DNA of 64,000 bases from Candidatus Tectomicrobia bacterium. Its GTDB lineage: Bacteria; UBA8248. This document shows, one piece after another, positions 1-64,000 of this stretch. The DNA is taken from contig JACPUR010000001.1 of assembly GCA_016192135.1 (NCBI GenBank), forward strand, positions 315,840 through 379,839. The letters run 5' to 3'. A model generated the notes under the pieces. The model was not told the origin of the DNA, ran no database searches, and saw nothing but the letters and a program-made list of their open reading frames with translations. Positions within the stretch are counted from its first letter, which is position 1, and each line of letters starts with the position of its first letter. The translations under genes and the position numbers were made by a program.

Positions 1-903
1 ATGCCCCGAGGCAAGGTGGTGGGCTTGATCGGCATCGGGCGGATGGGGCTCCCCATCGCCATCCGCTATTCGAAGGCGGGCTGGACGGTGCTCGGGCGGG
101 ACATCGCGCCGAGGCAGCAGGCCGCCTTCGCCAGGCTCAAGGGCGCGCGCAAGGCCTCGCTCGCCGAGATCGCCCGGGAGTGCCCCGTCGTCCTCTTCTG
201 CGTCCCCTCGTCCAAGGAGGTCGCCTCCTGCCTCAAGGGCCGGGACGGCCTCCTGGCCAACGCCTCCGGCCGGCTCGTGATCTACGATCTCACGACCTCG
301 GATCCCCTGGAGACGCGGAAGAACGCCCGGGCGGCCGGGACCAAGGGCCACGCCTACCTCGACGCCGGGATGAGCGGGGGACCGGGCGGCATCCTGGAGG
401 GCAAGCTGACGCTGATGCTGGGGGGAGACAAGAAGGTCTTCGAGCGCACGAAAGCGGTCTTCGGCCCTTTCACCTCGAACCTCTTTCACCTGGGCGAGGT
501 GGGCGCGGGCCACGCCATGAAGCTCCTCAACAACATGGTGCTCCACACCATCTACCTCGCCACCTGCGAGGCCGCCCGCCTGGCGGAGAAGCTCGATCTC
601 TCGGTCGCGGACATGATCCGCATCTTCAACGTCTCGACCGCCTACAGCTACATCAGCCGCCACCGCTTCCCGAACAACATCCTGAACGGCTCCTGGAACG
701 CCGCCGCTCGCGTCTACAATCCCTACAAGGACGTGGGCATCGCCGTGAAGCTCGGCCGCAAGCTCAAGGCCCGCATTCCCCATGCGGAGGAAACTTACGC
801 CTTTCTCGCCAAGGCCGTGAAGCGGGGGATGATCGAGAAGGACTACTCGCTGCTCTACAAGGACTTCGGGAAAATCCAGAGGGTGAGACTGGGGAAGAAG
901 TAG
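1..903 (+). CDS. NAD(P)-dependent beta-hydroxyacid dehydrogenase
   Basis: A 300-residue protein of the 3-hydroxyisobutyrate/tartronate-semialdehyde dehydrogenase family. An N-terminal Rossmann fold shows the dinucleotide motif GLIGIGRMG at residues 8-16. The substrate-binding segment DAGMSGGPGG lies near residue 121, and GAGHAMKLLNN near residue 168 carries the catalytic lysine typical of the family. The all-alpha C-terminal half and the total length fit family norms, so the start at base 1 looks native, although an upstream start outside the window cannot be excluded. It would oxidise a beta-hydroxyacid in the cytoplasm. The substrate is not determined by the sequence. It stands alone, convergent with the next gene, and is followed by a strong terminator. 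Confidence 0.85.
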   Translation: MPRGKVVGLIGIGRMGLPIAIRYSKAGWTVLGRDIAPRQQAAFARLKGARKASLAEIARECPVVLFCVPSSKEVASCLKGRDGLLANASGRLVIYDLTTSDPLETRKNARAAGTKGHAYLDAGMSGGPGGILEGKLTLMLGGDKKVFERTKAVFGPFTSNLFHLGEVGAGHAMKLLNNMVLHTIYLATCEAARLAEKLDLSVADMIRIFNVSTAYSYISRHRFPNNILNGSWNAAARVYNPYKDVGIAVKLGRKLKARIPHAEETYAFLAKAVKRGMIEKDYSLLYKDFGKIQRVRLGKK

Positions 904-970
904 GGGGAACGGTTCGGGGCGGGGCCAGGCGCGGAGTCCGGCGGGCCCGGCCGATCTGCCCGCGAAAATG

Positions 971-1015
971 ACGCCCCCCTTTCCGCCGCGGGAAGGGGGG
1001 CGTTTTGTTTCTTTT
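971..1015 (+). terminator. Rho-independent terminator after the dehydrogenase
   Basis: The arms ACGCCCCCCTT (971-981) and AAGGGGGGCGT (993-1003) are perfectly complementary over 11 bp. They are followed directly by a T-rich tract (1003-1015). Confidence 0.85.
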
Positions 1016-1063
1016 CGCTGCGCCCGGCCCCTTGGGTGGCCCGGCGAACCCGCGTCCGCGCCT

Positions 1064-2152
1064 TCAGGCCGAACAGGCCAGGCTGGCCGCGATGCCCGTG
1101 AAATCTTCGTACGTCTGGAGGTATTGGTCGACCATCCGGATGTGGCTGAACCGCTTCTGGGCGTGCGCCCGGATGGCCGCCCGGTCGAGCTCCAAGGTCC
1201 GGGGGACGAAGGAGGCCACCGACTCGGGGGAGTCCCCGTAGAAGCCGGTTTTCCCGTAATCGATCACTTCGCTCACGGCGCCCCGGTTGCAGGCGAGCAC
1301 CGGCGTGCCGCACGCCATCGCTTCGACCATGACGTTCCCGAAGGGCTCCTCCCACTCGATGGGGAAGAGCAGGGCGGCCGCGTTCTTGAGCAGTTCATTC
1401 TTCTGCGCGTGGGCCACGCGCCCGATGTAGGTGACGTGCTTCCCGTCGATGCGGGGGCGGATGTGCGCGGAAAAGTAATCCTCCTCTTCCAGGTTTTCGG
1501 GCGCCCCCGCCAGGACGATGGGGAGCGAGGCCTTCCCGGCGATTTGGATGGCGCCCAGCGGATTCTTCAGCGGGGACATGCGGCCGAGGAAGGCCAGGTA
1601 CTTGCCGGGAAGATACGAAGGCTCGTAGGCGTTGACGTTGACGCCGTTATAAATGATCCGGATGTTCTGGCGGCGCGCGGGCGGGACGGAGGCGATTTGA
1701 GAGTGGGTTTGGGCGATGATCGGAACGTCCGGATAGCGGCTCAGGATCCACAGATCGTCGGGCGTCAGCGCGCTGTTGATCCTGTGGAAGATGGGGGTCC
1801 TGGAAAGGGTTCCGATGGGGATTGCGCGGCACCCCAGATGGCAATGGATGATGTCGAATGATTCGGCCTCTCGAAGGGCCTCCACGAGGTTCGCGTTGGC
1901 GTAACCCTCGTAGGTCCAGGCTTCTCCCCGGGCCATCGCGTCGATGAGGTTTACGTCGCAGGCCGGGCGGAGCCTGCCATCCGTTCGGGAGTCTCCCGAG
2001 GCGAAAAGGGTCACTTCATGGCCGCGCCTTACGAGCTCCTCGGTCAGCAGGTGGACGATGGCCTCCGTTCCCCCGTAGTGGGAGGGCGGGACGCTGGCCC
2101 ACAGGGGGGCGATCTGGGCGATTCGCAGGGGTGCATGGCGGACGGTCGCCAT
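1064..2152 (-). CDS. GT4-family glycosyltransferase
   Basis: A 362-residue GT-B glycosyltransferase. The start chosen gives MATVRHAPLRIAQIAPLW, the usual N-terminal strand of GT4 enzymes, followed by the glycine-rich acceptor loop with YGGTE. The C-terminal half has FLGRMSPLKNP and the donor-binding EX7E element in EEPFGNVMVEAMACGTPVL, so it should use a nucleotide-sugar. The frame stays open about 250 codons upstream, but those residues have no GT4 character, so the longer version was rejected. It is the last gene of the leftward polysaccharide cluster and is separated from it by a 325-bp gap. The acceptor and the sugar are unknown. Confidence 0.85.
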   Translation of the reverse strand: MATVRHAPLRIAQIAPLWASVPPSHYGGTEAIVHLLTEELVRRGHEVTLFASGDSRTDGRLRPACDVNLIDAMARGEAWTYEGYANANLVEALREAESFDIIHCHLGCRAIPIGTLSRTPIFHRINSALTPDDLWILSRYPDVPIIAQTHSQIASVPPARRQNIRIIYNGVNVNAYEPSYLPGKYLAFLGRMSPLKNPLGAIQIAGKASLPIVLAGAPENLEEEDYFSAHIRPRIDGKHVTYIGRVAHAQKNELLKNAAALLFPIEWEEPFGNVMVEAMACGTPVLACNRGAVSEVIDYGKTGFYGDSPESVASFVPRTLELDRAAIRAHAQKRFSHIRMVDQYLQTYEDFTGIAASLACSA

Positions 2153-2477
2153 GGAGAGGGGCCCTCCAAGCCATGAGGCTTGCGCGATGGGAGAGGCGGC
2201 TTCTCCCGCTAGTGGTTTTCGGGTGCGGGCGCTCGGCGCGGCGGGCGCCCCCGGGGGGCGAACGTCCTCACGCGCGCCCCACCCCAGGCGGCTCGGGCTG
2301 GTGAGGCAAAAGGGGGCATGGGAGGAACTCAGCTGTCCCTTTTGATTCGACAAACGGACTGCGTCGCGTTCCGGTTCCTGCGAAATGGGAGGGGAATTCC
2401 GTTTCGGGGCGCTTTTTTGAAGAAGGCCACTCTTTTTTTGCGTGCATTCGGCGTTCGAGAACGGGCTTTCGCGGTTT
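2153..2477. other. Intergenic gap within the polysaccharide cluster
   Basis: No convincing gene on either strand. The part near 2405-2445 has short A/T homopolymers unlike the GC-rich coding DNA around it, so it could hold the promoter of the leftward GT4 gene. I could not identify -35/-10 boxes. Confidence 0.4.
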
Positions 2478-3659
2478 CTATGCGGCGGGGACCGGGGCGC
2501 CGGCGAGTTCCAGCATCCGGGTGAGGACGCGCTCGGCCGAGAAGAACTCTTCCGCGATTTCCCGGGCGGCGCGGCAGTGGGCCGGATAATCCGCCCGGAT
2601 CTTCTCGAACGCCTCCAGGATGTCTTCCATCGTCCGGAAGGGGAAGAGACCCCGCCCCGCCGGAAGGACCGCCCCGAAACCGGTGTCCTGCGTGACGGCG
2701 GGCCGTCCCGCCGCCAGGAAGCAGGCGGTGCGGTCGCTGAACCAGCCCGTCCAGGGGCGGACGTACTGGTCCTTGGCCACCGTGAACTCGCCGCGGGCGG
2801 CGAAAATATAGTCGCGGTACGAGTGGATGCTGGTGGTGAGGGAGATGGCGTCCACCACGCGCCAGCCGTGCGATCGGAGCATCCGGAGCACATCCTCCTT
2901 GTTCGTGGCCAGCGCCATCTCCAGGGGCTCGCGGGTGCGCCCGGGAAGCTCCACGAACTTCAACAGTTCGAGGTGCTTGCTCCACAGGTAGGTTTCCCCC
3001 TCCCATACCGCGTCCTTGCCCGTCTGCTGCCAGCTCGTGATGGTGGTGAAGGGAGCGCCCGGCGCGGGCGCCTCCGGCCCCCGCCACCAGTCGAGGACGA
3101 CGGGCTGGCGCGTGGGCAGGAAATCGTGCCGGGTCGCCGGGATGCGGCATCCGGGCTTGCCGATATTTTCCCCGAAGGTGAACAGGTGGGTGTGGGCATC
3201 CAGCATCCCGGCCATCGATTCGCTCCCCGAGGCCACCTCCACCTGGGCCAGGAAGGGGTCCGATTCCGCGTAGATCCGCATGGGGACCCGCATGTGCTCC
3301 TCCCGGAGGATGGTCGTCCCCGTCACGTTCACCAGCATCTCCGCCTCGCCGAGCAGCCGGTCGAGGGCGGCGGGAGAGAGGCCGTGGAGGCTCCCGTCGG
3401 CCGCCGAGCGGTAGGACCACCGGCCCTTCAGGCCGCACCAGGACAGGAGGCCGTCCAGGTAGCGCGTGGTGTAGGCGCAGCTGCTGGAGATGGCGTTCTG
3501 CTCGGGGTCGAATGGCCAGGATCCCGTGTCCTCGATGTAGTAGACGTCGTAGCCCAGCCGGCGGAAGCCCTCGATGTAGTGGAGGGCCTGCCAGGCCACC
3601 CCGGCGAAGGGCGATTGGCCCATGAATCCGATGACGATGAGCTTCGGTTTTTTCGGCAT
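2478..3659 (-). CDS. GT-B-like glycosyltransferase, paralogue A
   Basis: A 393-residue protein clearly paralogous to the product of 5179-6351. Both share the N-terminal segment GVAWQ.LH..EG.RRLG..V.Y.EDTG, the central INVTG..ILREEH.RVP, AHTH.FT.GENIG.P and the C-terminal EFTVAKDQ, GWFSDR and AGRP..TQDTGF. The C-terminal pattern (name-like GRP, then an HCRAAREIAEE.F helix) resembles the donor half of GT-B enzymes often labelled glycosyltransferase family 1. The usual EX7E motif is not obvious, so catalytic activity is inferred. Within the leftward operon it follows the methyltransferase gene after 74 bp. The start was chosen at MPKKPKLIVIGFMG, where paralogue similarity begins. Confidence 0.75.
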   Translation of the reverse strand: MPKKPKLIVIGFMGQSPFAGVAWQALHYIEGFRRLGYDVYYIEDTGSWPFDPEQNAISSSCAYTTRYLDGLLSWCGLKGRWSYRSAADGSLHGLSPAALDRLLGEAEMLVNVTGTTILREEHMRVPMRIYAESDPFLAQVEVASGSESMAGMLDAHTHLFTFGENIGKPGCRIPATRHDFLPTRQPVVLDWWRGPEAPAPGAPFTTITSWQQTGKDAVWEGETYLWSKHLELLKFVELPGRTREPLEMALATNKEDVLRMLRSHGWRVVDAISLTTSIHSYRDYIFAARGEFTVAKDQYVRPWTGWFSDRTACFLAAGRPAVTQDTGFGAVLPAGRGLFPFRTMEDILEAFEKIRADYPAHCRAAREIAEEFFSAERVLTRMLELAGAPVPAA

Positions 3660-3733
3660 CCGGGCGTTCCCTTGGCGCCGGCGGGCGGCTCCGCGCGCTC
3701 GAGGATAGATATACGTGGTTGTCGGGCGGGGGA

Positions 3734-4393
3734 CTAGGGCCGGGGGAGCTCCCAGCCCGGAGGCTTGGAGAAGAGTGAGAACAAGGCGTCGATGGCCACG
3801 CCGTTCTTCTCTCCCCGGTGGACCTCCTCCGAATCGAGCGCGCAGCCCACGTTCAGGAAGAGGTCTCGGTAGGTCCGCACGTGCCAGCGGGAAAGCAGAT
3901 AGTCCTGCGTGCCTCCGCAGGTGCTCACGAGCAGGAGCCGCCCTCCCGGCCGGAGCGAGTCGACCGCCTGGGCGGCGAACCAGCCCACCTCGAAGAACGT
4001 GTAGAGCCATCCGAAGTAGTAGATGACCTCGCTGATCACGATCAGGTCCCAGGGGCCGCCGGCCCCGAGGTCCATCTCCATGGCGTTCGCCACCCGGAAC
4101 TCCACGTTCCCCGCCCCCGCGGAGGACCGCCGGGCGCGCTCGATGGCCGAGGGAGCGATGTCCACGCCCACGACGCTGTCGCACAAGGAGGCCATCCGCC
4201 GGGTGAAGGCCCCTCCGCCGCAGGCGATCTCGAGGGCGCGGGGGTAGCGGCGCCCCTCCAGCATCTCCAGCAGCCGGGCGTACTTCGCCTTCTCGAAGGG
4301 GGACGACTCGAAGTCCCAGAAGTCCCCCTCCTTCCAGATGTTCTCGAAGAAGCCCTCGGCCTTCGAGTGGATGAGGCTGCGGTCCCGGTTCAT
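3734..4393 (-). CDS. SAM-dependent methyltransferase, NodS-like
   Basis: A 219-residue class I methyltransferase. SAM-binding motif I reads LEIACGGGAFTRRMA near residue 52, followed by VVGVDIAPSAIERAR (acidic residue for the ribose) and DLIVISEVIYYFG. The size and the SEVIYY motif resemble the NodS-like group that N-methylates amino sugars, but it could methylate another sugar or lipid. It lies 8 bp downstream of the ChbG-like deacetylase gene in the same leftward operon. Deacetylation of an amino sugar followed by methylation is therefore an attractive but untested order of events. Confidence 0.75.
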   Translation of the reverse strand: MNRDRSLIHSKAEGFFENIWKEGDFWDFESSPFEKAKYARLLEMLEGRRYPRALEIACGGGAFTRRMASLCDSVVGVDIAPSAIERARRSSAGAGNVEFRVANAMEMDLGAGGPWDLIVISEVIYYFGWLYTFFEVGWFAAQAVDSLRPGGRLLLVSTCGGTQDYLLSRWHVRTYRDLFLNVGCALDSEEVHRGEKNGVAIDALFSLFSKPPGWELPRP

Positions 4394-4401
4394 GGATTCT
4401 C

Positions 4402-5145
4402 TCACTCCGCGGCGGGAGTGAGAATGCCCGATCGGATCGCCTGCTGCACGGCCCGGAACGAGCAGAGGGAGATTTCCAGCCCGGGCAGCGCCTCGCGCAC
4501 CTTCGGGCTGCAGAGGACCCTTACCTCCTCCGCGCGCTCGGCCAGGTAGGGGGAGGCGAAATCCGCCCCGATGCCGGGATGGCAGCACAGCTCCGTCACG
4601 CCCGCCGGAAGCTCTTCCAGGAGGCCGAGCAGATGCCGGACCGTGAGGAAGTCGGGGATGGAGCGGCCCTCGGCGGTCTGCCCGTAGAACCTGCCGCAAT
4701 AGGATATCTCCGGCGTGACCTCCCGCAAGGGAACCCCGAGCCGCTCCGCCGCTTCCATCAGGATGGAGCGGACGGGCTCGGTGCGGTGGAAGTGCTGGTG
4801 GGAATCCAGGTGCGTCGGTTCCATGCCGGCGAGCTTCCGGAAGGCCTGGATCTGCCGCCGGACCTCCCTGCGGACGGCCGCCTTGTCCTGGCGCGGGACC
4901 ACCTCGTAGAGCAGCTCCCAGTTCCCGCCGGGGCAGACCCACTCGCCCAGGTCCACGTGGAGGCCCAGGCTGAGCGCGGCGTTCCCTCGTGCGTAGGCGG
5001 CCGCCCCGGCGGCGGCGGGCCCCCGGACCATGAGGCTGGCGCTGGTGAGGATGCCGTGCTCATGCGCTTCGATGATGCCGGCGTTGATGCCCCGGCTCAG
5101 GCCGAAATCATCTCCGTTCACGATGAGAAGCTTGGCGGCATCCAC
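4402..5145 (-). CDS. ChbG/HpnK (YdjC) family carbohydrate deacetylase
   Basis: A 247-residue YdjC-fold deacetylase. The metal and active-site motifs are NGDDFGLS at residues 10-17, GLHVDLGE near 61 and LDSHQHFH near 113, with a CCHPG motif near 187. Family members remove acetyl groups from N-acetylated sugars (ChbG) or act in hopanoid tailoring (HpnK). Here the neighbours are glycosyltransferases and an exporter rather than squalene-hopene genes, so a polysaccharide role is more likely. It lies 33 bp downstream of the paralogue B gene and 8 bp upstream of the methyltransferase gene. Confidence 0.85.
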   Translation of the reverse strand: MDAAKLLIVNGDDFGLSRGINAGIIEAHEHGILTSASLMVRGPAAAGAAAYARGNAALSLGLHVDLGEWVCPGGNWELLYEVVPRQDKAAVRREVRRQIQAFRKLAGMEPTHLDSHQHFHRTEPVRSILMEAAERLGVPLREVTPEISYCGRFYGQTAEGRSIPDFLTVRHLLGLLEELPAGVTELCCHPGIGADFASPYLAERAEEVRVLCSPKVREALPGLEISLCSFRAVQQAIRSGILTPAAE

Positions 5146-5178
5146 GGTCTAGGCGGCCTCGGGTAGAAAACGGGTGAT

Positions 5179-6351
5179 TTACAGTCCGGCTTGGCGCAGG
5201 AGCGCCCCGAGAACGGTCTCGGCCCGGAAGTGCGTCTCCGCGATTTCCCGCGCGGCGCGGCAGTGGCGGGGGTAATCGCTGTCTATCTCGTCGATCGCGG
5301 CGAGGATATCATCCATGTCCCGGAAGGAGAAGAGGCCCTCGCCGGTCGGGAGGTTCTCGTCGAAGCCCGTGTCCTGGGTGATGACGGGCCTGCCGGCCGC
5401 GAGGAAAGTGGCGCTGCGGTCGCTGAACCAGCCGCTCTTGAAGCGGATGTTCTGGTCCTTCGCCACGGTGAACTCCCCCCGCGCGCCCCGGATGTAGTCG
5501 CGGTAGGGGAGGATGTCCCGGGAGATCGCGAGCGCCTCCGTCACCTGCCAGCCGTTCTCGCGCAGCCAGGCGACGGGGTCGGAGTCGTCGTAGGCGAGCG
5601 CGAGCTCGAAGGGGCGCCCCGCGCGGCGCGGCAGGTCCGCCACCTTGAGGAACTCCGTGTGCTTGGTCCAGGTGTAGGTCTTGCCCTGCCAGACGATGTC
5701 CTTGCAGGTCTGCTTCCAATGGGTGACGGTGGTGAAGGGGCGCGGCTTGCCGTTGGCCGGGGCCTTCTCCGGCTCCCACCAGTCCAGCGCGACGGGCTGC
5801 CGCGTCGGCCGGTAGGCGAAGGGCCCCGTCGGGAGGGGGCAGATGGGCCTGCCGATGTTCTCCCCGTAGGTGAAGTGGTGGGTGTGGGCGCTCAGCAGGC
5901 CGATGGTGAAGCGGTTGCCCTGGGCCACCTCGATCTGGGGCAGGACCGGATCCGTCTCGATGAAGACGCGCACCGGGACGCGCAGGTGCTCTTCGCGCAG
6001 GATGGTCGCGCCCGTCACGTTCAGGATGGCGTCGGCCCGGCGGAAGATATCCCCGGCGGAGGAGGCGAGGGGGCCGTGGAGGCTTCCGTCCACCCCGGAG
6101 CGGTAGAGCCAGCGGCCGCCCATCCCGCACCAGGACATGATTCGGTCGAGGTAGCGCAGCGAGAAGCCGCAGTCTTCGGTGACGGTTTGCTGGTCGGCGT
6201 CGTAGGGCCAGGCGCCGGTGTCCTCGACGTAGTGGACCTCACACCCCAGGCGCCGGAGGCCTTCCAGGAAGTGGAGGAACTGCCACGCCACCCCGGCGAA
6301 CGGCATCCGGGCGGCAATGCCCATCAGAACGACAGAAGGCCGGCCTTTCAT
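5179..6351 (-). CDS. GT-B-like glycosyltransferase, paralogue B
   Basis: A 390-residue paralogue of the protein at 2478-3659, colinear over its whole length with the same landmark motifs (EDTGAWP, NVTGATILREEH, AHTHHFTYGENIG, EFTVAKDQN, GWFSDRSATFLAAGRP, QDTGF). The two copies are well diverged yet both intact, which suggests distinct acceptors or donors rather than a recent duplication. It begins 5 bp after the ABC exporter gene, so it is probably co-transcribed and perhaps translationally linked. Activity as a glycosyltransferase is inferred from the fold-like C-terminus and context. No signal peptide or membrane segment is visible, so a cytoplasmic or membrane-face location is likely. Confidence 0.75.
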   Translation of the reverse strand: MKGRPSVVLMGIAARMPFAGVAWQFLHFLEGLRRLGCEVHYVEDTGAWPYDADQQTVTEDCGFSLRYLDRIMSWCGMGGRWLYRSGVDGSLHGPLASSAGDIFRRADAILNVTGATILREEHLRVPVRVFIETDPVLPQIEVAQGNRFTIGLLSAHTHHFTYGENIGRPICPLPTGPFAYRPTRQPVALDWWEPEKAPANGKPRPFTTVTHWKQTCKDIVWQGKTYTWTKHTEFLKVADLPRRAGRPFELALAYDDSDPVAWLRENGWQVTEALAISRDILPYRDYIRGARGEFTVAKDQNIRFKSGWFSDRSATFLAAGRPVITQDTGFDENLPTGEGLFSFRDMDDILAAIDEIDSDYPRHCRAAREIAETHFRAETVLGALLRQAGL

Positions 6352-6356
6352 GACGC

Positions 6357-8198
6357 TTACTCTCCCGGTGCGGCGGGAATAGGCTCATGCCGTGCGATCT
6401 CCATTTGCTGCCGATAGAGGCTGGCGTAGAGGCGGTCGAGCGCCACCAGCTCCGTGTGCGTCCCCGACTCCACGATCCGGCCCCGATCCAGGACGATGAT
6501 ACGATCGGCGTTGCGGATAGTCGAGAGGCGGTGGGCGATGATGAAGGTCGTCCGGTTTTCCATGAGGCGGTTTAGGGCCTCTAGGAGCAGGCTTTCCGTC
6601 CGGGCGTCCAGGGCCGAGGTCGGCTCGTCCAGGATGAGGATGGGAGCGTCCTTCAGGAAGGCGCGCGCGATGGAGAGGCGCTGCTTCTCCCCGCCCGAGA
6701 GGGTGGCGCCCCTCTCCCCGACCACCGTGTCGTAGCCCTCGGGGAGGCGCTGGATGAAGTCGTGCGCGTTGGCGGCGATGGCGGCCGCCTCGATCTGCTC
6801 CCGGGTGGCGTCCGGCCGGCCGTAGGAGATGTTCTCAGCGACGCTGAGCGGGAAGATGAAGGACTCCTGGAGCACGATGGCCACCTGCTCGCGCAGGCAG
6901 CGCAGCCGGATGCCCCGGATGTCCTGCCCGTCCACGGTGATGCGGCCGTCCCGGGGGTCGTAGAAGCGGACCAGGAGGCTGACGAGGGTGGTCTTGCCCG
7001 CCCCCGTGGGGCCGACGATGGCCAGCGTCTCGCCCGGGCCGGCCTCGAAGGAGATGTCCTTGATCGCCAGCTGCCCCCGCTCGTAGCCGAAAGCGACACT
7101 CTCGTAGCGGATGCGGCCCTCGAGTTTCACCTCGCGGGCGCTGGGCCGGTCCTCCACGTCGAGGGGGGTGTCGAGGATCTCCAGCGCGCGCTCCGCCCGC
7201 GCGGCCGCGTCCTGGATGGTCGAGGCCGTGTAGGTGATGGCGTTGAGCGGCGTATACAGCGACTGTAGGTAGGAGAGGAAGAGGATGATGGTCCCTACCG
7301 TCACCTTCCCCTGCAGCACGTAGAGCGCGCCCAGGTACATGATCCCCGCGGTGCCCACCGAGGTCACGAGCCCGACGAAGAGCTTGAACCACATGTCCGC
7401 GTGCGCGGAGCGCTCGTAGGCCGTGACCGTCTGGTCCGCGAAGGAGCGGAAGCGCGCCTGCTCGATCGGCTCCCGGGTGAAGGCCTGGACCGCCGGGATC
7501 GCGCTCATGGCCTGTGCCACCATGGCCGCCATCTGCCCTTCGAGGTGCCTGCGTTCACGGCCACGCTGCTGCATCGGCTTCCCAAAAATCCGGATGGAGA
7601 GGATCAGGAAGGGGGCCACCCCCATGGCGAGCAGCGTCATCGTGGGCTCAAGGCGCCACATGATGACGAACATAGCCGCCAGCATGACCAAGGATTGAAG
7701 GGCAGGCAGCAAGGCGCCGCCGATCAGGGAGTTCGCGCAGTAGGTGTCCCCGGTCACCCGGGCCACGGTGTCGCCAACGGGCCGGCGGTTGTGGAAGGTC
7801 AGCGAGAGGCGCTGGAGGTGGTGAAAGATGTCCGCCGCCAGATCGTACACCATCCGCTGGCCCAGCCGGACGGTGGAGACGAGATTGATCTGGGTCATGA
7901 GCCAGGCCAGCAGGAAGAGGATCAGGGTGCTGGCGCATACCCAGACGAGCAGCCCCTCCGGGGTTTCGCTCCCCGGCATGTAAGAGAATATCCCGTCCAC
8001 CGCGCCGGAGTGCTGGCCGAGCACCTGGTCCAGCAGGATTTTCATCGGCCAGGGTTTCAGCACCTCCAAGCCGATTTCGAGGAACAGGGTCAGCAGGACG
8101 GTCCCGAATTGCGCGCGATGGGGCCATAAATAAGCAAGGAGGCGCCCGTACATCTTCATGCGGTGCGCGCCCCCGCGGGGCGGATTTTGCGTACTCAT
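6357..8198 (-). CDS. ABC exporter, fused membrane and ATPase domains
   Basis: A 613-residue half-transporter of the MsbA/lipid-exporter type. Residues 1-330 form a six-helix transmembrane domain. The ATPase domain has Walker A GPTGAGKTT, Q-loop LQES, signature LSGGEKQR, Walker B ILILDEPTSALD and the H-loop IIAHRLST. It would act as a homodimer in the inner membrane exporting a lipid-linked or hydrophobic product of the surrounding glycosyltransferases. Its ATG overlaps the TGA of the upstream gene by 4 bp (8195-8198), so the two are translationally coupled. An internal start at MKMYGRLL is possible but less favoured by this coupling. Confidence 0.9.
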   Translation of the reverse strand: MSTQNPPRGGAHRMKMYGRLLAYLWPHRAQFGTVLLTLFLEIGLEVLKPWPMKILLDQVLGQHSGAVDGIFSYMPGSETPEGLLVWVCASTLILFLLAWLMTQINLVSTVRLGQRMVYDLAADIFHHLQRLSLTFHNRRPVGDTVARVTGDTYCANSLIGGALLPALQSLVMLAAMFVIMWRLEPTMTLLAMGVAPFLILSIRIFGKPMQQRGRERRHLEGQMAAMVAQAMSAIPAVQAFTREPIEQARFRSFADQTVTAYERSAHADMWFKLFVGLVTSVGTAGIMYLGALYVLQGKVTVGTIILFLSYLQSLYTPLNAITYTASTIQDAAARAERALEILDTPLDVEDRPSAREVKLEGRIRYESVAFGYERGQLAIKDISFEAGPGETLAIVGPTGAGKTTLVSLLVRFYDPRDGRITVDGQDIRGIRLRCLREQVAIVLQESFIFPLSVAENISYGRPDATREQIEAAAIAANAHDFIQRLPEGYDTVVGERGATLSGGEKQRLSIARAFLKDAPILILDEPTSALDARTESLLLEALNRLMENRTTFIIAHRLSTIRNADRIIVLDRGRIVESGTHTELVALDRLYASLYRQQMEIARHEPIPAAPGE

Positions 8199-10792
8199 AT
8201 ATTCGAGTTGTCCCCGTTATTTTCGGCGAGAATCACTCCCTCGCCCTTCTCCTTCAAAACGCGCAGAAGCTTGCCGGCCGCCGCCGCGCAATCGCGCAGG
8301 ACGGCCGCCCCCAGAAAGAAAGCGCTCGTCCCCAGGATGCCCGCCGCCAGGTACGCCCCCTCCCGGGCCGCCTCGAGCCCGAGCAGGGCCAGCAGGCCGC
8401 CCAGGGCGGCGCCCCCGGCCGAAGGCCTGGGCCAGATGCGGAAGCGGAAGAGCTGTTTTCCGGCTCCGTGCTCCTCCACCGCCGTCCGCAAGCGGACCCC
8501 GCCCAGCAGGCCGCCCCGGACCTCGAGATCCCACCGGTCGAATTCTCCCCCCGGCAGCACCTGGGCCCGGGCCTTCCGCAAGCCGTTCATGAGGGACTTC
8601 AACATATCATCCAGGGCGCACCAGCGCTCCCGCCAGAGTGAGACCCGCCGGGGCCCCGGCAGGGCGAGGCAGGCGAGCCGGGCCGAGCGCCAGGGGGTCA
8701 AGCCGAAGGCCAGCCGGCCCCACAGGCGCGCCAGGGGCTGCATCAGATGGAGGTACATGGTCAGCCCTTGGCGCTTCCATCGCTCCTCCCGGGTCCCGAA
8801 GTGCGAGCGGGCGGCGCTCAGGGCGGCCTGGCCCAGCGCCGTCAGCACCGCCAAGGCCAGGGGCACGCCCGCCCACAGGAGGAGCGGCCGCCAGAGCAGG
8901 CCGAGGAGGGTCATGCATCCGAGCAGGGCGGTGATCAGGTACCACTCCGGCATGAGGGTGAGGCACGCGAGGGGCGCCGGGGAGGGCTTGTAGAGCGACT
9001 GGAAGGGGGCGCTCCCCCACACCCCGTGGAACACCCGGCTCCGCAGGGACGAGAGATGCTGGATCAGCCCCTGTCCATAGATGCGGCCCGCCCACATCGC
9101 GTGGCCCGCGGCGTTGTACTTCTCGGGCCACTTCCGCTCGAGCATGGCCTCGGCCTTCCCGTAGCCCTTCTGCTGGCGCCAGTAGGCCCGGACGGCGTTC
9201 CGCCGGTGGTGCCACACCATCGCGGCCGGATGGAAGCCGATGGTCCAGCCGCGCTCCTGGATACGCCAGCAGAGGTCCACGTCGTCTCCCGCCACGCGGA
9301 ACTGCGTGTCGAAGCCGCCCACCGCCTCGAGCGCGGCGCGGCGGAAGGCCATGTTGCATCCCGGGATGTGCTCGGCCACGCTGTCGGTCAGGAGGACGTG
9401 GTTGGGGCCGCCGGGCGCGTTGGCGACGCAGTCGGCCACCAGGCCGTCCTCCGCCGGCGGCAGGTTCGGGCCGCCGACGGCGGCGTGCCCGGTCCGCAGG
9501 AAGGTCGCCGCGAGATAGGTCAGCCAGTGCGGGTCGGGCCGGGCGTCGTCGTCGATGTAGGCCACGATCTCGCCCGCGGCGTTTTGCCAGCCCGTGTTGC
9601 GGGCGCTGGAGAGGCCCCGGTTCTCGGTGCGGATGAGGCGGAAGGCGGGGAAGCCAGAGGCGATCCGGGCGGTGGCGTCCGTGGAGCCGTCGTCCACCAC
9701 GATCACCTCGTACTCGCCCGGGTAGTCGAGCGCCTGGAGCCCCTCGAGGGTGTCGCGGATGGTGCGGCCTCCGTTGTAGGAGCACACCACCACCGAGGCC
9801 CTGGGCCAGGGGAGCGACGCCTGGAAGGGGGCCTCCTCGAACGCCTGCCGGACGGAGAGCAGGGCCCGCTTGGGCTCCCGCTCCCGGGTGGTCAGGCCGA
9901 AGTCCCAGTCCTCGATGTCGAAGCCGCCGCGGTACCACTCGTCCGTCCAGGAGAAGACGAAGGCGCCGGCGCAGCCTCCTTCGAAGGAGGCGCGCACCTG
10001 CCACTCGAGCGCCTGGGCCTGAGCCTTCTCCCCGTTGCGGCGGCTGTCCAGGCCGATCTCGGCCATGACCAGGGGGCGATCGCCCGCCAGGTTGTGCAGC
10101 CGGGCGAGGTAGGCCTCGTAGGTCTCCCGCCGCTCCAGGTAGACGTTGAACGTGACGAAATCGAGGAAGGGGAGCTCCAGGTATTCCGTCGTGGGATAGT
10201 TGACGTAGGTGACGAGCCCGTCCGGGTCCTCCGCCTTGACGGTTTCATAGAGCCGGCGGATGAAACGCTCGACCTTCCGGCGGCCGTGCCAGCGGACGAT
10301 GGGGGCGGGAATCTCGTTCCCCACCGTGTAGCAAAGAAGGGCCGGGTGTCCGGCCAGCTTCCTCGCCTCCGAGCGCATGCGGTCAATGATGGACCAGGCC
10401 GTCTTGCGGCTGTCCAGGAAGGTGACGTGCTGCTCCCAGGGAAGGCCGGCCATCACGTAGAGGCCGTGGCGCAGGGCCAGATCCAGCATCCACCTGGGCG
10501 GGACGGTGTAGGTCCGGACGGCGTTCAGGCCGTTCGCGGCCATCATGGCGAAGTCCCGCTCCGCCGCCTCGGGGCGGTGGAACTCGTTGCCGTAGGCGTC
10601 GGGGCGGAAGGTACCGTAGGTCACCCCGCGCACCCAGAGCTTGCGGCCCCCGGCGCAGAGGAACTTCCCGCGCGCCTCCGGGCGGCCTGCGCCTTCGATG
10701 GCTTGGGAGGGCGGGGCGGCGAGCGCAACTCCGGCGGCGGAATGGCCGTTCCCTTCCGCCGCCGCGGCCATATGGGTTTCTTCAGGTCTCAT
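8195..10792 (-). CDS. Glycosidase-like TIM barrel fused to a membrane GT2 glycosyltransferase
   Basis: An 865-residue two-enzyme fusion. Residues about 40-320 form a (beta/alpha)8 domain like the catalytic part of GH2/GH5-type glycosidases, with GVTYGTF, the acid/base motif VGNEI near 167 and a second catalytic glutamate in MAEIGLDS near 243. Residues about 333-600 are a GT2 domain with VVVCSYNGG, VVDDGST, the metal-binding YIDDDARPD, GGFDTQF and AGDDVDLCWR. The remaining part has hydrophobic segments (PEWYLITALLGCMTLLGLLW and two more near the C-terminus). It may both trim and extend one glycan at the membrane. It starts 19 bp after galE and overlaps the exporter gene. Confidence 0.85.
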   Translation of the reverse strand: MRPEETHMAAAAEGNGHSAAGVALAAPPSQAIEGAGRPEARGKFLCAGGRKLWVRGVTYGTFRPDAYGNEFHRPEAAERDFAMMAANGLNAVRTYTVPPRWMLDLALRHGLYVMAGLPWEQHVTFLDSRKTAWSIIDRMRSEARKLAGHPALLCYTVGNEIPAPIVRWHGRRKVERFIRRLYETVKAEDPDGLVTYVNYPTTEYLELPFLDFVTFNVYLERRETYEAYLARLHNLAGDRPLVMAEIGLDSRRNGEKAQAQALEWQVRASFEGGCAGAFVFSWTDEWYRGGFDIEDWDFGLTTREREPKRALLSVRQAFEEAPFQASLPWPRASVVVCSYNGGRTIRDTLEGLQALDYPGEYEVIVVDDGSTDATARIASGFPAFRLIRTENRGLSSARNTGWQNAAGEIVAYIDDDARPDPHWLTYLAATFLRTGHAAVGGPNLPPAEDGLVADCVANAPGGPNHVLLTDSVAEHIPGCNMAFRRAALEAVGGFDTQFRVAGDDVDLCWRIQERGWTIGFHPAAMVWHHRRNAVRAYWRQQKGYGKAEAMLERKWPEKYNAAGHAMWAGRIYGQGLIQHLSSLRSRVFHGVWGSAPFQSLYKPSPAPLACLTLMPEWYLITALLGCMTLLGLLWRPLLLWAGVPLALAVLTALGQAALSAARSHFGTREERWKRQGLTMYLHLMQPLARLWGRLAFGLTPWRSARLACLALPGPRRVSLWRERWCALDDMLKSLMNGLRKARAQVLPGGEFDRWDLEVRGGLLGGVRLRTAVEEHGAGKQLFRFRIWPRPSAGGAALGGLLALLGLEAAREGAYLAAGILGTSAFFLGAAVLRDCAAAAGKLLRVLKEKGEGVILAENNGDNSNI

Positions 10793-10811
10793 CGAGGGTT
10801 CCGCGGCGGCG

Positions 10812-11834
10812 TCAACGAGCGTGGGAGCCGTTTACCGCCAGGCATGGCGCCAGCGTATTCGCCGGGCCGGTATGCCACGCCCAGGCCGTCTGGACGATGG
10901 TCCGCAGATCGGCGAAAAGCGGTTTCCAGCCGAGAACCTGGCCGGCCCGGGACGGATCGGCGACCAGGATGGCGGGGTCGCCCTCCCGGCGGGGCGCGGT
11001 CCGCAGGGGCAGCTCGTGGCCGCTCAGGCGCTCGACCGCGCGGATGACGTCCAGCACGGTGTGGCCGTTGCCGGTGCCCAAGTTGAGCGGGGTGCTCTCG
11101 CCGCCGGCCAGGAGGTACTCGAGGGCCTTCACGTGGGCGTCGGCCAGGTCGCAGACGTGGATGTAGTCGCGCATGGCCGTGCCGTCGGGGGTGGGGTAGT
11201 CCGTGCCGAAAATCTCGACCTGCGGGCGGAGCCCCAGGGCGGCCTGGATCACCAGGGGGATGAGGTGAGTCTCGGGATCATGGTGCTCGCCGATCTCCCC
11301 CTCCGGGTCGGCGCCCGCCGCGTTGAAGTAGCGGAGCGCCGTCCAGCGGAAGCCGTGGACCTCGCCGTACCAGCGCAAGGCCTTCTCGGCCATGAGCTTG
11401 GTTTCGCCGTAGGGATTGATGGGCGCCTGCGGTTCGCTCTCCTGGATGGGGATGCGGGAGGGGATGCCGTAGGTGGCGCACGAGGAGGAGAAGACGATGT
11501 TTCTCACCCCCGTCTCGCGCATGGCCTCGAGGAGGTTCAGTGTGTTGATCACGTTATTGCTGAAATACTTGCCGGCGGCGCGCATGGACTCGCCGACGTA
11601 GGCGTAGGCGGCGAAATGGATGACGGCCTTGATGCAGTATTCGCGCAGGGCCCGCCTCAGGATGGCGGAATCGGCCAGATCCCCCTCCACGAAGGAGCCC
11701 CACTTCACGGCCCAGCGGTTCCCGTTGACGAGGTTGTCGTACACGACCGGTTGATATCCCGCGCGCGACAGAAGCTTGCACGTATGGCTGCCGATGAATC
11801 CCGCGCCACCTGTGACCAGAATTGCCGGATTCAT
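10812..11834 (-). CDS. galE: UDP-glucose 4-epimerase
   Basis: A 340-residue extended short-chain dehydrogenase. The NAD-binding GGAGFIGSHT lies at residues 8-17, the catalytic serine region is FSSSCATYG and the active-site YGETK follows. The GalE-type C-terminus includes GTDYPTPDGTAMRDYIHV. It interconverts UDP-glucose and UDP-galactose (or the N-acetylated forms) and supplies nucleotide-sugars to the downstream glycosyltransferases. It is the first gene of the leftward operon, with a Shine-Dalgarno AAGGAG upstream of its ATG. A C-terminal tail of about 15 residues beyond the family core is not conserved-looking. Confidence 0.9.
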   Translation of the reverse strand: MNPAILVTGGAGFIGSHTCKLLSRAGYQPVVYDNLVNGNRWAVKWGSFVEGDLADSAILRRALREYCIKAVIHFAAYAYVGESMRAAGKYFSNNVINTLNLLEAMRETGVRNIVFSSSCATYGIPSRIPIQESEPQAPINPYGETKLMAEKALRWYGEVHGFRWTALRYFNAAGADPEGEIGEHHDPETHLIPLVIQAALGLRPQVEIFGTDYPTPDGTAMRDYIHVCDLADAHVKALEYLLAGGESTPLNLGTGNGHTVLDVIRAVERLSGHELPLRTAPRREGDPAILVADPSRAGQVLGWKPLFADLRTIVQTAWAWHTGPANTLAPCLAVNGSHAR

Positions 11835-12431
11835 TTCCGAAGAACTCCTTTTCGCCTTCCAATCCCATCCGGCGGCCCGTCTCCAGATTGGAGCCGGACT
11901 TTTGCCCGCCGGGCCCCAGTGGCCTGAGAGGATGGGCGACGGTTTGTAGACTGCGTTTAGCGGCTGATGAACGTGAGGCGGCTGTCTACACGGGAGGGCT
12001 CAGAGCGCCGCGCAGGAGTAGGCGGGAAAAGGAGAGAATCTTTCCAAGGCGGTGCATAAAAGCCTTCAAACTCCCCCAGGAGGACGACGAATTCCACGAC
12101 CCTTTGTCGCCCATTCGCCGTTTTCCGCCCTTCGAATTGGGCGCCTCCAGATACTCCTGGCGGGACTAAAAGTCAATACTTTCAAGTTCCATTGGAGCGG
12201 GGCGACCCCACGCCGCCCGCCTTACTGGTGTAGCAATCGATCAGCCGCCGGGAAAAGTTCCCCCGGATGTTCTGGATGGGCGGAACCGCCCGTCCGGGGC
12301 ACCATCATACTGCGAGTCCGGACGAAAAACGAGAGGATAATATTACTGAAAAGAAAGCAGGGAAAAGTACCGAAAATCGGACGAAATTTAGGGCGGGAAC
12401 CTTACAGACTCAGTAATTTCCGGGCCAAAAT
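11835..12431. other. Long intergenic region upstream of galE
   Basis: No convincing gene; the open frames here lack codon character and ribosome sites. It contains inverted repeats: TGTAGAC at 11945-11951 with GTCTACA at 11984-11990, and GGGCGG/CCGCCC at 12278-12291. The part 12300-12420 is markedly AT-rich (for example GGATAATATTACTG). It should contain the galE operon promoter and may be a transfer boundary. Confidence 0.4.
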
Positions 12432-12533
12432 CTAATACCGGCGTCTTCGAATTCGCTCGGAGGCGCGGGCCAAATCCCACTGCAGGACAGCCACCAGGCC
12501 AGCCACCGCCATGAGGATCAGTACGGGCGCCAT
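12432..12533 (-). CDS. Small single-span membrane protein (33 aa)
   Basis: A short reading frame encoding a hydrophobic N-terminus (MAPVLILMAVAGLVAVLQW) followed by a highly basic tail ending ERIRRRRY. It is preceded by a near-perfect ribosome site GGAGGGG five bases before the ATG, and about 55 bp further upstream there is a TATAAT box. This layout, a single membrane helix with a positive C-terminal cytoplasmic tail, is typical of small bitopic membrane proteins. No family is recognised. It stands alone between divergent transcription units. Existence rests on the ribosome site, promoter and protein character together. Confidence 0.5.
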   Translation of the reverse strand: MAPVLILMAVAGLVAVLQWDLARASERIRRRRY

Positions 12534-12587
12534 GATCCCCTCCAATTGCGCCAAGGGGGCGCATGATGGTGTAGGTGCTAAGCCTGA

Positions 12588-12593
12588 ATTATA
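12588..12593 (-). promoter_or_regulatory. -10 box for the small membrane protein gene
   Basis: A perfect TATAAT on the minus strand, about 55 bp upstream of the 12533 start. No good -35 hexamer is visible at 16-18 bp (the sequence reads like ACTGCC). Confidence 0.4.
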
Positions 12594-12774
12594 GACAGCC
12601 GGCGGTCCGAGGCAGTGACGCGAGTCACAGGACCGGCCTCTATCTCATTGATTTTATTGTCGCAAAATGCGATGCCGCCCCTGCAATCCTAGCGGTCCGG
12701 AAGGATGTGGTAGAGTCTTTCCCCATCCCGTTGTGGCCTATCGGCACGAAGCGTCTATTCCTGGAGGGGGCGCG

Positions 12775-13746
12775 ATGATCAAATTCGACATGGCTCCGGC
12801 CGCCCGGAAGCTGGTGGACCACGTCATGGCCGTCAAGGCCGGGGAGAAGGCCCTCATCGTCACCGACTCGGGCCGCTCCCCCCGCATCACCGAGGCCCTC
12901 GCCCACGCCATCGCCGGGACCGGGGCCAGGCTCGCCATCGTCGAGATGGCCCCCCACGCCATGGGGGGCGTGGACCCCCCCGCCCACGTCACCGCCGCCG
13001 TCCAGGCCTCGGACGTGGTCTTCTTCCAGACCACCTCGGCCACCTTCCACACCGACACCATGCGGAATGCGCTTGCGGGGGGCACCCGCACCCTCGAGAT
13101 GTGGGGGTTCGAGGAGGAGATGATGGCGGCGGGCCCCCTCGGGGTGGACTACGCCGAGATGGAGCGCGTCACCGCCGCCCTGGCCGGGCGGATGACGAAG
13201 GGCCGGAGGGGGCGCTTCATCACCCCCGAGGGCACCGACTTCTCCTTCTCCATGGAGGGGCGCCCCGGCCTGGGCCTCCTCCAGCTCGCCCGCAACCCCG
13301 GCGAGCACTGTGCCTGCCCGGGCGGGGAGGCCGCCGTCTGCCCCGTCATGGGCTCGGCGGAGGGGGTGATGGCCAATCCCTTCTCCATCGAGCACCGGGC
13401 GCTCGGCTTCGTCGCGGAGCCCATGCGCATCGAGGTGCGGGGCGGCCGGGCGCACTCCGTCACCGGCAGCCCCGCCGGGGAGCGCTTCTGGAGCTGCATC
13501 GCCGAGGCGGGGGAAGGCGCCCGGAACGTGGCCGAGTTCTCCATCGGCACCAACAACGCCTGCCGCAAGCGCACGACCGTCCGCGAGGCCAAGAAGGCCC
13601 TCGGCACCTGCCACGTGGCCTTCGGCGACAGCCAGAGCCTGGGCGGCGAGGTCAACGCCCCCTTCCACGTGGACATGATCTACGACAACCCCACCGTCTG
13701 GATCGACGACGAGATGGTGATGCGGGACGGGAAGATATTGGTGTAG
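12775..13746 (+). CDS. M29 aminopeptidase / NicX-like metalloprotein
   Basis: A 323-residue protein of the thermophilic M29 aminopeptidase superfamily. The N-terminal pattern VKAGEKALIVTDSG and the C-terminal HVAFGDSQSLGG, APFHVDMIYD and PTVWIDDEMVMRDGKIL are characteristic. The same superfamily contains NicX, the 2,5-dihydroxypyridine dioxygenase, and the HxD in FHVD is a plausible iron-ligand pair, so either peptidase or ring-cleaving activity is possible. The start at 12775 has GGAGGGGG upstream; the frame extends further but without such a site. It is followed after 22 bp by a small dimeric-barrel protein gene, which hints at a catabolic rather than a proteolytic role. Confidence 0.7.
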   Translation: MIKFDMAPAARKLVDHVMAVKAGEKALIVTDSGRSPRITEALAHAIAGTGARLAIVEMAPHAMGGVDPPAHVTAAVQASDVVFFQTTSATFHTDTMRNALAGGTRTLEMWGFEEEMMAAGPLGVDYAEMERVTAALAGRMTKGRRGRFITPEGTDFSFSMEGRPGLGLLQLARNPGEHCACPGGEAAVCPVMGSAEGVMANPFSIEHRALGFVAEPMRIEVRGGRAHSVTGSPAGERFWSCIAEAGEGARNVAEFSIGTNNACRKRTTVREAKKALGTCHVAFGDSQSLGGEVNAPFHVDMIYDNPTVWIDDEMVMRDGKILV

Positions 13747-13768
13747 GGCGCAAGGGAAAGGGAGGCTC

Positions 13769-14062
13769 ATGCACTCGCGCATCGGCATCTGGGAAGGCTC
13801 GCCCGAGGAGCTGGAGCGCTGGATCGCGCGCTCCCGGGAGCAGGTCAAGCCCGACATCCAAAAGGACCCCGGCCTCGCCGCCGCCTATTGGCTCGTGGAT
13901 CGCTCGAGGGGCCGGGGCATGATCGTCACCCTCTGGGAGAGCCGGGAGGCCATGGAGGCGAGCGAGCAGGCCCGCCTCAAGCGCCAGTCCGGCACCACCG
14001 CCGCCACCGGCGCCCGGGTGGCGACCGAGCGCTACAAGGTGGTGGACTCGCTCGTCATGTGA
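13769..14062 (+). CDS. Dimeric alpha-beta barrel protein, monooxygenase-like
   Basis: A 97-residue protein with the pattern of ABM/ferredoxin-like dimeric barrels: a first strand (HSRIGIWEG), an amphipathic helix with EELERWIARSREQV, strands GLAAAYWLVDR and MIVTLWESREAME, and a C-terminal strand RYKVVDSLV. Such proteins are small monooxygenases or ligand-binding partners. It sits 22 bp after the M29/NicX-like gene in the same direction, with GGGAGG before the ATG, so the two probably form an operon. The specific reaction is unknown. Confidence 0.6.
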   Translation: MHSRIGIWEGSPEELERWIARSREQVKPDIQKDPGLAAAYWLVDRSRGRGMIVTLWESREAMEASEQARLKRQSGTTAATGARVATERYKVVDSLVM

Positions 14063-14109
14063 AACGGGAAAAGGGCATTCTGAACGAGCCTTGGGGTGAT
14101 GTGTCTTTT

Positions 14110-14137
14110 GTAGGGGCGAGGCATGCCTCGCCCCTAC
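14110..14137. repeat. Perfect 28-bp palindrome, REP-like
   Basis: GTAGGGGCGAGGC reads into its exact reverse complement GCCTCGCCCCTAC around a central AT. It lies between two genes and looks like the mobile REP/BIME-type palindromes scattered in bacterial genomes. Confidence 0.8.
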
Positions 14138-14169
14138 GGACCAAACCGGATTCCGGCAAGGAGTTCGTC

Positions 14170-14373
14170 ATGCTCCGCCACGCGCCGAAGATCGCCCTGG
14201 GCGGCCTCCTCGCCCTTCTCCTGGGGGCCGGGCTCATCCTCGCCATCATGGGGGGCCTGCTCCCGTCCGGGGAGCACCACCGCCTCGTGCGGCTGGGCGT
14301 GGTCCTCTTCCTGGGCGGGCAGGGGCTCCTCGTCGCGGGCCTGGCGGCCTGGGCGGCGCGGAAGGTGATGTAA
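14170..14373 (+). CDS. Small two-helix membrane protein
   Basis: A 67-residue protein with two hydrophobic segments (about residues 9-30, ALGGLLALLLGAGLILAIMG, and 42-62, LGVVLFLGGQGLLVAGLAAW) separated by a polar turn SGEHHR. A Shine-Dalgarno AAGGAG lies seven bases before the ATG. The gene ends two bases from the convergent alcohol dehydrogenase gene. No family is recognised and neither neighbour suggests a partner. Confidence 0.55.
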   Translation: MLRHAPKIALGGLLALLLGAGLILAIMGGLLPSGEHHRLVRLGVVLFLGGQGLLVAGLAAWAARKVM

Positions 14374-14375
14374 GC

Positions 14376-15473
14376 CTATCTCTCCGGCAGCCGGATCACC
14401 GACCGCAGCGTCTCGCCGCGCTCCATGGCCTCGAAGGCGGGCTCGGCGTCCTCGAGCCCGATGACCTTGGTGACCATCCGGTCGAGATCGAGCTCCCCCG
14501 TCTCGTACCAGTGCGCGAGGAGGGGGAAGTCCCGCGAGGGCAGGCAGTCCCCGTACCAGCTCACCCGCAGCGCCCCGCCCAGCCCGAAGAACCGCTGGAT
14601 CGGAAGCTCCATCTTCATCGTGGCGTCCGGCACCCCGATGAGCACCGCCGTCCCCGCCAGGTCGCGCGACCAGAGGGCCTGGAGGAGGGTCTTGGGCGTC
14701 CCCACGGCCTCGAAGGCGTAGTCCACCCCGAGGCCGCCGGTCAGGCGCTTGATCTCCTCGACCGGGTCCCCCTTGGTGGCGTCCACCACGTCGGTCGCCC
14801 CGAACTCCTTGGCCCAGGCCAGCTTGTTCGCGGCGATGTCCACCCCGATGATGCGCCCGGCGCGGGCGAGCCGGGCCCCCTGGATGACGCTGCAGCCCAC
14901 CCCCCCGCAGCCGAATATGGCCACCGTGCTCCCCCGCCGCACGCCCGCGGTGTAGAGGGCGGCGCCGACCCCCGTCATGACGCCGCAGCCGATGAGGCAG
15001 GCCTGCTCGGGCGGGCACGACGGAGGCACGGGGACGGCCTGCCTCGCCGCCACCACGGTGTGGGTGCAGAAGGTGCCGATGCCGATGGAGGGGCTGAGCC
15101 TGGCGCCGTCTTTTTTCGCGAACATCCGGGGCTGGGCGTTCAGGCTCGCGGCGCAGAGGTGAGGCCGGCCGATGGCGCAGAAGCGGCAGCTCCCGCAGGG
15201 CGCCCGCCAGGCCAGCACCACGTAGTCCCCTTTCTTGAGGCCCGTCACCCCGGGGCCCACCTCCTCCACGATCCCCGCCCCCTCGTGCCCCAGGAGGTAG
15301 GGGAAGTCGTCCCCGATCTTCCCGAGCTTGTAATGGAGGTCGGTGTGGCAGACGCCGCTCGCCTGCACCCGCACGAGCACCTCGCCCGGGCCCGGCGCCT
15401 CGACGACGATCTCCTCCACCTCGCAGCGCGCGCCCGCCTTCCTGGAAATCACGCCGTGGCCGGTGATGGACAT
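14376..15473 (-). CDS. Zinc-dependent alcohol dehydrogenase, class III-like
   Basis: A 365-residue medium-chain dehydrogenase. The catalytic zinc ligands appear as GVCHTDLHY and LLGHEGAGIVEEVGPGV plus the later GCGVMTG cysteine. The structural zinc cluster has four cysteines in CGSCRFCAIGRPHLC, and the Rossmann motif is FGCGGVGC. It oxidises an alcohol or a thiol adduct with NAD(P). Class III enzymes often act on S-hydroxymethyl thiols, but that cannot be fixed here. It is the last gene of a leftward group led by a LysR regulator, with a CMD-family gene between them, and convergent with the small membrane protein gene. Confidence 0.85.
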   Translation of the reverse strand: MSITGHGVISRKAGARCEVEEIVVEAPGPGEVLVRVQASGVCHTDLHYKLGKIGDDFPYLLGHEGAGIVEEVGPGVTGLKKGDYVVLAWRAPCGSCRFCAIGRPHLCAASLNAQPRMFAKKDGARLSPSIGIGTFCTHTVVAARQAVPVPPSCPPEQACLIGCGVMTGVGAALYTAGVRRGSTVAIFGCGGVGCSVIQGARLARAGRIIGVDIAANKLAWAKEFGATDVVDATKGDPVEEIKRLTGGLGVDYAFEAVGTPKTLLQALWSRDLAGTAVLIGVPDATMKMELPIQRFFGLGGALRVSWYGDCLPSRDFPLLAHWYETGELDLDRMVTKVIGLEDAEPAFEAMERGETLRSVIRLPER

Positions 15474-15578
15474 GATGGGCCTCGAATTTTGAGGGTTCTC
15501 TCAGGCGTGGCCGTGGAGGAGGCATTCTAGCGGATGGCGCGCGGAGGTGTCATTCAGGTGATTCGCGGAGGCCTACCC

Positions 15579-15621
15579 GGAATCCGCAGGGGCGGGTTTG
15601 AAACCCGTCCCTGCGGATTCC
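15579..15621. repeat. 21-bp-armed inverted repeat, REP-like
   Basis: The arms 15579-15599 and 15601-15621 are complementary with a single mismatch around one central base. The core is GGGTTTGAAACCC. It lies between two leftward genes and may also act as an mRNA 3' hairpin for the upstream CMD-family gene. Confidence 0.8.
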
Positions 15622-15636
15622 AATGGCCCGGCCCCC

Positions 15637-16188
15637 TCAATCCCTCAGCGGGGGCTTGGTCTTGTCCGGGACGTCCACCTCGAAGACGTTCAGGGCCATG
15701 GCGACGGCGGTGAAGTAGCCCACGAGCATGGTGAGCTCGACCGTCTCCTGCTCCCCGAAGTGATCGAGCGCGGCGCGGAAGCTCGCCTCGCTCACCCGGC
15801 CCCTCTCCTGAAGCTCCGAGACGAAGTCGTAGACGATCTTCTCGTCGGGCTTGAGGCCCGCCGGCCGCCGGCGCTCGAAGAGGGCGTCGATGGTTTCCTG
15901 CGCCACCCCGGCGCTCAGGGCCTGGGGGACGTGGACCTGCCATTCGTACTGGGCGGTCCAGGCCCGGGCCGTGGTCAAGACGGCGATCATCCGGAGGCGG
16001 GCGGGGATCTTGGTGACGAAGCGCATGTACTCGCCCACCTTCTGGAAGCGGTTGGCCGCCTCGGGCGCCCGCAGGAGGACCGTGAACGGCCCCATCACCT
16101 TTCCCCGCGGGCCGGCGGCGATCTCGTCGGCGACGCGGCGCTGCGCTTCGTTCATCTGCTCGTAGGTCAACATGCTCAGCCGGGCCAT
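15637..16188 (-). CDS. Carboxymuconolactone decarboxylase-family protein
   Basis: A 183-residue all-helical CMD/AhpD-like protein. Features include the conserved RLRMIAVLTTARAW helix, the QYEWQVHVPQALSAGV segment (W and H positions of the family) and a C-terminal ETVELTMLVGYFTAVAMALN helix. The CxxC of peroxidase-type AhpD proteins is absent (the site reads AWTAQYEWQVH), so a decarboxylase/lactone or structural role is more likely than alkylhydroperoxide reduction. The start was placed at MARLSMLTYEQMNEAQR; the longer frame upstream is proline/arginine-rich and not family-like. It lies 79 bp after the LysR regulator gene. Confidence 0.8.
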   Translation of the reverse strand: MARLSMLTYEQMNEAQRRVADEIAAGPRGKVMGPFTVLLRAPEAANRFQKVGEYMRFVTKIPARLRMIAVLTTARAWTAQYEWQVHVPQALSAGVAQETIDALFERRRPAGLKPDEKIVYDFVSELQERGRVSEASFRAALDHFGEQETVELTMLVGYFTAVAMALNVFEVDVPDKTKPPLRD

Positions 16189-16267
16189 GGCGCTCCTCGG
16201 GTGCTCGGGGGGGAATGAGGGCCGGCGGAGAAGATACGCGGCGGGAGGGGCCGGGACAACCGGCCGG

Positions 16268-17242
16268 CTAGTCCTCCGGCGCGGCCGGGGGAGCCGGCCG
16301 GCGCCTGGGCTCGTGGCCCTGCAGGCCAATCTCGGCCGCCGAGACGGCCGAGGGCGGGGCCTCTTCACCCCGGCGGAGCACCTCAATGAAGCGCTCCACG
16401 GTCGGGCTGAGGGGCTTCCCGCGCCGGTAGATGAGGGCGATGGGGCGCCGGATGGGCTCCCCCTCGATGGGGATGCCCACCAGGGTGCCGATGGCGAGCT
16501 CCTTCTGGAGGGCGGGCTCCGGCAGGATGCTCACCCCGGTCCCGGTCGAGACGGCCTGCTTGATGCTCTCGACGTTGTCGAACTCCATGACCACCTGGGG
16601 GCGCACGTCCGCGCGGCGGAAGGCGCGGTCCACCGCCTTGCGCACGGCCAAGTCCCCGTCGAAGTGGACGTAGGGCTCCCCGGCCAGCTCGGCCAGGCGG
16701 ACGGCGCGCTTGCGGACCAGGTGGTGGGCCGGCGGGCAGACGAGGAGCATCAGCTCGTCCTGGAGGGGGACGACGGTGAGCGCCCGGTTCGCCGGGGGAT
16801 AGGAGAGTACCCCCACGTCCGCCGAGTCCTCCAGCACCGACTGGACCACCTCCTCCGGGTGGAGGCACTCGAGCCGCACCCGGGCCTCGGGGTGGATCAT
16901 GCGGAAGTTCTGCATGCGGGCCCCCATGGCGTGGAGGCCCACGGAGTAGATGGCGGCCACCCGGATGGTGCCGGCGATGCGCTTCTCGCGGCCGCCCAGC
17001 TCGGCCCGCACCCGCTCGAAGCCCTCCAGGAGCTTCCGGCAGGCGCGGTAGAACTTCACTCCCTCGGGGGTGACCTCGAGGGGACGCTTGCTCCGGTCGA
17101 GAAGCCGGACCCCCAGCTCCTCCTCGATCTGGCGGACGGCCTGGCTGGCGGCGGACTGGGTGACGTTGCTCTCCAGCGCCCCGCGGGAGAAGCTCTGGTG
17201 GCGGGCGACATGGCAAAAAAGCTGCAAGGTTTCGAGGTTCAT
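16268..17242 (-). CDS. LysR-family transcriptional regulator
   Basis: A 324-residue LTTR. The N-terminal winged HTH reads MNLETLQLFCHVARHQSFSR with SAASQAVRQIEEELG as the recognition region, followed by the linker helix and a periplasmic-binding-like effector domain (VGVLSYPPANRALTVVPL, DNVESIKQAVSTGTGVSILP). The C-terminal effector half resembles CysB/CbbR-type members. The start at 17242 is backed by GGAGGGG just upstream, and the alternative at 17281 would overlap the putative operator. It likely controls itself and the downstream CMD and alcohol dehydrogenase genes. The inducer is unknown. Confidence 0.85.
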   Translation of the reverse strand: MNLETLQLFCHVARHQSFSRGALESNVTQSAASQAVRQIEEELGVRLLDRSKRPLEVTPEGVKFYRACRKLLEGFERVRAELGGREKRIAGTIRVAAIYSVGLHAMGARMQNFRMIHPEARVRLECLHPEEVVQSVLEDSADVGVLSYPPANRALTVVPLQDELMLLVCPPAHHLVRKRAVRLAELAGEPYVHFDGDLAVRKAVDRAFRRADVRPQVVMEFDNVESIKQAVSTGTGVSILPEPALQKELAIGTLVGIPIEGEPIRRPIALIYRRGKPLSPTVERFIEVLRRGEEAPPSAVSAAEIGLQGHEPRRRPAPPAAPED

Positions 17243-17277
17243 GGCGATCCCCTCCACCATCTGGAACTTATGCTGAA

Positions 17278-17296
17278 GCATTAGCGCCGCTAATGC
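17278..17296. promoter_or_regulatory. Candidate LysR operator palindrome
   Basis: GCATTAGCG-c-CGCTAATGC is a perfect 9+1+9 palindrome containing T-N11-A (and TTA-N7-TAA), the classic LTTR box. It lies 36-54 bp upstream of the LysR start, where autoregulation is expected. Confidence 0.65.
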
Positions 17297-17371
17297 AAGA
17301 CGGGCCGGGCCACGCGCTTTTTCAGCAGGAAAGGATTTGCCGAAGGAGGGGAATATGCTTCAGCTGGCCGC

Positions 17372-18139
17372 CTATGCCCCCGTCCCCAGCCGGTCTAGCA
17401 TCCGCAGGAGGCCGTCCAGGATGGTGTAGGGGTGGGGCGGGCAGCCCGGCACGTAGAGGTCGACCGGAAGGAGGTTTCCCGCCCCGCCGTGGACTTCCGG
17501 GTGCCCGGCGTAGAGCCCTCCGGAGATGGCGCAGGCTCCCACCGCGATGACGATCTTGGGGGCGGGCGTCGCGTCGTAGGTCTTCTGGAGGGCCAGCCTC
17601 ATGTTCTCCGTGACCGGCCCGGTGACGATCAGGCCGTCGGCGTGGCGGGGCGAGGCGACGATCTGGATGCCGAAACGGGCGAGGTCGAACACGACGGTGG
17701 TGAGCACGTTGATGTCGGCCTCGCAGGCGTTGCAGCCTCCCGCGCTCACCTGGCGGAGCTTGAGCGAGCGGCCGAACAGGCGGCGGGCTTTCCCGTCCAG
17801 GGCGCGGGCCAGTTTCAATCCTTCCTCCCGCAAGAGGAGGTCCTGGCGCTCCCGGGCCGCGAGGCGGTAATCCCGGGTGAACCGGATGGCCCCCTCCGGG
17901 CAGGCCTCCTCGCACTCCCGGCAGAAAAGGCACTTGCCCAAATCCAGGCCCGGCTTTCCCCCGCCGAGGTCGATGGCGCCGGTCGGGCAAACCTCCGCGC
18001 AGGTCAGGCAGCCTTCGGCGCAGCGGGACCCGTCCACCCGGGGCAGGCCCGCATACCGCTCGGGAAGCGAGGGCGGCTCGCCCGGATACTTCGAGGTCCG
18101 GTGTCCCTGCCTAAAGCGCGCGGTCAGAACATCCAGCAT
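17372..18139 (-). CDS. Ehr complex NuoB-like subunit fused to a 2x[4Fe-4S] ferredoxin
   Basis: A 255-residue fusion. Residues about 40-92 hold two ferredoxin cysteine sets (CAEGCLTCAEVCP and CLFCRECEEACP). Residues about 125-250 are the hydrogenase small-subunit/NuoB domain with cluster ligands in GGCNACEADIN, GACAISGG and PGCPPHP. It combines what HycF/HyfH and HycG/HyfI do separately, passing electrons between a soluble donor or acceptor and the membrane module. It is the last gene of the six-gene operon and follows the large subunit by 9 bp. Because the partner large subunit lacks the usual nickel-site cysteines, hydrogen chemistry is unlikely. Confidence 0.85.
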   Translation of the reverse strand: MLDVLTARFRQGHRTSKYPGEPPSLPERYAGLPRVDGSRCAEGCLTCAEVCPTGAIDLGGGKPGLDLGKCLFCRECEEACPEGAIRFTRDYRLAARERQDLLLREEGLKLARALDGKARRLFGRSLKLRQVSAGGCNACEADINVLTTVVFDLARFGIQIVASPRHADGLIVTGPVTENMRLALQKTYDATPAPKIVIAVGACAISGGLYAGHPEVHGGAGNLLPVDLYVPGCPPHPYTILDGLLRMLDRLGTGA

Positions 18140-18148
18140 GGCGGTTCC

Positions 18149-19645
18149 TCAGAGGTCATGCCCGCAGTAGGACAAGTTGAAGCTCTTGTTGCACAGCGGG
18201 AAATCGGAGATCTGCTGGCCCCTCAGCGCCATCGCCAGCCCGACCCAGTTGTGGAAGGAAGGATCCACCACCTTGTACCGGCTCAGGCGGCCTTCCCCGT
18301 CCGCCGAGACGCAATGGCATATCTCCCCCCGCCACCCCTCGACGAGGGAGACGGCGAAGGCGCCCGGCGCAAGATCGCCGAGGGGCGACCGGACCGGGCC
18401 CGCGGGCAGCTCGCGGAGCAAGTTCCGGATCAGATCGGAAGACCGCTGGCACTCTAGCCACCGCACCCACGCCCGGGCGTGGACGTCTCCCGCCTGGCCG
18501 AGGGAGACGGGGACCTTGACGCGCCTGAAGACGCCCGTTGGGTGATCCCGGCGCACGTCCAGCGGGACGCCCGACGCCCGGGCGGCGGGGCCCACCATCC
18601 CCAACTCGCCGCAGACCTCCCGGGAGATCCGGCCCGTCTCCTCGAGACGGCCCATCGCCGAGGAGGAGGCCCACATCAGCTCCACCGCCCCGGCCAGGTC
18701 GCGCATCGCCCCATCCAGCCTCGCGGCGAGCTCCGGGATCATGGCCTCCGTCAAGTCCAGCTTCACCCCGCCCGGGCACACCAGCCCCCGGCCGAACCGG
18801 TTCCCACAGAGGAAGGCGGTCATATTCAGGAAGTCGCCCCGGAGGCGGCCGCAGTAGGAGGCCGTGGGCAGGAAGCCCACGTCCCCGGCCAGGGCGCCCA
18901 AGTCGCCGGCGTGGTTCGCCAGCCGCTCCAGCTCCAGGGCGATACCCCGGACGGTTTCCGCCCTCGGCGGGACGGCGCAGCCCGCCAGCGCCTCCACCGC
19001 CTGGCAGTGGGCGGTCGCGTGGCCCACGCTGGTATCGCCCGCCAGCGTCTCGATGTAGTGGATCCGCTTCTTGGCCTCCCCACCGGCCAGCGCCCGCTCC
19101 ACCCCCCGGTGCTGGTAGCCAAGGCCGATCTCCAGGTGGAAGACCGCCTCGCCGTGGCACTGGAAGCGGAAGTGGCCCGGCTCGATCACTCCCGCGTGGA
19201 CCGGTCCGACCGCCACCTCGTGCACTTCCTCTCCCTCGACGCGGTAGTACGCCGCCTGCGCGGTTTCTGGCCGGGGAGCGCCTAAGGAGGGAAACCGCAC
19301 CGGCTTCAGCCACGGGTGCCCGGCGGGACGGAGGCCCGTCTGCTCGAAGATTTCCCGCTCGAAGAGGTGGGCCTGGGGACAGAGAGGGGTCAGCGAAGGG
19401 AAGGAATCCCCCCCCACCCTCGATCCCGCGGCGTACAGTTTGCCTTCGGCGTCATCCGCGAGGACGAGCAACAGGGCCGGGAACGCATTCTCCGGCCCGG
19501 AATCGGTGAAGTAGGCGGCGATCCGCAGGCCGTCCTGGAGTGCGGCGGAGGCGCGGCGGTGGAAATCCTCTGCCGGCCATTCCGGAATTTGAGCCCGCGG
19601 GGCGGCCTCGCCGCTCTTGAGCTGGAGGAACCCGGCGCGGCTCAC
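18149..19645 (-). CDS. Ehr complex large subunit (HyfG/HycE-like, no L1 cysteines)
   Basis: A 498-residue protein: an N-terminal NuoC-like region (to about residue 160) followed by a NuoD/hydrogenase large-subunit domain (FHLEIGLGYQHRGVERAL). In group 4 [NiFe] hydrogenases the L1 motif is RxCGxC...H. Here the matching stretch is LAGDTSVGHATAH, with both cysteines replaced. The C-terminus PLCNKSFNLSYCGHDL keeps two cysteines but not the CxxC spacing. This is the signature of energy-converting hydrogenase-related (Ehr) complexes. The GTG start at 19645 overlaps the upstream TGA (GTGA), indicating coupling. The longer upstream frame is an out-of-frame shadow of the previous gene. Confidence 0.85.
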   Translation of the reverse strand: MSRAGFLQLKSGEAAPRAQIPEWPAEDFHRRASAALQDGLRIAAYFTDSGPENAFPALLLVLADDAEGKLYAAGSRVGGDSFPSLTPLCPQAHLFEREIFEQTGLRPAGHPWLKPVRFPSLGAPRPETAQAAYYRVEGEEVHEVAVGPVHAGVIEPGHFRFQCHGEAVFHLEIGLGYQHRGVERALAGGEAKKRIHYIETLAGDTSVGHATAHCQAVEALAGCAVPPRAETVRGIALELERLANHAGDLGALAGDVGFLPTASYCGRLRGDFLNMTAFLCGNRFGRGLVCPGGVKLDLTEAMIPELAARLDGAMRDLAGAVELMWASSSAMGRLEETGRISREVCGELGMVGPAARASGVPLDVRRDHPTGVFRRVKVPVSLGQAGDVHARAWVRWLECQRSSDLIRNLLRELPAGPVRSPLGDLAPGAFAVSLVEGWRGEICHCVSADGEGRLSRYKVVDPSFHNWVGLAMALRGQQISDFPLCNKSFNLSYCGHDL

Positions 19646-21081
19646 CGGCCGCCCTCCATGTATTGGAGCGCGTCGGACAGGAAAACTTGCAGGAAGTCCG
19701 GGATGTGCAGCCCCAGGAGAAGGACCAGGCCCATGAGGACGAGGATCGGCGCCCCGGTCAGGAGCGTATCGCGGTAGGCGGGGGCGGCGGTTTCCTCTCC
19801 GTCGGGGGCGGCGCCCTGGGAGGCGGCGAGCACGGTCCTCCCCAGCCCCATGAAGACGAGGAAGAGCAGGAAGAGAAGCGCCCCCCCGACCCAATGCCAG
19901 CCTTCCTCGAAGATGCCTCCGAGGATCAGGAGGAGGCTGACGAAGGGGCCGAACGGCGGGGTGCAGGCCACGGCGAACAGGCCGGCGAGGAACAGCGAGC
20001 CCGAGAGGGGCAGCCGGCGGACGGCGCCCCGGACGCGGTCCGTCGTCTTGGCGCCGAAGGCCCTGTGGATGTTGCCGGCCGAGAGGAACAGCACGCCCTT
20101 GGCCAGGCCGTTGTTGACCAGGTGGAGCAGCGCGCCCAGGAGGGCGGTCCCGCCGATGCCCGCGCCCAGCGCCAGGATGCCCATGTGCTCGACGCTGGAG
20201 TAAGCGAGCATCCGCTTGATGTCCTTCTGGCGCATCACGAAGGCCGCCGCCACGGCGACCGAGAAAAGGCCCAGCCAGAGGAGCAGCTGTCCGGCGAAGG
20301 CTCCCTCGCCCGCCGCCTTCAGGAGCCGGAGCGCCCGCAGGATCAGCAGGAAGGCGCAGGCCGTCATCCCGCCCGAGAAGAGCGCGCCCGCCAGGCCCGG
20401 CGCCTCGCCGTAGGCGTCCGGCTTCCAGGTATGCATGGGAGCGAGCCCCATCTTTGTGCCGTATCCGATTAGGAGCAGAGCGAAGGCCGCCCGGAGCCAG
20501 GGCCGCGAGAGCAGGGGCGCATTGGCGAGCAGGTCCTCCACCAGGAGGGAGGTGGGAAGCCCTTGCCGGACGGAGGCGTAGGCGAGGAAGAACGTCCCGA
20601 GGAGGGCGAGGGCGATGCCCACCGAGCTGATGACCAGGTACTTCCACGTGGCCTCGAGGGAGCTCGAGTTCCGGTTGAAATAGACGAGCGGAGCGCCCGC
20701 CAGGGTGGTCGCCTCCATCGCCACCCACATCAGCCCCCAGTGGTGGGCCCAGATGGTCAGCGTCGTCATGCTCAGGAACAAGAGCAGGCAGGCGCAGAAC
20801 ACGCGGTTGTCACGGTCGGAGCGGAACCGCAGGTAGCCGGCGGCGAAGAACGCGCAACACGCGAACAGGACGCTGACCAAGAGAAGCACCACCCGCCCCA
20901 GCGGATCGAGCGCCAGCCATCCGCCGAACTCCGGCCCTCCGGGCCGGAGCGCGGCGAGAACGGTCAGCAGGAGATGCCCCAGGGCGGCGGCGGGCAGCAG
21001 CCAGGGCCTGGTTCGGTTGGAGCTCCAGGCGAACGCCGCTCCCGCGAGGGCGGCCGGCCAGGCGATGATGAAGTAGGGCAT
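19642..21081 (-). CDS. hyfF: HyfF/NuoN-like antiporter subunit of the Ehr complex
   Basis: A 479-residue polytopic protein of the Mrp-antiporter/complex-I family, about 13-14 helices. The conserved glutamate helix WVAMEATTL, the lysine motif YGTKMGLAPMHTWKPDAYGEAP and the histidine/lysine helix LVNNGLAKGVLFLSAGNIH are present, all expected in a proton-translocating channel. It would pump or conduct H+ or Na+ in the inner membrane, driven by the peripheral subunits. It starts 3 bp after hyfE and overlaps the large subunit gene at its end. Confidence 0.9.
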   Translation of the reverse strand: MPYFIIAWPAALAGAAFAWSSNRTRPWLLPAAALGHLLLTVLAALRPGGPEFGGWLALDPLGRVVLLLVSVLFACCAFFAAGYLRFRSDRDNRVFCACLLLFLSMTTLTIWAHHWGLMWVAMEATTLAGAPLVYFNRNSSSLEATWKYLVISSVGIALALLGTFFLAYASVRQGLPTSLLVEDLLANAPLLSRPWLRAAFALLLIGYGTKMGLAPMHTWKPDAYGEAPGLAGALFSGGMTACAFLLILRALRLLKAAGEGAFAGQLLLWLGLFSVAVAAAFVMRQKDIKRMLAYSSVEHMGILALGAGIGGTALLGALLHLVNNGLAKGVLFLSAGNIHRAFGAKTTDRVRGAVRRLPLSGSLFLAGLFAVACTPPFGPFVSLLLILGGIFEEGWHWVGGALLFLLFLVFMGLGRTVLAASQGAAPDGEETAAPAYRDTLLTGAPILVLMGLVLLLGLHIPDFLQVFLSDALQYMEGGR

Positions 21082-21084
21082 GGG

Positions 21085-21726
21085 TCAGTCCTTCAGCGCC
21101 GTCAGACGGTCGGTGCTCTCGGTGGAGAATTCGCGGTTGATGTGGTGGATCACGATTCCCATCGTGAAGATGGCCACGAACAGATCCAGCAGCACCGCGA
21201 CCTCCACCAGGAAGGGCAGCGGCTCCAGCAACAAGAGCCCGAAGATGAAGATGCCGTTTTCCAGGACGAGGTAGCCCAGCACCTGGGTGAGGGCTTTCCG
21301 GCGGGTGGTCAGGACGAGGAAGCCCGTCAGCACGGTGGAGATCGAGGCGGACGTCAGCAGGTCGCCGCCCGGCCCCGGGGTGACGGGAAGGCGGTAGGAC
21401 ACGAACATGGCGAAGCCGGTCCCCAGCGCGCCCAGCACCAGCGACGCCGGAAAGGAGATGTAGGGTTCCACCTCGCGCCGGATGCTGAGTTCCTCCAGCG
21501 CCCGGACCAGCATCCTCGGCAGAATGACCCCCTTCAGGGCGACCGTTCCCAGGGCGACCAGGACAAGGCGCAGGTCGAGGTGAGGGCCCAACAGAAGGGG
21601 GAGGAGCCCCAGGACCGTCCCTTGGACGCAGACCACACGGATCACTCCGCGCAGGCTCGCCTTCCCCAGGATGAAGAAGTTGAGCAAGATCAGGGCGATG
21701 AACACCCCGTCGAGAAGGGTCGTCAT
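21085..21726 (-). CDS. hyfE: HyfE-like membrane subunit of the Ehr complex
   Basis: A 213-residue protein with about six helices, the C-terminal part resembling NuoK (LGYLVLENGIFIFGLLLLEPLPFLVEVAVLLDLFVAIF, conserved glutamates in the helices). HyfE-type subunits bridge the antiporter modules. Its ATG overlaps the TGA of hyfC by 4 bp (21723-21726), so the two are translationally coupled. The start MTTLLDGVFIALILLNFF places the first helix directly at the N-terminus as in homologues. Confidence 0.85.
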   Translation of the reverse strand: MTTLLDGVFIALILLNFFILGKASLRGVIRVVCVQGTVLGLLPLLLGPHLDLRLVLVALGTVALKGVILPRMLVRALEELSIRREVEPYISFPASLVLGALGTGFAMFVSYRLPVTPGPGGDLLTSASISTVLTGFLVLTTRRKALTQVLGYLVLENGIFIFGLLLLEPLPFLVEVAVLLDLFVAIFTMGIVIHHINREFSTESTDRLTALKD

Positions 21727-22640
21727 GGCATGTCCTTGACGGCCAGCAGGAGGGCGAAGGCGGCGAGGAGGCCTCCCCCGATGAGCAGCCGGGGGACGTG
21801 CACCAGCCGCAGGCGCGCCATGACCGACTCCACCACACCCACGAGCACGGCCACCGCCGCCAGGAGAGCGGCGTAGAGCCCCCAACCCCACGCCCCACCG
21901 AGCGGCAGGGCCGACGCCAGGAGGCCCGCCACGAGGGAGGAGAACAGGAAGAACTTGAGCGCGGCGCCATACAAGACGGCCCCCAGCGCGGGACCGCTGT
22001 GATCCAGCACCATCACCTCGTGGATCATGGTGAGCTCCAGGTGGGTGTTCGGGTCGTCGAACGGGATTCGGCAGTTCTCGGCCAGCAGCACCAGGAAGAC
22101 CGAGGCCGCCACCAGGAGCAGCGCGACCCGCGCCGCCGGGATGGGGCCCGAGCCCGCCGCCAGGATCATCCGGGAGAGATTCAGCGAGCCCGAAAGGCGG
22201 GCCAGGACGATGAGGGAGAAAAAGAGGGCCAACTCAGTGAAGCAGGCGAAGGTCACCTCGCGCACCGCCCCCATCCCCTCGAAGGCGGAGCCCGTGTCGA
22301 GGGCGGCGGCGGCGGTGAAGAACCGGCCCAGCGCGAGCAGGTAGGCGAACAGGATGAAGTCGCCCGTGAACCCCAACGGGGCTTCCACCCGCCCCACGGG
22401 GATGAACAGTCCCGCCAGGACCACCGAGGCCAGCCCCGCGGCGGGCCCCGCGAGGAAGACCCAGGTGGTGGTCCGGCTCAGAACCATCTCCTTCCGGAGC
22501 AGGCGCCAGATGTCGAAGTAGAGTTGAAGGAGCGGCGCACCCTTCCGTCCCGCGGCGAGGGCCTTCACCTTGACCACCACCCCGAGGAGGAGAGGGGCCC
22601 CGAGCAGGAAGACGACGGGGTGAAGGAGTCGCGCCGTCAT
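21723..22640 (-). CDS. hyfC: HyfC/NuoH-like membrane anchor subunit
   Basis: A 305-residue NuoH-family protein with about eight helices. The diagnostic segments are KGAPLLQLYFDIWRLLRKE near the N-terminus and ENCRIPFDDPNTHLELTMIHE, whose charged residues face the quinone/hydrogenase interface. It connects the peripheral arm to the antiporter subunits. ATGA overlaps at both ends (22637-22640 and 21723-21726) show tight coupling with hyfB and hyfE. Confidence 0.9.
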   Translation of the reverse strand: MTARLLHPVVFLLGAPLLLGVVVKVKALAAGRKGAPLLQLYFDIWRLLRKEMVLSRTTTWVFLAGPAAGLASVVLAGLFIPVGRVEAPLGFTGDFILFAYLLALGRFFTAAAALDTGSAFEGMGAVREVTFACFTELALFFSLIVLARLSGSLNLSRMILAAGSGPIPAARVALLLVAASVFLVLLAENCRIPFDDPNTHLELTMIHEVMVLDHSGPALGAVLYGAALKFFLFSSLVAGLLASALPLGGAWGWGLYAALLAAVAVLVGVVESVMARLRLVHVPRLLIGGGLLAAFALLLAVKDMP

Positions 22641-24622
22641 GGCTGCAATCCCATCGAGACGGCCAGCAGCGCCACGGCGAACACCGCCATGTACAGGACG
22701 TAGACCTGGATGCGCCCCTGCTGGAGGAAGCGGAGCCGGCCGAAGGCGAGCAGGGACCACCGCCACGCGGGGAGGATCCCGCGCTGGAGCGCCACGTCCT
22801 CCACGTGTGTCTCGAACCGGGCGGGCGCGGGAAAGGGCCCTTCCAGCCGGGGCGCGTGGAGGCGGGGGCGCAAGGCCCAGGCGAACTGACCCACCAGGAA
22901 CTGCCCGAAGGAGGAGGCCGTGTACTGCATGCGGGGAGAAGGTGCCACGTAGCCGCAATCCCACGTCCCGGCGAGCGGGGCGGAGCCTCCCCGGCGGCGG
23001 AGCCAGAGGAAGGCGAGCGCGGCGCCGCCGATCAGCGCTCCGCCCACCGCGCTGATCCAGCCCACCGGGGCCATGGACAGGAGCAGGGGGTCGGTTCCGG
23101 GCGCCCAGGCCGAGATCGCGCGCCCCATGAAGGGCAGGACCGCCCAGGGGAGCAGGCCGATGAGAAAGCATCCCGCGGCCAGGACGATCATCGGAGCGGT
23201 CATGGACGCGGGCGGCTCATGCGCGCCCCGGCAGGCGTCCGACCTCGGCTCCCCCAGGAACACCACTCCGTACACTTTCACGAAGCATGCGACGGCCAGG
23301 GCGCCCGTCATGGCCAGGAACGGCACCGTGAAGGCGGGCCATGCCCAGAACACCGCGGCATGGCTCGACTGGAGGACCTGGAACAGGCCCAGGTAGATGA
23401 GGAACTCGCTCACAAAACCATTCAGCGGGGGGAGGCCGCAGATCGCGGCGGCCCCGATGAGAAACAGGGCCGCGGTCCGGGGCATTGACTTGGCGAGCCC
23501 GCCCATGCGGTCCATCTCGCGCGTCCCGGTGGCGTGGATGACCGAGCCCGCGCCGAGGAAAAGCAGGGACTTGAAGAGGCCGTGATTCCAGACGTGGAGG
23601 AGGGCACCGGCCAGCCCGAAGGCGATCCAATCCCCCCTCCCGGCCGAGCGGCCCATGAGGGCCAGGCCCAGGCCCATGAAGATGATCCCGATGTTCTCGA
23701 CGCTGTGATAAGCCAGAAGGCGCTTCAGGTCGTGCTGGGCGATGGCGTAGGCGACCCCCAGCACCGCGCTCGCGGTGCCCAGGAGAAGCAGGAGGCCGCC
23801 CCAATACACCGGCGGTGCCGGGAGGATGGCCGTCATGCGCGCCAGCCCGTACACCCCCATCTTGATGAGCACCCCCGACATGAGGGCCGAGACGTGGCTG
23901 GGGGCGTTCGCGTGGGCCCCGGGGAGCCATACGTGGAAGGGCATGAGGCCCGCCTTCAGGCCGAAGCCGAGCAGGGAGAGCAGAAAAATGGCCGTCCACG
24001 GCCCGGCCGCCTGAGGCGCCGTCTCCAGGGCGGTCGAGCCGGTCGCCGAGTTCCAGAGGGAGAAAGCCGCAATCAGGGCGAGAGAGGCCAGGTGGGTGGC
24101 CGCGAGGTAGAGCCAGCCGCTCTCCCGCACGCTCGGCGCCTCGTCCTCCGTCGTGATGAGGAAGAAGGCGGCCACCGCCATCACCTCCCACGCGATCAAG
24201 AACAGGACCGCGTCGCGGGCGATGACCACCATCCCCAGCGCCCCGGCCATCAGGCCGAGGAAAAACCTCAGCCTGGCGGCGCTCTCGGGGTGGCGGGCCT
24301 CGCTCCAGTAGCCCAGCCCGTATATCGAGGCCAGGGGCGCGGCCACAAGGGTGGGAAGCAGGAAGACGGCGCTCAGGCCGTCGAGTGCCACCGAGAAGCG
24401 GCCCATGGGGAGGTTCCAGGCCCAGGAGAGCGCCGGGACGTTCCCGGCCATCGCGGATGCGGTGAGCCCCGCGCCTCCCAGGGCGGCCCCGGCGATCATC
24501 CCGGCCGCCGAGAGCCGTTCGCTCCGACCCGCGCCCCGGAAGGGGAGCAGGCCCGGCAAGCCGCTCAGCGCCATGGCGGCGATGCCCGCCAGGATCAATG
24601 CCAGGGAAACCCATTCATCCAT
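22637..24622 (-). CDS. hyfB: HyfB/NuoL-like antiporter subunit of the Ehr complex
   Basis: A 661-residue polytopic protein of the NuoL/MrpA family. Channel landmarks include the glutamate helix LFLIAWEVMAVAAFFL, the lysine motif GFGLKAGLMPFHVWLPGAHANAPSHVSA (lysine and histidine conserved), HDLKRLLAYHSVENIGI and HVWNHGLFKSLLFLGAG. The C-terminal soluble tail with CGYVAPSPRMQYTASSF is typical of hydrogenase-4 subunit B. It is the first gene of the operon. The start MDEWVSLALI at 24622 was chosen because residues upstream are arginine/proline-rich and unrelated. Confidence 0.9.
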   Translation of the reverse strand: MDEWVSLALILAGIAAMALSGLPGLLPFRGAGRSERLSAAGMIAGAALGGAGLTASAMAGNVPALSWAWNLPMGRFSVALDGLSAVFLLPTLVAAPLASIYGLGYWSEARHPESAARLRFFLGLMAGALGMVVIARDAVLFLIAWEVMAVAAFFLITTEDEAPSVRESGWLYLAATHLASLALIAAFSLWNSATGSTALETAPQAAGPWTAIFLLSLLGFGLKAGLMPFHVWLPGAHANAPSHVSALMSGVLIKMGVYGLARMTAILPAPPVYWGGLLLLLGTASAVLGVAYAIAQHDLKRLLAYHSVENIGIIFMGLGLALMGRSAGRGDWIAFGLAGALLHVWNHGLFKSLLFLGAGSVIHATGTREMDRMGGLAKSMPRTAALFLIGAAAICGLPPLNGFVSEFLIYLGLFQVLQSSHAAVFWAWPAFTVPFLAMTGALAVACFVKVYGVVFLGEPRSDACRGAHEPPASMTAPMIVLAAGCFLIGLLPWAVLPFMGRAISAWAPGTDPLLLSMAPVGWISAVGGALIGGAALAFLWLRRRGGSAPLAGTWDCGYVAPSPRMQYTASSFGQFLVGQFAWALRPRLHAPRLEGPFPAPARFETHVEDVALQRGILPAWRWSLLAFGRLRFLQQGRIQVYVLYMAVFAVALLAVSMGLQP

Positions 24623-24840
24623 CAGCGAACCTTTCTTCCGCCCGGCGCGAGCCGGAACGGGGCGAAGCCGGAGGCCGCCTGCGGGGCGCCTCCCCTCGCG
24701 GAAATTCATGCAGAGCCGGTATTTTTAGCGTTCTCGGCGGCGAAAAATCCTAAAGAGGAGGGCCGTGGGGCCGCGGAGAGATGTGCAGGGAGCACGGAGG
24801 GGCGCCGGCCAGCGGAACGAACTCGGGGGGGAACTGAAAA

Positions 24841-24866
24841 CCCCGGGGCGATGAGGCGCCCCGGGG
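24841..24866. repeat. 10-bp-stem GC hairpin
   Basis: CCCCGGGGCG and CGCCCCGGGG are perfect complements around ATGAGG. No T-tract follows, so a simple terminator is unlikely. Confidence 0.6.
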
Positions 24867-24922
24867 GGAACTTGACGGTTCTTCTTGCGCTTCCAACTTG
24901 CCCTGCCTCCGGAAAAACGGAC

Positions 24923-24948
24923 CCGTTCAGGGCGCAGACCCTGAACGG
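24923..24948. promoter_or_regulatory. Perfect interrupted palindrome, candidate activator site
   Basis: CCGTTCAGGG-cgcaga-CCCTGAACGG is a perfect 10+6+10 dyad, about 240 bp upstream of the sigma-54 promoter at 25184. That is an ordinary distance for an enhancer-binding-protein site. A role is inference. Confidence 0.4.
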
Positions 24949-25183
24949 ACCATGCAAGCACGAACTATTGCCCCCCGGGGCGAAAAAGTCAAGCCGCAAC
25001 CGGGAGCGAGGCCCCTCGTGGAATTTCAGGCCGGGTCCGGCGGGAGCTGTGCATCCGTTTGCCCGGCCCGGAGCCTGTGTCTTTGCTGGCGAATCGGGGA
25101 ATTGGGGCTCTGCCTCGCAAGGAAGTGAGCAAAGGCTTGCGCACGCGATCTCCTGATAGCCTTGAAATTAAAGGCGCATGGGA

Positions 25184-25199
25184 CGGCACGCGATATGCT
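25184..25199 (+). promoter_or_regulatory. Sigma-54 promoter of the cupredoxin-cytochrome operon
   Basis: CGGCACGCGATATGCT has GG (25185-25186) and GC (25197-25198) exactly ten bases apart and matches the -24 element GGCACG fully. It lies 55 bp upstream of the cupredoxin ATG, and an NtrC-type activator is encoded in the same cluster. Confidence 0.65.
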
Positions 25200-25253
25200 C
25201 TTGCCGGGACAAGGGAACGTATGTTCGCCACCCTTCTCCCGGAGGAGTCGAAA

Positions 25254-25730
25254 ATGTCAAAAGCGAAGACCGCCTTGCTGGTGCTCGGAATTGCCCTGGG
25301 ATTGATCTTCACGGCCCTTCAACCCTCTCCCGCGCAGGGGGCGGAGAGGGTCATCTACGTGCAGGCGATGGAGCCCAAGGGGGGCGTCACCGTCGACAAG
25401 GAGCCTTTCCCCGGCGGGGAGCTGCCCAAGGGAGGCGGCTACGTCCTCAAGAAGCCCGACGCGAAGGGCCGGTGGGAGGTTTCCACCTACACCTGGAATC
25501 CCTCTCAGATCATCGTCCGGAAGGGCGACCGCGTGACTCTCAAGATCATCGGAATCAACGGTGAGAAGCATACGGGGCTCATCGAGCACTATCATCCGAA
25601 GCAATTCACCGTGAAGCGCGGCGTCATCACCACGGTGAGCTTCACGGCGAATAAGGCGGGACGGTTCCGGATCGGATGCGACGAGCATAAGCCCAGCATG
25701 GAAGGCGAGCTCATCGTCCTGGACAACTAG
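25254..25730 (+). CDS. Exported cupredoxin-like copper protein
   Basis: A 158-residue secreted protein. A signal peptide occupies about residues 1-30 (AKTALLVLGIALGLIFTAL, then PAQGA). The mature part ends in a cupredoxin fold: strand WNPSQIIVRKGDRVTLKI, then GINGEKHTG with nearby histidines, FTVKRGVITTVSFTANKAGRF and the ligand loop IGCDEHKPSM giving Cys, His and possibly Met. The FTANKAGRF...C..H pattern resembles nitrosocyanin and plastocyanin-type proteins, so it probably shuttles electrons in the periplasm. GGAGGAG precedes the ATG. It is the first gene behind the sigma-54 promoter, 72 bp before a pentaheme cytochrome gene. Confidence 0.75.
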   Translation: MSKAKTALLVLGIALGLIFTALQPSPAQGAERVIYVQAMEPKGGVTVDKEPFPGGELPKGGGYVLKKPDAKGRWEVSTYTWNPSQIIVRKGDRVTLKIIGINGEKHTGLIEHYHPKQFTVKRGVITTVSFTANKAGRFRIGCDEHKPSMEGELIVLDN

Positions 25731-25738
25731 GAAGGGCC

Positions 25739-25775
25739 ACCCGGGCGCGCCCTTGCACAAGAGGCGCGCCCGGGT
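25739..25775 (+). terminator. Strong GC hairpin between cupredoxin and cytochrome genes
   Basis: ACCCGGGCGCGCC (25739-25751) pairs perfectly with GGCGCGCCCGGGT (25763-25775). There is no T-tract, so it more likely sets the expression ratio (processing or partial termination) than ends transcription. Confidence 0.5.
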
Positions 25776-25802
25776 CGTTGGGGGCCGGAAAGGGGAGACG
25801 AG

Positions 25803-27389
25803 ATGATGTGGCGGGCGGGTCCCATCCTCTTCTTCCTCCTCGTTTCCTTCATGGGGGGGATGACGGACCCCTCCGTTCTCCGCGCTTCGGAATCCGCTTC
25901 AAAGTCCATCGCGGAGGCGAGCCTGCTCTTCCGGCGCTATTGCTCGGCCTGCCATGGGCTGGAGGGGCGCGGAGACGGGCCCAACGCGCCTTCCCTCGGG
26001 GAAACCCAGCCGCGGGACCTGACCGACCCGGGTTACATGCGGAAGCTGAGCGACGCTCATCTTTTGAAGGTGATCGCAGAGGGCGGCCGGGCGGTGGAGC
26101 GTTCGCCCTTCATGCCCCCCTTCGGGCGCACCCTGCCGCCCGGCAGCCTTCGGGCGCTGGCCGCCCATGTCCGCTCCCTGCACGCGCGCAAGGAAAACAC
26201 GGGCAAGCGGGAGGCGGGCCCCGAGGAGCTGGGTGCCCGCCTCGTCAAGGAACTGGGCTGCGCGAACTGCCACAAGATCGGAAACCTCTCCCCCCAGCCT
26301 GTCGCGCCTGCTCTGAAGCGCGCGGGAGAGAAATTCCAGGCACCGTGGCTTGTGGATTTCCTGAGGAAGCCGTCCCGCATCCGCCCCCATGGATATTTGC
26401 CCCTTTCCTATTCGAGGATGCCGAGTTTCCGGCTCTCCCAACCGGAGGCGGAGAAACTCGCGGCGTATCTCCTGGCCCAGGGGAAACCGGCCTCCTCGCT
26501 CCCGCGGGAAGCCCCGCAGGAGGAAGGGAAGGGGTTCCAGCTGCTCCTGCAGCATGGTTGCCGGGCCTGCCACAACTACGATGAAAACGGGGCCGTGGCG
26601 GGGCCCGACCTCGAAAAGCTGAAGGACCGCCTTCGGCTCGAATGGACGGCCCGCTTCATCGAGGACCCCCGGGCCTTTGATCGGGAAGCCTCGATGCCGG
26701 CCCTGGGCGTCCCGCCCGCGGATGCGCGCCAGATCGCCGCGCTGCTCGTGAAAGCGGCCGCGCCGAAGAAAAACAGGCCGGAGCTCGCGCAGCAGGGCCG
26801 GACCCTCTTCGAGAACCTGGGTTGCCCGGCCTGTCACGAGGGAGCGGATGCCGCGAAGCGGCCCCAGGGCCCGCCCGATCTGACCCACCTGGGGGACAAG
26901 CTGCAGCCTGCATGGCTGCGCGGCTTCTTGAAGGACCCCCATCCCTTGCGGTTCTGGCTCAAGGCGCGCATGCCGGATTTCCGGTTGAGCGATCGGGAGG
27001 CGGATGCCCTCGCCCGGTATTTCGAGCGCCACGGGAGGGATCCGCGGGCGAAAAACCGTCCCCTCGGCGAGCGGGCGGGGCCCGCGAATCCACTCAGCGT
27101 GGAAAAAGGCAAGGAGCTTTTCGAACTCTATGAGTGCGCGAAGTGCCATCCGTCTCCAGGTGCCGCCGTCCAGGCGGACGAGGACGCCGCTTCGCTGGCG
27201 CCCTCGCTCCGGGACGCGGGCCGGCGGCTGAAGCCGGGCTGGGTGATGCGCCTTCTCCGGGACCCTCAGTCCATCTACCCTGGAACGAAAATGCCGGACT
27301 TCTTCTATAGCGGTGGCCAGCCCATCGAAGAAGACGCCGACGCCAAGATGGCCGCCCTCCGCGACTATCTCATGTCGCTCAAGCCCTAG
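25803..27389 (+). CDS. Secreted pentaheme c-type cytochrome
   Basis: A 528-residue exported protein with an N-terminal signal segment (ILFFLLVSFMGGM) and five CxxCH heme sites: CSACH, CANCH, CRACH, CPACH and CAKCH. The first domain looks like a classic monoheme cytochrome c with GRGDGPNAP. The next four share a repeated module in which the heme site is followed by a W..(R)FL.DP segment, a methionine in MP.F and a DAR/EADALARY-type helix. The methionine is a likely distal heme ligand. It is homologous to the tetraheme protein at 57960. It follows the cupredoxin, its likely redox partner, and precedes a sensor kinase/activator pair. Confidence 0.85.
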   Translation: MMWRAGPILFFLLVSFMGGMTDPSVLRASESASKSIAEASLLFRRYCSACHGLEGRGDGPNAPSLGETQPRDLTDPGYMRKLSDAHLLKVIAEGGRAVERSPFMPPFGRTLPPGSLRALAAHVRSLHARKENTGKREAGPEELGARLVKELGCANCHKIGNLSPQPVAPALKRAGEKFQAPWLVDFLRKPSRIRPHGYLPLSYSRMPSFRLSQPEAEKLAAYLLAQGKPASSLPREAPQEEGKGFQLLLQHGCRACHNYDENGAVAGPDLEKLKDRLRLEWTARFIEDPRAFDREASMPALGVPPADARQIAALLVKAAAPKKNRPELAQQGRTLFENLGCPACHEGADAAKRPQGPPDLTHLGDKLQPAWLRGFLKDPHPLRFWLKARMPDFRLSDREADALARYFERHGRDPRAKNRPLGERAGPANPLSVEKGKELFELYECAKCHPSPGAAVQADEDAASLAPSLRDAGRRLKPGWVMRLLRDPQSIYPGTKMPDFFYSGGQPIEEDADAKMAALRDYLMSLKP

Positions 27390-27511
27390 AGATGACACCC
27401 CAGGCCGCCGCCGGGGCGGAGCCCGACCGCCCGGACATCCCCACGCCGAACCCTTTCTTTTCGAAGGGATGTTTCTATAATGGCGGCGATGGCAGCCAGG
27501 GGTGTCTTCTG

Positions 27512-29014
27512 ATGAGCGGCCGCGTCCTGAAAAAATTCTCTCTGCTGGGCGCCCTGATATGGGCAGGTTTGACCCTTGCCCTGGCCGTTTTTCTCACATA
27601 TTTCATCGAGCGCCAGATGTTCCGGGACACCTCCCTGGCGAGCCTCGATTACTTCCAGGCGGTGACCGCCACCCTCCCCACGGAGGCCGAACTGAGGCGG
27701 TTCCGCCAAGAGGTCGGCGCCGCCAGGCTGGAGAAGGCGCTGGCGCCTCTCCTGGATGAGCGGAAGACCGTGGCCGTCAAGCTCTACGACGGATCGGGCC
27801 GCCTTCTCTACCATTCCCGCGCCCCCGAGCAGGCTGGAAAATCCTTTCCGCGCCACCCCAATTTGGAGAGGGCTCTCGCGGGAGAGAAGACCTTCGGCAT
27901 ATCGGACCTCTCTCACCCGGAGAACGTCGCGGAGCGCCGCCTGGGGATCGGCCATCTGCTGGAGATCTATCTTCCCATCCGCGACTCCGCCACCGGGGCC
28001 GTCACCGGGGTGTACGAGATTTACACTTCCTTGGCTCCGTTCTATCAGCGCCTTTGGCGGCAGCGGATGGTTGTCTGGAGCATCGTGGTAGCGGGCGCCC
28101 TCACGCTTTACGTGGGGCTATTCGTCCATTTCAAGCGGGCTTCGTGGACCATTCTCGGCCAAGCCCGGGAAATCGGGGAGAAGGCGGAAAACCTGGAGCA
28201 GACCCTGGCGGAGCTCAAAAGCGCGCAGGCGGAGCTGCTCCGGAGCGAGCGGTTGGCCACCGTCGGAAAGCTTGCGGCGGGCGTCGCGCATGAGGTGGGC
28301 AATCCTCTCGGATCCATCATGGGAATGGCAGACCTCCTCCTTCGCTGCCAGGGCCGCTCCTGCGACAAGGCGGAGTGCGAGGAATACCTTGAACGGATCA
28401 ACTCGGAGGTCATGCGGTTGAAGGGGATCATCCGGGCCCTGCTGGATTACGCGCGGCCCGTCCCCGCCCGGCTGGAGCCTCTGGACCTGAACGCCATCGC
28501 GGAAAAGACCCTGCCTCTTTTCCGAGTGCAGAAGGCCTACCGCTCCGTCCATGTCCGGACCGAGCTTGCGGATCCCGCTCCCCGCGCCTGGGGGGATGAG
28601 ACGCTTTTGCAGCAGATATTCTTGAACTTGCTGCTCAACGCGGGCCAAGCCATGCAGGGCGAAGGGAGCCTGCTGATTCGCACGTGCAGCGATCCTCCCG
28701 AAGGAAGGGCGGACCTCCGCGTGGGTCCTCTCCGGCCAGGGGAGCGGGGAATCTGCGCTCTGGAGGTGCGCGACGATGGCCCCGGCATCGCCCCTGATTT
28801 GCTGCCTCGGATTTTCGAGCCCTTTGTGACCACGCGGGGCGCCGGTGAGGGCATGGGCCTGGGCTTGGCGGTTTGCCTCCGCCTCGTCGAGGAGCTGAAG
28901 GGCGCGATCGAGGTGGAAACCCGCCGGGGGGAAGGATCGTCCATCCGGATCTTGCTGCCGGGCGCGGGGACGGCCTTGGAAAAGCCAATCTTGGAGAGGC
29001 TCCCCGTTGAATAA
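27512..29014 (+). CDS. NtrB-type sensor histidine kinase with cysteine-rich DHp insertion
   Basis: A 500-residue membrane kinase. Helices at about residues 12-32 and 190-210 bracket a periplasmic sensor region. The phosphoacceptor motif is GVAHEVGNPLGSI, and the ATPase domain has LLNAGQAM, DDGPGI and GEGMGLGLAV. Just after the H-box the helical hairpin carries CX4CX4C (RCQGRSCDKAEC), an unusual placement that could bind a metal or sense thiol redox state. The ATG at 27512 was preferred to the longer frame because the hydrophobic helix then begins normally. The gene overlaps the activator gene by 8 bp and forms an NtrB/NtrC-like pair with it. Confidence 0.85.
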   Translation: MSGRVLKKFSLLGALIWAGLTLALAVFLTYFIERQMFRDTSLASLDYFQAVTATLPTEAELRRFRQEVGAARLEKALAPLLDERKTVAVKLYDGSGRLLYHSRAPEQAGKSFPRHPNLERALAGEKTFGISDLSHPENVAERRLGIGHLLEIYLPIRDSATGAVTGVYEIYTSLAPFYQRLWRQRMVVWSIVVAGALTLYVGLFVHFKRASWTILGQAREIGEKAENLEQTLAELKSAQAELLRSERLATVGKLAAGVAHEVGNPLGSIMGMADLLLRCQGRSCDKAECEEYLERINSEVMRLKGIIRALLDYARPVPARLEPLDLNAIAEKTLPLFRVQKAYRSVHVRTELADPAPRAWGDETLLQQIFLNLLLNAGQAMQGEGSLLIRTCSDPPEGRADLRVGPLRPGERGICALEVRDDGPGIAPDLLPRIFEPFVTTRGAGEGMGLGLAVCLRLVEELKGAIEVETRRGEGSSIRILLPGAGTALEKPILERLPVE

Positions 29015-30383
29015 CCGGGAGCGCCTCCTGGTGGTCGACGACGAAGAGAACATTCGCCTTTTTCTTCGGAAGCTCCTTTCCTCGGAAGGCTATGAAGTGG
29101 AAGTCGCGGCGTCCGGCGAAGAGGCGGTGAGCGTTTCGTCGGGAAATCCCTTCGACCTGTTTATCCTCGATCTGTTCCTCCCCGGCCAGGATGGGCTCGC
29201 GACCCTACGGAGACTCCGGAGAGGGTCCCCCGACGCGCCCTGCATCATCATCACGGCGCACGGCACCATCCCCTCGGCGGTGGACGCGATCAAGTCGGGC
29301 GCCGAGGAATATGTCACCAAGCCGTTCCGGGCGGAGGAGATTCTGCATGCGGTTTCCCGCGCGCTGGAGCGGATACGGCTCTCGCGCGAGGTCGCCCGGC
29401 TCCGCAGGGAGCTGGAAGACCGGTATGGCATCGGCGGCTTCATCGGAAAGAGCGTTCGGATCGCCGAGATGCTGCGGCAGGTGGAGCGGGTCGCCGCCTC
29501 CGTCGCGCCCGTGCTCATCTACGGAGAGAGCGGAACGGGAAAGGAGCTTCTCGCGCGGGCCATCCATTTCGCCAGCCCGCGCCGGAAAGCCCCCTTCGTG
29601 GTCATCGATTGCACGGCGATCCCGGAGAATATCCAGGAAAGCGAGTTGTTCGGGCACGCAAAGGGGGCCTTCACGGGCGCCGTCGCATTGAAGCGGGGCC
29701 TCCTCGAGGATGCGGACGGCGGCACCGTCTTCCTGGACGAGGTGGGGGACCTCATGCCCGCCACGCAAGGGAAGCTCTTGCGCGCGCTGCAGCAGGGGAC
29801 GTTCCGCCGGGTGGGCGACAACCGCCCGATCACTGTCGACGTCCGCGTGGTTTCGGCCACGAACAAGGACCTGGCCGAGGAAATCCGCCATGGGCATTTC
29901 CGCGAGGATCTTTTCTATCGTCTCTCCGTCGTCCGCCTGGAGGTTCCTCCGTTGCGGGAGAGGAGAGAGGATATTCCGATTCTTGCGGAGCATTTCCTGG
30001 AGAGGGCGGCGAAGCGCGGAGCCTCCAGGCGGAGGATCACCCCCGAAGTCCTGAACGCCCTGCTCGCGTGGGATTGGCCCGGGAATGTGCGGGAACTGGA
30101 GAATGCGATTGAGCGGGCGTGTCTTTTGTCGCAGGGCGAGGCGCTCGCGCTGGAGGACTTGCCGCCGGAGGTGACCAAGGGAGCCGGGGAGCTGGAGTTG
30201 GGGGAGGGCTCCGGGCGGTATTCGTTGGCCCATGCCCTCGCCCGGATGAGCCGCGGGGTGGAGCGCCAGATGATTTCGCGGGCGCTTTCGGCCTGCAAGG
30301 GGAACCGGACGGAGGCCGCCCGGTCTCTCGGCGTCAGCCGCCGAACCCTTTTGTACAAGATGAAACGGCTGCACATTAAGTGA
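29007..30383 (+). CDS. NtrC-family sigma-54-dependent response regulator
   Basis: A 458-residue activator: receiver domain (VVDDEENI, phospho-Asp in FILDLFLPG, conserved K in YVTKPF), AAA+ domain with Walker A GESGTGKE, sigma-54 contact loop GAFTGA, Walker B TVFLDEVGDL and R-finger region RREDIP, then a Fis-type HTH (NRTEAARSLGVSRRTLLYKM). The start is TTG at 29007 with a GGAG ribosome site, overlapping the kinase stop. Phosphorylated by the kinase at 27512, it should activate the sigma-54 promoter at 25184. Confidence 0.9.
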   Translation: MNNRERLLVVDDEENIRLFLRKLLSSEGYEVEVAASGEEAVSVSSGNPFDLFILDLFLPGQDGLATLRRLRRGSPDAPCIIITAHGTIPSAVDAIKSGAEEYVTKPFRAEEILHAVSRALERIRLSREVARLRRELEDRYGIGGFIGKSVRIAEMLRQVERVAASVAPVLIYGESGTGKELLARAIHFASPRRKAPFVVIDCTAIPENIQESELFGHAKGAFTGAVALKRGLLEDADGGTVFLDEVGDLMPATQGKLLRALQQGTFRRVGDNRPITVDVRVVSATNKDLAEEIRHGHFREDLFYRLSVVRLEVPPLRERREDIPILAEHFLERAAKRGASRRRITPEVLNALLAWDWPGNVRELENAIERACLLSQGEALALEDLPPEVTKGAGELELGEGSGRYSLAHALARMSRGVERQMISRALSACKGNRTEAARSLGVSRRTLLYKMKRLHIK

Positions 30384-30806
30384 GCCGATGGCATGCGTTC
30401 CTCGCGGGCGCCGAAGGAGGCGCGCCGGCGTCCCGCCGCCCGAGGCGGGCCTTCCCCGCGAAAGGCCGCCCGCATCGGCCCTTCCCGAATGCGCATGGCG
30501 GGGGCCACCGCTTGATGGCGCCTGCGCGTTCGGCACTTTCGGTGCCCAAAGTTTATAAAAACCTCTGTAAATCCGGCCCATTTCCAATTACGGGGGCAAT
30601 GCCATGCAAAGCCGGTTTCGATTGCCTTGACAAGATGGAGGACAGTGGCGCATATATAAGAGTATAAGTTCTTGTAGTATTTTTTTGCAAACTCATGATG
30701 TCTCACCTTTCATTCGGTGAAAAATATAAGGACTACACGCCGCTGATTTCATTCGGGGAGGGCCGCGGCGGAGGAACGGACAGCGGCTCCGGGAATATGA
30801 GCCGCC
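30384..30806. other. Intergenic region upstream of the NarX-like kinase
   Basis: No convincing gene. The left part is GC-rich with a GGCAC-tttcg-GTGCC hairpin at 30532-30546. The right part (30550-30740) is AT-rich and holds a sigma-70 promoter. Confidence 0.5.
30627..30656 (+). promoter_or_regulatory. Sigma-70 promoter of the NarX/NarL-type pair
   Basis: A perfect TTGACA (30627-30632) is followed 18 bp later by CATATA (30651-30656) in an AT-rich stretch. It leaves a leader of about 140 bases to the kinase ATG. Confidence 0.55.
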
Positions 30807-32210
30807 ATGGACAGCGACAGCCGGTTTTCCCGGCGAGATGTGAGATCGCCTTTCGGGCGGAGGGTCGAGGCCGTGAGCTTGAACAGGGCGCGCCTGAAAT
30901 GGCTGACCATTCTGGCTCCGATTGCATACATGCTCATTCTCTCCGTTTTCTTCCTCACCGAACATACGCATACCAATAAGCAATGGCTCCACAACATCTC
31001 CATGACGCTGGGCCTGGGATTGATTGGGGTGGTGCCGTTTTCTCTTTTCGTGTTCCACCGTGTCCGGCTGCAAGAGGAGGAGCTCGTCCGCCGGAGCGAG
31101 GCGATGGCCGCGCTCGCGGCCATCGGGAAGGCGATCACGGGTTCCTTCGATCTCGAGGTGAATCTTCGTTCCCTCCTCGAGAGGGCGAGGGCGCTCATGG
31201 ACGGTGAGGTCGCCGTGCTTTGCCTCGTCAACGGCCGGAGCGCATTGGTCCCCAAGGTCCGCCTCGGTCCCCAGGAAATTTTCAGTGAGCACCCCACCGA
31301 CAGCGATTCCCCCTCAGGCCGGATGGACTGCATTCCCGGCCACATGAGTTCCCTCGGGATTTCCAGGGAAGATTTGGCGTGCTTCGGAATCAAGGATGGA
31401 GCGGTCAGGACGCTCTTGAAGGCGCCCATGCTGAACGAGGGAAAGATCATAGGCGCGCTGTGCATCGCCAGGACGACGTACCGCCTTTTCTCCTCCATCG
31501 AGGAGGAGGTGTTGAACGACCTCGCCACTTTGGCCGCCATCGCGGTTGAGAATGCCAGGCTGCAGGAGCAGCTGAAGAGCATGGCGCTGATAGAGGAACG
31601 GCAGCGAATCGCCAGGGAGATGCACGATGGGCTGGCGCAGGATCTGGCCTACCTTCACACCAAATTCGCGCATCTCGAGCAAAAGATCGCTTCGAGGCAG
31701 ATCGACGAGTCCCTGGCCGATCTCAAAGAGATGAAGCAGGTCGCCCGGGAGGCATACGAGGAGGTCCGCCAGGCCATCCACGGCTTCCGAAGCATGGTTC
31801 CCCGCGGGCACGGCCTGATCGCCGCCCTGACCGATCATCTCGATCAGATTGAGGAACGCTCGGGGATCTCCATGAAACTGGCGGTGGCGGACGACGCGGC
31901 TTTACGGTTCCGCCCTTGGGTGGAAATCCAGCTGTCCCGGATCATCCAGGAGGCCTTGGCGAACGTCCGCAAGCATTCTCAGGCCAAGCATGCCTGGGTG
32001 GCCTTTCATGCGGAAAATGAAGTCGCGAAGGTCATCATCCGGGATGATGGCATCGGCTTTGAGCTGGACGGACCGGCCCGTGTCCATGGGCGGTCTTTCG
32101 GATTGAAGATCATGAAGGAACGGGCGGAAGAAATCGGCGGGGATCTCTTCATCTCCTCCGAGCCGGGGCAGGGGACGACGGTTGAGGTGCAATTGCCCCT
32201 TGGCTCCTGA
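30807..32210 (+). CDS. NarX-type sensor histidine kinase with GAF domain
   Basis: A 467-residue kinase. Two helices (about 33-52 and 64-84) anchor it with only a very short external loop, so sensing is probably cytoplasmic. A GAF domain spans about 105-255. The HisKA_3 phosphoacceptor is IAREMHDGLAQDL, and the ATPase part has EALANVRKHSQA, RDDGIGF and SFGLKIMKERAE. This architecture is that of NarX/DegS/LiaS kinases. It is followed after 9 bp by a NarL-type regulator. Both lie directly upstream of the Qrc/ACIII-like operon and may control it. Confidence 0.85.
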   Translation: MDSDSRFSRRDVRSPFGRRVEAVSLNRARLKWLTILAPIAYMLILSVFFLTEHTHTNKQWLHNISMTLGLGLIGVVPFSLFVFHRVRLQEEELVRRSEAMAALAAIGKAITGSFDLEVNLRSLLERARALMDGEVAVLCLVNGRSALVPKVRLGPQEIFSEHPTDSDSPSGRMDCIPGHMSSLGISREDLACFGIKDGAVRTLLKAPMLNEGKIIGALCIARTTYRLFSSIEEEVLNDLATLAAIAVENARLQEQLKSMALIEERQRIAREMHDGLAQDLAYLHTKFAHLEQKIASRQIDESLADLKEMKQVAREAYEEVRQAIHGFRSMVPRGHGLIAALTDHLDQIEERSGISMKLAVADDAALRFRPWVEIQLSRIIQEALANVRKHSQAKHAWVAFHAENEVAKVIIRDDGIGFELDGPARVHGRSFGLKIMKERAEEIGGDLFISSEPGQGTTVEVQLPLGS

Positions 32211-32219
32211 GAGGCATCC

Positions 32220-32891
32220 ATGGATTCCATCAGGCTGCTTTTGGCCGATGATCACGTCCTCTTCAGGCAAGGATTGGCCCGCATGCTGCGGGAAGAACAG
32301 GGCTTCGACATTGTGGGGGAGGCCAGGGATGGGAGGGAGGCGATAGAGAAGGCGAGGGAGCTTATGCCGGACCTGATCTTGATGGACGTGTCCATGCCCC
32401 ATATGAACGGCATCGAGGCCACCCGCCGGATCAAGGAAGAGCTGCCCTACGTGAAGATTGTGATGTTGTCCGCCTCGGATGAGGATTCGGACCTTTTCGA
32501 GGCCGTCAAGAACGGCGCCCAAGGATATCTTCTGAAGGACATGGAGCCCGGGGAGCTATTCGACATGGTGCGCGGCAGCTTTCGGGGGGAAGCGCCCATC
32601 TCCCGGAGAACCGCGAGGAAGATTCTCGGCGAATTGAGCCGTCATCCCCTGCCCCCCCGGGGGGGACACCCGTTTCAAGAAAAACTGAGCCCCAGGGAGC
32701 AGGAGGTCCTCGAGCACCTGACGAAGGGCCAGACCAACAAAGAAATCGCCTCCTCCCTCGGCATCAGCGAGAACACGGTGAAGAATCACCTGAAGAACAT
32801 CCTGGAGAAACTCCACCTGAAGAACCGCGTCGAGGCGGCCGCTTACGCCTTCCGGGAGGGCCTGGCCGACGAACAAAAGCACAAGGCTTGA
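32220..32891 (+). CDS. NarL/FixJ-type response regulator
   Basis: A 223-residue regulator with a receiver domain ([17 protein letters not shown], phospho-Asp in [14 protein letters not shown] in [12 protein letters not shown]) and a C-terminal LuxR HTH ([20 protein letters not shown], then [19 protein letters not shown]). It pairs with the kinase at 30807. The linker is longer than usual and has a run of prolines (HPLPPRGG). A terminator follows at 33038. Confidence 0.9.
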
Positions 32892-33037
32892 AAGGCGCGG
32901 CGATGGCTGCCTGATCGCGGTCCGGAAAATCGCGGGATCTCTAACCCCGCGATGCCGCTTTCCCGCTTCTCGAAGGTAAATCCCCCCGCGTCCTAACCCA
33001 CTGTTCTTAAAAGAAAAATCAACGCGCTGGCCCGATA

Positions 33038-33063
33038 GGGCTATCCGGCGGATAGCCCTTTTT
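33038..33063 (+). terminator. Rho-independent terminator after the NarL-type regulator
   Basis: GGGCTATCC-ggc-GGATAGCCC followed by TTTTT. It separates the regulator pair from the cytochrome operon. Confidence 0.85.
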
Positions 33064-33089
33064 ATCTTTGCAAATGACCCTTCGGAGCC

Positions 33090-33117
33090 TTGGGAAAAGG
33101 GGGGGAAGTGCTAAATT
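33090..33117 (+). promoter_or_regulatory. Candidate promoter of the Qrc/ACIII-like operon
   Basis: TTGGGA (33090-33095) and TAAATT (33112-33117) are 16 bp apart, just after the terminator and about 75 bp before the first gene. The match is moderate. Confidence 0.35.
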
Positions 33118-33190
33118 ATAGATAAACGGGTCTGATACTACACATTTCCGCTGTTGAAGAAGAGAAAAAGAGAAAGGGGCCTGGCCCGGG

Positions 33191-33691
33191 ATGAGAAGGG
33201 TGGCAAGCTGGTTCATCGTTGCCGTGGCCGTGATGAGCGGCGCGTACTGGCTCAACGCGGGCGCGCGCCCGGCGGTGGTCCAACCAATCGACTTCAGCCA
33301 TCAAAAGCACCTCGCCATCAAGCTGCCCTGCGCCATGTGCCACAGGTTCTACGCGGCCCGCCAAAGCTCGGGCCGGCCCGGGGTCGCAATCTGCGCCATG
33401 TGCCATGCGGCGACGGCGCCCAAGAGTCCGGAGATGGTGAAGCTCCGCGGCTTCATCGACCAGAAGCGGGAAATCCCTTGGCAGCGGGTCTACAAGGTCC
33501 CGGAGCACGTCTTTTATTCGCACCGGACGCACGTGGTGGATGCGAAGGTGGAATGTGCCGTCTGCCACGGAGCGGTCGAGAAGCAAACGGCCGCCCTAAC
33601 CGGCCCCCTCAAGCCGATCTCGATGGATGCGTGCATGAGCTGCCACCGGGATCGGAAGGTGACGAACGACTGCAACGCGTGCCACAAGTGA
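33191..33691 (+). CDS. Membrane-anchored pentaheme cytochrome c, QrcA/ActA-like
   Basis: A 166-residue protein with one N-terminal hydrophobic segment (WFIVAVAVMSGAYWL) and five CxxCH sites (CAMCH twice, CAVCH, CMSCH, CNACH). Extra histidines such as FSHQKH and YSHRTH are typical bis-His ligands of cytochrome c3/c7-type proteins. In Qrc and alternative complex III the first gene encodes exactly this kind of subunit, which exchanges electrons with periplasmic carriers. It is followed by molybdopterin-oxidoreductase-like, FeS and NrfD-like genes in the canonical order. Confidence 0.85.
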   Translation: MRRVASWFIVAVAVMSGAYWLNAGARPAVVQPIDFSHQKHLAIKLPCAMCHRFYAARQSSGRPGVAICAMCHAATAPKSPEMVKLRGFIDQKREIPWQRVYKVPEHVFYSHRTHVVDAKVECAVCHGAVEKQTAALTGPLKPISMDACMSCHRDRKVTNDCNACHK

Positions 33692-33698
33692 GGAATAT

Positions 33699-36128
33699 TT
33701 GAGACCCTTCAGCCGGAGAAACTTTCTCAAGATAGCGGGCGTCGCCGCCGCCGGGACGGCGGGAGTCGCCCTGGGCCGGGAGCGCGGGCCTCTTCCCGAA
33801 ATCGGCGATCCGTGGCCGGACCGGGACGAGCGCTGGGCGGTTTCGGTCTGCCAGCTCTGCCCCGGCGGATGCGGGATTCGCGCCCGGGTGGTGGACGGGC
33901 GCGTGGTCAAGGTGGAGGGGAACCCCTTCCACCCCGTGAACCGGGGGCGTTTGTGCCCTCTCGGGCAGGCGGCTCCCCAGCTTCTCTATCATCCCGATCG
34001 GTTGCGAGTCCCCCTGGTGCGCGAAGGAGGGGGGGAGCTTCGTCCCATGCCGTGGGAGGGCGCCATCTCCCTGGTCGCGCGAAAGCTGAAAGAGTTGCGG
34101 GATCGGAGAGAAGCCCACACGGCGGTTTTTCTTTCGGGCTCCTGCCGCGGCCTGAGGGAGAAGTTCCTGCGGCGCTTCATGGCGGCCCTCGGCTCGCCGA
34201 ACTATATCAGGGCCGGGAACATCTCCGCCGAGAATCCCGATCCGGCGCATGAGATGGCATGGGGAGCCGACCGCCCTCTCGCGCCGGATCTTTTCGCGGC
34301 CCGCTCCATCCTCTCCTTCGGCGCGCCCCTTCTCGAGGGCGGCCCGTCGCCCGTCTACCAGATGCGCGCCTACGGCCGCCTTCGCCAGGGAGATGATCGC
34401 CCGAAGGGGGTCCTGATCCAGGTCGAGGCCAGGCGGTCGGCCACGGCCGAGCGGGCGGACAGATGGGTCACGGTCCGCCCGGGAACCGAGACGGCGTTCG
34501 CCCTGGGAATCGCCCACGCCCTCATTCTGGAGCATCTCTACGACGAAGATTTCGTGGAGCGCTACTGCGAGGGTTTCAACGACACGGCCGGGCCGGACGG
34601 CGCGGCCGTTCCCGGGTTCCGCGCCATCGTGCTGCGGGAGTTCACCCTGCCCCGCGTGAGCGAGGCCACGGGCGTCTCGCCGCAGACGATCCTGCACGTC
34701 GCGCGCACCTTCGCCAAGAATCAGCCGGGCGTGGCCGTCGGGCCCTCCGAGCTGGCGGCCGGGTCGCCCCGCCTGGGATTTCGGCTCGCCGTGGAATACT
34801 TGAACGCCCTCGTGGGCAACTTCGGCAAGGCGGGAGGAATGCTTCTCCAGGGAAAGCCGCCTCTCGGGGAATGGAAAGCTCCCAGGAGCGACGCGCTCAC
34901 CAAGGAGTCGCTCGCCCAGCCCAGGATTGACGGGGCCGAGGAGGGCATCTACGCCCTCGCCGGCGATTCGAGCGAATCCCTGCCGGAGCGGATCCTCTCG
35001 GGCAGGCCCTATCCCGTGAAGGCCCTCCTCGTGGCGGGGCTCGATCCCCTCTTCGACCATCCCCGCGCCGGGGATTTCACGAAAGCCCTCGATCGCGTGC
35101 CTTTCGTGGTGAGCTTTTCCTCGATGCCCGATGCGGTGACCCGCAAGGCCCACGTGGTTCTGCCGGACGCGGTGTACCTTGAGCGCTGGGCCGAGGATTC
35201 CGTCGCCCACCTCGCCGGCTTCAACGCCGTGAGCCTGGGCCAGCCCGTGGTCCGCGGGAACGACTCGCCGCCCGCGCTGGAGGACACCCTTCTCGCGGCA
35301 GCCAAGAAGATGGGCGGCTCGATGGCCGGAAGCTTCGAATGGAACACATTCGCCGACGCAATCCTTGAGGCGGTGAATCCTCTCGCCGAGGCGGGCCGCG
35401 GATATGTCGCCTCCGATCCGGTCAAGGAACGGTTCCGGATGATCCTCACCCGCCAGGGGTACTGGCAGCAGGAATTCAAGGACGCCGGCCAGTTCAAGGA
35501 GGCGCTCTTGAAAAGTGGCGCGTGGTGGGAACCGATGGGAGAAGGACAAGGCGCGGCTTCGTCGCCCGTCCATCCCGTGCGCAAATTCCAATTTTTCCCG
35601 GGCCGGCTTGACCGCCTCCTCTCGGGTTTCGAACCCCGGGCCCGGCGGGCGGCCGAGCCTCTCTTCGGCATGAAAACGACCGAGTCAAGGCTCCTCCCTG
35701 AAAACCCCCTTCCGGCGCAGCGGGCGAAAGGGGAATTCGAACTCATCCTGTTCCGCCCCTTGCCTCTGATCTCGGCCGTCTCGGCGGAGCTCCCCTGGAT
35801 GCAGGAGCAGCTGGCCCCCCATGCGATGGGCAAGTGGGACAGCTGGGTGGAAATCCACCCGGACGACGCGGGACGCCTCGGGCTGCGGAACCACGACGAG
35901 GTCGAGCTGCATTCAAAGGCCGGGCGCCTTCGCACGAAAGTGCGCGTTTTCACGGGGATCAGGCCGGGGACCCTGGCCATGCCGGTCGGACTGGGCCGCG
36001 AGGAAGGCGGCCGGTGGGCGAAGGGCCGGGGAGCCGACCCGAGAAAGCTCGGCCGGATGGAGAAGGACCCGGTCTGGGGAATGGGCGTCTTCGACGCCGC
36101 GCCGGTTCGAATTCGACGGATTTCCTGA
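33699..36128 (+). CDS. Molybdopterin-oxidoreductase-family subunit, QrcB/ActB-like
   Basis: An 809-residue protein with a Tat signal (SRRNFLKIAGVAAAG) and an N-terminal [4Fe-4S] motif (CQLCPGGC and a fourth cysteine in GRLCPLGQ). The CISM molybdopterin-fold body follows, then a C-terminal molydopterin-dinucleotide-binding-like domain (WVEIHPDDAGRLGLRNHDEV). No clear Cys/Ser/SeCys molybdenum ligand is visible; QrcB and ActB are likewise thought to lack the cofactor. The start is TTG at 33699, with AGGA overlapping the stop of the cytochrome gene. It would face the periplasm in a membrane quinone-cytochrome complex. Confidence 0.85.
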   Translation: MRPFSRRNFLKIAGVAAAGTAGVALGRERGPLPEIGDPWPDRDERWAVSVCQLCPGGCGIRARVVDGRVVKVEGNPFHPVNRGRLCPLGQAAPQLLYHPDRLRVPLVREGGGELRPMPWEGAISLVARKLKELRDRREAHTAVFLSGSCRGLREKFLRRFMAALGSPNYIRAGNISAENPDPAHEMAWGADRPLAPDLFAARSILSFGAPLLEGGPSPVYQMRAYGRLRQGDDRPKGVLIQVEARRSATAERADRWVTVRPGTETAFALGIAHALILEHLYDEDFVERYCEGFNDTAGPDGAAVPGFRAIVLREFTLPRVSEATGVSPQTILHVARTFAKNQPGVAVGPSELAAGSPRLGFRLAVEYLNALVGNFGKAGGMLLQGKPPLGEWKAPRSDALTKESLAQPRIDGAEEGIYALAGDSSESLPERILSGRPYPVKALLVAGLDPLFDHPRAGDFTKALDRVPFVVSFSSMPDAVTRKAHVVLPDAVYLERWAEDSVAHLAGFNAVSLGQPVVRGNDSPPALEDTLLAAAKKMGGSMAGSFEWNTFADAILEAVNPLAEAGRGYVASDPVKERFRMILTRQGYWQQEFKDAGQFKEALLKSGAWWEPMGEGQGAASSPVHPVRKFQFFPGRLDRLLSGFEPRARRAAEPLFGMKTTESRLLPENPLPAQRAKGEFELILFRPLPLISAVSAELPWMQEQLAPHAMGKWDSWVEIHPDDAGRLGLRNHDEVELHSKAGRLRTKVRVFTGIRPGTLAMPVGLGREEGGRWAKGRGADPRKLGRMEKDPVWGMGVFDAAPVRIRRIS

Positions 36129-36140
36129 GGATAAGTCTTC

Positions 36141-36830
36141 ATGGCGCGCTGGGGAATGGTCATTGATTTGGACCGCTGCACGGGCTGCGGCGCCTGCACG
36201 GCCGCCTGCAAGGCGGAAAACAACATTCCTTTCGTGGGTCCTGAGGAGTCCGCCCGGGGCCGCGCCATCAATTGGATGGAAATGATCCCGATGGAAGAGC
36301 ACGGCGAACACGGCGCGGAGGCGCCGATGATGCCGCGTCCGTGCATGCACTGCGACGACCCGCCTTGCACGAAAGTCTGCCCGGTCTACGCCACGTATTC
36401 GACCCCCGAGGGCATCGTGGCCCAGAATTTCGCGCGCTGCATCGGCTGCCGCTTCTGCATGGCCGCCTGCCCCTACACGGTCAAATTCTTCAATTGGTTC
36501 GAATACCGCGCAAACGGCACCCTCGGGAACCCCGACGTTTCGACGCGGCCCGCCGGAGTCGTCGAAAAATGCACCTTCTGCCATCACCGGCTCCAGCAGG
36601 CCCGGGAGCGCGCCCGGGCGGCCGGCCGCCCCTTCCGGGCCGGGGATTACGTCCCGGCTTGCGTGGAAACCTGCCCGTCGGAAGCCATCGAATTCGGGGA
36701 TCTGGATGATCCCCGTTCGCGTGTCTCAAGGCTTCGGCGCAGCCCGCGGGCCCGGCCCCTGCTCCCCGAGCTCGGAACCAAGCCCAAAGTCGTCTATCTG
36801 GTGAGAGAGGAACGGCATGAGATCACGTGA
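36141..36830 (+). CDS. Four-cluster ferredoxin subunit, QrcC/NrfC-like
   Basis: A 229-residue iron-sulfur protein with four cysteine sets: CTGCGACTAACK, CMHCDDPPCTKVCP, CIGCRFCMAACP and CTFCHH with CVETCP later. This is the DmsB/NrfC fold. In Qrc it is a separate subunit, whereas ActB of many ACIII complexes fuses it to the molybdopterin-like part, so the split form here is Qrc-like. It has no signal peptide and could be exported by hitch-hiking on the Tat-dependent partner. Its end overlaps the NrfD-like gene by 14 bp. Confidence 0.9.
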   Translation: MARWGMVIDLDRCTGCGACTAACKAENNIPFVGPEESARGRAINWMEMIPMEEHGEHGAEAPMMPRPCMHCDDPPCTKVCPVYATYSTPEGIVAQNFARCIGCRFCMAACPYTVKFFNWFEYRANGTLGNPDVSTRPAGVVEKCTFCHHRLQQARERARAAGRPFRAGDYVPACVETCPSEAIEFGDLDDPRSRVSRLRRSPRARPLLPELGTKPKVVYLVREERHEIT

Positions 36831-38190
36831 CGCCCTGGGCTCCGACGCTCATCTCCTCCGCCCGATCGAGGAAACGGGAAGGGGATTCTATGTCGCCGTG
36901 GGCTTCCTTCTCGCCGGAGTGGCCGCCGGCGCCGCCGCCTACTGGTTCCAGCTCACCCGCGGCCTGGGGGTGACCGGGCTGAATCAGCCCGTGAGCTGGG
37001 GCTTCTATGTGACCAATTTCGTCTTTTTCATCGGAATCAGCCATGCCGGCACGCTCATCTCCGCCATCCTCCGGATGAGCCAGGCCGAATGGCGCCGGCC
37101 CATCACCCGCATGGCCGAAGTGATCACTGTCATGGTCCTTTTCATCGGCGCGGGAAACATCCTTCTTGATCTCGGGCGCCCGGATCGCGCCTTGAACGTC
37201 CTCCTTTACGGGCGCTACCAGAGCCCGCTGCTCTGGGACGCGACGAGCATCTCCGCCTATCTGACCGCCAGCGTGTTCTACCTGTACCTGCCGCTCATAC
37301 CCGACATCGCCATCCTGCGGGACCACTCCTCCAAATACCGCCTCTTCTACACGGTGCTCGCCCTCGGGTGGGCCGGCACAGAGGGGCAGATACGAATACT
37401 CAACCGGGCCGTCGCCATCATGGCGGTCTTGGTCATCCCCATCGCGGTGTCGGTGCACACGGTCGTTTCCTTCGTGTTCTCGATGACGCTCCAGCCGGGA
37501 TGGCACAGCACGATCTTCGGTCCCTATTTCGTCGTCGGCGCCATCTTCAGCGGAATCGCCGCCCTCATCATCTTCATGGTCGTTTTCCGCCGCGTCTACC
37601 GGCTTGAGAACTACCTGCGCCACGTCCACTTCAACTACCTGGGCCTCCTGCTCATGACAATGAGCTTCCTGTGGTTCTACTTCACCTTTGCCGAGTACAT
37701 TACGGGGTTCTACGGAAACGAGCCCGAGGAGATGAAGGTCTTCTGGGTGAAGTTCACGGGCAATTACGCATTCTTCTTCTGGGCGATGGTGGCCTGCAAT
37801 TTCGTCGTGCCGATGATCCTGCTGGGAATCCGCCGGTTCCGCACCATCCTGGGCATCCTCGTCGCCTCCATATTCGTGAGCGTCGGCATGTGGCTCGAGC
37901 GCTTCATCATCATCATTCCGACGCTCTCCCACCCGCGCCTTCCCTTGGATACGGTCGGTTATATGCCGACCCTTGTCGAATGGGGCCTCATGGTGGGGTG
38001 CTTCTCCTTGTTCAGCCTTTTCTACCTGCTCTTCACGAAGATATTCCCCATCATCTCGATCTGGGAGATCAGGGAAGGACGGGAGGCCGGTCTCCGGGAA
38101 GTCGAAGAGCGCATTCGAAGCTACCTGCCGGAAGAAGGGGAGCCGGTGGCGGCCAGGCGCCTCATCGCAGAAGGAATCGAAAATGAATGA
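36817..38190 (+). CDS. NrfD/PsrC-family quinone-interacting membrane subunit
   Basis: A 457-residue polytopic protein, about ten helices, of the NrfD/QrcD/ActC family. Typical features are the first helix pair with GFYVTNFVFFIGISHAGTL (conserved histidine), VITVMVLFIGAGNILLDLGRP and FYFTFAEYITGFYG. It would bind menaquinone or ubiquinone near the periplasmic side and pass electrons to the FeS subunit. Overlaps of 14 bp upstream and 8 bp downstream show that the complex genes are translationally packed. Confidence 0.9.
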   Translation: MRSRDALGSDAHLLRPIEETGRGFYVAVGFLLAGVAAGAAAYWFQLTRGLGVTGLNQPVSWGFYVTNFVFFIGISHAGTLISAILRMSQAEWRRPITRMAEVITVMVLFIGAGNILLDLGRPDRALNVLLYGRYQSPLLWDATSISAYLTASVFYLYLPLIPDIAILRDHSSKYRLFYTVLALGWAGTEGQIRILNRAVAIMAVLVIPIAVSVHTVVSFVFSMTLQPGWHSTIFGPYFVVGAIFSGIAALIIFMVVFRRVYRLENYLRHVHFNYLGLLLMTMSFLWFYFTFAEYITGFYGNEPEEMKVFWVKFTGNYAFFFWAMVACNFVVPMILLGIRRFRTILGILVASIFVSVGMWLERFIIIIPTLSHPRLPLDTVGYMPTLVEWGLMVGCFSLFSLFYLLFTKIFPIISIWEIREGREAGLREVEERIRSYLPEEGEPVAARRLIAEGIENE

Positions 38191-38473
38191 GGAGACGCCG
38201 GAAGCGGGAAAGGTCTGGATGATTCAGCTGGGAATCCTCGCTCTGTTCTGGGTGTTCGTCATCGGCATCATCGCCTGGATCGTCAGGCTCATCCGGATAT
38301 CGCTCCAGCTGCGGGATATCCCTTCCGCCTCCATCGGAATCTCGCTGGTCGCCATCCCCGTCTTTATCCTGCTGCTGAGCCTCGCCAACTACGTGTTTTG
38401 GGGACTGCGTTCGGCCGCCTCGCAAGGGGAGCGGTCTGCCCATGCAGGGAAAGGAGGCATCGATGAACGCTAA
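38183..38473 (+). CDS. Small two-helix subunit of the Qrc/ACIII-like complex
   Basis: A 96-residue protein with two hydrophobic segments (about 14-36, IQLGILALFWVFVIGIIAWIV, and 50-70, ISLVAIPVFILLLSLANYVF). It starts inside the end of the NrfD-like gene (8-bp overlap) and overlaps the next cytochrome gene by 11 bp, so it is surely part of this operon. It may take the place of the small membrane subunits (ActD/ActF type) of alternative complex III, but no sequence family was recognised. Confidence 0.7.
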   Translation: MNEETPEAGKVWMIQLGILALFWVFVIGIIAWIVRLIRISLQLRDIPSASIGISLVAIPVFILLLSLANYVFWGLRSAASQGERSAHAGKGGIDER

Positions 38474-39686
38474 GAATCGGCTTCGCTGGACGCTCATGTT
38501 CATCATTCTTCTTGCTTCCGTTCCTTCCGCCTCCCTTGCCGCCGGCCCCGCCGCCGTCTTGCCCGACAACCCTGTCGGCGGAAGCATGGTATTCGTCGAA
38601 AAGAGGTGCATCCTCTGCCATTCGATACAGGGATATGGGGGGACGAGGGGACCGGACCTCGGGCGGCTCCAGCTCAGCGGGGGCTTCCTGGCGATGGCGG
38701 GCATCATGTGGAACCACGCGCCGAAGATGATCTCCGCCTTGGCCCAGGAGAACATGTCGTTCCCGCAGTTCTCGACCTTGGAGATGAGCCAACTCGTCGC
38801 TTTTCTCTACACGCTGAACTATCTCGATCCCCCCGGGGATGCGCGCGAGGGAGAGGAGGCCTTCGCCGCGAAGCGGTGCGTTTCCTGCCACAGCGTGGGC
38901 GGGGCGGGCGGAAAGGTGGGTCCCGCCCTCGACCAGTACGGGCGTTTCGCTTCGCCTGTCTTTGTGGCCACGGCGCTTTGGAACAAGGGGATCCCGATGT
39001 CGGAGGCGATGGAGCGGGAGCGCATCCTCCGGCCCACGCTCAGCGGCCGGGACGTGCGCAATATCGTGGAATTCATCCAGGCCCGTTCCCGCATATTTCC
39101 CGCTCCAGAGGTGCTGTTGCCGGTGTTCGTCCGCCCGGGAAACCCGCGCGAAGGAGCCTCGCTGTTCGTATCGAAGCAGTGCGTGAACTGCCATGCGGCC
39201 GACGAGATGAAGCCGGGGATTGGCCCCGCCTTGGCGGCGCGCAAGCTCAAGGTGAGCCTCTCGACCATCGCGGGCCGGATGTGGAATCACAGTCCGGAGA
39301 TGTGGGCGGTCTGGAAGAAAAAGGGGATGTCTCCCATATCGTTCACGGTGGATGAGATGGCCGACGTGACCGCGTTCCTCTATTTCCTGCAATTCCAATC
39401 CCCCCAGGGAGATCCGGCCAGGGGCGCCGCTGTTTTCGCCGAGCAGGGGTGCGCGGGATGCCATAGCGCGGAGGGAAGCCGGAAGCCCATGGCGCCGGAC
39501 CTGCGCGCCAAGGGGCCATGGGCGAGCGACATCGATCTCGCCCGGGAGATGTGGAACCATGCGGGCAACATGTATGGCACCCTCCTCGGCTCCGCGCGCG
39601 AGTGGCCGAAGCTCACCGAGCGGCATGTGGCCGATCTCTTGGCCTACGTCCGTTCGATTGGGGGGACACATAGGGCGAAGAAATAA
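38463..39686 (+). CDS. Secreted tetraheme cytochrome with WNH repeats
   Basis: A 407-residue exported protein: signal peptide to about residue 27 (TLMFIILLASVPSASLAAG), then four repeated domains with heme sites CILCH, CVSCH, CVNCH and CAGCH. Each is followed by a WNH-type motif ending in methionine (IMWNHAPKM, ALWNKGIPM, RMWNHSPEM, EMWNHAGNM), a plausible source of the sixth heme ligand. GGAGG lies before the 38463 ATG, which was preferred to an earlier in-frame start. It probably carries electrons from the membrane complex to a terminal acceptor. It resembles ActE-like extra cytochromes only in general terms. Confidence 0.85.
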   Translation: MNAKNRLRWTLMFIILLASVPSASLAAGPAAVLPDNPVGGSMVFVEKRCILCHSIQGYGGTRGPDLGRLQLSGGFLAMAGIMWNHAPKMISALAQENMSFPQFSTLEMSQLVAFLYTLNYLDPPGDAREGEEAFAAKRCVSCHSVGGAGGKVGPALDQYGRFASPVFVATALWNKGIPMSEAMERERILRPTLSGRDVRNIVEFIQARSRIFPAPEVLLPVFVRPGNPREGASLFVSKQCVNCHAADEMKPGIGPALAARKLKVSLSTIAGRMWNHSPEMWAVWKKKGMSPISFTVDEMADVTAFLYFLQFQSPQGDPARGAAVFAEQGCAGCHSAEGSRKPMAPDLRAKGPWASDIDLAREMWNHAGNMYGTLLGSAREWPKLTERHVADLLAYVRSIGGTHRAKK

Positions 39687-39822
39687 ACCGCCGTCTCCAT
39701 TCGCCTGGAAGAGCGGCGGATGGGCATGCGGATTTCCCGCGGCCGGAGGAGCTTGGCCGAGGCCGGCATGGGCGGGCGTGGCTCTAAACTTCGTGCCGGG
39801 AATTCCGGCGGAGGAGGATGAG

Positions 39823-40185
39823 ATGGGGCGTTGTTTGGCGGCCGGCGGAGCGGCGGTTTTGGTCTTCTCCTGGCTTGCGGTCGGAGCGGCATCCGTGCAG
39901 GGCGACTCGGCCAAAGGGAAGAAAACCTACGACACGCTGTGCGTGGGCTGCCACGGGGAGACGGGAAAAGGCGATGGGCCCGCCGCGGCCGCCTTGAATC
40001 CCAAGCCGAAGGATTTAAGCAATAAGACCCTCATGTCGGCCCTGACCGACGCGTTTCTCTATGAGATTACCGCCAAGGGCGGCGCCGGCGTCGATCGATC
40101 CCCATTGATGCCCGGCTGGAACGGTACCTTGAAGGAACAGGACATTTGGGATGTCGTCGCCTACATGCGGAGCTTGGCCAAGTAG
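39823..40185 (+). CDS. Small secreted monoheme cytochrome c
   Basis: A 120-residue class I cytochrome with a signal peptide (AAVLVFSWLAVGAASVQG), heme site CVGCH and distal methionine probably in SPLMPGW. The GDGPAAAALNPKPKDLS motif is typical of cytochromes from reductase/oxidase pathways. GAGGAGG lies five bases upstream of the ATG. It is the last gene of the rightward cluster, 136 bp after the tetraheme cytochrome, and is probably the mobile carrier for it. Confidence 0.85.
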   Translation: MGRCLAAGGAAVLVFSWLAVGAASVQGDSAKGKKTYDTLCVGCHGETGKGDGPAAAALNPKPKDLSNKTLMSALTDAFLYEITAKGGAGVDRSPLMPGWNGTLKEQDIWDVVAYMRSLAK

Positions 40186-40220
40186 GCTGGTTCCCATTGG
40201 CGCGCGTCCCGGGCGTTCTC

Positions 40221-40256
40221 TCACGGCTTTCCCGCCGGCCGATCGAGCCGGCGGTA
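40221..40256 (-). pseudogene. comM 3'-end-like remnant, also a hairpin
   Basis: On the minus strand this reads YRRLDRPAGKP-stop, matching the last residues of the ComM fragment at 60042 (YRQLDRPAGR-stop). The same bases form a CCGCCGGC/GCCGGCGG hairpin between two convergent genes, so a plain bidirectional terminator is the alternative explanation. Confidence 0.35.
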
Positions 40257-40335
40257 GGGGAGCCTGGCGAGGTGGATAGGGAGAGAGGATAGGGCGGAGA
40301 GGGGAGAACGGTTCCGGCCAGGCTGAAGAAGCCCC

Positions 40336-41688
40336 TTATGCCTGCCCAAGACGAAAAACGCGGACAGGCTCGGTGACGTTCTTGAAGTTATGTTCACCTA
40401 ATGACTCCAGCCGGAACCTCTCATGCAATCGATCCGCGGTTTCCGGCCCGAGAAGCGCTTCCCCTCCAGCGGCCTGGGCGCATAGCCGGGCGGCGATGTT
40501 CGTCACCTGCCCCGTCGCCGTGAACGTCCATCTTTCCCCCGAGGCCCCGCGTATCTTCGTGGAGCCGACCAGGCATGCGCCCGAGTTGACGCCGATGCGC
40601 ACCCGGATCGGGGGAAAGGCCGGATCGCGCTCGGCGTTGAGCGCCTCCGCCGCCCGCTGGATGCCGAGAGCGGCCCGGACGGCCTCCTGGGGGTGGACGC
40701 GGGGGGAGCCGGACCGGAATAGGGCCATCAGGCCGTCTCCGGCCGTCTCGGTGACGTCCCCCCCGTGGCGGCGGATGAGGTCGAGGAAGCGGGCGAAGCA
40801 GCGCTCGATGAGGCAGTTCAACTGCTCCCCCGCCATCGCCTCGCTGAGCGAGACGTAGCCGGCGATGTCGAGGAACATGACAGTCACGTCCTGTTCGGTC
40901 TTTTCCAGGGCGGCGTCCGGCTCGCGCTCCAGCAGCTGAACCACGGCCGAGGGGACGAACTTGTTCAGGACATCCCGCGCCCGCTCCAGCCGGCGCAGGT
41001 TCGAATGGGCGAGCTGGTAGCCCTGGAAGACGAAGCTCACGAACACCGCCCCGACGCCAAGCAGCCCGCCCACCAGGAGTATCAAGGAGGTCTGGCGGAA
41101 GGCCTGCTGGCGGATCTTCTCGAATTCGGCCACCCGGATGGCCGCCACCGCGGTGAGCTTCTCCATGTCTTCCGGCCAGGCTTTTTCGGGCCTCCCGCCG
41201 TGCATGGTTTCCATGCCGGCCGTGGGAACCTCGCGGCCGCCTGCGTCCTTTAGGCGGCGCCCGAAGACGACGACGCTCCCGTCCCAGGGTGTCCGGCGGG
41301 CTTCTCCTCCGCCGCCCTCCGAAACAAAATCCAGAAGGGAAGGCATGTGCTGCCCGGTCTGCTCCGGGTCGCTGTGGGCGAGGATGGCGCCCGCCTCGTC
41401 CAGGATCGCCAGGTATTGGACATCCTCTTTCTTGGCCAGTTCCCGGAGGAGGACCTCGAAGCCCTCCCGATTCCAGCGCAGGTGCATCTCGGCGTGGACG
41501 GAGGCCTCGAGCGCGCTGATGAGGGCGGCGCCGCGAAGCGCCACCATCTTCTCGACGAATTCCGTCTGGCGCCGCGAGGAGCTGTAGAAAAAGAAGACGA
41601 GCAGCGTCAGAAGGACGCCCGTCGCGAAGGCGATGCCCCAGAAGGACGCAAAAGGCCGGTCCCTGAAAAATCCGGCTGCGCGGTCCAT
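40336..41688 (-). CDS. Membrane class III adenylate/guanylate cyclase
   Basis: A 450-residue protein: helix at about 17-36, a periplasmic sensor region with LDEAGAILAHSDPEQTGQH, a second helix near 212-235, then a class III cyclase domain. The metal-binding aspartates are in FLDIAGYVSL and the ETAGDGLMALF region, and the purine/transition-state segment is RVRIGVNSG...TGQVTNIAARL. It would make a cyclic nucleotide in response to a periplasmic signal. It is the last gene of the leftward metal-efflux cluster, 20 bp after the membrane-fusion protein gene, so its signal may be metal or envelope stress. Confidence 0.8.
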   Translation of the reverse strand: MDRAAGFFRDRPFASFWGIAFATGVLLTLLVFFFYSSSRRQTEFVEKMVALRGAALISALEASVHAEMHLRWNREGFEVLLRELAKKEDVQYLAILDEAGAILAHSDPEQTGQHMPSLLDFVSEGGGGEARRTPWDGSVVVFGRRLKDAGGREVPTAGMETMHGGRPEKAWPEDMEKLTAVAAIRVAEFEKIRQQAFRQTSLILLVGGLLGVGAVFVSFVFQGYQLAHSNLRRLERARDVLNKFVPSAVVQLLEREPDAALEKTEQDVTVMFLDIAGYVSLSEAMAGEQLNCLIERCFARFLDLIRRHGGDVTETAGDGLMALFRSGSPRVHPQEAVRAALGIQRAAEALNAERDPAFPPIRVRIGVNSGACLVGSTKIRGASGERWTFTATGQVTNIAARLCAQAAGGEALLGPETADRLHERFRLESLGEHNFKNVTEPVRVFRLGQA

Positions 41689-41708
41689 CGGCCCTCCGGT
41701 GGTTCCGC

Positions 41709-43031
41709 TCAATGCGAAGAATGCCCCGCGTCCCCGCCTGATGGCGCGGCCCGCAGGCTCTCCGCCCGCAGGAAGAAGCTTCCCTCGGTCACCACGGACT
41801 CCCCGGGAACGAGCCCTTTGAGGACGGCGTAGAAGTCCCCCATCAGCGGGCCGAGCTGGACCATGCGCTGAATGAATTTGCCCTCGTCGTCCTTGGCGGG
41901 AATGTACACCACCTGCCGCTCCCCGATGGTCTGGACGGCGGCCCGGGAAACGGTCAGCACCTTTTTCCCGTCCGGCGTAGCGAAGGAGACCGTCATGTAC
42001 ATGCCGAGCCGCAGCCGGCCGCCGGGGTTCGGGACCTCCAGGCGGACCTTCGCCGTCCGCGTCTGCGGGTCCACCCGCGGGTCGATGTAGGTGACGCGTC
42101 CCCGGATGGAAAGGCCGGGATAGGCCGGGGAGGTCAGGCTGGCATCCGACCCGACCGCCACCGCCTCGAAGTCCCTCTCGTAAATATCGGCCACCACCCA
42201 CACATCCGAGAGATCCGTCACCGTGAAGAGCTCCTGACCCATCCCCACCACTTGGCCCAAGTTCGCCGTACGGTTGATGATCACGCCGTCGATGGGGGCC
42301 GGGACCGTCACGTGCGAGACGATCTGGCTGGGACTCTTGAGGCCCTCGACGTGGGCGCGGCTCAATCCCAGGATGAAGAGGCGTTGCCGCGCCGCCTCGA
42401 TCTCGGTGACGCGGCTCTCGCGGACGGCCGTGATTTCCTCGAATTCTTGACGGCTGGCCGCCCCAATCTCGACCAACTGCTTCACCCGCTGGAGCTTACG
42501 TTTGTCGGCCTCCGCCATGGCGGTCAGGGAGAGGTATTTCGCCTGGGTCTCCGCCAGGTCGTTGCTGAACAGGGTCGCCAGGGGCTCCCCCCGCCTGACG
42601 GGCTTCCCGAGCTCCACGTGCACCTTGATCACGATTCCGCCCACGATGGGGACGACCTTGACCTCCTTGTAGCTGTTGGGCGTCACGACCCCAGGCACCC
42701 GCACGTCGCTCTTGGATTCGACGGCCCGTACCTGGGCCGTCTTGATGCCGGCCTTCGAGACGGACTCGGCGGTCAGCGTGACCTCGGCCTCCGCCGGGAC
42801 CTGTGCCTCGGCGGGAGGGCCGGGCGGGGCGGGGGCCCCGGAGGTGCCGGCGGGCGCCTGCACGACGGAGGGAGTGCGGGCCAGGCCGTCAGTCCCCCTT
42901 CCATACGAGAAGAGACTTGCGATCAATGCTCCCGCCGCGATCAGGGCGGCTCCGCGAAGAACTCTCATCCATCTTCCCGCGCGGCTGCGCGGCGAACGGG
43001 ACTCCCCATTCCGTCCGAAGTTCCCAGGCAT
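41709..43031 (-). CDS. cusB: RND efflux periplasmic adaptor, CusB-like
   Basis: A 440-residue membrane-fusion protein with an N-terminal helix (VLRGAALIAAGALIASLFSYG) and a proline/alanine-rich linker. The barrel-sandwich hybrid (VVPIVGGIVIKVHVELGKPVRRGEPLATL), an alpha-hairpin rich in E/K, and beta-barrel and membrane-proximal domains (VTYIDPRVDPQTRTAKVRLEV) follow. These are features of the heavy-metal (CusB/CzcB) branch. A methionine-rich copper site is not obvious, so metal specificity is open. It is preceded after 13 bp by the outer-membrane channel gene and acts with it and the RND pump at 44824. Confidence 0.85.
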   Translation of the reverse strand: MPGNFGRNGESRSPRSRAGRWMRVLRGAALIAAGALIASLFSYGRGTDGLARTPSVVQAPAGTSGAPAPPGPPAEAQVPAEAEVTLTAESVSKAGIKTAQVRAVESKSDVRVPGVVTPNSYKEVKVVPIVGGIVIKVHVELGKPVRRGEPLATLFSNDLAETQAKYLSLTAMAEADKRKLQRVKQLVEIGAASRQEFEEITAVRESRVTEIEAARQRLFILGLSRAHVEGLKSPSQIVSHVTVPAPIDGVIINRTANLGQVVGMGQELFTVTDLSDVWVVADIYERDFEAVAVGSDASLTSPAYPGLSIRGRVTYIDPRVDPQTRTAKVRLEVPNPGGRLRLGMYMTVSFATPDGKKVLTVSRAAVQTIGERQVVYIPAKDDEGKFIQRMVQLGPLMGDFYAVLKGLVPGESVVTEGSFFLRAESLRAAPSGGDAGHSSH

Positions 43032-43044
43032 CTCGTCTCTCCTG

Positions 43045-44337
43045 TCAACGGGCTGCGCCCGCGTGGGCGCGCTCGATTTCGGTGGCGGCGTCGAAAATCT
43101 GCTTCAGGGCCTCCGTGAGGCCCATCTCGACCTCGATGTATCTTCTCTGCTCGGCGATGGCGTCGAGCAGCGACGTCCGTCCCAGCTCGTATGTCTTCCA
43201 CACGACGTCCAGGTTGCGGCGCGCGATTTCCCAAACGCCCCCTTGGTAGATCTCCAGCGAGCGCTTGGCGGCCTCGTACTGGGCCAGCGAGGCGGCCACC
43301 TCCTGGCGGGCGGTGAGCCGGGCGTATGCGAGCCGGCGCTCGGCGGACTTCGCCTCGGCCATCGCCGCGGCGATGTTGCCCTGGTTCTGGTTCCGGAAGG
43401 GGAGCATGATCGTGAGGCCCACGCCCACGAAATGGAACGTGTCCTCGATGTCCCTCATGGCGCCGGCTTCGGTCAGCCCCATGAGGTTGAAGCCCGACTT
43501 CATCCGCTGATAGCCCACATTGAAGCTCGCGTCCCACTTTCCTTCGGCCTTCTCCTTCTCGATCTTGGCCCGGGCCAGCTCCGTCTCCGTCCGGGCGAGG
43601 GCCACGTCCGGCCGCGCCTCGATTTCCGCATTCGGGACTTCCTTGCGCTCCAGGGCGGGGGGGAGATTGGACAAGGAGCCGTTGAGCGCGAGAGGCGACT
43701 CGGGAGCCATGCCGGCCAGCGTCTTGAGCTGCAGGGTCGCGATCTCTACGCGGCTCCGGAGAATGCGACGGCTCGCCTCCAGGCGGTTGACCTCGACCTG
43801 GAGCAGGCTCTCCTCGAGCGAGGGCGCGGCGCCCTTGCGCACCCGTTCGCCGAGGACCCCCTGGGCGCGCCGGTTCGCCTGCAGGAGCTCCTCCGTGAAG
43901 CGGAGATTCCGCCGGGCGGCCAGCACCTCGCCGGCCTTCATCCGGACCTCGGCCCGCATCTTCCGTTCTTTGTCGCTGAGCTGCTTCCGTTTCATCTCGG
44001 CCTCCCGCTCGGCGACCCCGACCCGGCCCTCCAGGCGGCCGTTCAAATCCAACGGAATCGTCACCCCGACCCCGACATTGTTGTCCGGGCTGTAGACGCT
44101 CTTTTGCCCGCTGAATTCGAGCATCGGGTTGGGACGGAGCCCCGCCTGCCGGAGCCGCCCTCCCGCGGCTTCCACCTCGGCGCGCATGGCCTGGATCTCC
44201 GGATTTTGCGCGAGGGTTTGGGTCACCAGCCCTTCTACGGTGAATTCGCTCTTGCCCTCCAGCGGCTGCGCGCCGGGCGCTCCCGCGCCCATGAAGGTCC
44301 ATCCGAGGAATATCGAGACGAAGAGGAGCTTCCGCAT
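43045..44337 (-). CDS. cusC: TolC-family outer-membrane channel, CusC-like
   Basis: A 430-residue outer-membrane factor: signal peptide (MRKLLFVSIFLGWTFMGAGA) and two internal repeats of long coiled helices (LTQTLAQNPEIQAMRAEVEAA and FTEELLQANRRAQGVLGERV), with strands such as GVGVTIPLDLNGR and VGVGLTIMLPFRNQNQG forming the barrel. No lipobox cysteine is present. It provides the exit duct of the tripartite metal pump encoded around it. Confidence 0.85.
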   Translation of the reverse strand: MRKLLFVSIFLGWTFMGAGAPGAQPLEGKSEFTVEGLVTQTLAQNPEIQAMRAEVEAAGGRLRQAGLRPNPMLEFSGQKSVYSPDNNVGVGVTIPLDLNGRLEGRVGVAEREAEMKRKQLSDKERKMRAEVRMKAGEVLAARRNLRFTEELLQANRRAQGVLGERVRKGAAPSLEESLLQVEVNRLEASRRILRSRVEIATLQLKTLAGMAPESPLALNGSLSNLPPALERKEVPNAEIEARPDVALARTETELARAKIEKEKAEGKWDASFNVGYQRMKSGFNLMGLTEAGAMRDIEDTFHFVGVGLTIMLPFRNQNQGNIAAAMAEAKSAERRLAYARLTARQEVAASLAQYEAAKRSLEIYQGGVWEIARRNLDVVWKTYELGRTSLLDAIAEQRRYIEVEMGLTEALKQIFDAATEIERAHAGAAR

Positions 44338-44350
44338 CGCAGCCGCCCGC

Positions 44351-44776
44351 CTACCGGACCGGGACGGAGAGGCGCGCGGAGCCTTTCCCGGCGGGCCCGT
44401 CCCACGTGATGGTCACCTGCCGCGTGCCGGAATCGGGGAAGCTGATGGTTCCGAGATACTGTCCCGGTGCTTTGCCCGGCGTCAGGGAGGCCCCGGCGAT
44501 CATGGGAGCCATCCCCGGCATCGCCATGCTCGTGCTGAGCGTGACCTTGCCCGCGTCGATGGGCTTCTGGTTCGCGGAGGACTTGAACTCCAGGATGAAT
44601 GAGTTCTTCCCCTGCTTCCACTGGCCGGACTCGCTGAGAAGGGCGATGGCGACGTCTTTCGTCTTGTGGGAGCGGATGGGTTTGAGCTCCGCCCCCGAGG
44701 CCGCGCCTCCGGCGAGGGACACGGACAGAAAGAGAATTCCGGCGGCGATCCAGAGCGGGGAGCGGTTCTTAGGCAT
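44351..44776 (-). CDS. Exported YtkA/FixH-like protein
   Basis: A 141-residue protein with a signal peptide (IAAGILFLSVSLAGGAASGA) and one beta-sandwich domain of the YtkA/FixH type (QWKQGKNSFILEFK, TLSTSMAMPGMAPM, GQYLGTISFPDSGTRQVTI). The methionine cluster MAMPGMAPM recalls periplasmic copper proteins and is placed where CusF would be in a Cus operon. It lies 13 bp before the outer-membrane channel gene and 47 bp after the RND pump gene. It may hand metal to the adaptor. Confidence 0.75.
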   Translation of the reverse strand: MPKNRSPLWIAAGILFLSVSLAGGAASGAELKPIRSHKTKDVAIALLSESGQWKQGKNSFILEFKSSANQKPIDAGKVTLSTSMAMPGMAPMIAGASLTPGKAPGQYLGTISFPDSGTRQVTITWDGPAGKGSARLSVPVR

Positions 44777-44823
44777 CGTGTTTCTCCTTTGAGTTGTGCG
44801 CCTGGCGGCCAGGCGAATCGAAG

Positions 44824-47800
44824 CTAGACAACGGCATCCTGCGACTGCTCCGCGCGCGCCTCCTCGTGCCGCAGCTCGCGGCTCCTGAGCCAATAGAAGA
44901 TGACGGGCGTGACGATGAGCACGTGGGCCAGGGAGCTCACCATGCCGCCCAGGACGGGGGTGGCCAAGGGCTTCATTATCTCGGCGCCCGTCGAGGTGCT
45001 CCACATGATGGGCAGGAGGCTCGCCACGATGGTGGAGACGGTCATGACCTTCGGCCTCAGGCGAAGCAGTGCCCCTTCGATGACCGCCTCCAGAAGGGTC
45101 TGGGGGGTGAGGCGGCCGCCCATCTCCTCCCGCTTCCGCTCCACGGCCTCCTCCAAGTAGATCACCATCACGACCGCCGTCTGGACGGCCGTTCCGAACA
45201 GCGCGATGAAGCCGACCCAGACGGCCACCGAGAAGTTGTAGCCAAGGGCGTAAAGGAGGAAGACCCCCCCGACGAGGCTGAAGGGCACCATCAGGAGCAC
45301 ATGGGCCGCCTCGAGGAAGGAGCGGTAGGTCAGGTAGAGGAGCACATAGATCACCAGCAGGACGACGGGCAGCACAATCTGGATGCGCTCCTTCGCCCGG
45401 ATCTCGTTCTCGTACTGGCCGCTCCACTGGAAATAGTACCCTTGCGGCAGATTGACCGCCCGCGCGACGACCGGCCGGGCCTCGTCCACAAAGCTCCCGA
45501 CGTCCCGCCCCCGCACATTGAGGAGCACGGCCACCACGAGCAGTCCGTTCTCGCTGGAGATCATGGAGGGGCCGGCGACACTGCGGATTTCGGCGAGCTG
45601 GGCGAGGGGAATTTGCGTGCCGTTGGGGGCGGAGACGAGGACGCTGCCGAGCGCGTGCGGCGTCGCCCGGAATTGGGGGGCGTAGCGGACGCGCACGGGG
45701 AAGCGCTGCCGTCCCTCGATGGTCAGGGTCAGGTTGTTCTCCCCGATCGCCGTCTCCACGACATCCTGGATGGCGCCGATCGTGATCCCGTAGCGGGCCG
45801 CCGCCACCCGGTTCACGCGCACGTCCAGATAGGGCGCCCCGGTGACCTGCTCCGGATACACGTCGGCCGCGCCGGGAATCTTCCTGAGGACGTCGGCCAC
45901 CGCCCTCGCCCTCCCCTCCAGGGTCTTGAGGTCGCTTCCGAATATCTTCAGGCCCACCTCGGAGCGGATTCCCGTCGAAAGCATGTTGATCCGGTTGATG
46001 ATGGGCTGGGTCCAGATGTTCGAGACGCCGGGAAGGGTCGTCGCCTCGTCCATCTCGCCGATGAGCTTCTCCCGTGTCATCCCCGGCCGCCATTGGGACT
46101 CCGGCTTGAGGCTGATGATGGTCTCGGTCATGTTGACGGGGGAAGGATCGGTCGAGGTATCCGCACGCGAAACCTTCGCCACGACCGAGGCGACCTCCGG
46201 GAACTTCTGGATGGCTGCATTTTGCTTCTTGACGATTTCGGTGGCCTGGGGAAGCGAGACGGCGGGATCGGTGACGGGCATGAACAGCAAGTCCCCCTCG
46301 TTCAGGGGAGGCATGAACTCCTTTCCGATTCGGGGGAAGAGCGCCGCCGCGGCGATGATGAGCAGGAAGGCCGCGGCGATCGTCAGGACGCCGTGCCTCA
46401 GGGACCAGTTCAGGATCGGCCGGTAGAGCGCCATGAGAAACCGCATCACGATGTTGTCCTCCTCTCCCCGGATACTGCCCCCGATCAGCAGGCTGCACAG
46501 AACCGGCACAAGGGTGACGGAGAGGATGGTCGCGCCCGTCATCGCCAAGGTTTTCGTATACGCCAGGGGATGGAAGAGCTTTCCCTCCTGGCCGGTGAGG
46601 GCGAAGACCGGCACAAAGGCGAGGATGATGATCACCATCGCGAAAAAGATGGGCCGGCCGACGAGCCGGGTGGATTCCAGGACCGTCTCGAAAACCCGGC
46701 GGCGATCCTTCGGGTCCACGCCCCGCTTCTCCATGAAACGGTAGGCGTTCTCTGTGACGACGATGCCCGCGTCCACCAGAACGCCGATGGCGATGGCGAT
46801 GCCCGCGAGCGACATGATGTTCGAGCTGATCCCGAAATAGCGCATGAAGAGGAAGGAGATCAGCACGGCGAGCGGAATCGGTATCGTCACGATGAAGATG
46901 GAGCGGATGTTCATCAGGAAAACGATGTTGATCAGGGTGACGACGGCGGCCTCCTCGAGGAGCGTCCACTTGAGCGTGTCGACCGAGCGCTGGATCAGCG
47001 CGGATCGATCGTAGAACGGGACGATTTTCACGCCCGCCGGGAGGCCCGCCTCTAGGTCCTTGATCTTCTCCTTGACGCGCGCGATCACGTCGATGGTGCT
47101 CACCCCGTAGCGGGCCACGACGACGCCCCCCACCGCCTCCTCGGTGCCCTTGACGAGGGAGCTGACCCGGAAGGCGTTCCCGATCTTCACCTCCGCCACC
47201 TGGCGGACGAAGATGGGCACTCCGTTTTCCGAGCCGACGACGATCTCTTCGATGTCCTTCACGCTCTCGATCAGGCCGAGCCCGCGGACCACGGACCACG
47301 TGCCCGCCGCCTCGACGACGTTTCCGCCCACGTTCCGGTTGCTCCGCATGACGGCGTCCACCACCATCGAGAGCGGAATGCGGAACGTCCGCAAGCGGTT
47401 CGGGTCGACGTCGATCTGGTATTGCTGGATTTCCCCCCCGATGCTGGCCACCTCGGCCACGCCGGGCACGGCGTTGATCTGATAGCGGATGAACCAGTCC
47501 TGCAGGGAGCGCAGGTCGCGCAGGGAGCGGCCTTTTCCCTCCACCGTGTACCAGAAGACGTGCCCCACCCCGGTCGCGTCCGGGCCGAGGACCGGGACGA
47601 CGCCCTGCGGGAGGTTCTTGGAAACCAGGTTGAGGCGCTCGAGGACCCGCGTGCGCGCGAAGTAAAGATCCACGGAGTCCTCGAAAATCACGTAAATCAT
47701 CGAGAAGCCGAACGCCGAGGAGGAGCGCACGACGCGCACGCCGGGGAGGCCCTGCAGGCTCACCGTGAGGGGATAGGTGATCTGGTCTTCGACTTCCTGA

Positions 47801-47973
47801 GGGGACCGCCCCGTCCAGTCAGTGAAGACGATGACCTGGTTGTCGGATAGATCGGGGATGGCGTCTATCGGCGTCGTCCGGAGGGCCCAGTATCCCCATC
47901 CCCCGATGAGGACGAAGAGGCCGATGACCAGAAAGCGGTTCCGCAATGAGACTTCAATGAGCCAGTTGATCAT
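44824..47973 (-). CDS. cusA: Heavy-metal RND efflux pump, CusA/CzcA-like
   Basis: A 1049-residue inner-membrane pump of the HME-RND family, the expected length, with 12 helices. Family marks include the N-terminal [20 protein letters not shown], the [20 protein letters not shown] segment and the proton-relay helix [18 protein letters not shown] with its D and E. The FxPV and MSTGTGAE-type positions fall near [18 protein letters not shown]. It exports a monovalent or divalent metal ion. Specificity cannot be read with certainty. It is followed downstream by the adaptor, channel and YtkA-like genes. Confidence 0.9.
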
Positions 47974-48038
47974 GAGTGACCTTCTTCAGGGCCCGTCGCA
48001 TGACTCCAGGCCGGAAGTTTTTCCCTTGGCGGATCTTC

Positions 48039-48182
48039 TCAGGCGCCGCCCGAGCCGGGATGAATGTGGTTCCAGGGGTTCCGGCGCTCGGGGTTGCGAA
48101 CTTCCCGGCCCCAGTGAACGAGGGCGAACGCCGCCACGAACAGGAGAACCGCGATCCCGAACGGCGCGAACTGCCAGAACAT
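48039..48182 (-). CDS. Small single-span membrane protein next to the RND pump
   Basis: A 47-residue protein with one hydrophobic helix (FAPFGIAVLLFVAAFALVHW) and a polar C-terminus containing WNHIHPG. GGAGGG lies five bases before the ATG. It sits 65 bp upstream of cusA in the same direction and may be a small pump-associated subunit. Histidines in the tail could contact metal. Not similar to any family I can name. Confidence 0.6.
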   Translation of the reverse strand: MFWQFAPFGIAVLLFVAAFALVHWGREVRNPERRNPWNHIHPGSGGA

Positions 48183-48450
48183 GATTCCCTCCTTGCGGCC
48201 GGCGGCTTCTCGGGTTTTTGGCGGAGAAAGGGCCTCCGGAGGCATCGGTTTCCCCGCATCCTGGATGAGGGCGCGGAGCCGGTCCGAGCAGGCGCTTCTT
48301 CGCCATGCGGGAGTGGCGTCGTTTCCCTCGCGGACCACCGCTGCCGGACCGCGCTCATGGGAGCAGATGCTCTCCGGGCGCGGCTGTTCCTTCACACGAG
48401 GAACAGGCTGCCGCGGACGCCTGTCGGGCGTCAGGCCTATGAGAGGAAAA

Positions 48451-48804
48451 CTACGCCTGGAGGAGGAGGGACTTCGGAACGGGATCGGGGATTTGAGGAA
48501 GCGCCATCACCGGATTCTGGCTTGGGCGCGGCGCATAGGCTGCATAGGAATCGCGGAACTGCAGGGATTCGCCGGGGGAGGGAAACAGCATGCATATCCC
48601 GAGGGAGCATAGCTTTCCGGTGGTTTCGTGCATCGTGTTGGCGTCGTGTCCGGACGGGTGGGGCGTGCCCGCGTCATGGACCTCGGAGGAGGCCATGGCG
48701 CACATGGGCCGGCCCCCCGCGGCCATGTGAGAGGCCAGCGCGAACGGGCTCCAGAAAATCCAGAACGCCAGCAGCACAATCGCCGTTACGGTTCGCGTAT
48801 ACAT
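48451..48804 (-). CDS. Secreted His/Met/Cys-rich protein, DUF2946-like
   Basis: A 117-residue exported protein: signal peptide (RTVTAIVLLAFWIFWSPFALA), then a short region rich in potential metal ligands (SHMAAGGRPMCAM, HDAGTPHPSGHDANTMHETTGKLCSLGICM) and a proline-rich tail. Such proteins are common beside copper/silver operons. It is the first gene of the leftward metal-efflux cluster, so it may be a periplasmic metal chaperone. A sigma-70-like TTGACG/TACATT pair lies almost on the start codon, and a better sigma-54 motif lies about 130 bp upstream. Confidence 0.65.
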   Translation of the reverse strand: MYTRTVTAIVLLAFWIFWSPFALASHMAAGGRPMCAMASSEVHDAGTPHPSGHDANTMHETTGKLCSLGICMLFPSPGESLQFRDSYAAYAPRPSQNPVMALPQIPDPVPKSLLLQA

Positions 48805-48931
48805 ACCCGCCTAATGTACGCCCTCACGATATGGCGTCAAGCGAAAAGGAATATGGGTCGGTATCCCTTCTCCCGCTCATGCGCCGGGCATTGGAAGCGT
48901 CGTCCCTGCCCGAGACTCTTTGGTTCTTAGT

Positions 48932-48947
48932 TGCAAATCCAGGGCCA
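48932..48947 (-). promoter_or_regulatory. Candidate sigma-54 promoter of the metal-efflux cluster
   Basis: On the minus strand TGGCCCTGGATTTGCA has GG and GC exactly ten bases apart, with TGGC and TTGC both matching the consensus. It points to the 48804 gene; a sigma-54 activator is encoded nearby at 51562. Confidence 0.45.
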
Positions 48948-49197
48948 ACGAAAGGGCATGGCCGCGAGACTGAAGGAGGGCAGGCTTTTTCCCGGTCGTC
49001 TGGATTTGGATTGAAAGAAAGTGACGGAGGGGAGGGGTCTATCGAAAGATCGGACGAGGCGGGAACAGACATGGGCCGGCACTGGCGAGACATTTTGCCT
49101 CGCGCATATGGCCGGGTCCTGCCCTTGGGCTAGACCCTCACGGGTGCTTCCCAGCCACTGGTGTTATGCGGGCTGCCCTTGAGCACGGGGGCCTTTC

Positions 49198-49308
49198 TCA
49201 CTTCGCTGCCACCCTATCGAGTTGCCGGTACTGGATGGCCTCGGCCAGGTGGGCGGGGGCGATGCTCGCCTCTCCGGCGAGGTCGGCGATGGTCCGCGCG
49301 AGCTTCAC
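49198..49308 (-). pseudogene. comM: comM 3'-end fragment (36 codons)
   Basis: The minus strand encodes VKLARTIADLAGEASI, then APAHLAEAIQYRQLDR, then VAAK-stop, which is the extreme C-terminus of ComM/YifB Mg-chelatase-like proteins. It is almost identical to the end of the longer fragment at 60042. Everything upstream of this segment is missing. It adjoins an XRE fragment in the opposite orientation, as at the second locus. Confidence 0.8.
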
Positions 49309-49309
49309 G

Positions 49310-49449
49310 CCCTGGGATGGGAAACCCAGGAATCTGGGGAGCGCCTCAAGGCCTACCGCTGGGCAAGGGGCCTGACCCAGGAGGAGATGGCCCGGAAGGC
49401 CGGGGGGACCCTGGCGAGATGGGAGAGGGGATGGGGAGCCCGCCCCTAG
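49310..49449 (+). pseudogene. XRE-type HTH gene fragment
   Basis: Encodes ESGERLKAYRWARGLTQEEM and then ARKAGGTLARWERG, the second HTH half of a two-HTH XRE family whose fuller copy is at 60545. A codon or two are missing between KAGG and TLARW, and the N-terminal half is absent. It ends at TAG (49447-49449). Confidence 0.7.
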
Positions 49450-49640
49450 CAGATTTTGAGAGAGAGGAGATATGAGACAAAAGGCCTCATTCCCTTGGGG
49501 GTGACCCTACTCTATTTGGTTACACACTAGCGCTTCGGATTATCGGGTGACTCCAGCTATATTACACATTATCAAGCATTTTCCTGCCTTTCTTTTTTGT
49601 CGGCTTCGGGTTTTTGTGACTTTGATTCACCAGGCCGGCA

Positions 49641-49656
49641 TTGGAACAGATATTGC
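49641..49656 (+). promoter_or_regulatory. Sigma-54-like promoter of the kinase-activator operon
   Basis: TTGGAACAGATATTGC has GG (49643-49644) and GC (49655-49656) ten bases apart, with TTGC intact. It lies 50 bp upstream of the kinase start in an AT-rich stretch, so the two-component operon may be self-activated. Confidence 0.5.
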
Positions 49657-49705
49657 CTGTCATTCCTAAGCCAGGGCAAATCAATTGGCTAATGCGGGGG
49701 GCGGA

Positions 49706-51565
49706 ATGGTTGTCCGGTCATTGAAAGCGAAACTTTTCGTGGCCGTGGTTCTCCTGGGGGTATTGCCATTTTCTTTGAGCGTGGTGGTGGAGGCCTATCT
49801 GGCCCATCGGAGGCTCATTGCCGAGACGAGGGAGAGGCTGGCGACGGCTCCTCTGCCGGTTCTCCGGCGGATGGAGATTCTCCTCTTCGCCCGCTGGAAT
49901 GATGTGCACCTCCTTTCCCATATGCCGCTCTTTCAGGATTCGGAAGGTGTGGGATATCAAGCCGCGATTCTGCGGCGCGCGGCGGATCTCCATCAGCCCG
50001 ATGCCTGGCTGGCGCTGGCCAACGAGAGGGGGCGCATTCTCGCTTCCAGCGATGAAAAATTTATGGACACTGATGCAAGCGAATCCCGCTGGTTTCGAGA
50101 GGCGGGTAAGATATCCTTCCGCGATTGGAGGGAAGCCGCCCGTTCCATGTACATCAGCGAGCCTTATGTTCCCCCCTCCGGCGACGGGCGGCTGGTGATG
50201 TGTTTCAATTCCCCCCTATACGACACAGGGGGGCGCTTCCGAGGGGTGGTCCACAGTGAGATTAAGCTGAGCGCTCTGATCCCGTTCCTCTCCAGTCTGC
50301 GCATGGGCAAGACTGGGCGGGCGCTGCTCGTCCGGGGAGACGGAAAGATATTGCTCGACGACCAGAACCTCCTCCCTCCCATAGCGAGGACCGTCGCTGG
50401 CCATCCAGCCTTCGTCCGGGTTCTCGCGGGAGAGATGCCGGTGGTGCGCGACCGCGATCTCGATGGCGACGCCGCTCTCGTGAGCGCCTTTCCCATCAGA
50501 GGATTCGGGCAGTATCCTGGAGTCAAGTGGTTCGTTCTTGTTTCCCAGAAGGAAAGTGAGATATTCGCCCCAGTGAGATCCATGTTTCTCATTCACTCCA
50601 CGGTGGGTCTTCTGGGGGTAGGTTTCATCTTCCTAGGAGGATTTTTCCTCTTCGACCGAAAGATCTCGAAGCCGGTGGGCCAGCTCATGGAGCGCGTCCA
50701 CTCCCTGGAGACGCAGGGACCCATGCCCGAGGAAGACACAATGAACTATTCCGAGGATGAGATCGGGCGGCTGGAGCGCGCCTTCAGCGACATGGTCCAC
50801 AGCCTATCGATAAAGGAAAAGGCCCGGAAGGAACTCCAGGAGCGGCTCGTCCAAAAAGAAAGGCTGGCCGCCATCGGAGAGATGGTGGCGGGGGTGGCCC
50901 ATCAAATCAAAAATCCCCTAGCCACCATCAAAGTCGTGTCACAGGCGCTTAGTGAGGAATTCTCCTCTCATGCTTCTACCCAAGTCGCTCTTTCTCGGAT
51001 TGACAAAGAGGTCAATCGGCTGAATCGCCTCCTGCGAGCATTCTTTGACTTTGCGGCGCCCGGGGAGCTCCAAAAGAGCCCGTGCGATCTTCGGGCACTC
51101 GTCCAGGAGGCGCTTGCCCAGGTGGAAGAGAAGCGGGTGGAAGCAGGCGTGGAGGTCAAGGAGAAATACGCTGGTCCATTTCCCCTTCTTTTGTTGGATC
51201 CGCAACAGATGCTCCAGGTGTTCATCAATCTTTTCCACAATGCGGTTCAAGCCATGCCGACAGGCGGTGTCTTGTCCATCGACGCCGGGGTGGACGGAGA
51301 AGGGGAGGGAGCGGCGCGCGGTGTAAGGGTCAGGGTATCCGACAGCGGGATCGGGATTTCGTCTGAAAATCTGGGCAAAATCTTCCAGCCATTCTTCACC
51401 ACACGGTCCTCGGGCATCGGGTTGGGGCTTTCCCTCGTTTTCAAGGTTGTCCAGAAGCACGGGGGCGAGGTGCGCGCCGAAAGTCAGCCGGGGCGGGGAA
51501 CCACATTCGAGCTTTTCCTTCCCTGCGGGGAGCCGCTTGCCGGTGCAGGAGGCCAGACCCGATGA
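49706..51565 (+). CDS. Sensor histidine kinase with periplasmic Cache-like domain
   Basis: A 619-residue kinase. Helix one is at about 8-30. A 260-residue periplasmic region has the Cache pattern (LALANERGRILASSDEKFMD, SRWFREAGKISFRDWREAA, MYISEPYVP, then GGRFRGVVHSEIKL). Helix two is near 293-315, then a HAMP domain, the phosphoacceptor GVAHQIKNPLATI, and an ATPase domain with LFHNAVQAMP, SDSGIGIS and GIGLGLSL. The start at 49706 follows GGGGGG, and an earlier in-frame TTG is possible. Its stop overlaps the activator start (ATGA). It should sense an external small molecule and control the selenoprotein-cytochrome operon. Confidence 0.85.
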   Translation: MVVRSLKAKLFVAVVLLGVLPFSLSVVVEAYLAHRRLIAETRERLATAPLPVLRRMEILLFARWNDVHLLSHMPLFQDSEGVGYQAAILRRAADLHQPDAWLALANERGRILASSDEKFMDTDASESRWFREAGKISFRDWREAARSMYISEPYVPPSGDGRLVMCFNSPLYDTGGRFRGVVHSEIKLSALIPFLSSLRMGKTGRALLVRGDGKILLDDQNLLPPIARTVAGHPAFVRVLAGEMPVVRDRDLDGDAALVSAFPIRGFGQYPGVKWFVLVSQKESEIFAPVRSMFLIHSTVGLLGVGFIFLGGFFLFDRKISKPVGQLMERVHSLETQGPMPEEDTMNYSEDEIGRLERAFSDMVHSLSIKEKARKELQERLVQKERLAAIGEMVAGVAHQIKNPLATIKVVSQALSEEFSSHASTQVALSRIDKEVNRLNRLLRAFFDFAAPGELQKSPCDLRALVQEALAQVEEKRVEAGVEVKEKYAGPFPLLLLDPQQMLQVFINLFHNAVQAMPTGGVLSIDAGVDGEGEGAARGVRVRVSDSGIGISSENLGKIFQPFFTTRSSGIGLGLSLVFKVVQKHGGEVRAESQPGRGTTFELFLPCGEPLAGAGGQTR

Positions 51566-53022
51566 AGAATTCATCTTACCCTAGCCGGCGGGAAACGATT
51601 GGCGCCACAGAGAGGGGAGAGAGCCCAGGGGCCGTCCGGTTCCCGCGCAGGGTGCTCGTTGTCGAGGACGATCAAAATTTGCGGGAGAGCCTCCGGGAAG
51701 TTCTGGAGAAGATGCAATGCAAGGTGGAGGCGGTGGAGTCGGGGGAGGAGGCTCTCGGGCACCTTCGAAGCCAACCAGTGGAGTTGATTCTACTGGACAA
51801 TCGTCTTCCAGGCAGGAGCGGTATTCAGGTTCTGCGGGAAATCCGGGAGGCGGATGAGGACACCTTGGTCATCATGATGACGGCGTTTCCGGAGATCCGC
51901 ATGGCGGTCCAGGCCATGAAGGAAGGCGCCTATGATTATATTCATAAGCCCTTTGAGCTGGAGGAACTTCGCATCCTGGTTGAAAGGGCTTTGGAAACCA
52001 CGAACTTGAGGAACGAGGTGATCCGTCTGCGTCACATGAGCGGACTCCGGGAGACGGAAACCACGCTCTGGGGCGATTGCCCGGCCATGCGCGAGCTTCG
52101 AGACCTCATCCAGGTGGTGAGCCAGACGCCCGATACCACTGTGCTCGTCCAGGGAGAGAGCGGAACGGGAAAGGAACTCGTGGCCAATGCCATCCACACG
52201 CTTAGTGAGCGGTGCAAGGGGCCGCTGGTGAAGTTGAACTGTGGCGGAGTCCCCGAAACCCTCTTGGAATCCGAGCTCTTTGGCCATGAGAAGGGGGCCT
52301 TCACCGGCGCCGGGGCGGCCAAAAGAGGGCTCATGGAGCTCGCCGACGGGGGGACTCTTTTCCTGGATGAGCTGGATAGCATGAGCCTCGGCATCCAGCC
52401 GAAGCTGTTACGCGTCCTGGAAGAGCGTGCTTTCAGGCGCGTGGGGGGGATAAGGGAAATTCCCGTGGACGTCCGAATCGTCGCGGCGACCAACCGGGAT
52501 CTGAAGGCGATGATCGCGAAAGGCGAGTTCCGGGAAGATCTTTTCTACAGGCTCAACGTGATGACCGTCTTTCTTCCTCCCTTGCGCGAGCGGGCAGGGG
52601 ACATCCTCACGCTCGCCCATCTCTTCTTGGCCCGGCATAGTTCAAAATTGAGAAAAGAAATCACCGAGATCAGTCCCGCTGCCCAGCAGATATTGCTTCT
52701 TTACCCGTGGCCCGGGAACGTTCGAGAGCTCGCGAACGTGATGGAGCGGGCGGTGATTCTGACGCGAGGCTCGAGCATCCTGCCGATGCACTTGCCCATT
52801 GAAATGCAGCGTATCGATGCCCTTCCGGAGGCGGCCGGCCTGCCGGCCGATCTTTCCGAGACTGATTTATCGCTGGAGGCTTGGGAAGAAGCGCATATCC
52901 GCAGGGTCCTCGATCTCTCAGGGCGTAATAAGTCTGAGGCGGCGCGGCGGCTGGGCATCTCTCGTTCGACTCTCCTTGAAAAGCTGAAAAAAGCGCAGCT
53001 CCCAAGTTCTTTCCCTGAATGA
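51562..53022 (+). CDS. NtrC-family sigma-54-dependent response regulator
   Basis: A 486-residue activator: receiver (VVEDDQNLRESLREVL, phospho-Asp in LILLDNRLPG, K in YIHKPFE), AAA+ domain with Walker A GESGTGKE, GAFTGA loop, Walker B TLFLDELDSM, and a C-terminal Fis-type HTH (NKSEAARRLGISRSTLLEKL). Coupled by ATGA to the kinase. It is a paralogue of the regulator at 29007 but not its closest possible copy (different linker and DNA-binding helix), so it likely recognises other sites. The expected target is the sigma-54 promoter at 53272. Confidence 0.9.
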   Translation: MKNSSYPSRRETIGATERGESPGAVRFPRRVLVVEDDQNLRESLREVLEKMQCKVEAVESGEEALGHLRSQPVELILLDNRLPGRSGIQVLREIREADEDTLVIMMTAFPEIRMAVQAMKEGAYDYIHKPFELEELRILVERALETTNLRNEVIRLRHMSGLRETETTLWGDCPAMRELRDLIQVVSQTPDTTVLVQGESGTGKELVANAIHTLSERCKGPLVKLNCGGVPETLLESELFGHEKGAFTGAGAAKRGLMELADGGTLFLDELDSMSLGIQPKLLRVLEERAFRRVGGIREIPVDVRIVAATNRDLKAMIAKGEFREDLFYRLNVMTVFLPPLRERAGDILTLAHLFLARHSSKLRKEITEISPAAQQILLLYPWPGNVRELANVMERAVILTRGSSILPMHLPIEMQRIDALPEAAGLPADLSETDLSLEAWEEAHIRRVLDLSGRNKSEAARRLGISRSTLLEKLKKAQLPSSFPE

Positions 53023-53271
53023 TTTTCAGTCAGGCGCCCGGAAATCGGGCGATCCGCAAAACCTCCCTGAAGTGCTTGCTCTCTCCGGCGAATTTCCCTG
53101 TCGCTCGTTCATGCTGTACGGAATTCGGCCAATCCTTCGGGAAGCGGGCCTCCCTCCCTGTGCGCCTTCGCCCGCCAGACGGCGGCCGGGCCCACTTACG
53201 AACCGCGTCAAATTCAGGGAAAAAGGCCTAAAAGAGCCTTTGGTCGTAAATTCTTTCCCCACCCCGCCCCC
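53023..53271. other. Intergenic region upstream of the selenoprotein operon
   Basis: No convincing gene. A CGCCCG-gaaat-CGGGCG hairpin at 53035-53051 lies just after the activator stop. The rest is upstream of a sigma-54 promoter and should hold activator-binding sites, none of which I could define. Confidence 0.5.
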
Positions 53272-53287
53272 CGGCACCTCCCTTGCT
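53272..53287 (+). promoter_or_regulatory. Sigma-54 promoter of the selenoprotein-cytochrome operon
   Basis: CGGCACCTCCCTTGCT has GG (53273-53274) and GC (53285-53286) ten bases apart, GGCAC and TTGCT both consensus. It lies 76 bp upstream of the first gene and directly after the gene of a sigma-54 activator. Confidence 0.75.
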
Positions 53288-53362
53288 CTTCCATGCGTAA
53301 CTGAATCCGGGGTGCGCCCCCGTATGGATCGGCGCGGCCGGCAGGTCTGAAGAGGAGGCTCG

Positions 53363-53941
53363 ATGATGAGGTATGGAAAGGTGTGGTTTTTGGCTTTGCT
53401 GCTCGGGGGGAGCCTGCTTCTGGCGCCTCCCGGAAGTCAGGCGGGCGGCCTCGACGCGGTCAAGGTAGGGGCGCCCGCTCCCGATTTCACGCTGCGCGAT
53501 TGGAGCAGCGCCCAAAAGGAGCACACCCTGAGCGAGCTCAAGGGGGAAAAAGTGGTGGTGCTCCACTTCGGGAGCTCGAGCGACTGGGGCTATGTGAAGC
53601 AGATCGGCCCCATGAACGAGCTTTACAAGAAGTTCCGCGGGAAAGGGGTCGCCTTCTACACGATTTACGGCCCTGAAACGGACGGAAAATGGCAGCCCAA
53701 GACGGACTTCGACCGGCTCGAACGGGCGAGAGGCCTCCGTTTCGCCTACGGCCTGCAAACGCATGGGCGCATGCTCGTCCCTGTCCTGGCCGACGAACTC
53801 GACAACCGGACTTTCAAGGCCTACGGGGAGACGCCCAACAGCGTGATCATCATCGACAAGGAGGGGAAGATCGTCTCCAAGATGGCCAATGCGGATGTGA
53901 AGGCGGTCGAGAAAGCCCTCAAAAATCTGGTCAGTGAGTAG
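53363..53941 (+). CDS. Exported thioredoxin-fold protein, Asp in place of Sec
   Basis: A 192-residue protein with a signal peptide (VWFLALLLGGSLLLAPPGSQA) and an AhpC/TSA-like thioredoxin fold (GAPAPDFTLRDW, then VVVLHFGSSSDWGYVKQ). It is a paralogue of the next gene product: YGETPNSVIIIDKEGKI matches YGQNPNGITIIDPDGKI. The redox position occupied by selenocysteine 74 there is Asp74 here, so this copy cannot do thiol chemistry at that site. It may be a binding partner of its active paralogue. It is the first gene behind the sigma-54 promoter and is followed after 12 bp. Confidence 0.8.
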   Translation: MMRYGKVWFLALLLGGSLLLAPPGSQAGGLDAVKVGAPAPDFTLRDWSSAQKEHTLSELKGEKVVVLHFGSSSDWGYVKQIGPMNELYKKFRGKGVAFYTIYGPETDGKWQPKTDFDRLERARGLRFAYGLQTHGRMLVPVLADELDNRTFKAYGETPNSVIIIDKEGKIVSKMANADVKAVEKALKNLVSE

Positions 53942-53953
53942 GGAGGAGAAGGC

Positions 53954-54559
53954 ATGTCTAAGTTAACGCGGTTCGGTCTGGGCCTCGCCGCTCTCGGCCT
54001 TCTGGGCTGGGCGGTTCCGGGGCACGCGTACACCCGGGAGGAGCTGGCGAAGTACGAAGAAAAGGCCATGATGGCGCCCGAGTGGACCCTTCAAGGCATG
54101 GACGGCAAGACATATAGCCTCAAGGACTACCGGGGCAAAGAGTACGTCGCCATCCAGACCGGGAGCTCCACCTGAACGATGTACAACGCGCAGTGGTCTG
54201 CTGCGCAGAAGCTCATCAAGAAGTGGGACGGGCGCTTCAGCAAGCTCCCTCTCAAGATCTTCACCCTGTACAACCAGGAAGCCCACCTCGACTGGCAGGC
54301 GAAGACCCTCGATGAGCGCACCGAGCGCGCCAAATGGCACGGCAAGCTCTGCGCCCTGACCACGAGCCAGGAGCAGATCGAGTCGGTCGTCGTGGACAAC
54401 CCCGACAATAAGACCAACATCGCCTACGGCCAGAATCCCAACGGCATCACGATCATCGATCCGGACGGGAAGATCATTTATTACCGCGACTGGTTCCGCT
54501 ACGGCGAAGTGGACAAGTTCTTCGAGGATCTCTTCAAGAAGAAGACGGCGAGTCAGTAA
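53954..54559 (+). CDS. Selenoprotein 1: exported thioredoxin-fold protein with GSSTU motif
   Basis: A 201-residue protein read through one in-frame TGA (54173-54175, residue 74). Before it comes a signal peptide (GLGLAALGLLGWAVPGHA) and the first half of a thioredoxin fold ending VAIQTGSST. After it comes TMYNAQWSAAQKLIKKW and the rest of the fold, ending TIIDPDGKIIYY...LFKKKTASQ. GSSTU resembles the GSxTU redox motif of deiodinase-like and other selenoproteins. A SECIS-like hairpin follows the TGA. Read as a stop, TGA would leave two useless halves in the same frame in an otherwise intact operon. GGAGG precedes the ATG. Confidence 0.85.
54173..54206 (+). promoter_or_regulatory. UGA recoding site and bacterial SECIS 1
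   Basis: The TGA is at 54173-54175. Stem GCGCAG (54188-54193) pairs with CTGCGC (54201-54206), extended by a U-G pair, leaving apical loop GGUCU. The loop G is the 23rd base counted from the U of UGA. E. coli fdhF has the same GGUCU loop at nearly the same distance. Confidence 0.8.
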
Positions 54560-54656
54560 TTGATGTCAGAACCCTTCACCCGGGTTGTTCACGCGCCCGG
54601 GTCGAAAGGACATAAACCCGCTCTTGGCTTTCACCGAGGGCATGAGGTGCCGGGCG

Positions 54657-55697
54657 ATGAGACAAATCTTTCGGATGTTGAGCGGTGTTTGGATATTGGC
54701 GCTGGCGCTCGGTCCCGCCGGCGCGGCGGCGGCGGAGAAAATCCCTCTCGCCTACAAGGGCCAATCGGCCGCTCTCAGCTACCAGATCGACGTGAAGTCC
54801 CACCACGTGGTTTTCGACCATGGCGGGGGCGGCTGGCGCGGAAAAACCCCCGAGCGCTCCCATCACGAGATCCTGAACTTCGATCTCAAGTCGCAGAAGA
54901 ACCCGGGCGGAGTGTTGAGCCAGATCAGCACCTTCACCGGCGTCAACGGCAAGGGTTCAAAGCTTTGGGGGAAAGAAGGCGATGTGCCCGTCCTCTGGCT
55001 CAAGCGCGAACAGATCGTCGGCAGCAGCCAGCTCATGGACATGGACGCCCTGGGGAAGGTGGTGAAGGCCACCGGCGCCCCCCATTTCATGTCGCCGGGC
55101 TATAAGCAGAAGCCCGACCCGGATGGGCCCCCGATGGACCTGTACCGGGTCCTGACGATGATTTTCCCGCAGTTTCCGGCTAAGGCCGTCGGCGTGGGCG
55201 ACTCCTGGGTGGTGCGGGACAGGTTCATCGTCGGTCCCGCCGAGGACAAGGCCGACGCGAATATCCAGCAGCGGAGCCACAAGCTTGAGGCCAAGATCCG
55301 GCGTGACTTCCGCCTCACCTTCAAGGGATTCGAGGAGCAGAAGGGTTACCGGGTGGCGCGGATCGCGTTCGAGGGCAAATTCGGCACCGACATCAAGGGA
55401 ATCGAGCCGAACAACGGCCACTACATCACCGCCACGGGCACGGCGGCGGGGGAGTTCCTGTTCGCCCCGGAGCAGGGCCTGCTGGTCGGGGCCGACTTCA
55501 AAAGCAAGTTCGACTTCAGCTACGCCACCGACGGTGTGCTCGTCGGGTACTACCTCACGCCCAAGGAGCGGATCAGCCTCCTTCTCGAGGACCGGACGAC
55601 CCCGCCCATCCCTTGGCGCGCGGAGCAGCAGGTCCGGTTGGAATTGAAAAAGCAGACGGCGGGTATCGATCCGTCCGTGAAGAGAGCGTCCCGCTAG
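54657..55697 (+). CDS. Exported beta-rich protein of unknown function
   Basis: A 346-residue protein with a signal peptide (MLSGVWILALALGPAGAAAA) and many alternating strands (AALSYQIDVKSHHVVFDH, IRRDFRLTFKGFEEQKGYRV, FLFAPEQGLLVGADFKSKFDF). The pattern looks like a secreted or outer-membrane-associated beta domain; I do not recognise the family. There are no cysteines in the mature part, so it is not a redox protein itself. Starts at 54642 and 54585 are also possible; 54657 gives the cleanest signal peptide. Its place between the Sec protein and a CPLC protein suggests a substrate-binding or scaffold role. Confidence 0.65.
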   Translation: MRQIFRMLSGVWILALALGPAGAAAAEKIPLAYKGQSAALSYQIDVKSHHVVFDHGGGGWRGKTPERSHHEILNFDLKSQKNPGGVLSQISTFTGVNGKGSKLWGKEGDVPVLWLKREQIVGSSQLMDMDALGKVVKATGAPHFMSPGYKQKPDPDGPPMDLYRVLTMIFPQFPAKAVGVGDSWVVRDRFIVGPAEDKADANIQQRSHKLEAKIRRDFRLTFKGFEEQKGYRVARIAFEGKFGTDIKGIEPNNGHYITATGTAAGEFLFAPEQGLLVGADFKSKFDFSYATDGVLVGYYLTPKERISLLLEDRTTPPIPWRAEQQVRLELKKQTAGIDPSVKRASR

Positions 55698-55724
55698 GGC
55701 CTTGGCGTGAAGGGGAGAAGAAGG

Positions 55725-56246
55725 ATGTGGAGCCGGCTTGTTAGGAAAGCGGCCGCCGTCGCGGGATCGGCCCTCCTGATGGTTCTTGCGGCCACGGGAA
55801 CCCAGGCGGCAGGTGTGGGCGAGCCGGCTCCCTCCTTCACCCTCCTCGACGCAGTTTCGAAGCGGGAAATCCGGCTCCACGAGTTCCGGGGACGTACCGT
55901 GGTGATGTGGGTGTGGGACACGGTTTGCCCCCTCTGCCTGGACGAAGGCAAAGCCATTGACCAGTTTATCGCCGGGCGCCCGGACCTCGCGGGACTCCTC
56001 GTCATCGAGCGGGGCGACGAGATGGATCTCGAAATCGAGGGGCAGATCTACCAGCCCCGGATGCATCTCCTGGTGGACAAGAAGGCGGCGGTCGAGAAGA
56101 GCTACGGCCTCACCCGGCTGCCCGTGCTTATCATCGTGGATCGGACCGGGCGAGTTCGATACCGGGGATCGTACGACGGGAATTGCCGGCTGGCGGAGCA
56201 CATTGCCCGCATCGAGGCCGCAACGGTTTTACGTGGCTGCCTGTGA
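55725..56246 (+). CDS. Exported thioredoxin-fold protein with CPLC motif
   Basis: A 173-residue protein: signal peptide (AVAGSALLMVLAATGTQAAG), GEPAPSFTLLDAVSKREIRL, then the redox motif WVWDTVCPLCLDEG and the cis-proline region TRLPVLIIVDRTGRVRY. The WVWD..CP.C context matches the CPVU protein at 57326, so these two are paralogues with cysteine and selenocysteine in the same place. It probably exchanges disulfides with the other carriers of the operon. The start at 55725 follows GGGGAGAAGAAGG. Confidence 0.8.
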   Translation: MWSRLVRKAAAVAGSALLMVLAATGTQAAGVGEPAPSFTLLDAVSKREIRLHEFRGRTVVMWVWDTVCPLCLDEGKAIDQFIAGRPDLAGLLVIERGDEMDLEIEGQIYQPRMHLLVDKKAAVEKSYGLTRLPVLIIVDRTGRVRYRGSYDGNCRLAEHIARIEAATVLRGCL

Positions 56247-56262
56247 CTTTCAGGAGAAGGAA

Positions 56263-56817
56263 ATGATCGTCTTGAATCGCCTCAAGGGGGCAAGTCTGGC
56301 GGGCCTCTTTCTGCTCGGGCTGACAGGTCTCGCGCTGGCGGCCTCCCCGCCGAAGTCCAAGGAGCCGCAGAAAAAGGCCGCCAAGGAGGCCGTCGCGGTA
56401 CCGGGCGCGGCATCGGCGGACCCGAGGTGGAGCGAGAAGCACCGGAAATATGAAGAGAAAAACTGGGCATTCGATATCGTGAACGGCAACATCCGCTTCT
56501 CCCACGGCAATCACAAGAACCGCGACCGGTGGTTCCGGGCCTACTTCCGGCAGGGGTACTCGTGCGGAATCTGCCACAGCACGGCCGTGCCCCAGGATGA
56601 CGGAAAAGGGTATGTGAAGATGAGCAAGGGGGACCCCCTCGCGACGGTTGAGGATATCCGGGACGCGAAGGACGAGGCGTACGCGTATGGGGTATCCATG
56701 CTCACTTGCTTGGGCAACTGCCACAACGGCTTCACGGCGCCCAACAACTGCGACTGGTGCCACCTGCCCCAGAGCAAGCCGATCAAGGAAGGGCAGAAGG
56801 AGATCAAAAAATGGTAA
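56263..56817 (+). CDS. Triheme cytochrome c with a CX3CH site
   Basis: A 184-residue exported protein: signal peptide (LAGLFLLGLTGLALAA), a lysine-rich linker, then three heme-type motifs: CGICH, CLGNCH and CDWCH. The middle one has three residues between the cysteines. Other histidines (FSHGNHKNR) could be distal ligands as in cytochrome c3/c7 proteins. It overlaps the next thioredoxin-like gene by 7 bp, so the two are coupled and may exchange electrons between thiol and heme carriers. Confidence 0.8.
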   Translation: MIVLNRLKGASLAGLFLLGLTGLALAASPPKSKEPQKKAAKEAVAVPGAASADPRWSEKHRKYEEKNWAFDIVNGNIRFSHGNHKNRDRWFRAYFRQGYSCGICHSTAVPQDDGKGYVKMSKGDPLATVEDIRDAKDEAYAYGVSMLTCLGNCHNGFTAPNNCDWCHLPQSKPIKEGQKEIKKW

Positions 56818-57326
56818 GGGGGAAAACGCGCTGGTTTGCCTGGACGGGGGCCCTCCTCCTGTCGGCGTCCCTGGGCTTTATGGCATTCCAGTATCTTTTC
56901 GCCCCGGCCGGAGAGAGTGCCCCCGACCTTCGCCTCCAGAATCTCGCTGGTGAAGAGATTCGCCTCTCTCAGTTGCGGGGGAAAACGGTGGTGGTCAATT
57001 TCTGGGCCACCTGGTGCCAGCCTTGTGTTTACGAGATTCCAGAACTGGCCCGCTTCTCCGAGTCCCAGCGCGACCGGAACGTGGTCGTCCTCGGGGTGGC
57101 CATGGACAAGAACGTGGACAAGGTGCGGGACTTTGTCCAGCGGTTCAAAGTCTCCTATCCGATCGTGATCGGAGATATCGCCACCGCCCGGCTTTGGCAG
57201 GTACGGGGGCTTCCGATGACCTTCATCATATCTCCGGCGGGGAAGGTCGATCGGGTAATACCGGGAGGAATCACCCAGGCCGCCTTGGAGGCGGCCATCC
57301 GGCCGCGTGCGGGAGGAGCCTCCTGA
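56811..57326 (+). CDS. Membrane-tethered TlpA/ResA-like thioredoxin
   Basis: A 171-residue protein with an uncleaved-looking N-terminal helix (FAWTGALLLSASLGFMAF), GESAPDLRLQNLAGEEIRL, the active site WATWCQPCVYEIP and the cis-proline loop RGLPMTFIISPAGKV. This is the ResA/TlpA/DsbE family, reductants of apocytochrome c or other periplasmic disulfides, normally recharged by CcdA. CcdA is encoded at the end of the same operon. It overlaps the triheme cytochrome gene and shares one base (TGATG) with the next gene. Confidence 0.9.
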   Translation: MVRGKTRWFAWTGALLLSASLGFMAFQYLFAPAGESAPDLRLQNLAGEEIRLSQLRGKTVVVNFWATWCQPCVYEIPELARFSESQRDRNVVVLGVAMDKNVDKVRDFVQRFKVSYPIVIGDIATARLWQVRGLPMTFIISPAGKVDRVIPGGITQAALEAAIRPRAGGAS

Positions 57327-57958
57327 TGCATGCCCGGCGGGATTTCCGGAAATTCTTCTCGGCCCTGTGCGCGGCCCTCATGGCAGTGGCCGTGTCGCCC
57401 GCGCCCTCGCTCGCGGTGGAGCTTTGCCAGCAGGCCCCCAATTTCAAGGCGTACGAGGTGGTGCAGGAAGAGGACTTCGACTTCCACGCCTACCGGAAGG
57501 GAAGCGTGACGCTCTTCTGGATCTGGGATTGGGCCAAGGAGTGCCCCGTCTGAGGGCCGGCGGGGAAGGCCCTCGGTGAGAGGGTCCAGCGTTTCTCGAA
57601 GCGGGGGGTCAAAGGCGTCCTCCTCGTCGAACGGGCGGATGAGAAGATGGTGGCCCTCGCAGCATACGGCATCTTCGGGGACAGCGTGCCCTACGCGACG
57701 GCGGTGGATCGCGGAGGAAAGACGGCGCGCGCGTACGGGCTCGATCCCGATCGCCTTCCCGCTATCTTCATCCTCGATCGGGCGGGCCGCATCCGCTACA
57801 TCGGTTTCGAGGAAGACGTGAAGGCTCTCCTCAAGCAAACTGATTCCGAAATTGACCGCGTTGCAGATGCGCTCCTGAGAGAGAAGGGGCGGGATGCGGC
57901 TGACCTCCAGGGGATAAAGGGATTCAGTCCCCGCTGCGAAACAAAAGGGAGATCGTAA
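57326..57958 (+). CDS. Selenoprotein 2: exported thioredoxin-fold protein with CPVU motif
   Basis: A 210-residue protein read through an in-frame TGA (57551-57553, residue 76). It has a signal peptide (FFSALCAALMAVAVSPAPSLA), then LFWIWDWAKECPV, Sec76, GPAGKALGERVQRF, and the C-terminal thioredoxin half with LPAIFILDRAGRIRYIG. CPVU replaces the CPLC of the paralogue at 55725, so Sec stands at the resolving position of a CxxC motif. A SECIS-like hairpin follows. The frame is open from 57326 to 57958 apart from this codon. It ends one base before the tetraheme cytochrome start. Confidence 0.85.
57551..57586 (+). promoter_or_regulatory. UGA recoding site and bacterial SECIS 2
   Basis: The TGA is at 57551-57553. 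Stem GGCCCTC (57568-57574) pairs with GAGGGTC (57580-57586), including one G-U pair, around apical loop GGUGA. The loop G is the 25th base from the U of UGA. Confidence 0.75.
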
Positions 57959-57959
57959 G

Positions 57960-59291
57960 ATGAAGGGCTTCCGCGGCCGGTGGGTGGCGGCAGGGGTGCT
58001 CGCCGCAGTCGCCTTCTTGCCTTTCCAAAACCCCGTCGTAGCGCACGCGGAAACCGCCTCGAAGGGCCCCGCCCTCGATGGGGAGCGGCTGATACGCGAT
58101 CTCAACTGCGCGGCCTGCCACCAATTGGGAAAGGGCCTCAAAAGCTCCTTTCCCGAGAACCACCAGGTCGGGCCGGATCTGAGCCACGAGGGAGAGAAGG
58201 TGCGCCCGGAGTGGCTCTTTGACTTCCTGAAGGATCCCCGCCCTCTCCGGCCTGGAATCGAGGCCCGGATGCCCAAATTCCGGCTCTCCGACGAGGCCGC
58301 GCTCGGCATCACGCTTTATCTCTCTTCGCTTCGCCCGAAGGGCGCCGCCGCCGAGGCGGATTCGCGCCGGAAGCCTTCACCGCCGTCCCCTGGCCATCTG
58401 GCGGAGGGGAAAAAATATTTTGACGACCTGGAGTGCGCCAAGTGCCATTTCCCGCCCGGCCAGCGTCCGGCGGCTGGCCTTTCCGTGCAGGAACTGGGGC
58501 CCGATCTGGGCCTGGCGCGCGCCCGTTTGAATCCCGACTGGGTTCTCCGCTGGCTCAAGACTCCTCAGGCGATCCAGCCCGGGACCAAGATGCCCAATTT
58601 CTTCTATGACGACGCCGGCCAGCCCCTCGACGAGAACGCCGAGAAGATGATGATCGGTGTGCGGGATTATGTGATGCAGGCTGGAGAGGCGAAGCCCTCC
58701 CCGAACTTCCGAAAGGCCCTGGAGCGCCTCCCTTGGGTGACCGTGGCCCGCGGGCGGGAGCTCATGGTGGAGCTCAACTGCGTGGGCTGCCACCCGGTGG
58801 AGGGCCTCCCGAAGCCGAAGAAGGTGGGACCCGCCCTCGCCTTCGAGGGGGACCGGGTGAAGCCGGACTGGCTCGCCCAGTTCCTGCGCGAGCCGCGGGT
58901 CATTCGTCCGATGGAGCCGGCCGCCATGCCCGACTTCCGGCTGTCGGGGGGCGAAGCGGCAGCCGTCGCCGAGTTCATCGCAGCCCGCTGGAAAGAGGAG
59001 GCCCGCGACGCTTCGGCGGTGGGAGAGCAGAGCCTGACGGCCGCCCTGGCCGTCAAGGGAAAGAGCATGTGGGAGCAAGAGCTGGGCTGCTCCTCTTGCC
59101 ACCGGTTCGGAGAGAAGGGCAGTATCGGAGGGCCCATCCTCACCGGCCTAAGCGAGCGCCTCAATCCCGCATGGCTGTTCCGTTGGGTGAAAGATCCCAA
59201 GCACTTCCTGCCCAACACTCCGATGCCCAGGGTTCCTCTCACGGACGATGAGGCGAAGGCGATTGTGGCCTATCTCTTCAGCCGGAGATAA
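57960..59291 (+). CDS. Secreted tetraheme cytochrome c
   Basis: A 443-residue exported protein: signal peptide (WVAAGVLAAVAFLPF), then four modules with CAACH, CAKCH, CVGCH and CSSCH. Each is followed by the W..FL.(D/E)P segment, a methionine in (R/K)MP.F or AMPDF and an E-A-rich helix, exactly as in the pentaheme protein at 25803, of which it lacks the N-terminal single-heme domain. PGTKMPNFFYDDAGQP here matches PGTKMPDFFYSGGQP there. It likely accepts electrons from, or gives them to, the selenoprotein/thioredoxin relay. Confidence 0.85.
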   Translation: MKGFRGRWVAAGVLAAVAFLPFQNPVVAHAETASKGPALDGERLIRDLNCAACHQLGKGLKSSFPENHQVGPDLSHEGEKVRPEWLFDFLKDPRPLRPGIEARMPKFRLSDEAALGITLYLSSLRPKGAAAEADSRRKPSPPSPGHLAEGKKYFDDLECAKCHFPPGQRPAAGLSVQELGPDLGLARARLNPDWVLRWLKTPQAIQPGTKMPNFFYDDAGQPLDENAEKMMIGVRDYVMQAGEAKPSPNFRKALERLPWVTVARGRELMVELNCVGCHPVEGLPKPKKVGPALAFEGDRVKPDWLAQFLREPRVIRPMEPAAMPDFRLSGGEAAAVAEFIAARWKEEARDASAVGEQSLTAALAVKGKSMWEQELGCSSCHRFGEKGSIGGPILTGLSERLNPAWLFRWVKDPKHFLPNTPMPRVPLTDDEAKAIVAYLFSRR

Positions 59292-59303
59292 AGGAGCGCC
59301 GAC

Positions 59304-60032
59304 GTGCCGGTTGCCACAGTAGGCCTGACGACGGCGTTTGCGGCCGGGCTGCTCTCCTTCCTTTCTCCTTGCGTTCTGCCGCTGGTTCCTGGCTACGTGG
59401 CCTTTATCTCAGGGGTTTCCCTTGAGGAAATGGAAAAGGCGGTAGACCGGACGCGGAATATGAGGAAGGCGGTAGCCGCTTCCTTGCTCTTCGGGGCGGG
59501 TTTCACGGTCGTTTTCGTCCTCATGGGCGCCACCGCCACTTTGGCGGGGCAATTCCTCTTCAGCCGGTTCCTCTTTCTCCAGCGCGCGGCGGGGGTTCTT
59601 ATCATCCTCTTCGGACTTCATGTCCTGGGGATTCTCCCGATTCGCTTTCTGTACCGGACGATGGCGGTCACTGTCGAGCGGCGCTCCGTAAGTCTGGGGG
59701 GAGCCTTTTTCGTTGGGGTGGCCTTCGCATTCGGATGGACGCCCTGCATCGGCCCCGTCCTCGCGGGCATTCTGGCATTCGCGGGCACCCAGCAGACCGT
59801 TCAGGAAGGAATGCTTCTGCTTTTGACTTACTCTTTCGGGCTCGGCATCCCTTTCCTCCTCACCGCCGTAGCCATGAACATGTTCCGGACGGTCCTCCAG
59901 CAGGTGCGCAAGTATATGCGCCATGTGGAGCTGGGCAGTGGCGCCCTGCTGATCCTCATCGGTGTTCTCATCGCCACTGACAACCTGTCTTGGCTCGCTT
60001 ACACGCTGGGCATACCGGGAATCGCTCAATAA
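59304..60032 (+). CDS. ccdA: CcdA-type transmembrane thiol reductase
   Basis: A 242-residue, six-helix protein. The two redox cysteines are in LLSFLSPCVLPLVPGY and FGWTPCIGPVLAGI, conserved throughout CcdA/DsbD-beta. It carries electrons from cytoplasmic thioredoxin across the inner membrane to periplasmic thioredoxin-like proteins, here most likely those of 56811, 55725, 53954 and 57326. The start is GTG at 59304 with AAAGGAG upstream. It is the last gene of the operon; the comM remnant follows after 9 bp. Confidence 0.9.
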   Translation: MPVATVGLTTAFAAGLLSFLSPCVLPLVPGYVAFISGVSLEEMEKAVDRTRNMRKAVAASLLFGAGFTVVFVLMGATATLAGQFLFSRFLFLQRAAGVLIILFGLHVLGILPIRFLYRTMAVTVERRSVSLGGAFFVGVAFAFGWTPCIGPVLAGILAFAGTQQTVQEGMLLLLTYSFGLGIPFLLTAVAMNMFRTVLQQVRKYMRHVELGSGALLILIGVLIATDNLSWLAYTLGIPGIAQ

Positions 60033-60041
60033 ATCTCTTTT

Positions 60042-60527
60042 TCACCTTCCCGCCGGCCTGTCGAGCTGCCGGTACTGGATGGCCTCGGCCAGATGGGCGG
60101 GGGCGATGCTCGCTTCTCCCGCCAAGTCGGCAATCGTTCTCGCCAATTTCAGCACCCGGTGGTAGGCCCTGGCCGAGAGGCCGAGCCGCTGGACGGCCAT
60201 CTGGAGGAGCCTTTTTCCCTCGGCGTCCGTCCGGCAGAAGCGGTTGACGAGGGCCGCCCCCATGTGGGCGTTGGAGTGAATCCCGGTTATTCCCTCGAAG
60301 CGGGCGCGCTGCACGGCGCGGGCGGCCTCGACCCGGGCGCGGATGGCTTCTGAGGATTCCCCCTCGGGCTCCTCGGCCAACTCCTTCCAGGGCAGCCTCG
60401 GCACCTCGATGTGGATGTCGATGCGGTCGAGCAAGGGCCCCGAGAGGCGCGAGCGGTAGCGCTCGACCAGCTTGGGGGTGCAGGAACAGGCCTTGGCGGT
60501 GTCTCCCAGGTGGCCGCACATGCAGGA
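60042..60527 (-). pseudogene. comM: comM 3' fragment, N-terminal two thirds missing
   Basis: Encodes about 160 residues of the C-terminal part of ComM/YifB (CGHLGDTAKACSCTPKLVERY, then RSRLSGPLLDRIDIHIEVP and SARAYHRVLKLARTIADLAG, ending YRQLDRPAGR). Similarity stops at CMCGHLGD, where intact proteins have a further 300 residues including the ATPase P-loop. Upstream in frame there is soon a stop. The ATG near the break is accidental. A gene for this AAA+ DNA-uptake helicase presumably exists elsewhere. Confidence 0.85.
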
Positions 60528-60544
60528 TTCCGTGGCTCTTTGGG

Positions 60545-61000
60545 CGGTTCCGGTTCAAAGCCACGAAACCGGTTTCGTGGCGGTACCCGAAAACCCTCGA
60601 TTCCATTGGCGATCACCTCCGGCGGGTCCGCCTCGACCGGGGGCTGCTCCAAAAACAGGTAGCAGAGCAGCTTGGCGTGAACGCCCAGACGGTCACCAAT
60701 TGGGAGCTGGGCCGGACGCCGCCAGATTTGCCCTTCATTCCGAAAATTATCCAGTTCCTGGGATACACCCCCTGGGACGGAAAGGCCCGAGCGCCCGGCG
60801 AGCGCCTGAAGGCCCTCCGGTGGAGTCTAGGAATGACTCAGGAGACGATGGCTCGGCGGCTGGGGATGGACCCCACCACCCTGGCGAGGTGGGAGAGGGG
60901 AGAGAAAGGACCGACGGTCAAGAAATTCAGATGGTGCGTTGAGACCATTTTTCTGCTGACCGGGGTACCCCTTACTGACGGAGGCGCTCCCGGTGCCTGA
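60545..61000 (+). pseudogene. XRE-family two-HTH regulator, start codon lost
   Basis: Encodes IGDHLRRVRLDRGLLQKQVA, EQLGVNAQTVTNWELGRTPP and FIPKIIQFLGYTPW, then GERLKALRWSLGMTQETMA and TTLARWERGEKG, a widespread two-HTH XRE family. The N-terminal stretch before it (KATKPVSWRYPKTLDS) is also family-like, but no ATG, GTG or TTG with a ribosome site precedes it; instead the frame runs into comM antisense DNA. The upstream part also holds a 22-bp palindrome. Probably not expressed, though a non-standard start cannot be ruled out. Confidence 0.65.
60560..60581. repeat. Perfect 22-bp palindrome inside the XRE remnant
   Basis: GCCACGAAACC reads into its reverse complement GGTTTCGTGGC. It is of the same kind as the REP-like palindromes at 14110 and 15579. 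Confidence 0.7.
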
Positions 61001-61080
61001 CCCAGGAGGAGATGCCCGGGGGCTGGGGGTGGACCCGGGGACACTGGTGAGGTGGGAGAGGGGGAAGGGGAGGTCGGGGG
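60980..61080 (+). pseudogene. Second decayed XRE HTH remnant
   Basis: Frame-broken pieces CLTQEEMP and LGVDPGTLVRWERGKG follow the stop of the previous XRE copy. The DNA from CTGACCCAGGAGGAGATG on closely matches the fragment at 49370-49435. Confidence 0.6.
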
Positions 61081-61155
61081 ACGACTTCAAAAAGCATGAT
61101 CGCCGGATTCCTGGGCTTCTGGCGGGGATGATAACCTTCAAGAAACTTAAAGGCC

Positions 61156-63507
61156 TCAGCCCGGAGTCTCAGAAGACGGACCGGCGGGCGAGGGCAGATG
61201 CTCCTCCTTGCGGAGAGGCAGCCGGATGATGAACGCAGTTCCCCTCTCAGCTTCGCTCTCCGCCCAGATTTTCCCGCCATGAGCGTCGACGATACCGTGC
61301 GACACCGAAAGGCCAAGACCGGTGCCTTTGTCCTCGGACTTCGTGGTGAAAAAGGGGTCGAAGATCCGGGGCAGTATGTCCGGAGGGATCCCCGTCCCCG
61401 TGTCCTCGACCCGTAGCTCCATCCAGGCCTTGCCGTCTTCTGCCAGGGTCCGCGTGGACACCGTCAGCGCGCCGCCCTTGGGCATGGCGTCCAGGGCATT
61501 CTTGAAAAGGTTGAGCAGCACTTGCTGTATCTGGTATCTGTCGCCGTCGACCACCCCCTCGGAGTCCAGGTTCAAGGTCAGGCCCACGCTTCCCAGCCGG
61601 AGTTCGGACTCCAGCGGCCGGATGGATTTCTGAATCGCTTCGTTGAGGTCGAAGGGCTCGAACTGGGGCGGTTCATCCCGGGAGAGGCGCCGCATGTCGT
61701 CGCAGATCCGCGCGATCCGCTGGACGTTTCGGACGAAGACTTCCGCGGTCTTCCATTCCGGTGAGCCCTCCGCGCTCTCGGCGAGCATCCGCTGCGCATA
61801 GAGGCCGATGATGTTCGCGGGGTTCAGGATTTCATGGGCGACGCCTGCGGCCATGGTGCCGAGCGAGGAGAGCTTTTCCATGCGGACCATCACCGCATGA
61901 TTTTTCTTCAGCCTTTCGAGGGCGTCGGCCAGCCCGGTGTGCGCCTCGGCGTTTTCAAACGCGATGGCCACTCCCTCGGCCAGCGCCGTGATCACGTACA
62001 GGTCATCCTGGGAGAATCGCCGGCCCGGCTCCGCCAGGCACGACAGGATCCCGATGAGCTTCCCGGCGCGTGTTTTCAGGGGGACGCCGAGGAAAGTCCC
62101 CACCCCTTGTTCCTTCGCCCAGTCCCGCCTGACCCATGACGGGTCGGAGAGGACGTCGGGGACATACACCGTCTCACCTGCCTGGGCCGTCCTGCCGATC
62201 ATGCCCTGGCCGAAGCGGTACCTCATACCCCTTTTTTTCCGGAGGTCCTGGTAGACGCCTTTCTCTGTTTGCAGGACCAGCTCGTCTCCGTCCACGAGAA
62301 AAACGGCCGCGTCCCGCAGGGACAGCGAGTTGAACGCCGAGTCCACGGCGAATTCGAGGACGCGGTCCGGCTCCAGGCTGGTGCCGATGATGTGGGTGAG
62401 CTGCTGGAGGGTTTTCAGGCGATCGATCAGCGCCTCGCGCTCGGCTTCCACCCGCCTGCGGTCCGTGAAATCCTCCAGGATCGCGATGGTGCCGGCAGGC
62501 TCCCCGCTCCCGCCGGGCAGGAGACTGGTCGAGACCCGCAGGAGAATGGGGGAGCCGTCTTTTTTCCTGCGCTCGACCTCGACCCCTCTCAATACCCGTC
62601 CCTCGCCCACTTTCCGGAGGTTCTCCCGGAACTCGTGCATCTTCTCCTCCGGCACGTACGGAAGGAGGCGGCCCACGGCTTCCGCCGCCGTCCATCCCAG
62701 CAGGCGCTCCGCCGCGGGATTCCATAGATAGACAATCCCTTCCATGTCCGTCTGGACGATCGGGAGGGGAGAGGACTCGATGAGCGTCTCCAGGGATTCG
62801 GTGGTTCTCCGGAGTGCCTCCTCCGTCCGCTTGCGCTCGGTGATGTCCTCGAGAATGGCCAGCACCCCCGCCGGATTTCCGGCCGCGTCGGTGACCGGCG
62901 CGCTCGAAATCCGGGTGTGGATGCGGGAGCCATCGTTCCTCTGCAGGGGGATCTCCAGGCCATGCATGGGACGGTCCGTCACCGTTTCCTGGATTCCCTG
63001 CAGGAAGCGCTCCAGCGAATCCTCCGGCACGTCCGGGGGAGTGCGTCCGAGCGCCTCCTCGGCCGCCCAGCCGAACGTGTCCTCGGCGGCGGGGTTCCAC
63101 AGCGCCACGCGGCCTTCGCGGTCCAAGTACATGATGGGAAGGGGCGCCGACCGGATCAATTCATGAAGCATCTGAGACGACTCACTTGCTTTCTGTTCCG
63201 CTTCCCGTGTGGCCGTGCGGCTTTCTTCCAGGGCATGGAACTGCCGCCCGATGACGCTCTTGAAGTAAAGATATGATGGAAGGGCGGCGGCTATGGCGAA
63301 GGAGATGTTCTCCAGGAATTCATCGGCCACGAAGAAAGAGGAGGGCAACGAACCTTGCAAGAAATGGTGATACGCCCAATGAAGAATGGAAGCGGTCAAG
63401 AAAATCAGAAGGGCAAGAAAAAACGCCTGGGCCGATGGGCTGAATGCGGTTCGGTCCCCGCGCGGGGGCAAATGTCCATCGCTTCCCTTTGAGGGTTCCT
63501 CCGGCAT
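61156..63507 (-). CDS. Sensor histidine kinase, PAS-PAS-GAF
   Basis: A 783-residue kinase. Two N-terminal helices (FFLALLIFLTASILHWAYHH and ISFAIAAALPSYLYF) anchor it. Two PAS domains follow (about 115-235 and 240-360, each with the LxxSPLPI/SAPLPI...LWNPAAE pattern), then a GAF domain with TFLGVPLKTRAGKLIGI. The phosphoacceptor is GVAHEILNPANIIG, and the ATPase part has LFKNALDAMP, VEDTGTGIPP and DKGTGLGLSVSHG. No regulator gene adjoins it in the window, so its partner is unknown. A good sigma-70 promoter lies about 160 bp upstream. Confidence 0.9.
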   Translation of the reverse strand: MPEEPSKGSDGHLPPRGDRTAFSPSAQAFFLALLIFLTASILHWAYHHFLQGSLPSSFFVADEFLENISFAIAAALPSYLYFKSVIGRQFHALEESRTATREAEQKASESSQMLHELIRSAPLPIMYLDREGRVALWNPAAEDTFGWAAEEALGRTPPDVPEDSLERFLQGIQETVTDRPMHGLEIPLQRNDGSRIHTRISSAPVTDAAGNPAGVLAILEDITERKRTEEALRRTTESLETLIESSPLPIVQTDMEGIVYLWNPAAERLLGWTAAEAVGRLLPYVPEEKMHEFRENLRKVGEGRVLRGVEVERRKKDGSPILLRVSTSLLPGGSGEPAGTIAILEDFTDRRRVEAEREALIDRLKTLQQLTHIIGTSLEPDRVLEFAVDSAFNSLSLRDAAVFLVDGDELVLQTEKGVYQDLRKKRGMRYRFGQGMIGRTAQAGETVYVPDVLSDPSWVRRDWAKEQGVGTFLGVPLKTRAGKLIGILSCLAEPGRRFSQDDLYVITALAEGVAIAFENAEAHTGLADALERLKKNHAVMVRMEKLSSLGTMAAGVAHEILNPANIIGLYAQRMLAESAEGSPEWKTAEVFVRNVQRIARICDDMRRLSRDEPPQFEPFDLNEAIQKSIRPLESELRLGSVGLTLNLDSEGVVDGDRYQIQQVLLNLFKNALDAMPKGGALTVSTRTLAEDGKAWMELRVEDTGTGIPPDILPRIFDPFFTTKSEDKGTGLGLSVSHGIVDAHGGKIWAESEAERGTAFIIRLPLRKEEHLPSPAGPSSETPG

Positions 63508-63663
63508 CGTCTGTTTCCTTTCCGGGCGCTGTCTAAGAAATCCTCCTTCCCCGCTTCCGGGTCAAGGCCCCAGAGGTCGCAACTGATTTGGCCGGCCTTT
63601 TTGTCCGCTTGGCAGGCCCCGGCACAGAGATTTCACGCCCCCGCAAAGCCTTGAACTTGCGGA
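63508..63663. other. Leader region of the PAS-GAF kinase gene
   Basis: No gene seen. It would form a leader of about 150 bases if the promoter at 63664 is used; no clear riboswitch or hairpin recognised. Confidence 0.4.
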
Positions 63664-63692
63664 ATTTTACGTTTGGGACAAAATTATCTCAA
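63664..63692 (-). promoter_or_regulatory. Sigma-70 promoter of the PAS-GAF kinase gene
   Basis: On the minus strand TTGAGA and TAAAAT are separated by exactly 17 bp. Confidence 0.65.
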
Positions 63693-63707
63693 TGTGTTCC
63701 GGGAGGG

Positions 63708-63781
63708 TTACTCGTCCGCGTGGGAAATTCTATAAAATGATGCAATTACGCTGGAGCGAATCCACTTTCTCTTACTATAAT
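63708..63781 (+). promoter_or_regulatory. Tandem promoters toward the right-edge ORF
   Basis: TTACTC-17 bp-TATAAA at 63708-63736, and a perfect TATAAT at 63776-63781 with a poor -35. Both point to the ORF at 63832. Confidence 0.5.
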
Positions 63782-63831
63782 GCCCGCGTTCCTTGGGTCT
63801 TTCGGCGCGGGAATGTAAGCGGGTGAGAAGA

Positions 63832-63951
<120 letters not shown>

Positions 63952-64000
63952 TAGCCTTGCCTCTTTAATCCGCCCGCCGTTGGGCGGAATCTTTGCGGCG

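Follow-up and report, generated by a model that had tools for sequence, protein, structure and literature searches.

A putative sigma-54-controlled envelope operon combining a deiodinase-like selenoprotein and its Sec-less paralogue, Sec and Cys redoxins, CcdA and two multihaem cytochromes

Within the window, the 64-kb stretch of DNA that was analysed, nine consecutive genes on the same strand (g1 to g9, 53363-60032) form a closely packed block. The intergenic distances range from -7 to +16 nt at all junctions except g2-g3, where the distance is 97 nt and the start is uncertain. Predictions place all nine products outside the cytoplasm or in the membrane. An earlier sequence-only reading had described these nine frames, all of which are present, and its list of components (thioredoxin-fold proteins, two paralogues of which one has Asp for the Sec of the other, a pair of c-type cytochromes and CcdA) is supported by protein families and motifs. 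Coordinates of the block, its control region and its flanks are collected in Table 1.

Table 1. Predicted features of the locus; the entries g1 to g9 are reading-frame calls.
Feature	Position	Strand	Description
Left flank	49193-49431		degenerate comM 3'-end (49193-49307) and HTH_3 fragment
Sensor histidine kinase	49685-51565	+	Pfam dCache_1 (periplasmic), HAMP, HisKA, HATPase_c
NtrC-type sigma-54 activator	51562-53022	+	receiver, AAA+, Fis HTH
Sigma-54-type -24/-12 site GGCACCTCCCTTGCT	53273-53287	+	pattern match in the 340-bp gap
g1	53363-53941	+	exported deiodinase-like protein
g2	53954-54559	+	exported deiodinase-like selenoprotein
TGA read as Sec in g2	54173-54175	+	family Sec column; SECIS-like hairpin 3'
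SECIS-like hairpin, g2	54188-54206	+	7-bp stem, loop GGUCU, ~20 nt past UGA
g3	54657-55697	+	exported beta-rich protein
g4	55707-56246	+	exported TlpA/AhpC-TSA-like redoxin, CPLC
g5	56263-56817	+	exported c7-like multiheme cytochrome
g6	56811-57326	+	ResA/TlpA-like thiol-disulfide oxidoreductase, CQPC
g7	57326-57958	+	exported TlpA-like redoxin selenoprotein, CPVU
TGA read as Sec in g7	57551-57553	+	g4 homology runs on in frame past TGA; SECIS-like hairpin 3'
SECIS-like hairpin, g7	57568-57586	+	7-bp stem, loop GGUGA, ~22 nt past UGA
g8	57960-59291	+	exported tetraheme class I cytochrome c
g9	59304-60032	+	CcdA-type membrane electron transporter
Right flank	60037-61072		comM C-terminal fragment (60042-60521, - strand) and HTH_3 gene

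The kinase and NtrC-type genes overlap by 4 nt and lie directly upstream of the block, as had been proposed. The kinase carries a dCache_1 domain (Pfam, 61.2 bits against a cut-off of 45), and the regulator matches Sigma54_activat (228 bits), Response_reg (108.5 bits) and HTH_8 (37.8 bits). The gap in front of g1 contains the site GGCACCTCCCTTGCT, a match to a pattern for which chance predicts 1.3 occurrences in 64 kb when both strands are counted and about 0.0035 on the plus strand of the gap. Only two sites in the window fit TGGCAC-N5-TTGCW with at most one mismatch, and this is one of them. It deviates from the pattern by a single base, at the first T; the promoter claimed earlier is present, but calling it a consensus was slightly generous. 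RpoN is encoded in the genome (203.8 bits). With a -24/-12 site, an NtrC-type activator and RpoN all present, the nine genes are apparently under sigma-54 control. An AAAGGC-N8-GCCTTT dyad near 53231 was considered as an activator site and set aside, as chance yields such dyads. A search for defence-system families found none.

Two of the genes, g2 and g7, contain an in-frame TGA. The genome encodes a tRNA-Sec with anticodon UCA (74.8 bits, cut-off 47) and SelB (389 bits, cut-off 242); an ORF adjoining selB (L128:2673-4112) is SelA-like, an assignment made by reading and not by HMM. In all 18 aligned homologues of g2, which span seven bacterial families, TGA directly follows an invariant Thr, and E(A/P)H occurs downstream of it in the same 18. 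The g7 TGA occupies the column of the second CPLC Cys in its neighbour and paralogue g4. Synonymous randomisation matched the g2 hairpin in 63 of 5000 cases and the g7 hairpin in 339 of 5000, the latter being weak on its own. Codon-position GC remains coding-like downstream of both TGAs. Both TGAs very probably encode selenocysteine, in keeping with the two Sec codons called earlier: decoding genes and homology agree, and the positions hold Sec across the examined g2 homologues and Cys in g4, with no unrelated residues.

The pair encoded by g1 and g2 matches PF00837 close to its cut-off of 27, with 28.2 bits for g1 and, for g2, 28.3 bits by whole-protein hmmscan and 21.8 bits by a genome scan of the same locus. 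When the family profile was compared with solved structures, deiodinase 3 (E 5e-18) and deiodinase 2 (4e-16) outranked ResA. The motifs GSSTU (GSxTU in the family) and EAH are present in g2. Its Y106, E109 and H111 align with Tyr157, Glu160 and His162 of Dio2, and equivalents of Ser127, Thr129 and Sec are also retained; all six Dio2 residues have been named as active site and proton relay (PMC11592359). By profile and active-site residues, g2 probably belongs to the deiodinase-like group, a known bacterial selenoprotein family (the Sargasso Sea family, PMC1088965) whose membership the earlier reading had missed. A tree including deiodinase-like and TlpA rows grouped g1 with g2 (support 85/77), its separation of the pair from TlpA proteins not being firm (AU p = 0.38). 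The g2 structure model (pLDDT 55) matches only the thioredoxin-fold class and therefore carries no weight for the deiodinase assignment.

Judged by the animal enzymes, g2 would be called deiodinase-like, not a deiodinase. Sec is followed by TMY, without Pro; its loop contains no counterpart of the second relay His (Dio2 His182) in the alignment; and the substrate loop (loop-D) lacks about 11 residues that homologues have. These features suggest that its chemistry may differ from that of deiodinases. One further Cys, C133, is present. In g1, the alignment shows GSSSD in place of GSxTU, with Asp for Sec, and ETDG in place of EAH, with the His gone. The whole protein contains neither Sec nor Cys and so cannot itself be a thiol or selenol carrier, a point that the earlier reading had missed. 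Overall, g1 looks like a pseudoenzyme partner and not an active deiodinase-like enzyme.

Three redoxins and a membrane transporter accompany this pair. The paralogues g4 and g7 (29% identity, E 3e-18) contain WVWD..CPLC and WIWDWAKECPVU, respectively; g4 matches PF08534 (45.4 bits) and PF00578 (43.5 bits), and g7 matches PF00578 (47.5 bits) and none of the NCBIfam Sec families. A published table of 119 prokaryotic selenoprotein families (PMC13188914) gives such domains with TxxU, UxxC, UxxU, UxxS and UGC, and limits CxxU to Prx-SUH and Trx7/PDZ; a CPxU TlpA-like redoxin of the g7 type is not among them. The third redoxin, g6, has an N-terminal membrane anchor or signal, the motif WATWCQPC and a PF00578 score of 84.7 bits. 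The transporter g9 (PF02683, DsbD_TM, 64.4 bits) has six hydrophobic segments and exactly two Cys, C23 and C148 (PCVLP, TPCIG), which are the two CcdA cysteines.

Of the remaining products, g5 contains two CxxCH motifs (CGICH, CDWCH) and the non-canonical CX3CH motif CLGNCH, a correction to its earlier description as triheme. It scores 23.5 bits for Cytochrome_C7 (cut-off 24.8) and 19.3 bits for nanowire_3heme (cut-off 40). The g8 product has four heme motifs (CAACH, CAKCH, CVGCH and CSSCH), with an MP motif after every one of them, and matches PF00034 (106 bits) and PF13442 (92 bits). A match of g8 to SoxX was rejected, its score adding up contributions from four generic c domains. The g3 protein contains no Cys and has no match in Pfam or NCBIfam and no relatives outside its own genome among 117 genomes; its single-sequence structure prediction is poor (pLDDT 34).

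We tentatively propose, with a probability of roughly 0.45, that the operon encodes an envelope electron relay running from CcdA through TlpA-like redoxins to the deiodinase-like selenoenzyme g2, with the cytochromes tying it to the respiratory chain. The extracytoplasmic-sensing kinase and the sigma-54 activator would induce the module. CcdA (g9) would take reducing equivalents from cytoplasmic thioredoxin and pass them to the anchored g6, which would in turn supply g4 (CPLC) and g7 (CPVU), both keeping the Sec of g2 reduced. An established envelope route likewise leads from a membrane transporter through TlpA to a peroxiredoxin (ScsB-TlpA-PprX, PMC5403849). In our proposal, g2 would act outside the cytoplasm and reduce a small oxidised substrate by two electrons, candidates being a peroxide, a halogenated organic compound, or a sulfur or selenium species, with C133 as a possible resolving partner of Sec. 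Animal deiodinases function as dimers, and g1, its fold kept, may for this reason be a structural or substrate-binding partner of g2. The c7-like g5 and the four-heme class I g8 would form the link between this pool and the respiratory chain, either supplying it with further electrons or draining it. A purely reductive relay would not need cytochromes. We infer the relay direction, the substrate, the physical interactions and the g1-g2 pairing from the gene content.

In an alternative, oxidative and Sox-like scheme, g2 and g7 (with g4) would oxidise or carry a reduced substrate such as sulfide, a thiol, selenide or arsenite, and electrons would pass through g5 and g8 to a terminal oxidase; CcdA and g6 would merely repair over-oxidised carriers, the task that SoxV/SoxW or SoxS perform for SoxYZ. 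The four class I (His/Met) c domains of g8 are of the oxidase-feeding type (Cytochrom_C, CBB3, FixO-like), and there is a precedent for c cytochromes together with the CcdA orthologue SoxV and the periplasmic thioredoxin SoxW (PMC10451225). Against this, none of the nine proteins scores above the cut-off for the SoxY, SoxZ, SoxB or SoxA families. Moreover, the deiodinase-like and redoxin Sec enzymes of known reaction are, to our knowledge, reductases, which speaks against oxidation. We consider this scheme rather unlikely.

In other systems, ResA and CcdA serve in the maturation of cytochrome c, and the operon itself holds two cytochromes. Here, g6, g4, g7 and g9 might reduce apocytochrome or haem-site thiols for the maturation of g5 and g8, the Sec proteins acting as robust versions of CcmG/ResA and g1/g2 shielding maturation from peroxide. 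The ResA score of g6 (108 bits) points in this direction but lies under the NCBIfam cut-off of 170. ResB was not found in the genome, which indicates that System II is absent and rules it out as the reason for g6 and g9. A second CcdA is encoded beside tatC; together with the lack of ResB, this means that g9 is not the sole CcdA and that g9 and g6 are not System II parts. Three redoxins and a deiodinase-like pair also exceed what maturation requires, and we regard a role in cytochrome assembly or repair as distinctly unlikely.

The block lies between degenerate comM/HTH repeats and for this reason looks acquired. The sequence at 49193-49307 is a direct repeat of 60037-60151 (82% identity), and the right flank matches Mg_chelatase_C (117.9 bits) and HTH_3 (58.8 bits). 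The block is absent from all 17 sampled relatives of its phylum, which is little known. Scans of viral contigs gave no relatives, and tblastn found no relatives of g2, g7, g5 or g3 on plasmids. Genome contigs yielded no further copy of the operon in scans with g2+g1 and g7+g4, which, at two narrow patterns of 7-9 residues per scan, is weak evidence of absence. TlpA-like matches in three genomes (G029, G042 and G302) were rejected as operon copies, their gene context being different; in G302, two Cys TlpA genes adjoin a multihaem cytochrome frame. With no second locus found in these limited searches for a check of conserved synteny, joint action of the nine genes is without comparative support. 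Still, it is very unlikely that they are unlinked cargo, that is, acquired and partly decaying envelope redox genes of no single function with at least one TGA an ordinary stop: the degenerate repeats on both sides, the absence from every phylum relative searched and a g7 hairpin weakly above chance would fit, but the genes are tight and often overlapping, have their own promoter and regulator, show coding-type base composition on both sides of each TGA, and reside in a genome with Sec machinery, with the g2 TGA at the Sec codon of its family. We give an even slimmer chance to a corrinoid-free, Se-dependent envelope dehalogenase that serves respiration or detoxification, or a reductase of chalcogen species, formed by g2 with g1 as pseudoenzyme partner and fed with electrons by both the CcdA-driven redoxins and the c7 and class I cytochromes.

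What bacterial deiodinase-like selenoproteins do has been asked since 2005. The deiodinase-like homologues that we read in context offered no clue through their neighbours, among which there was no cytochrome/CcdA operon. The present operon would be a rare tie of such a protein to a CcdA pump, to Sec/Cys redoxins and cytochromes, and to a sensor and promoter; these named partners open the electron source, the inducer and the substrate to direct tests. The reason why animal deiodinases form dimers may become clearer from the Sec/pseudoenzyme pair, and with g7 the selenoproteome would gain a redoxin of the CPxU type.

Bacterial deiodinase-like selenoproteins (PF00837; PMC1088965; UxxC in PMC13188914) share with g2 the thioredoxin fold, G(S/A)xTU, E(A/P)H and a bacterial-type SECIS. 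They have UPPY or UPYC where g2 has UTMY, and g2 differs further in its short loop, its tandem Sec-less and Cys-less g1, and its cytochrome/CcdA operon. Animal iodothyronine deiodinases have Sec and five relay residues in common with g2, and their two-electron reductive chemistry and dimers provide a model for g1-g2. In contrast to them, g2 is a predicted exported bacterial protein with loop-D largely missing, and there are no grounds to assume a thyronine substrate. Sox systems with SoxV, SoxW or SoxS also bring together a CcdA orthologue, a periplasmic thioredoxin and c cytochromes, whereas the nine proteins include Sec proteins and no SoxYZ, SoxAX or SoxB. Sec proteins also accompany multihaem cytochromes, or else a DsbD-like domain, in the ExtKL and TsoA/B/C/X/Y clusters (PMC13188914); these precedents involve other Sec families, and no deiodinase-like pair or CPxU TlpA-like redoxin is listed for any of them. 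The closest functional likeness is ScsB-TlpA-PprX of Caulobacter (PMC5403849), in which a membrane transporter feeds TlpA and a peroxiredoxin-fold enzyme. Here CcdA would take the place of ScsB and a deiodinase-like enzyme that of the peroxiredoxin, with Sec in a redoxin and in the terminal enzyme, two cytochromes and sigma-54 control added. By this analogy, the operon would resemble that system in its working without being a member of it. The literature searched contained no matching description, in line with the earlier claim that no such system had been described: the component families are already known, and their combination is new.

Nine consecutive frames on the + strand (g1–g9) are spaced from -7 to +16 nt apart, the sole exception being a 97-nt gap between g2 and g3, where the start of g3 is uncertain. 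The block is preceded by a histidine kinase, an NtrC-type activator and a sigma-54-type site. A shuffle control gave ~1.3 expected matches to this pattern per whole window, and the chance expectation for the 340-bp gap before g1 on this strand is ~0.0035. The source genome (3.9 Mb, 41 contigs, 97% complete) encodes RpoN. The sequence-only reading had proposed both the gene block and its regulatory front end, and both were borne out.

Features of the operon region and related loci (plain coordinates refer to the window; L-numbers denote other DNA stretches)
Feature	Position	Remark
1.1-kb repeat	2523-3612; 5209-6304	likely a pair of paralogous genes; copies 70% identical, spaced by 2.7 kb
Left flank: degenerate comM (Mg chelatase-like) 3' end, HTH_3 fragment	49193-49431	
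dCache histidine kinase	49685-51565	upstream of g1–g9
NtrC-type activator	51562-53022	upstream of g1–g9
Sigma-54-type site GGCACCTCCCTTGCT	53273-53287	single one in the gap before g1
g1–g9	53363-60032	
Middle haem motif of g5, CX3CH (CLGNCH)	56707-56724	non-canonical attachment site
Right flank: comM 3' end, HTH_3	60037-61072	comM truncated, 159 codons
Two further Sec deiodinase-like genes, source genome	L057:255-725; L056:6654-7106	solitary TUPPF/TUPPY type
ResA-like gene, another genome	L067:1712-2263	TGA in active site (WATWUPTC); Sec TlpA of the UxxC kind
Two Cys TlpA-like genes beside a multihaem cytochrome frame, unrelated genome	L107:4262-6299	simpler TlpA-plus-cytochrome pairing

Selenocysteine (Sec) had been proposed at the internal TGAs of g2 and g7, and both assignments are supported. 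The source genome encodes tRNA-Sec, a SelB scoring well over the cut-off and, adjoining selB, a SelA-like gene assigned by eye. A profile search with g1 and g2 recovered homologues in the same phylum and several other families, and nearly all close g2 homologues contain exactly one internal TGA. TGA occupies the g2-TGA column in all 18 aligned homologues, directly after an invariant Thr; six were read codon by codon and three more were seen in ORF lists. The g7 TGA aligns to the second Cys of CPLC in the neighbouring paralogue g4, and the similarity continues in frame for ~85 residues beyond it. Codon-position GC is coding-like before and after both TGAs. A 7-bp hairpin, whose 5-nt loop starts with G, lies 20–22 nt past each TGA. 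Equally good hairpins arise in 1.3% (g2) and 6.8% (g7) of synonymous-codon randomisations and at 4.7% and 2.3% of codon positions, respectively, so the hairpins are supportive, not decisive. Our estimate is a probability of about 0.95 for Sec at the g2 TGA; at the g7 TGA, Sec is very likely.

The paralogues g4 and g7 are diverged TlpA-like redoxins with an unusual W(V/I)WD ahead of CPLC and CPVU, respectively; a CPxU redoxin with the g7 domain is absent from the 119 families tabulated in PMC13188914. g6 is ResA/TlpA-like. The proposed tetraheme cytochrome and CcdA were confirmed. Each of the four class I c domains of g8 carries an MP motif; g9, the CcdA, contains precisely two Cys. The triheme assignment of the c7-like g5 stands for three haem motifs, only two of them canonical CxxCH. 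g3 has no family match and no usable structure model.

By analogy with the ScsB–TlpA–PprX envelope pathway (PMC5403849), electrons would probably pass from cytoplasmic thioredoxin through CcdA (g9), g6 and g4/g7 to g2, which would reduce a small substrate outside the cytoplasm. The sequence directly shows which genes are present, the capacity to decode Sec, the residues of the active site, the regulator and the promoter motif. We infer each transfer step, a g1–g2 complex and the substrate; export of the individual proteins is predicted from hydrophobic N-termini alone. The chief competing reading has electrons flowing in the oxidative direction, as in Sox. g5 and g8 could tie the electron pool to the respiratory chain in either direction. 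A role of g6 and g9 in general cytochrome maturation is argued against by a second CcdA gene beside tatC elsewhere in the source genome and by the failure to find ResB there.

Our phylum sample comprised one family of 18 genomes, and none of the 17 relatives has counterparts of g3, g5 or g7; g3 also lacks a counterpart in 99 further genomes. No orthologous g1/g2 pair was recovered from 368 other genomes, where matches were solitary UPP/UPY-type or TlpA proteins. Two insensitive pattern scans of 84,980 species did not find the operon, which is a single instance so far. The kinase-to-CcdA block is bracketed by two direct comM 3'-end copies, each accompanied by helix-turn-helix fragments; the copies share 82% identity over 115 nt and are 10.8 kb apart. 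The arrangement looks like the insertion or duplication of a 10.7-kb unit at this place. Together with the absence from relatives, these repeats suggest that the block was acquired as a unit.

The component families are already known, except g7, an unlisted Sec subtype, and the orphan g3. The literature searched describes neither the nine-gene combination nor a tandem of a Sec enzyme and a Sec-less, Cys-less pseudoenzyme; within it, the claim that no such system had been described stands.

Deiodinase-like selenoproteins are an established bacterial family (PMC1088965) whose function has yet to be assigned. Most genomes of the phylum carry one to three Sec deiodinase-like genes of the solitary type. 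In whole-protein scans, the iodothyronine deiodinase Pfam scored 28.2 for g1 and 28.3 for g2 against a cut-off of 27, and just 21.8 for the g2 stretch in the genome scan. Against solved structures, the family profile including g1 and g2 ranked deiodinase 3 (5e-18) and deiodinase 2 (4e-16) first, with ResA behind. The tree joins g1 to g2 with moderate support (85/77) and does not set them significantly apart from TlpA proteins, so family membership leans on profile and residues. The proposed pairing of a Sec-to-Asp protein with its Sec paralogue is upheld by the alignment (shared fold, 33% identity). g1 has Asp at both the Sec and His positions and no Cys, and is thus incapable of thiol/selenol chemistry and best read as a putative pseudoenzyme. 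g2 has one Cys (C133) besides Sec. It keeps equivalents of Ser127, Thr129, the catalytic Sec, Tyr157, Glu160 and His162, which belong to the Dio2 active site and proton relay (PMC11592359). The second His of Dio2 is missing from g2, as is most of the substrate loop, and g2 reads UTMY in place of the deiodinase-like UPP motif.
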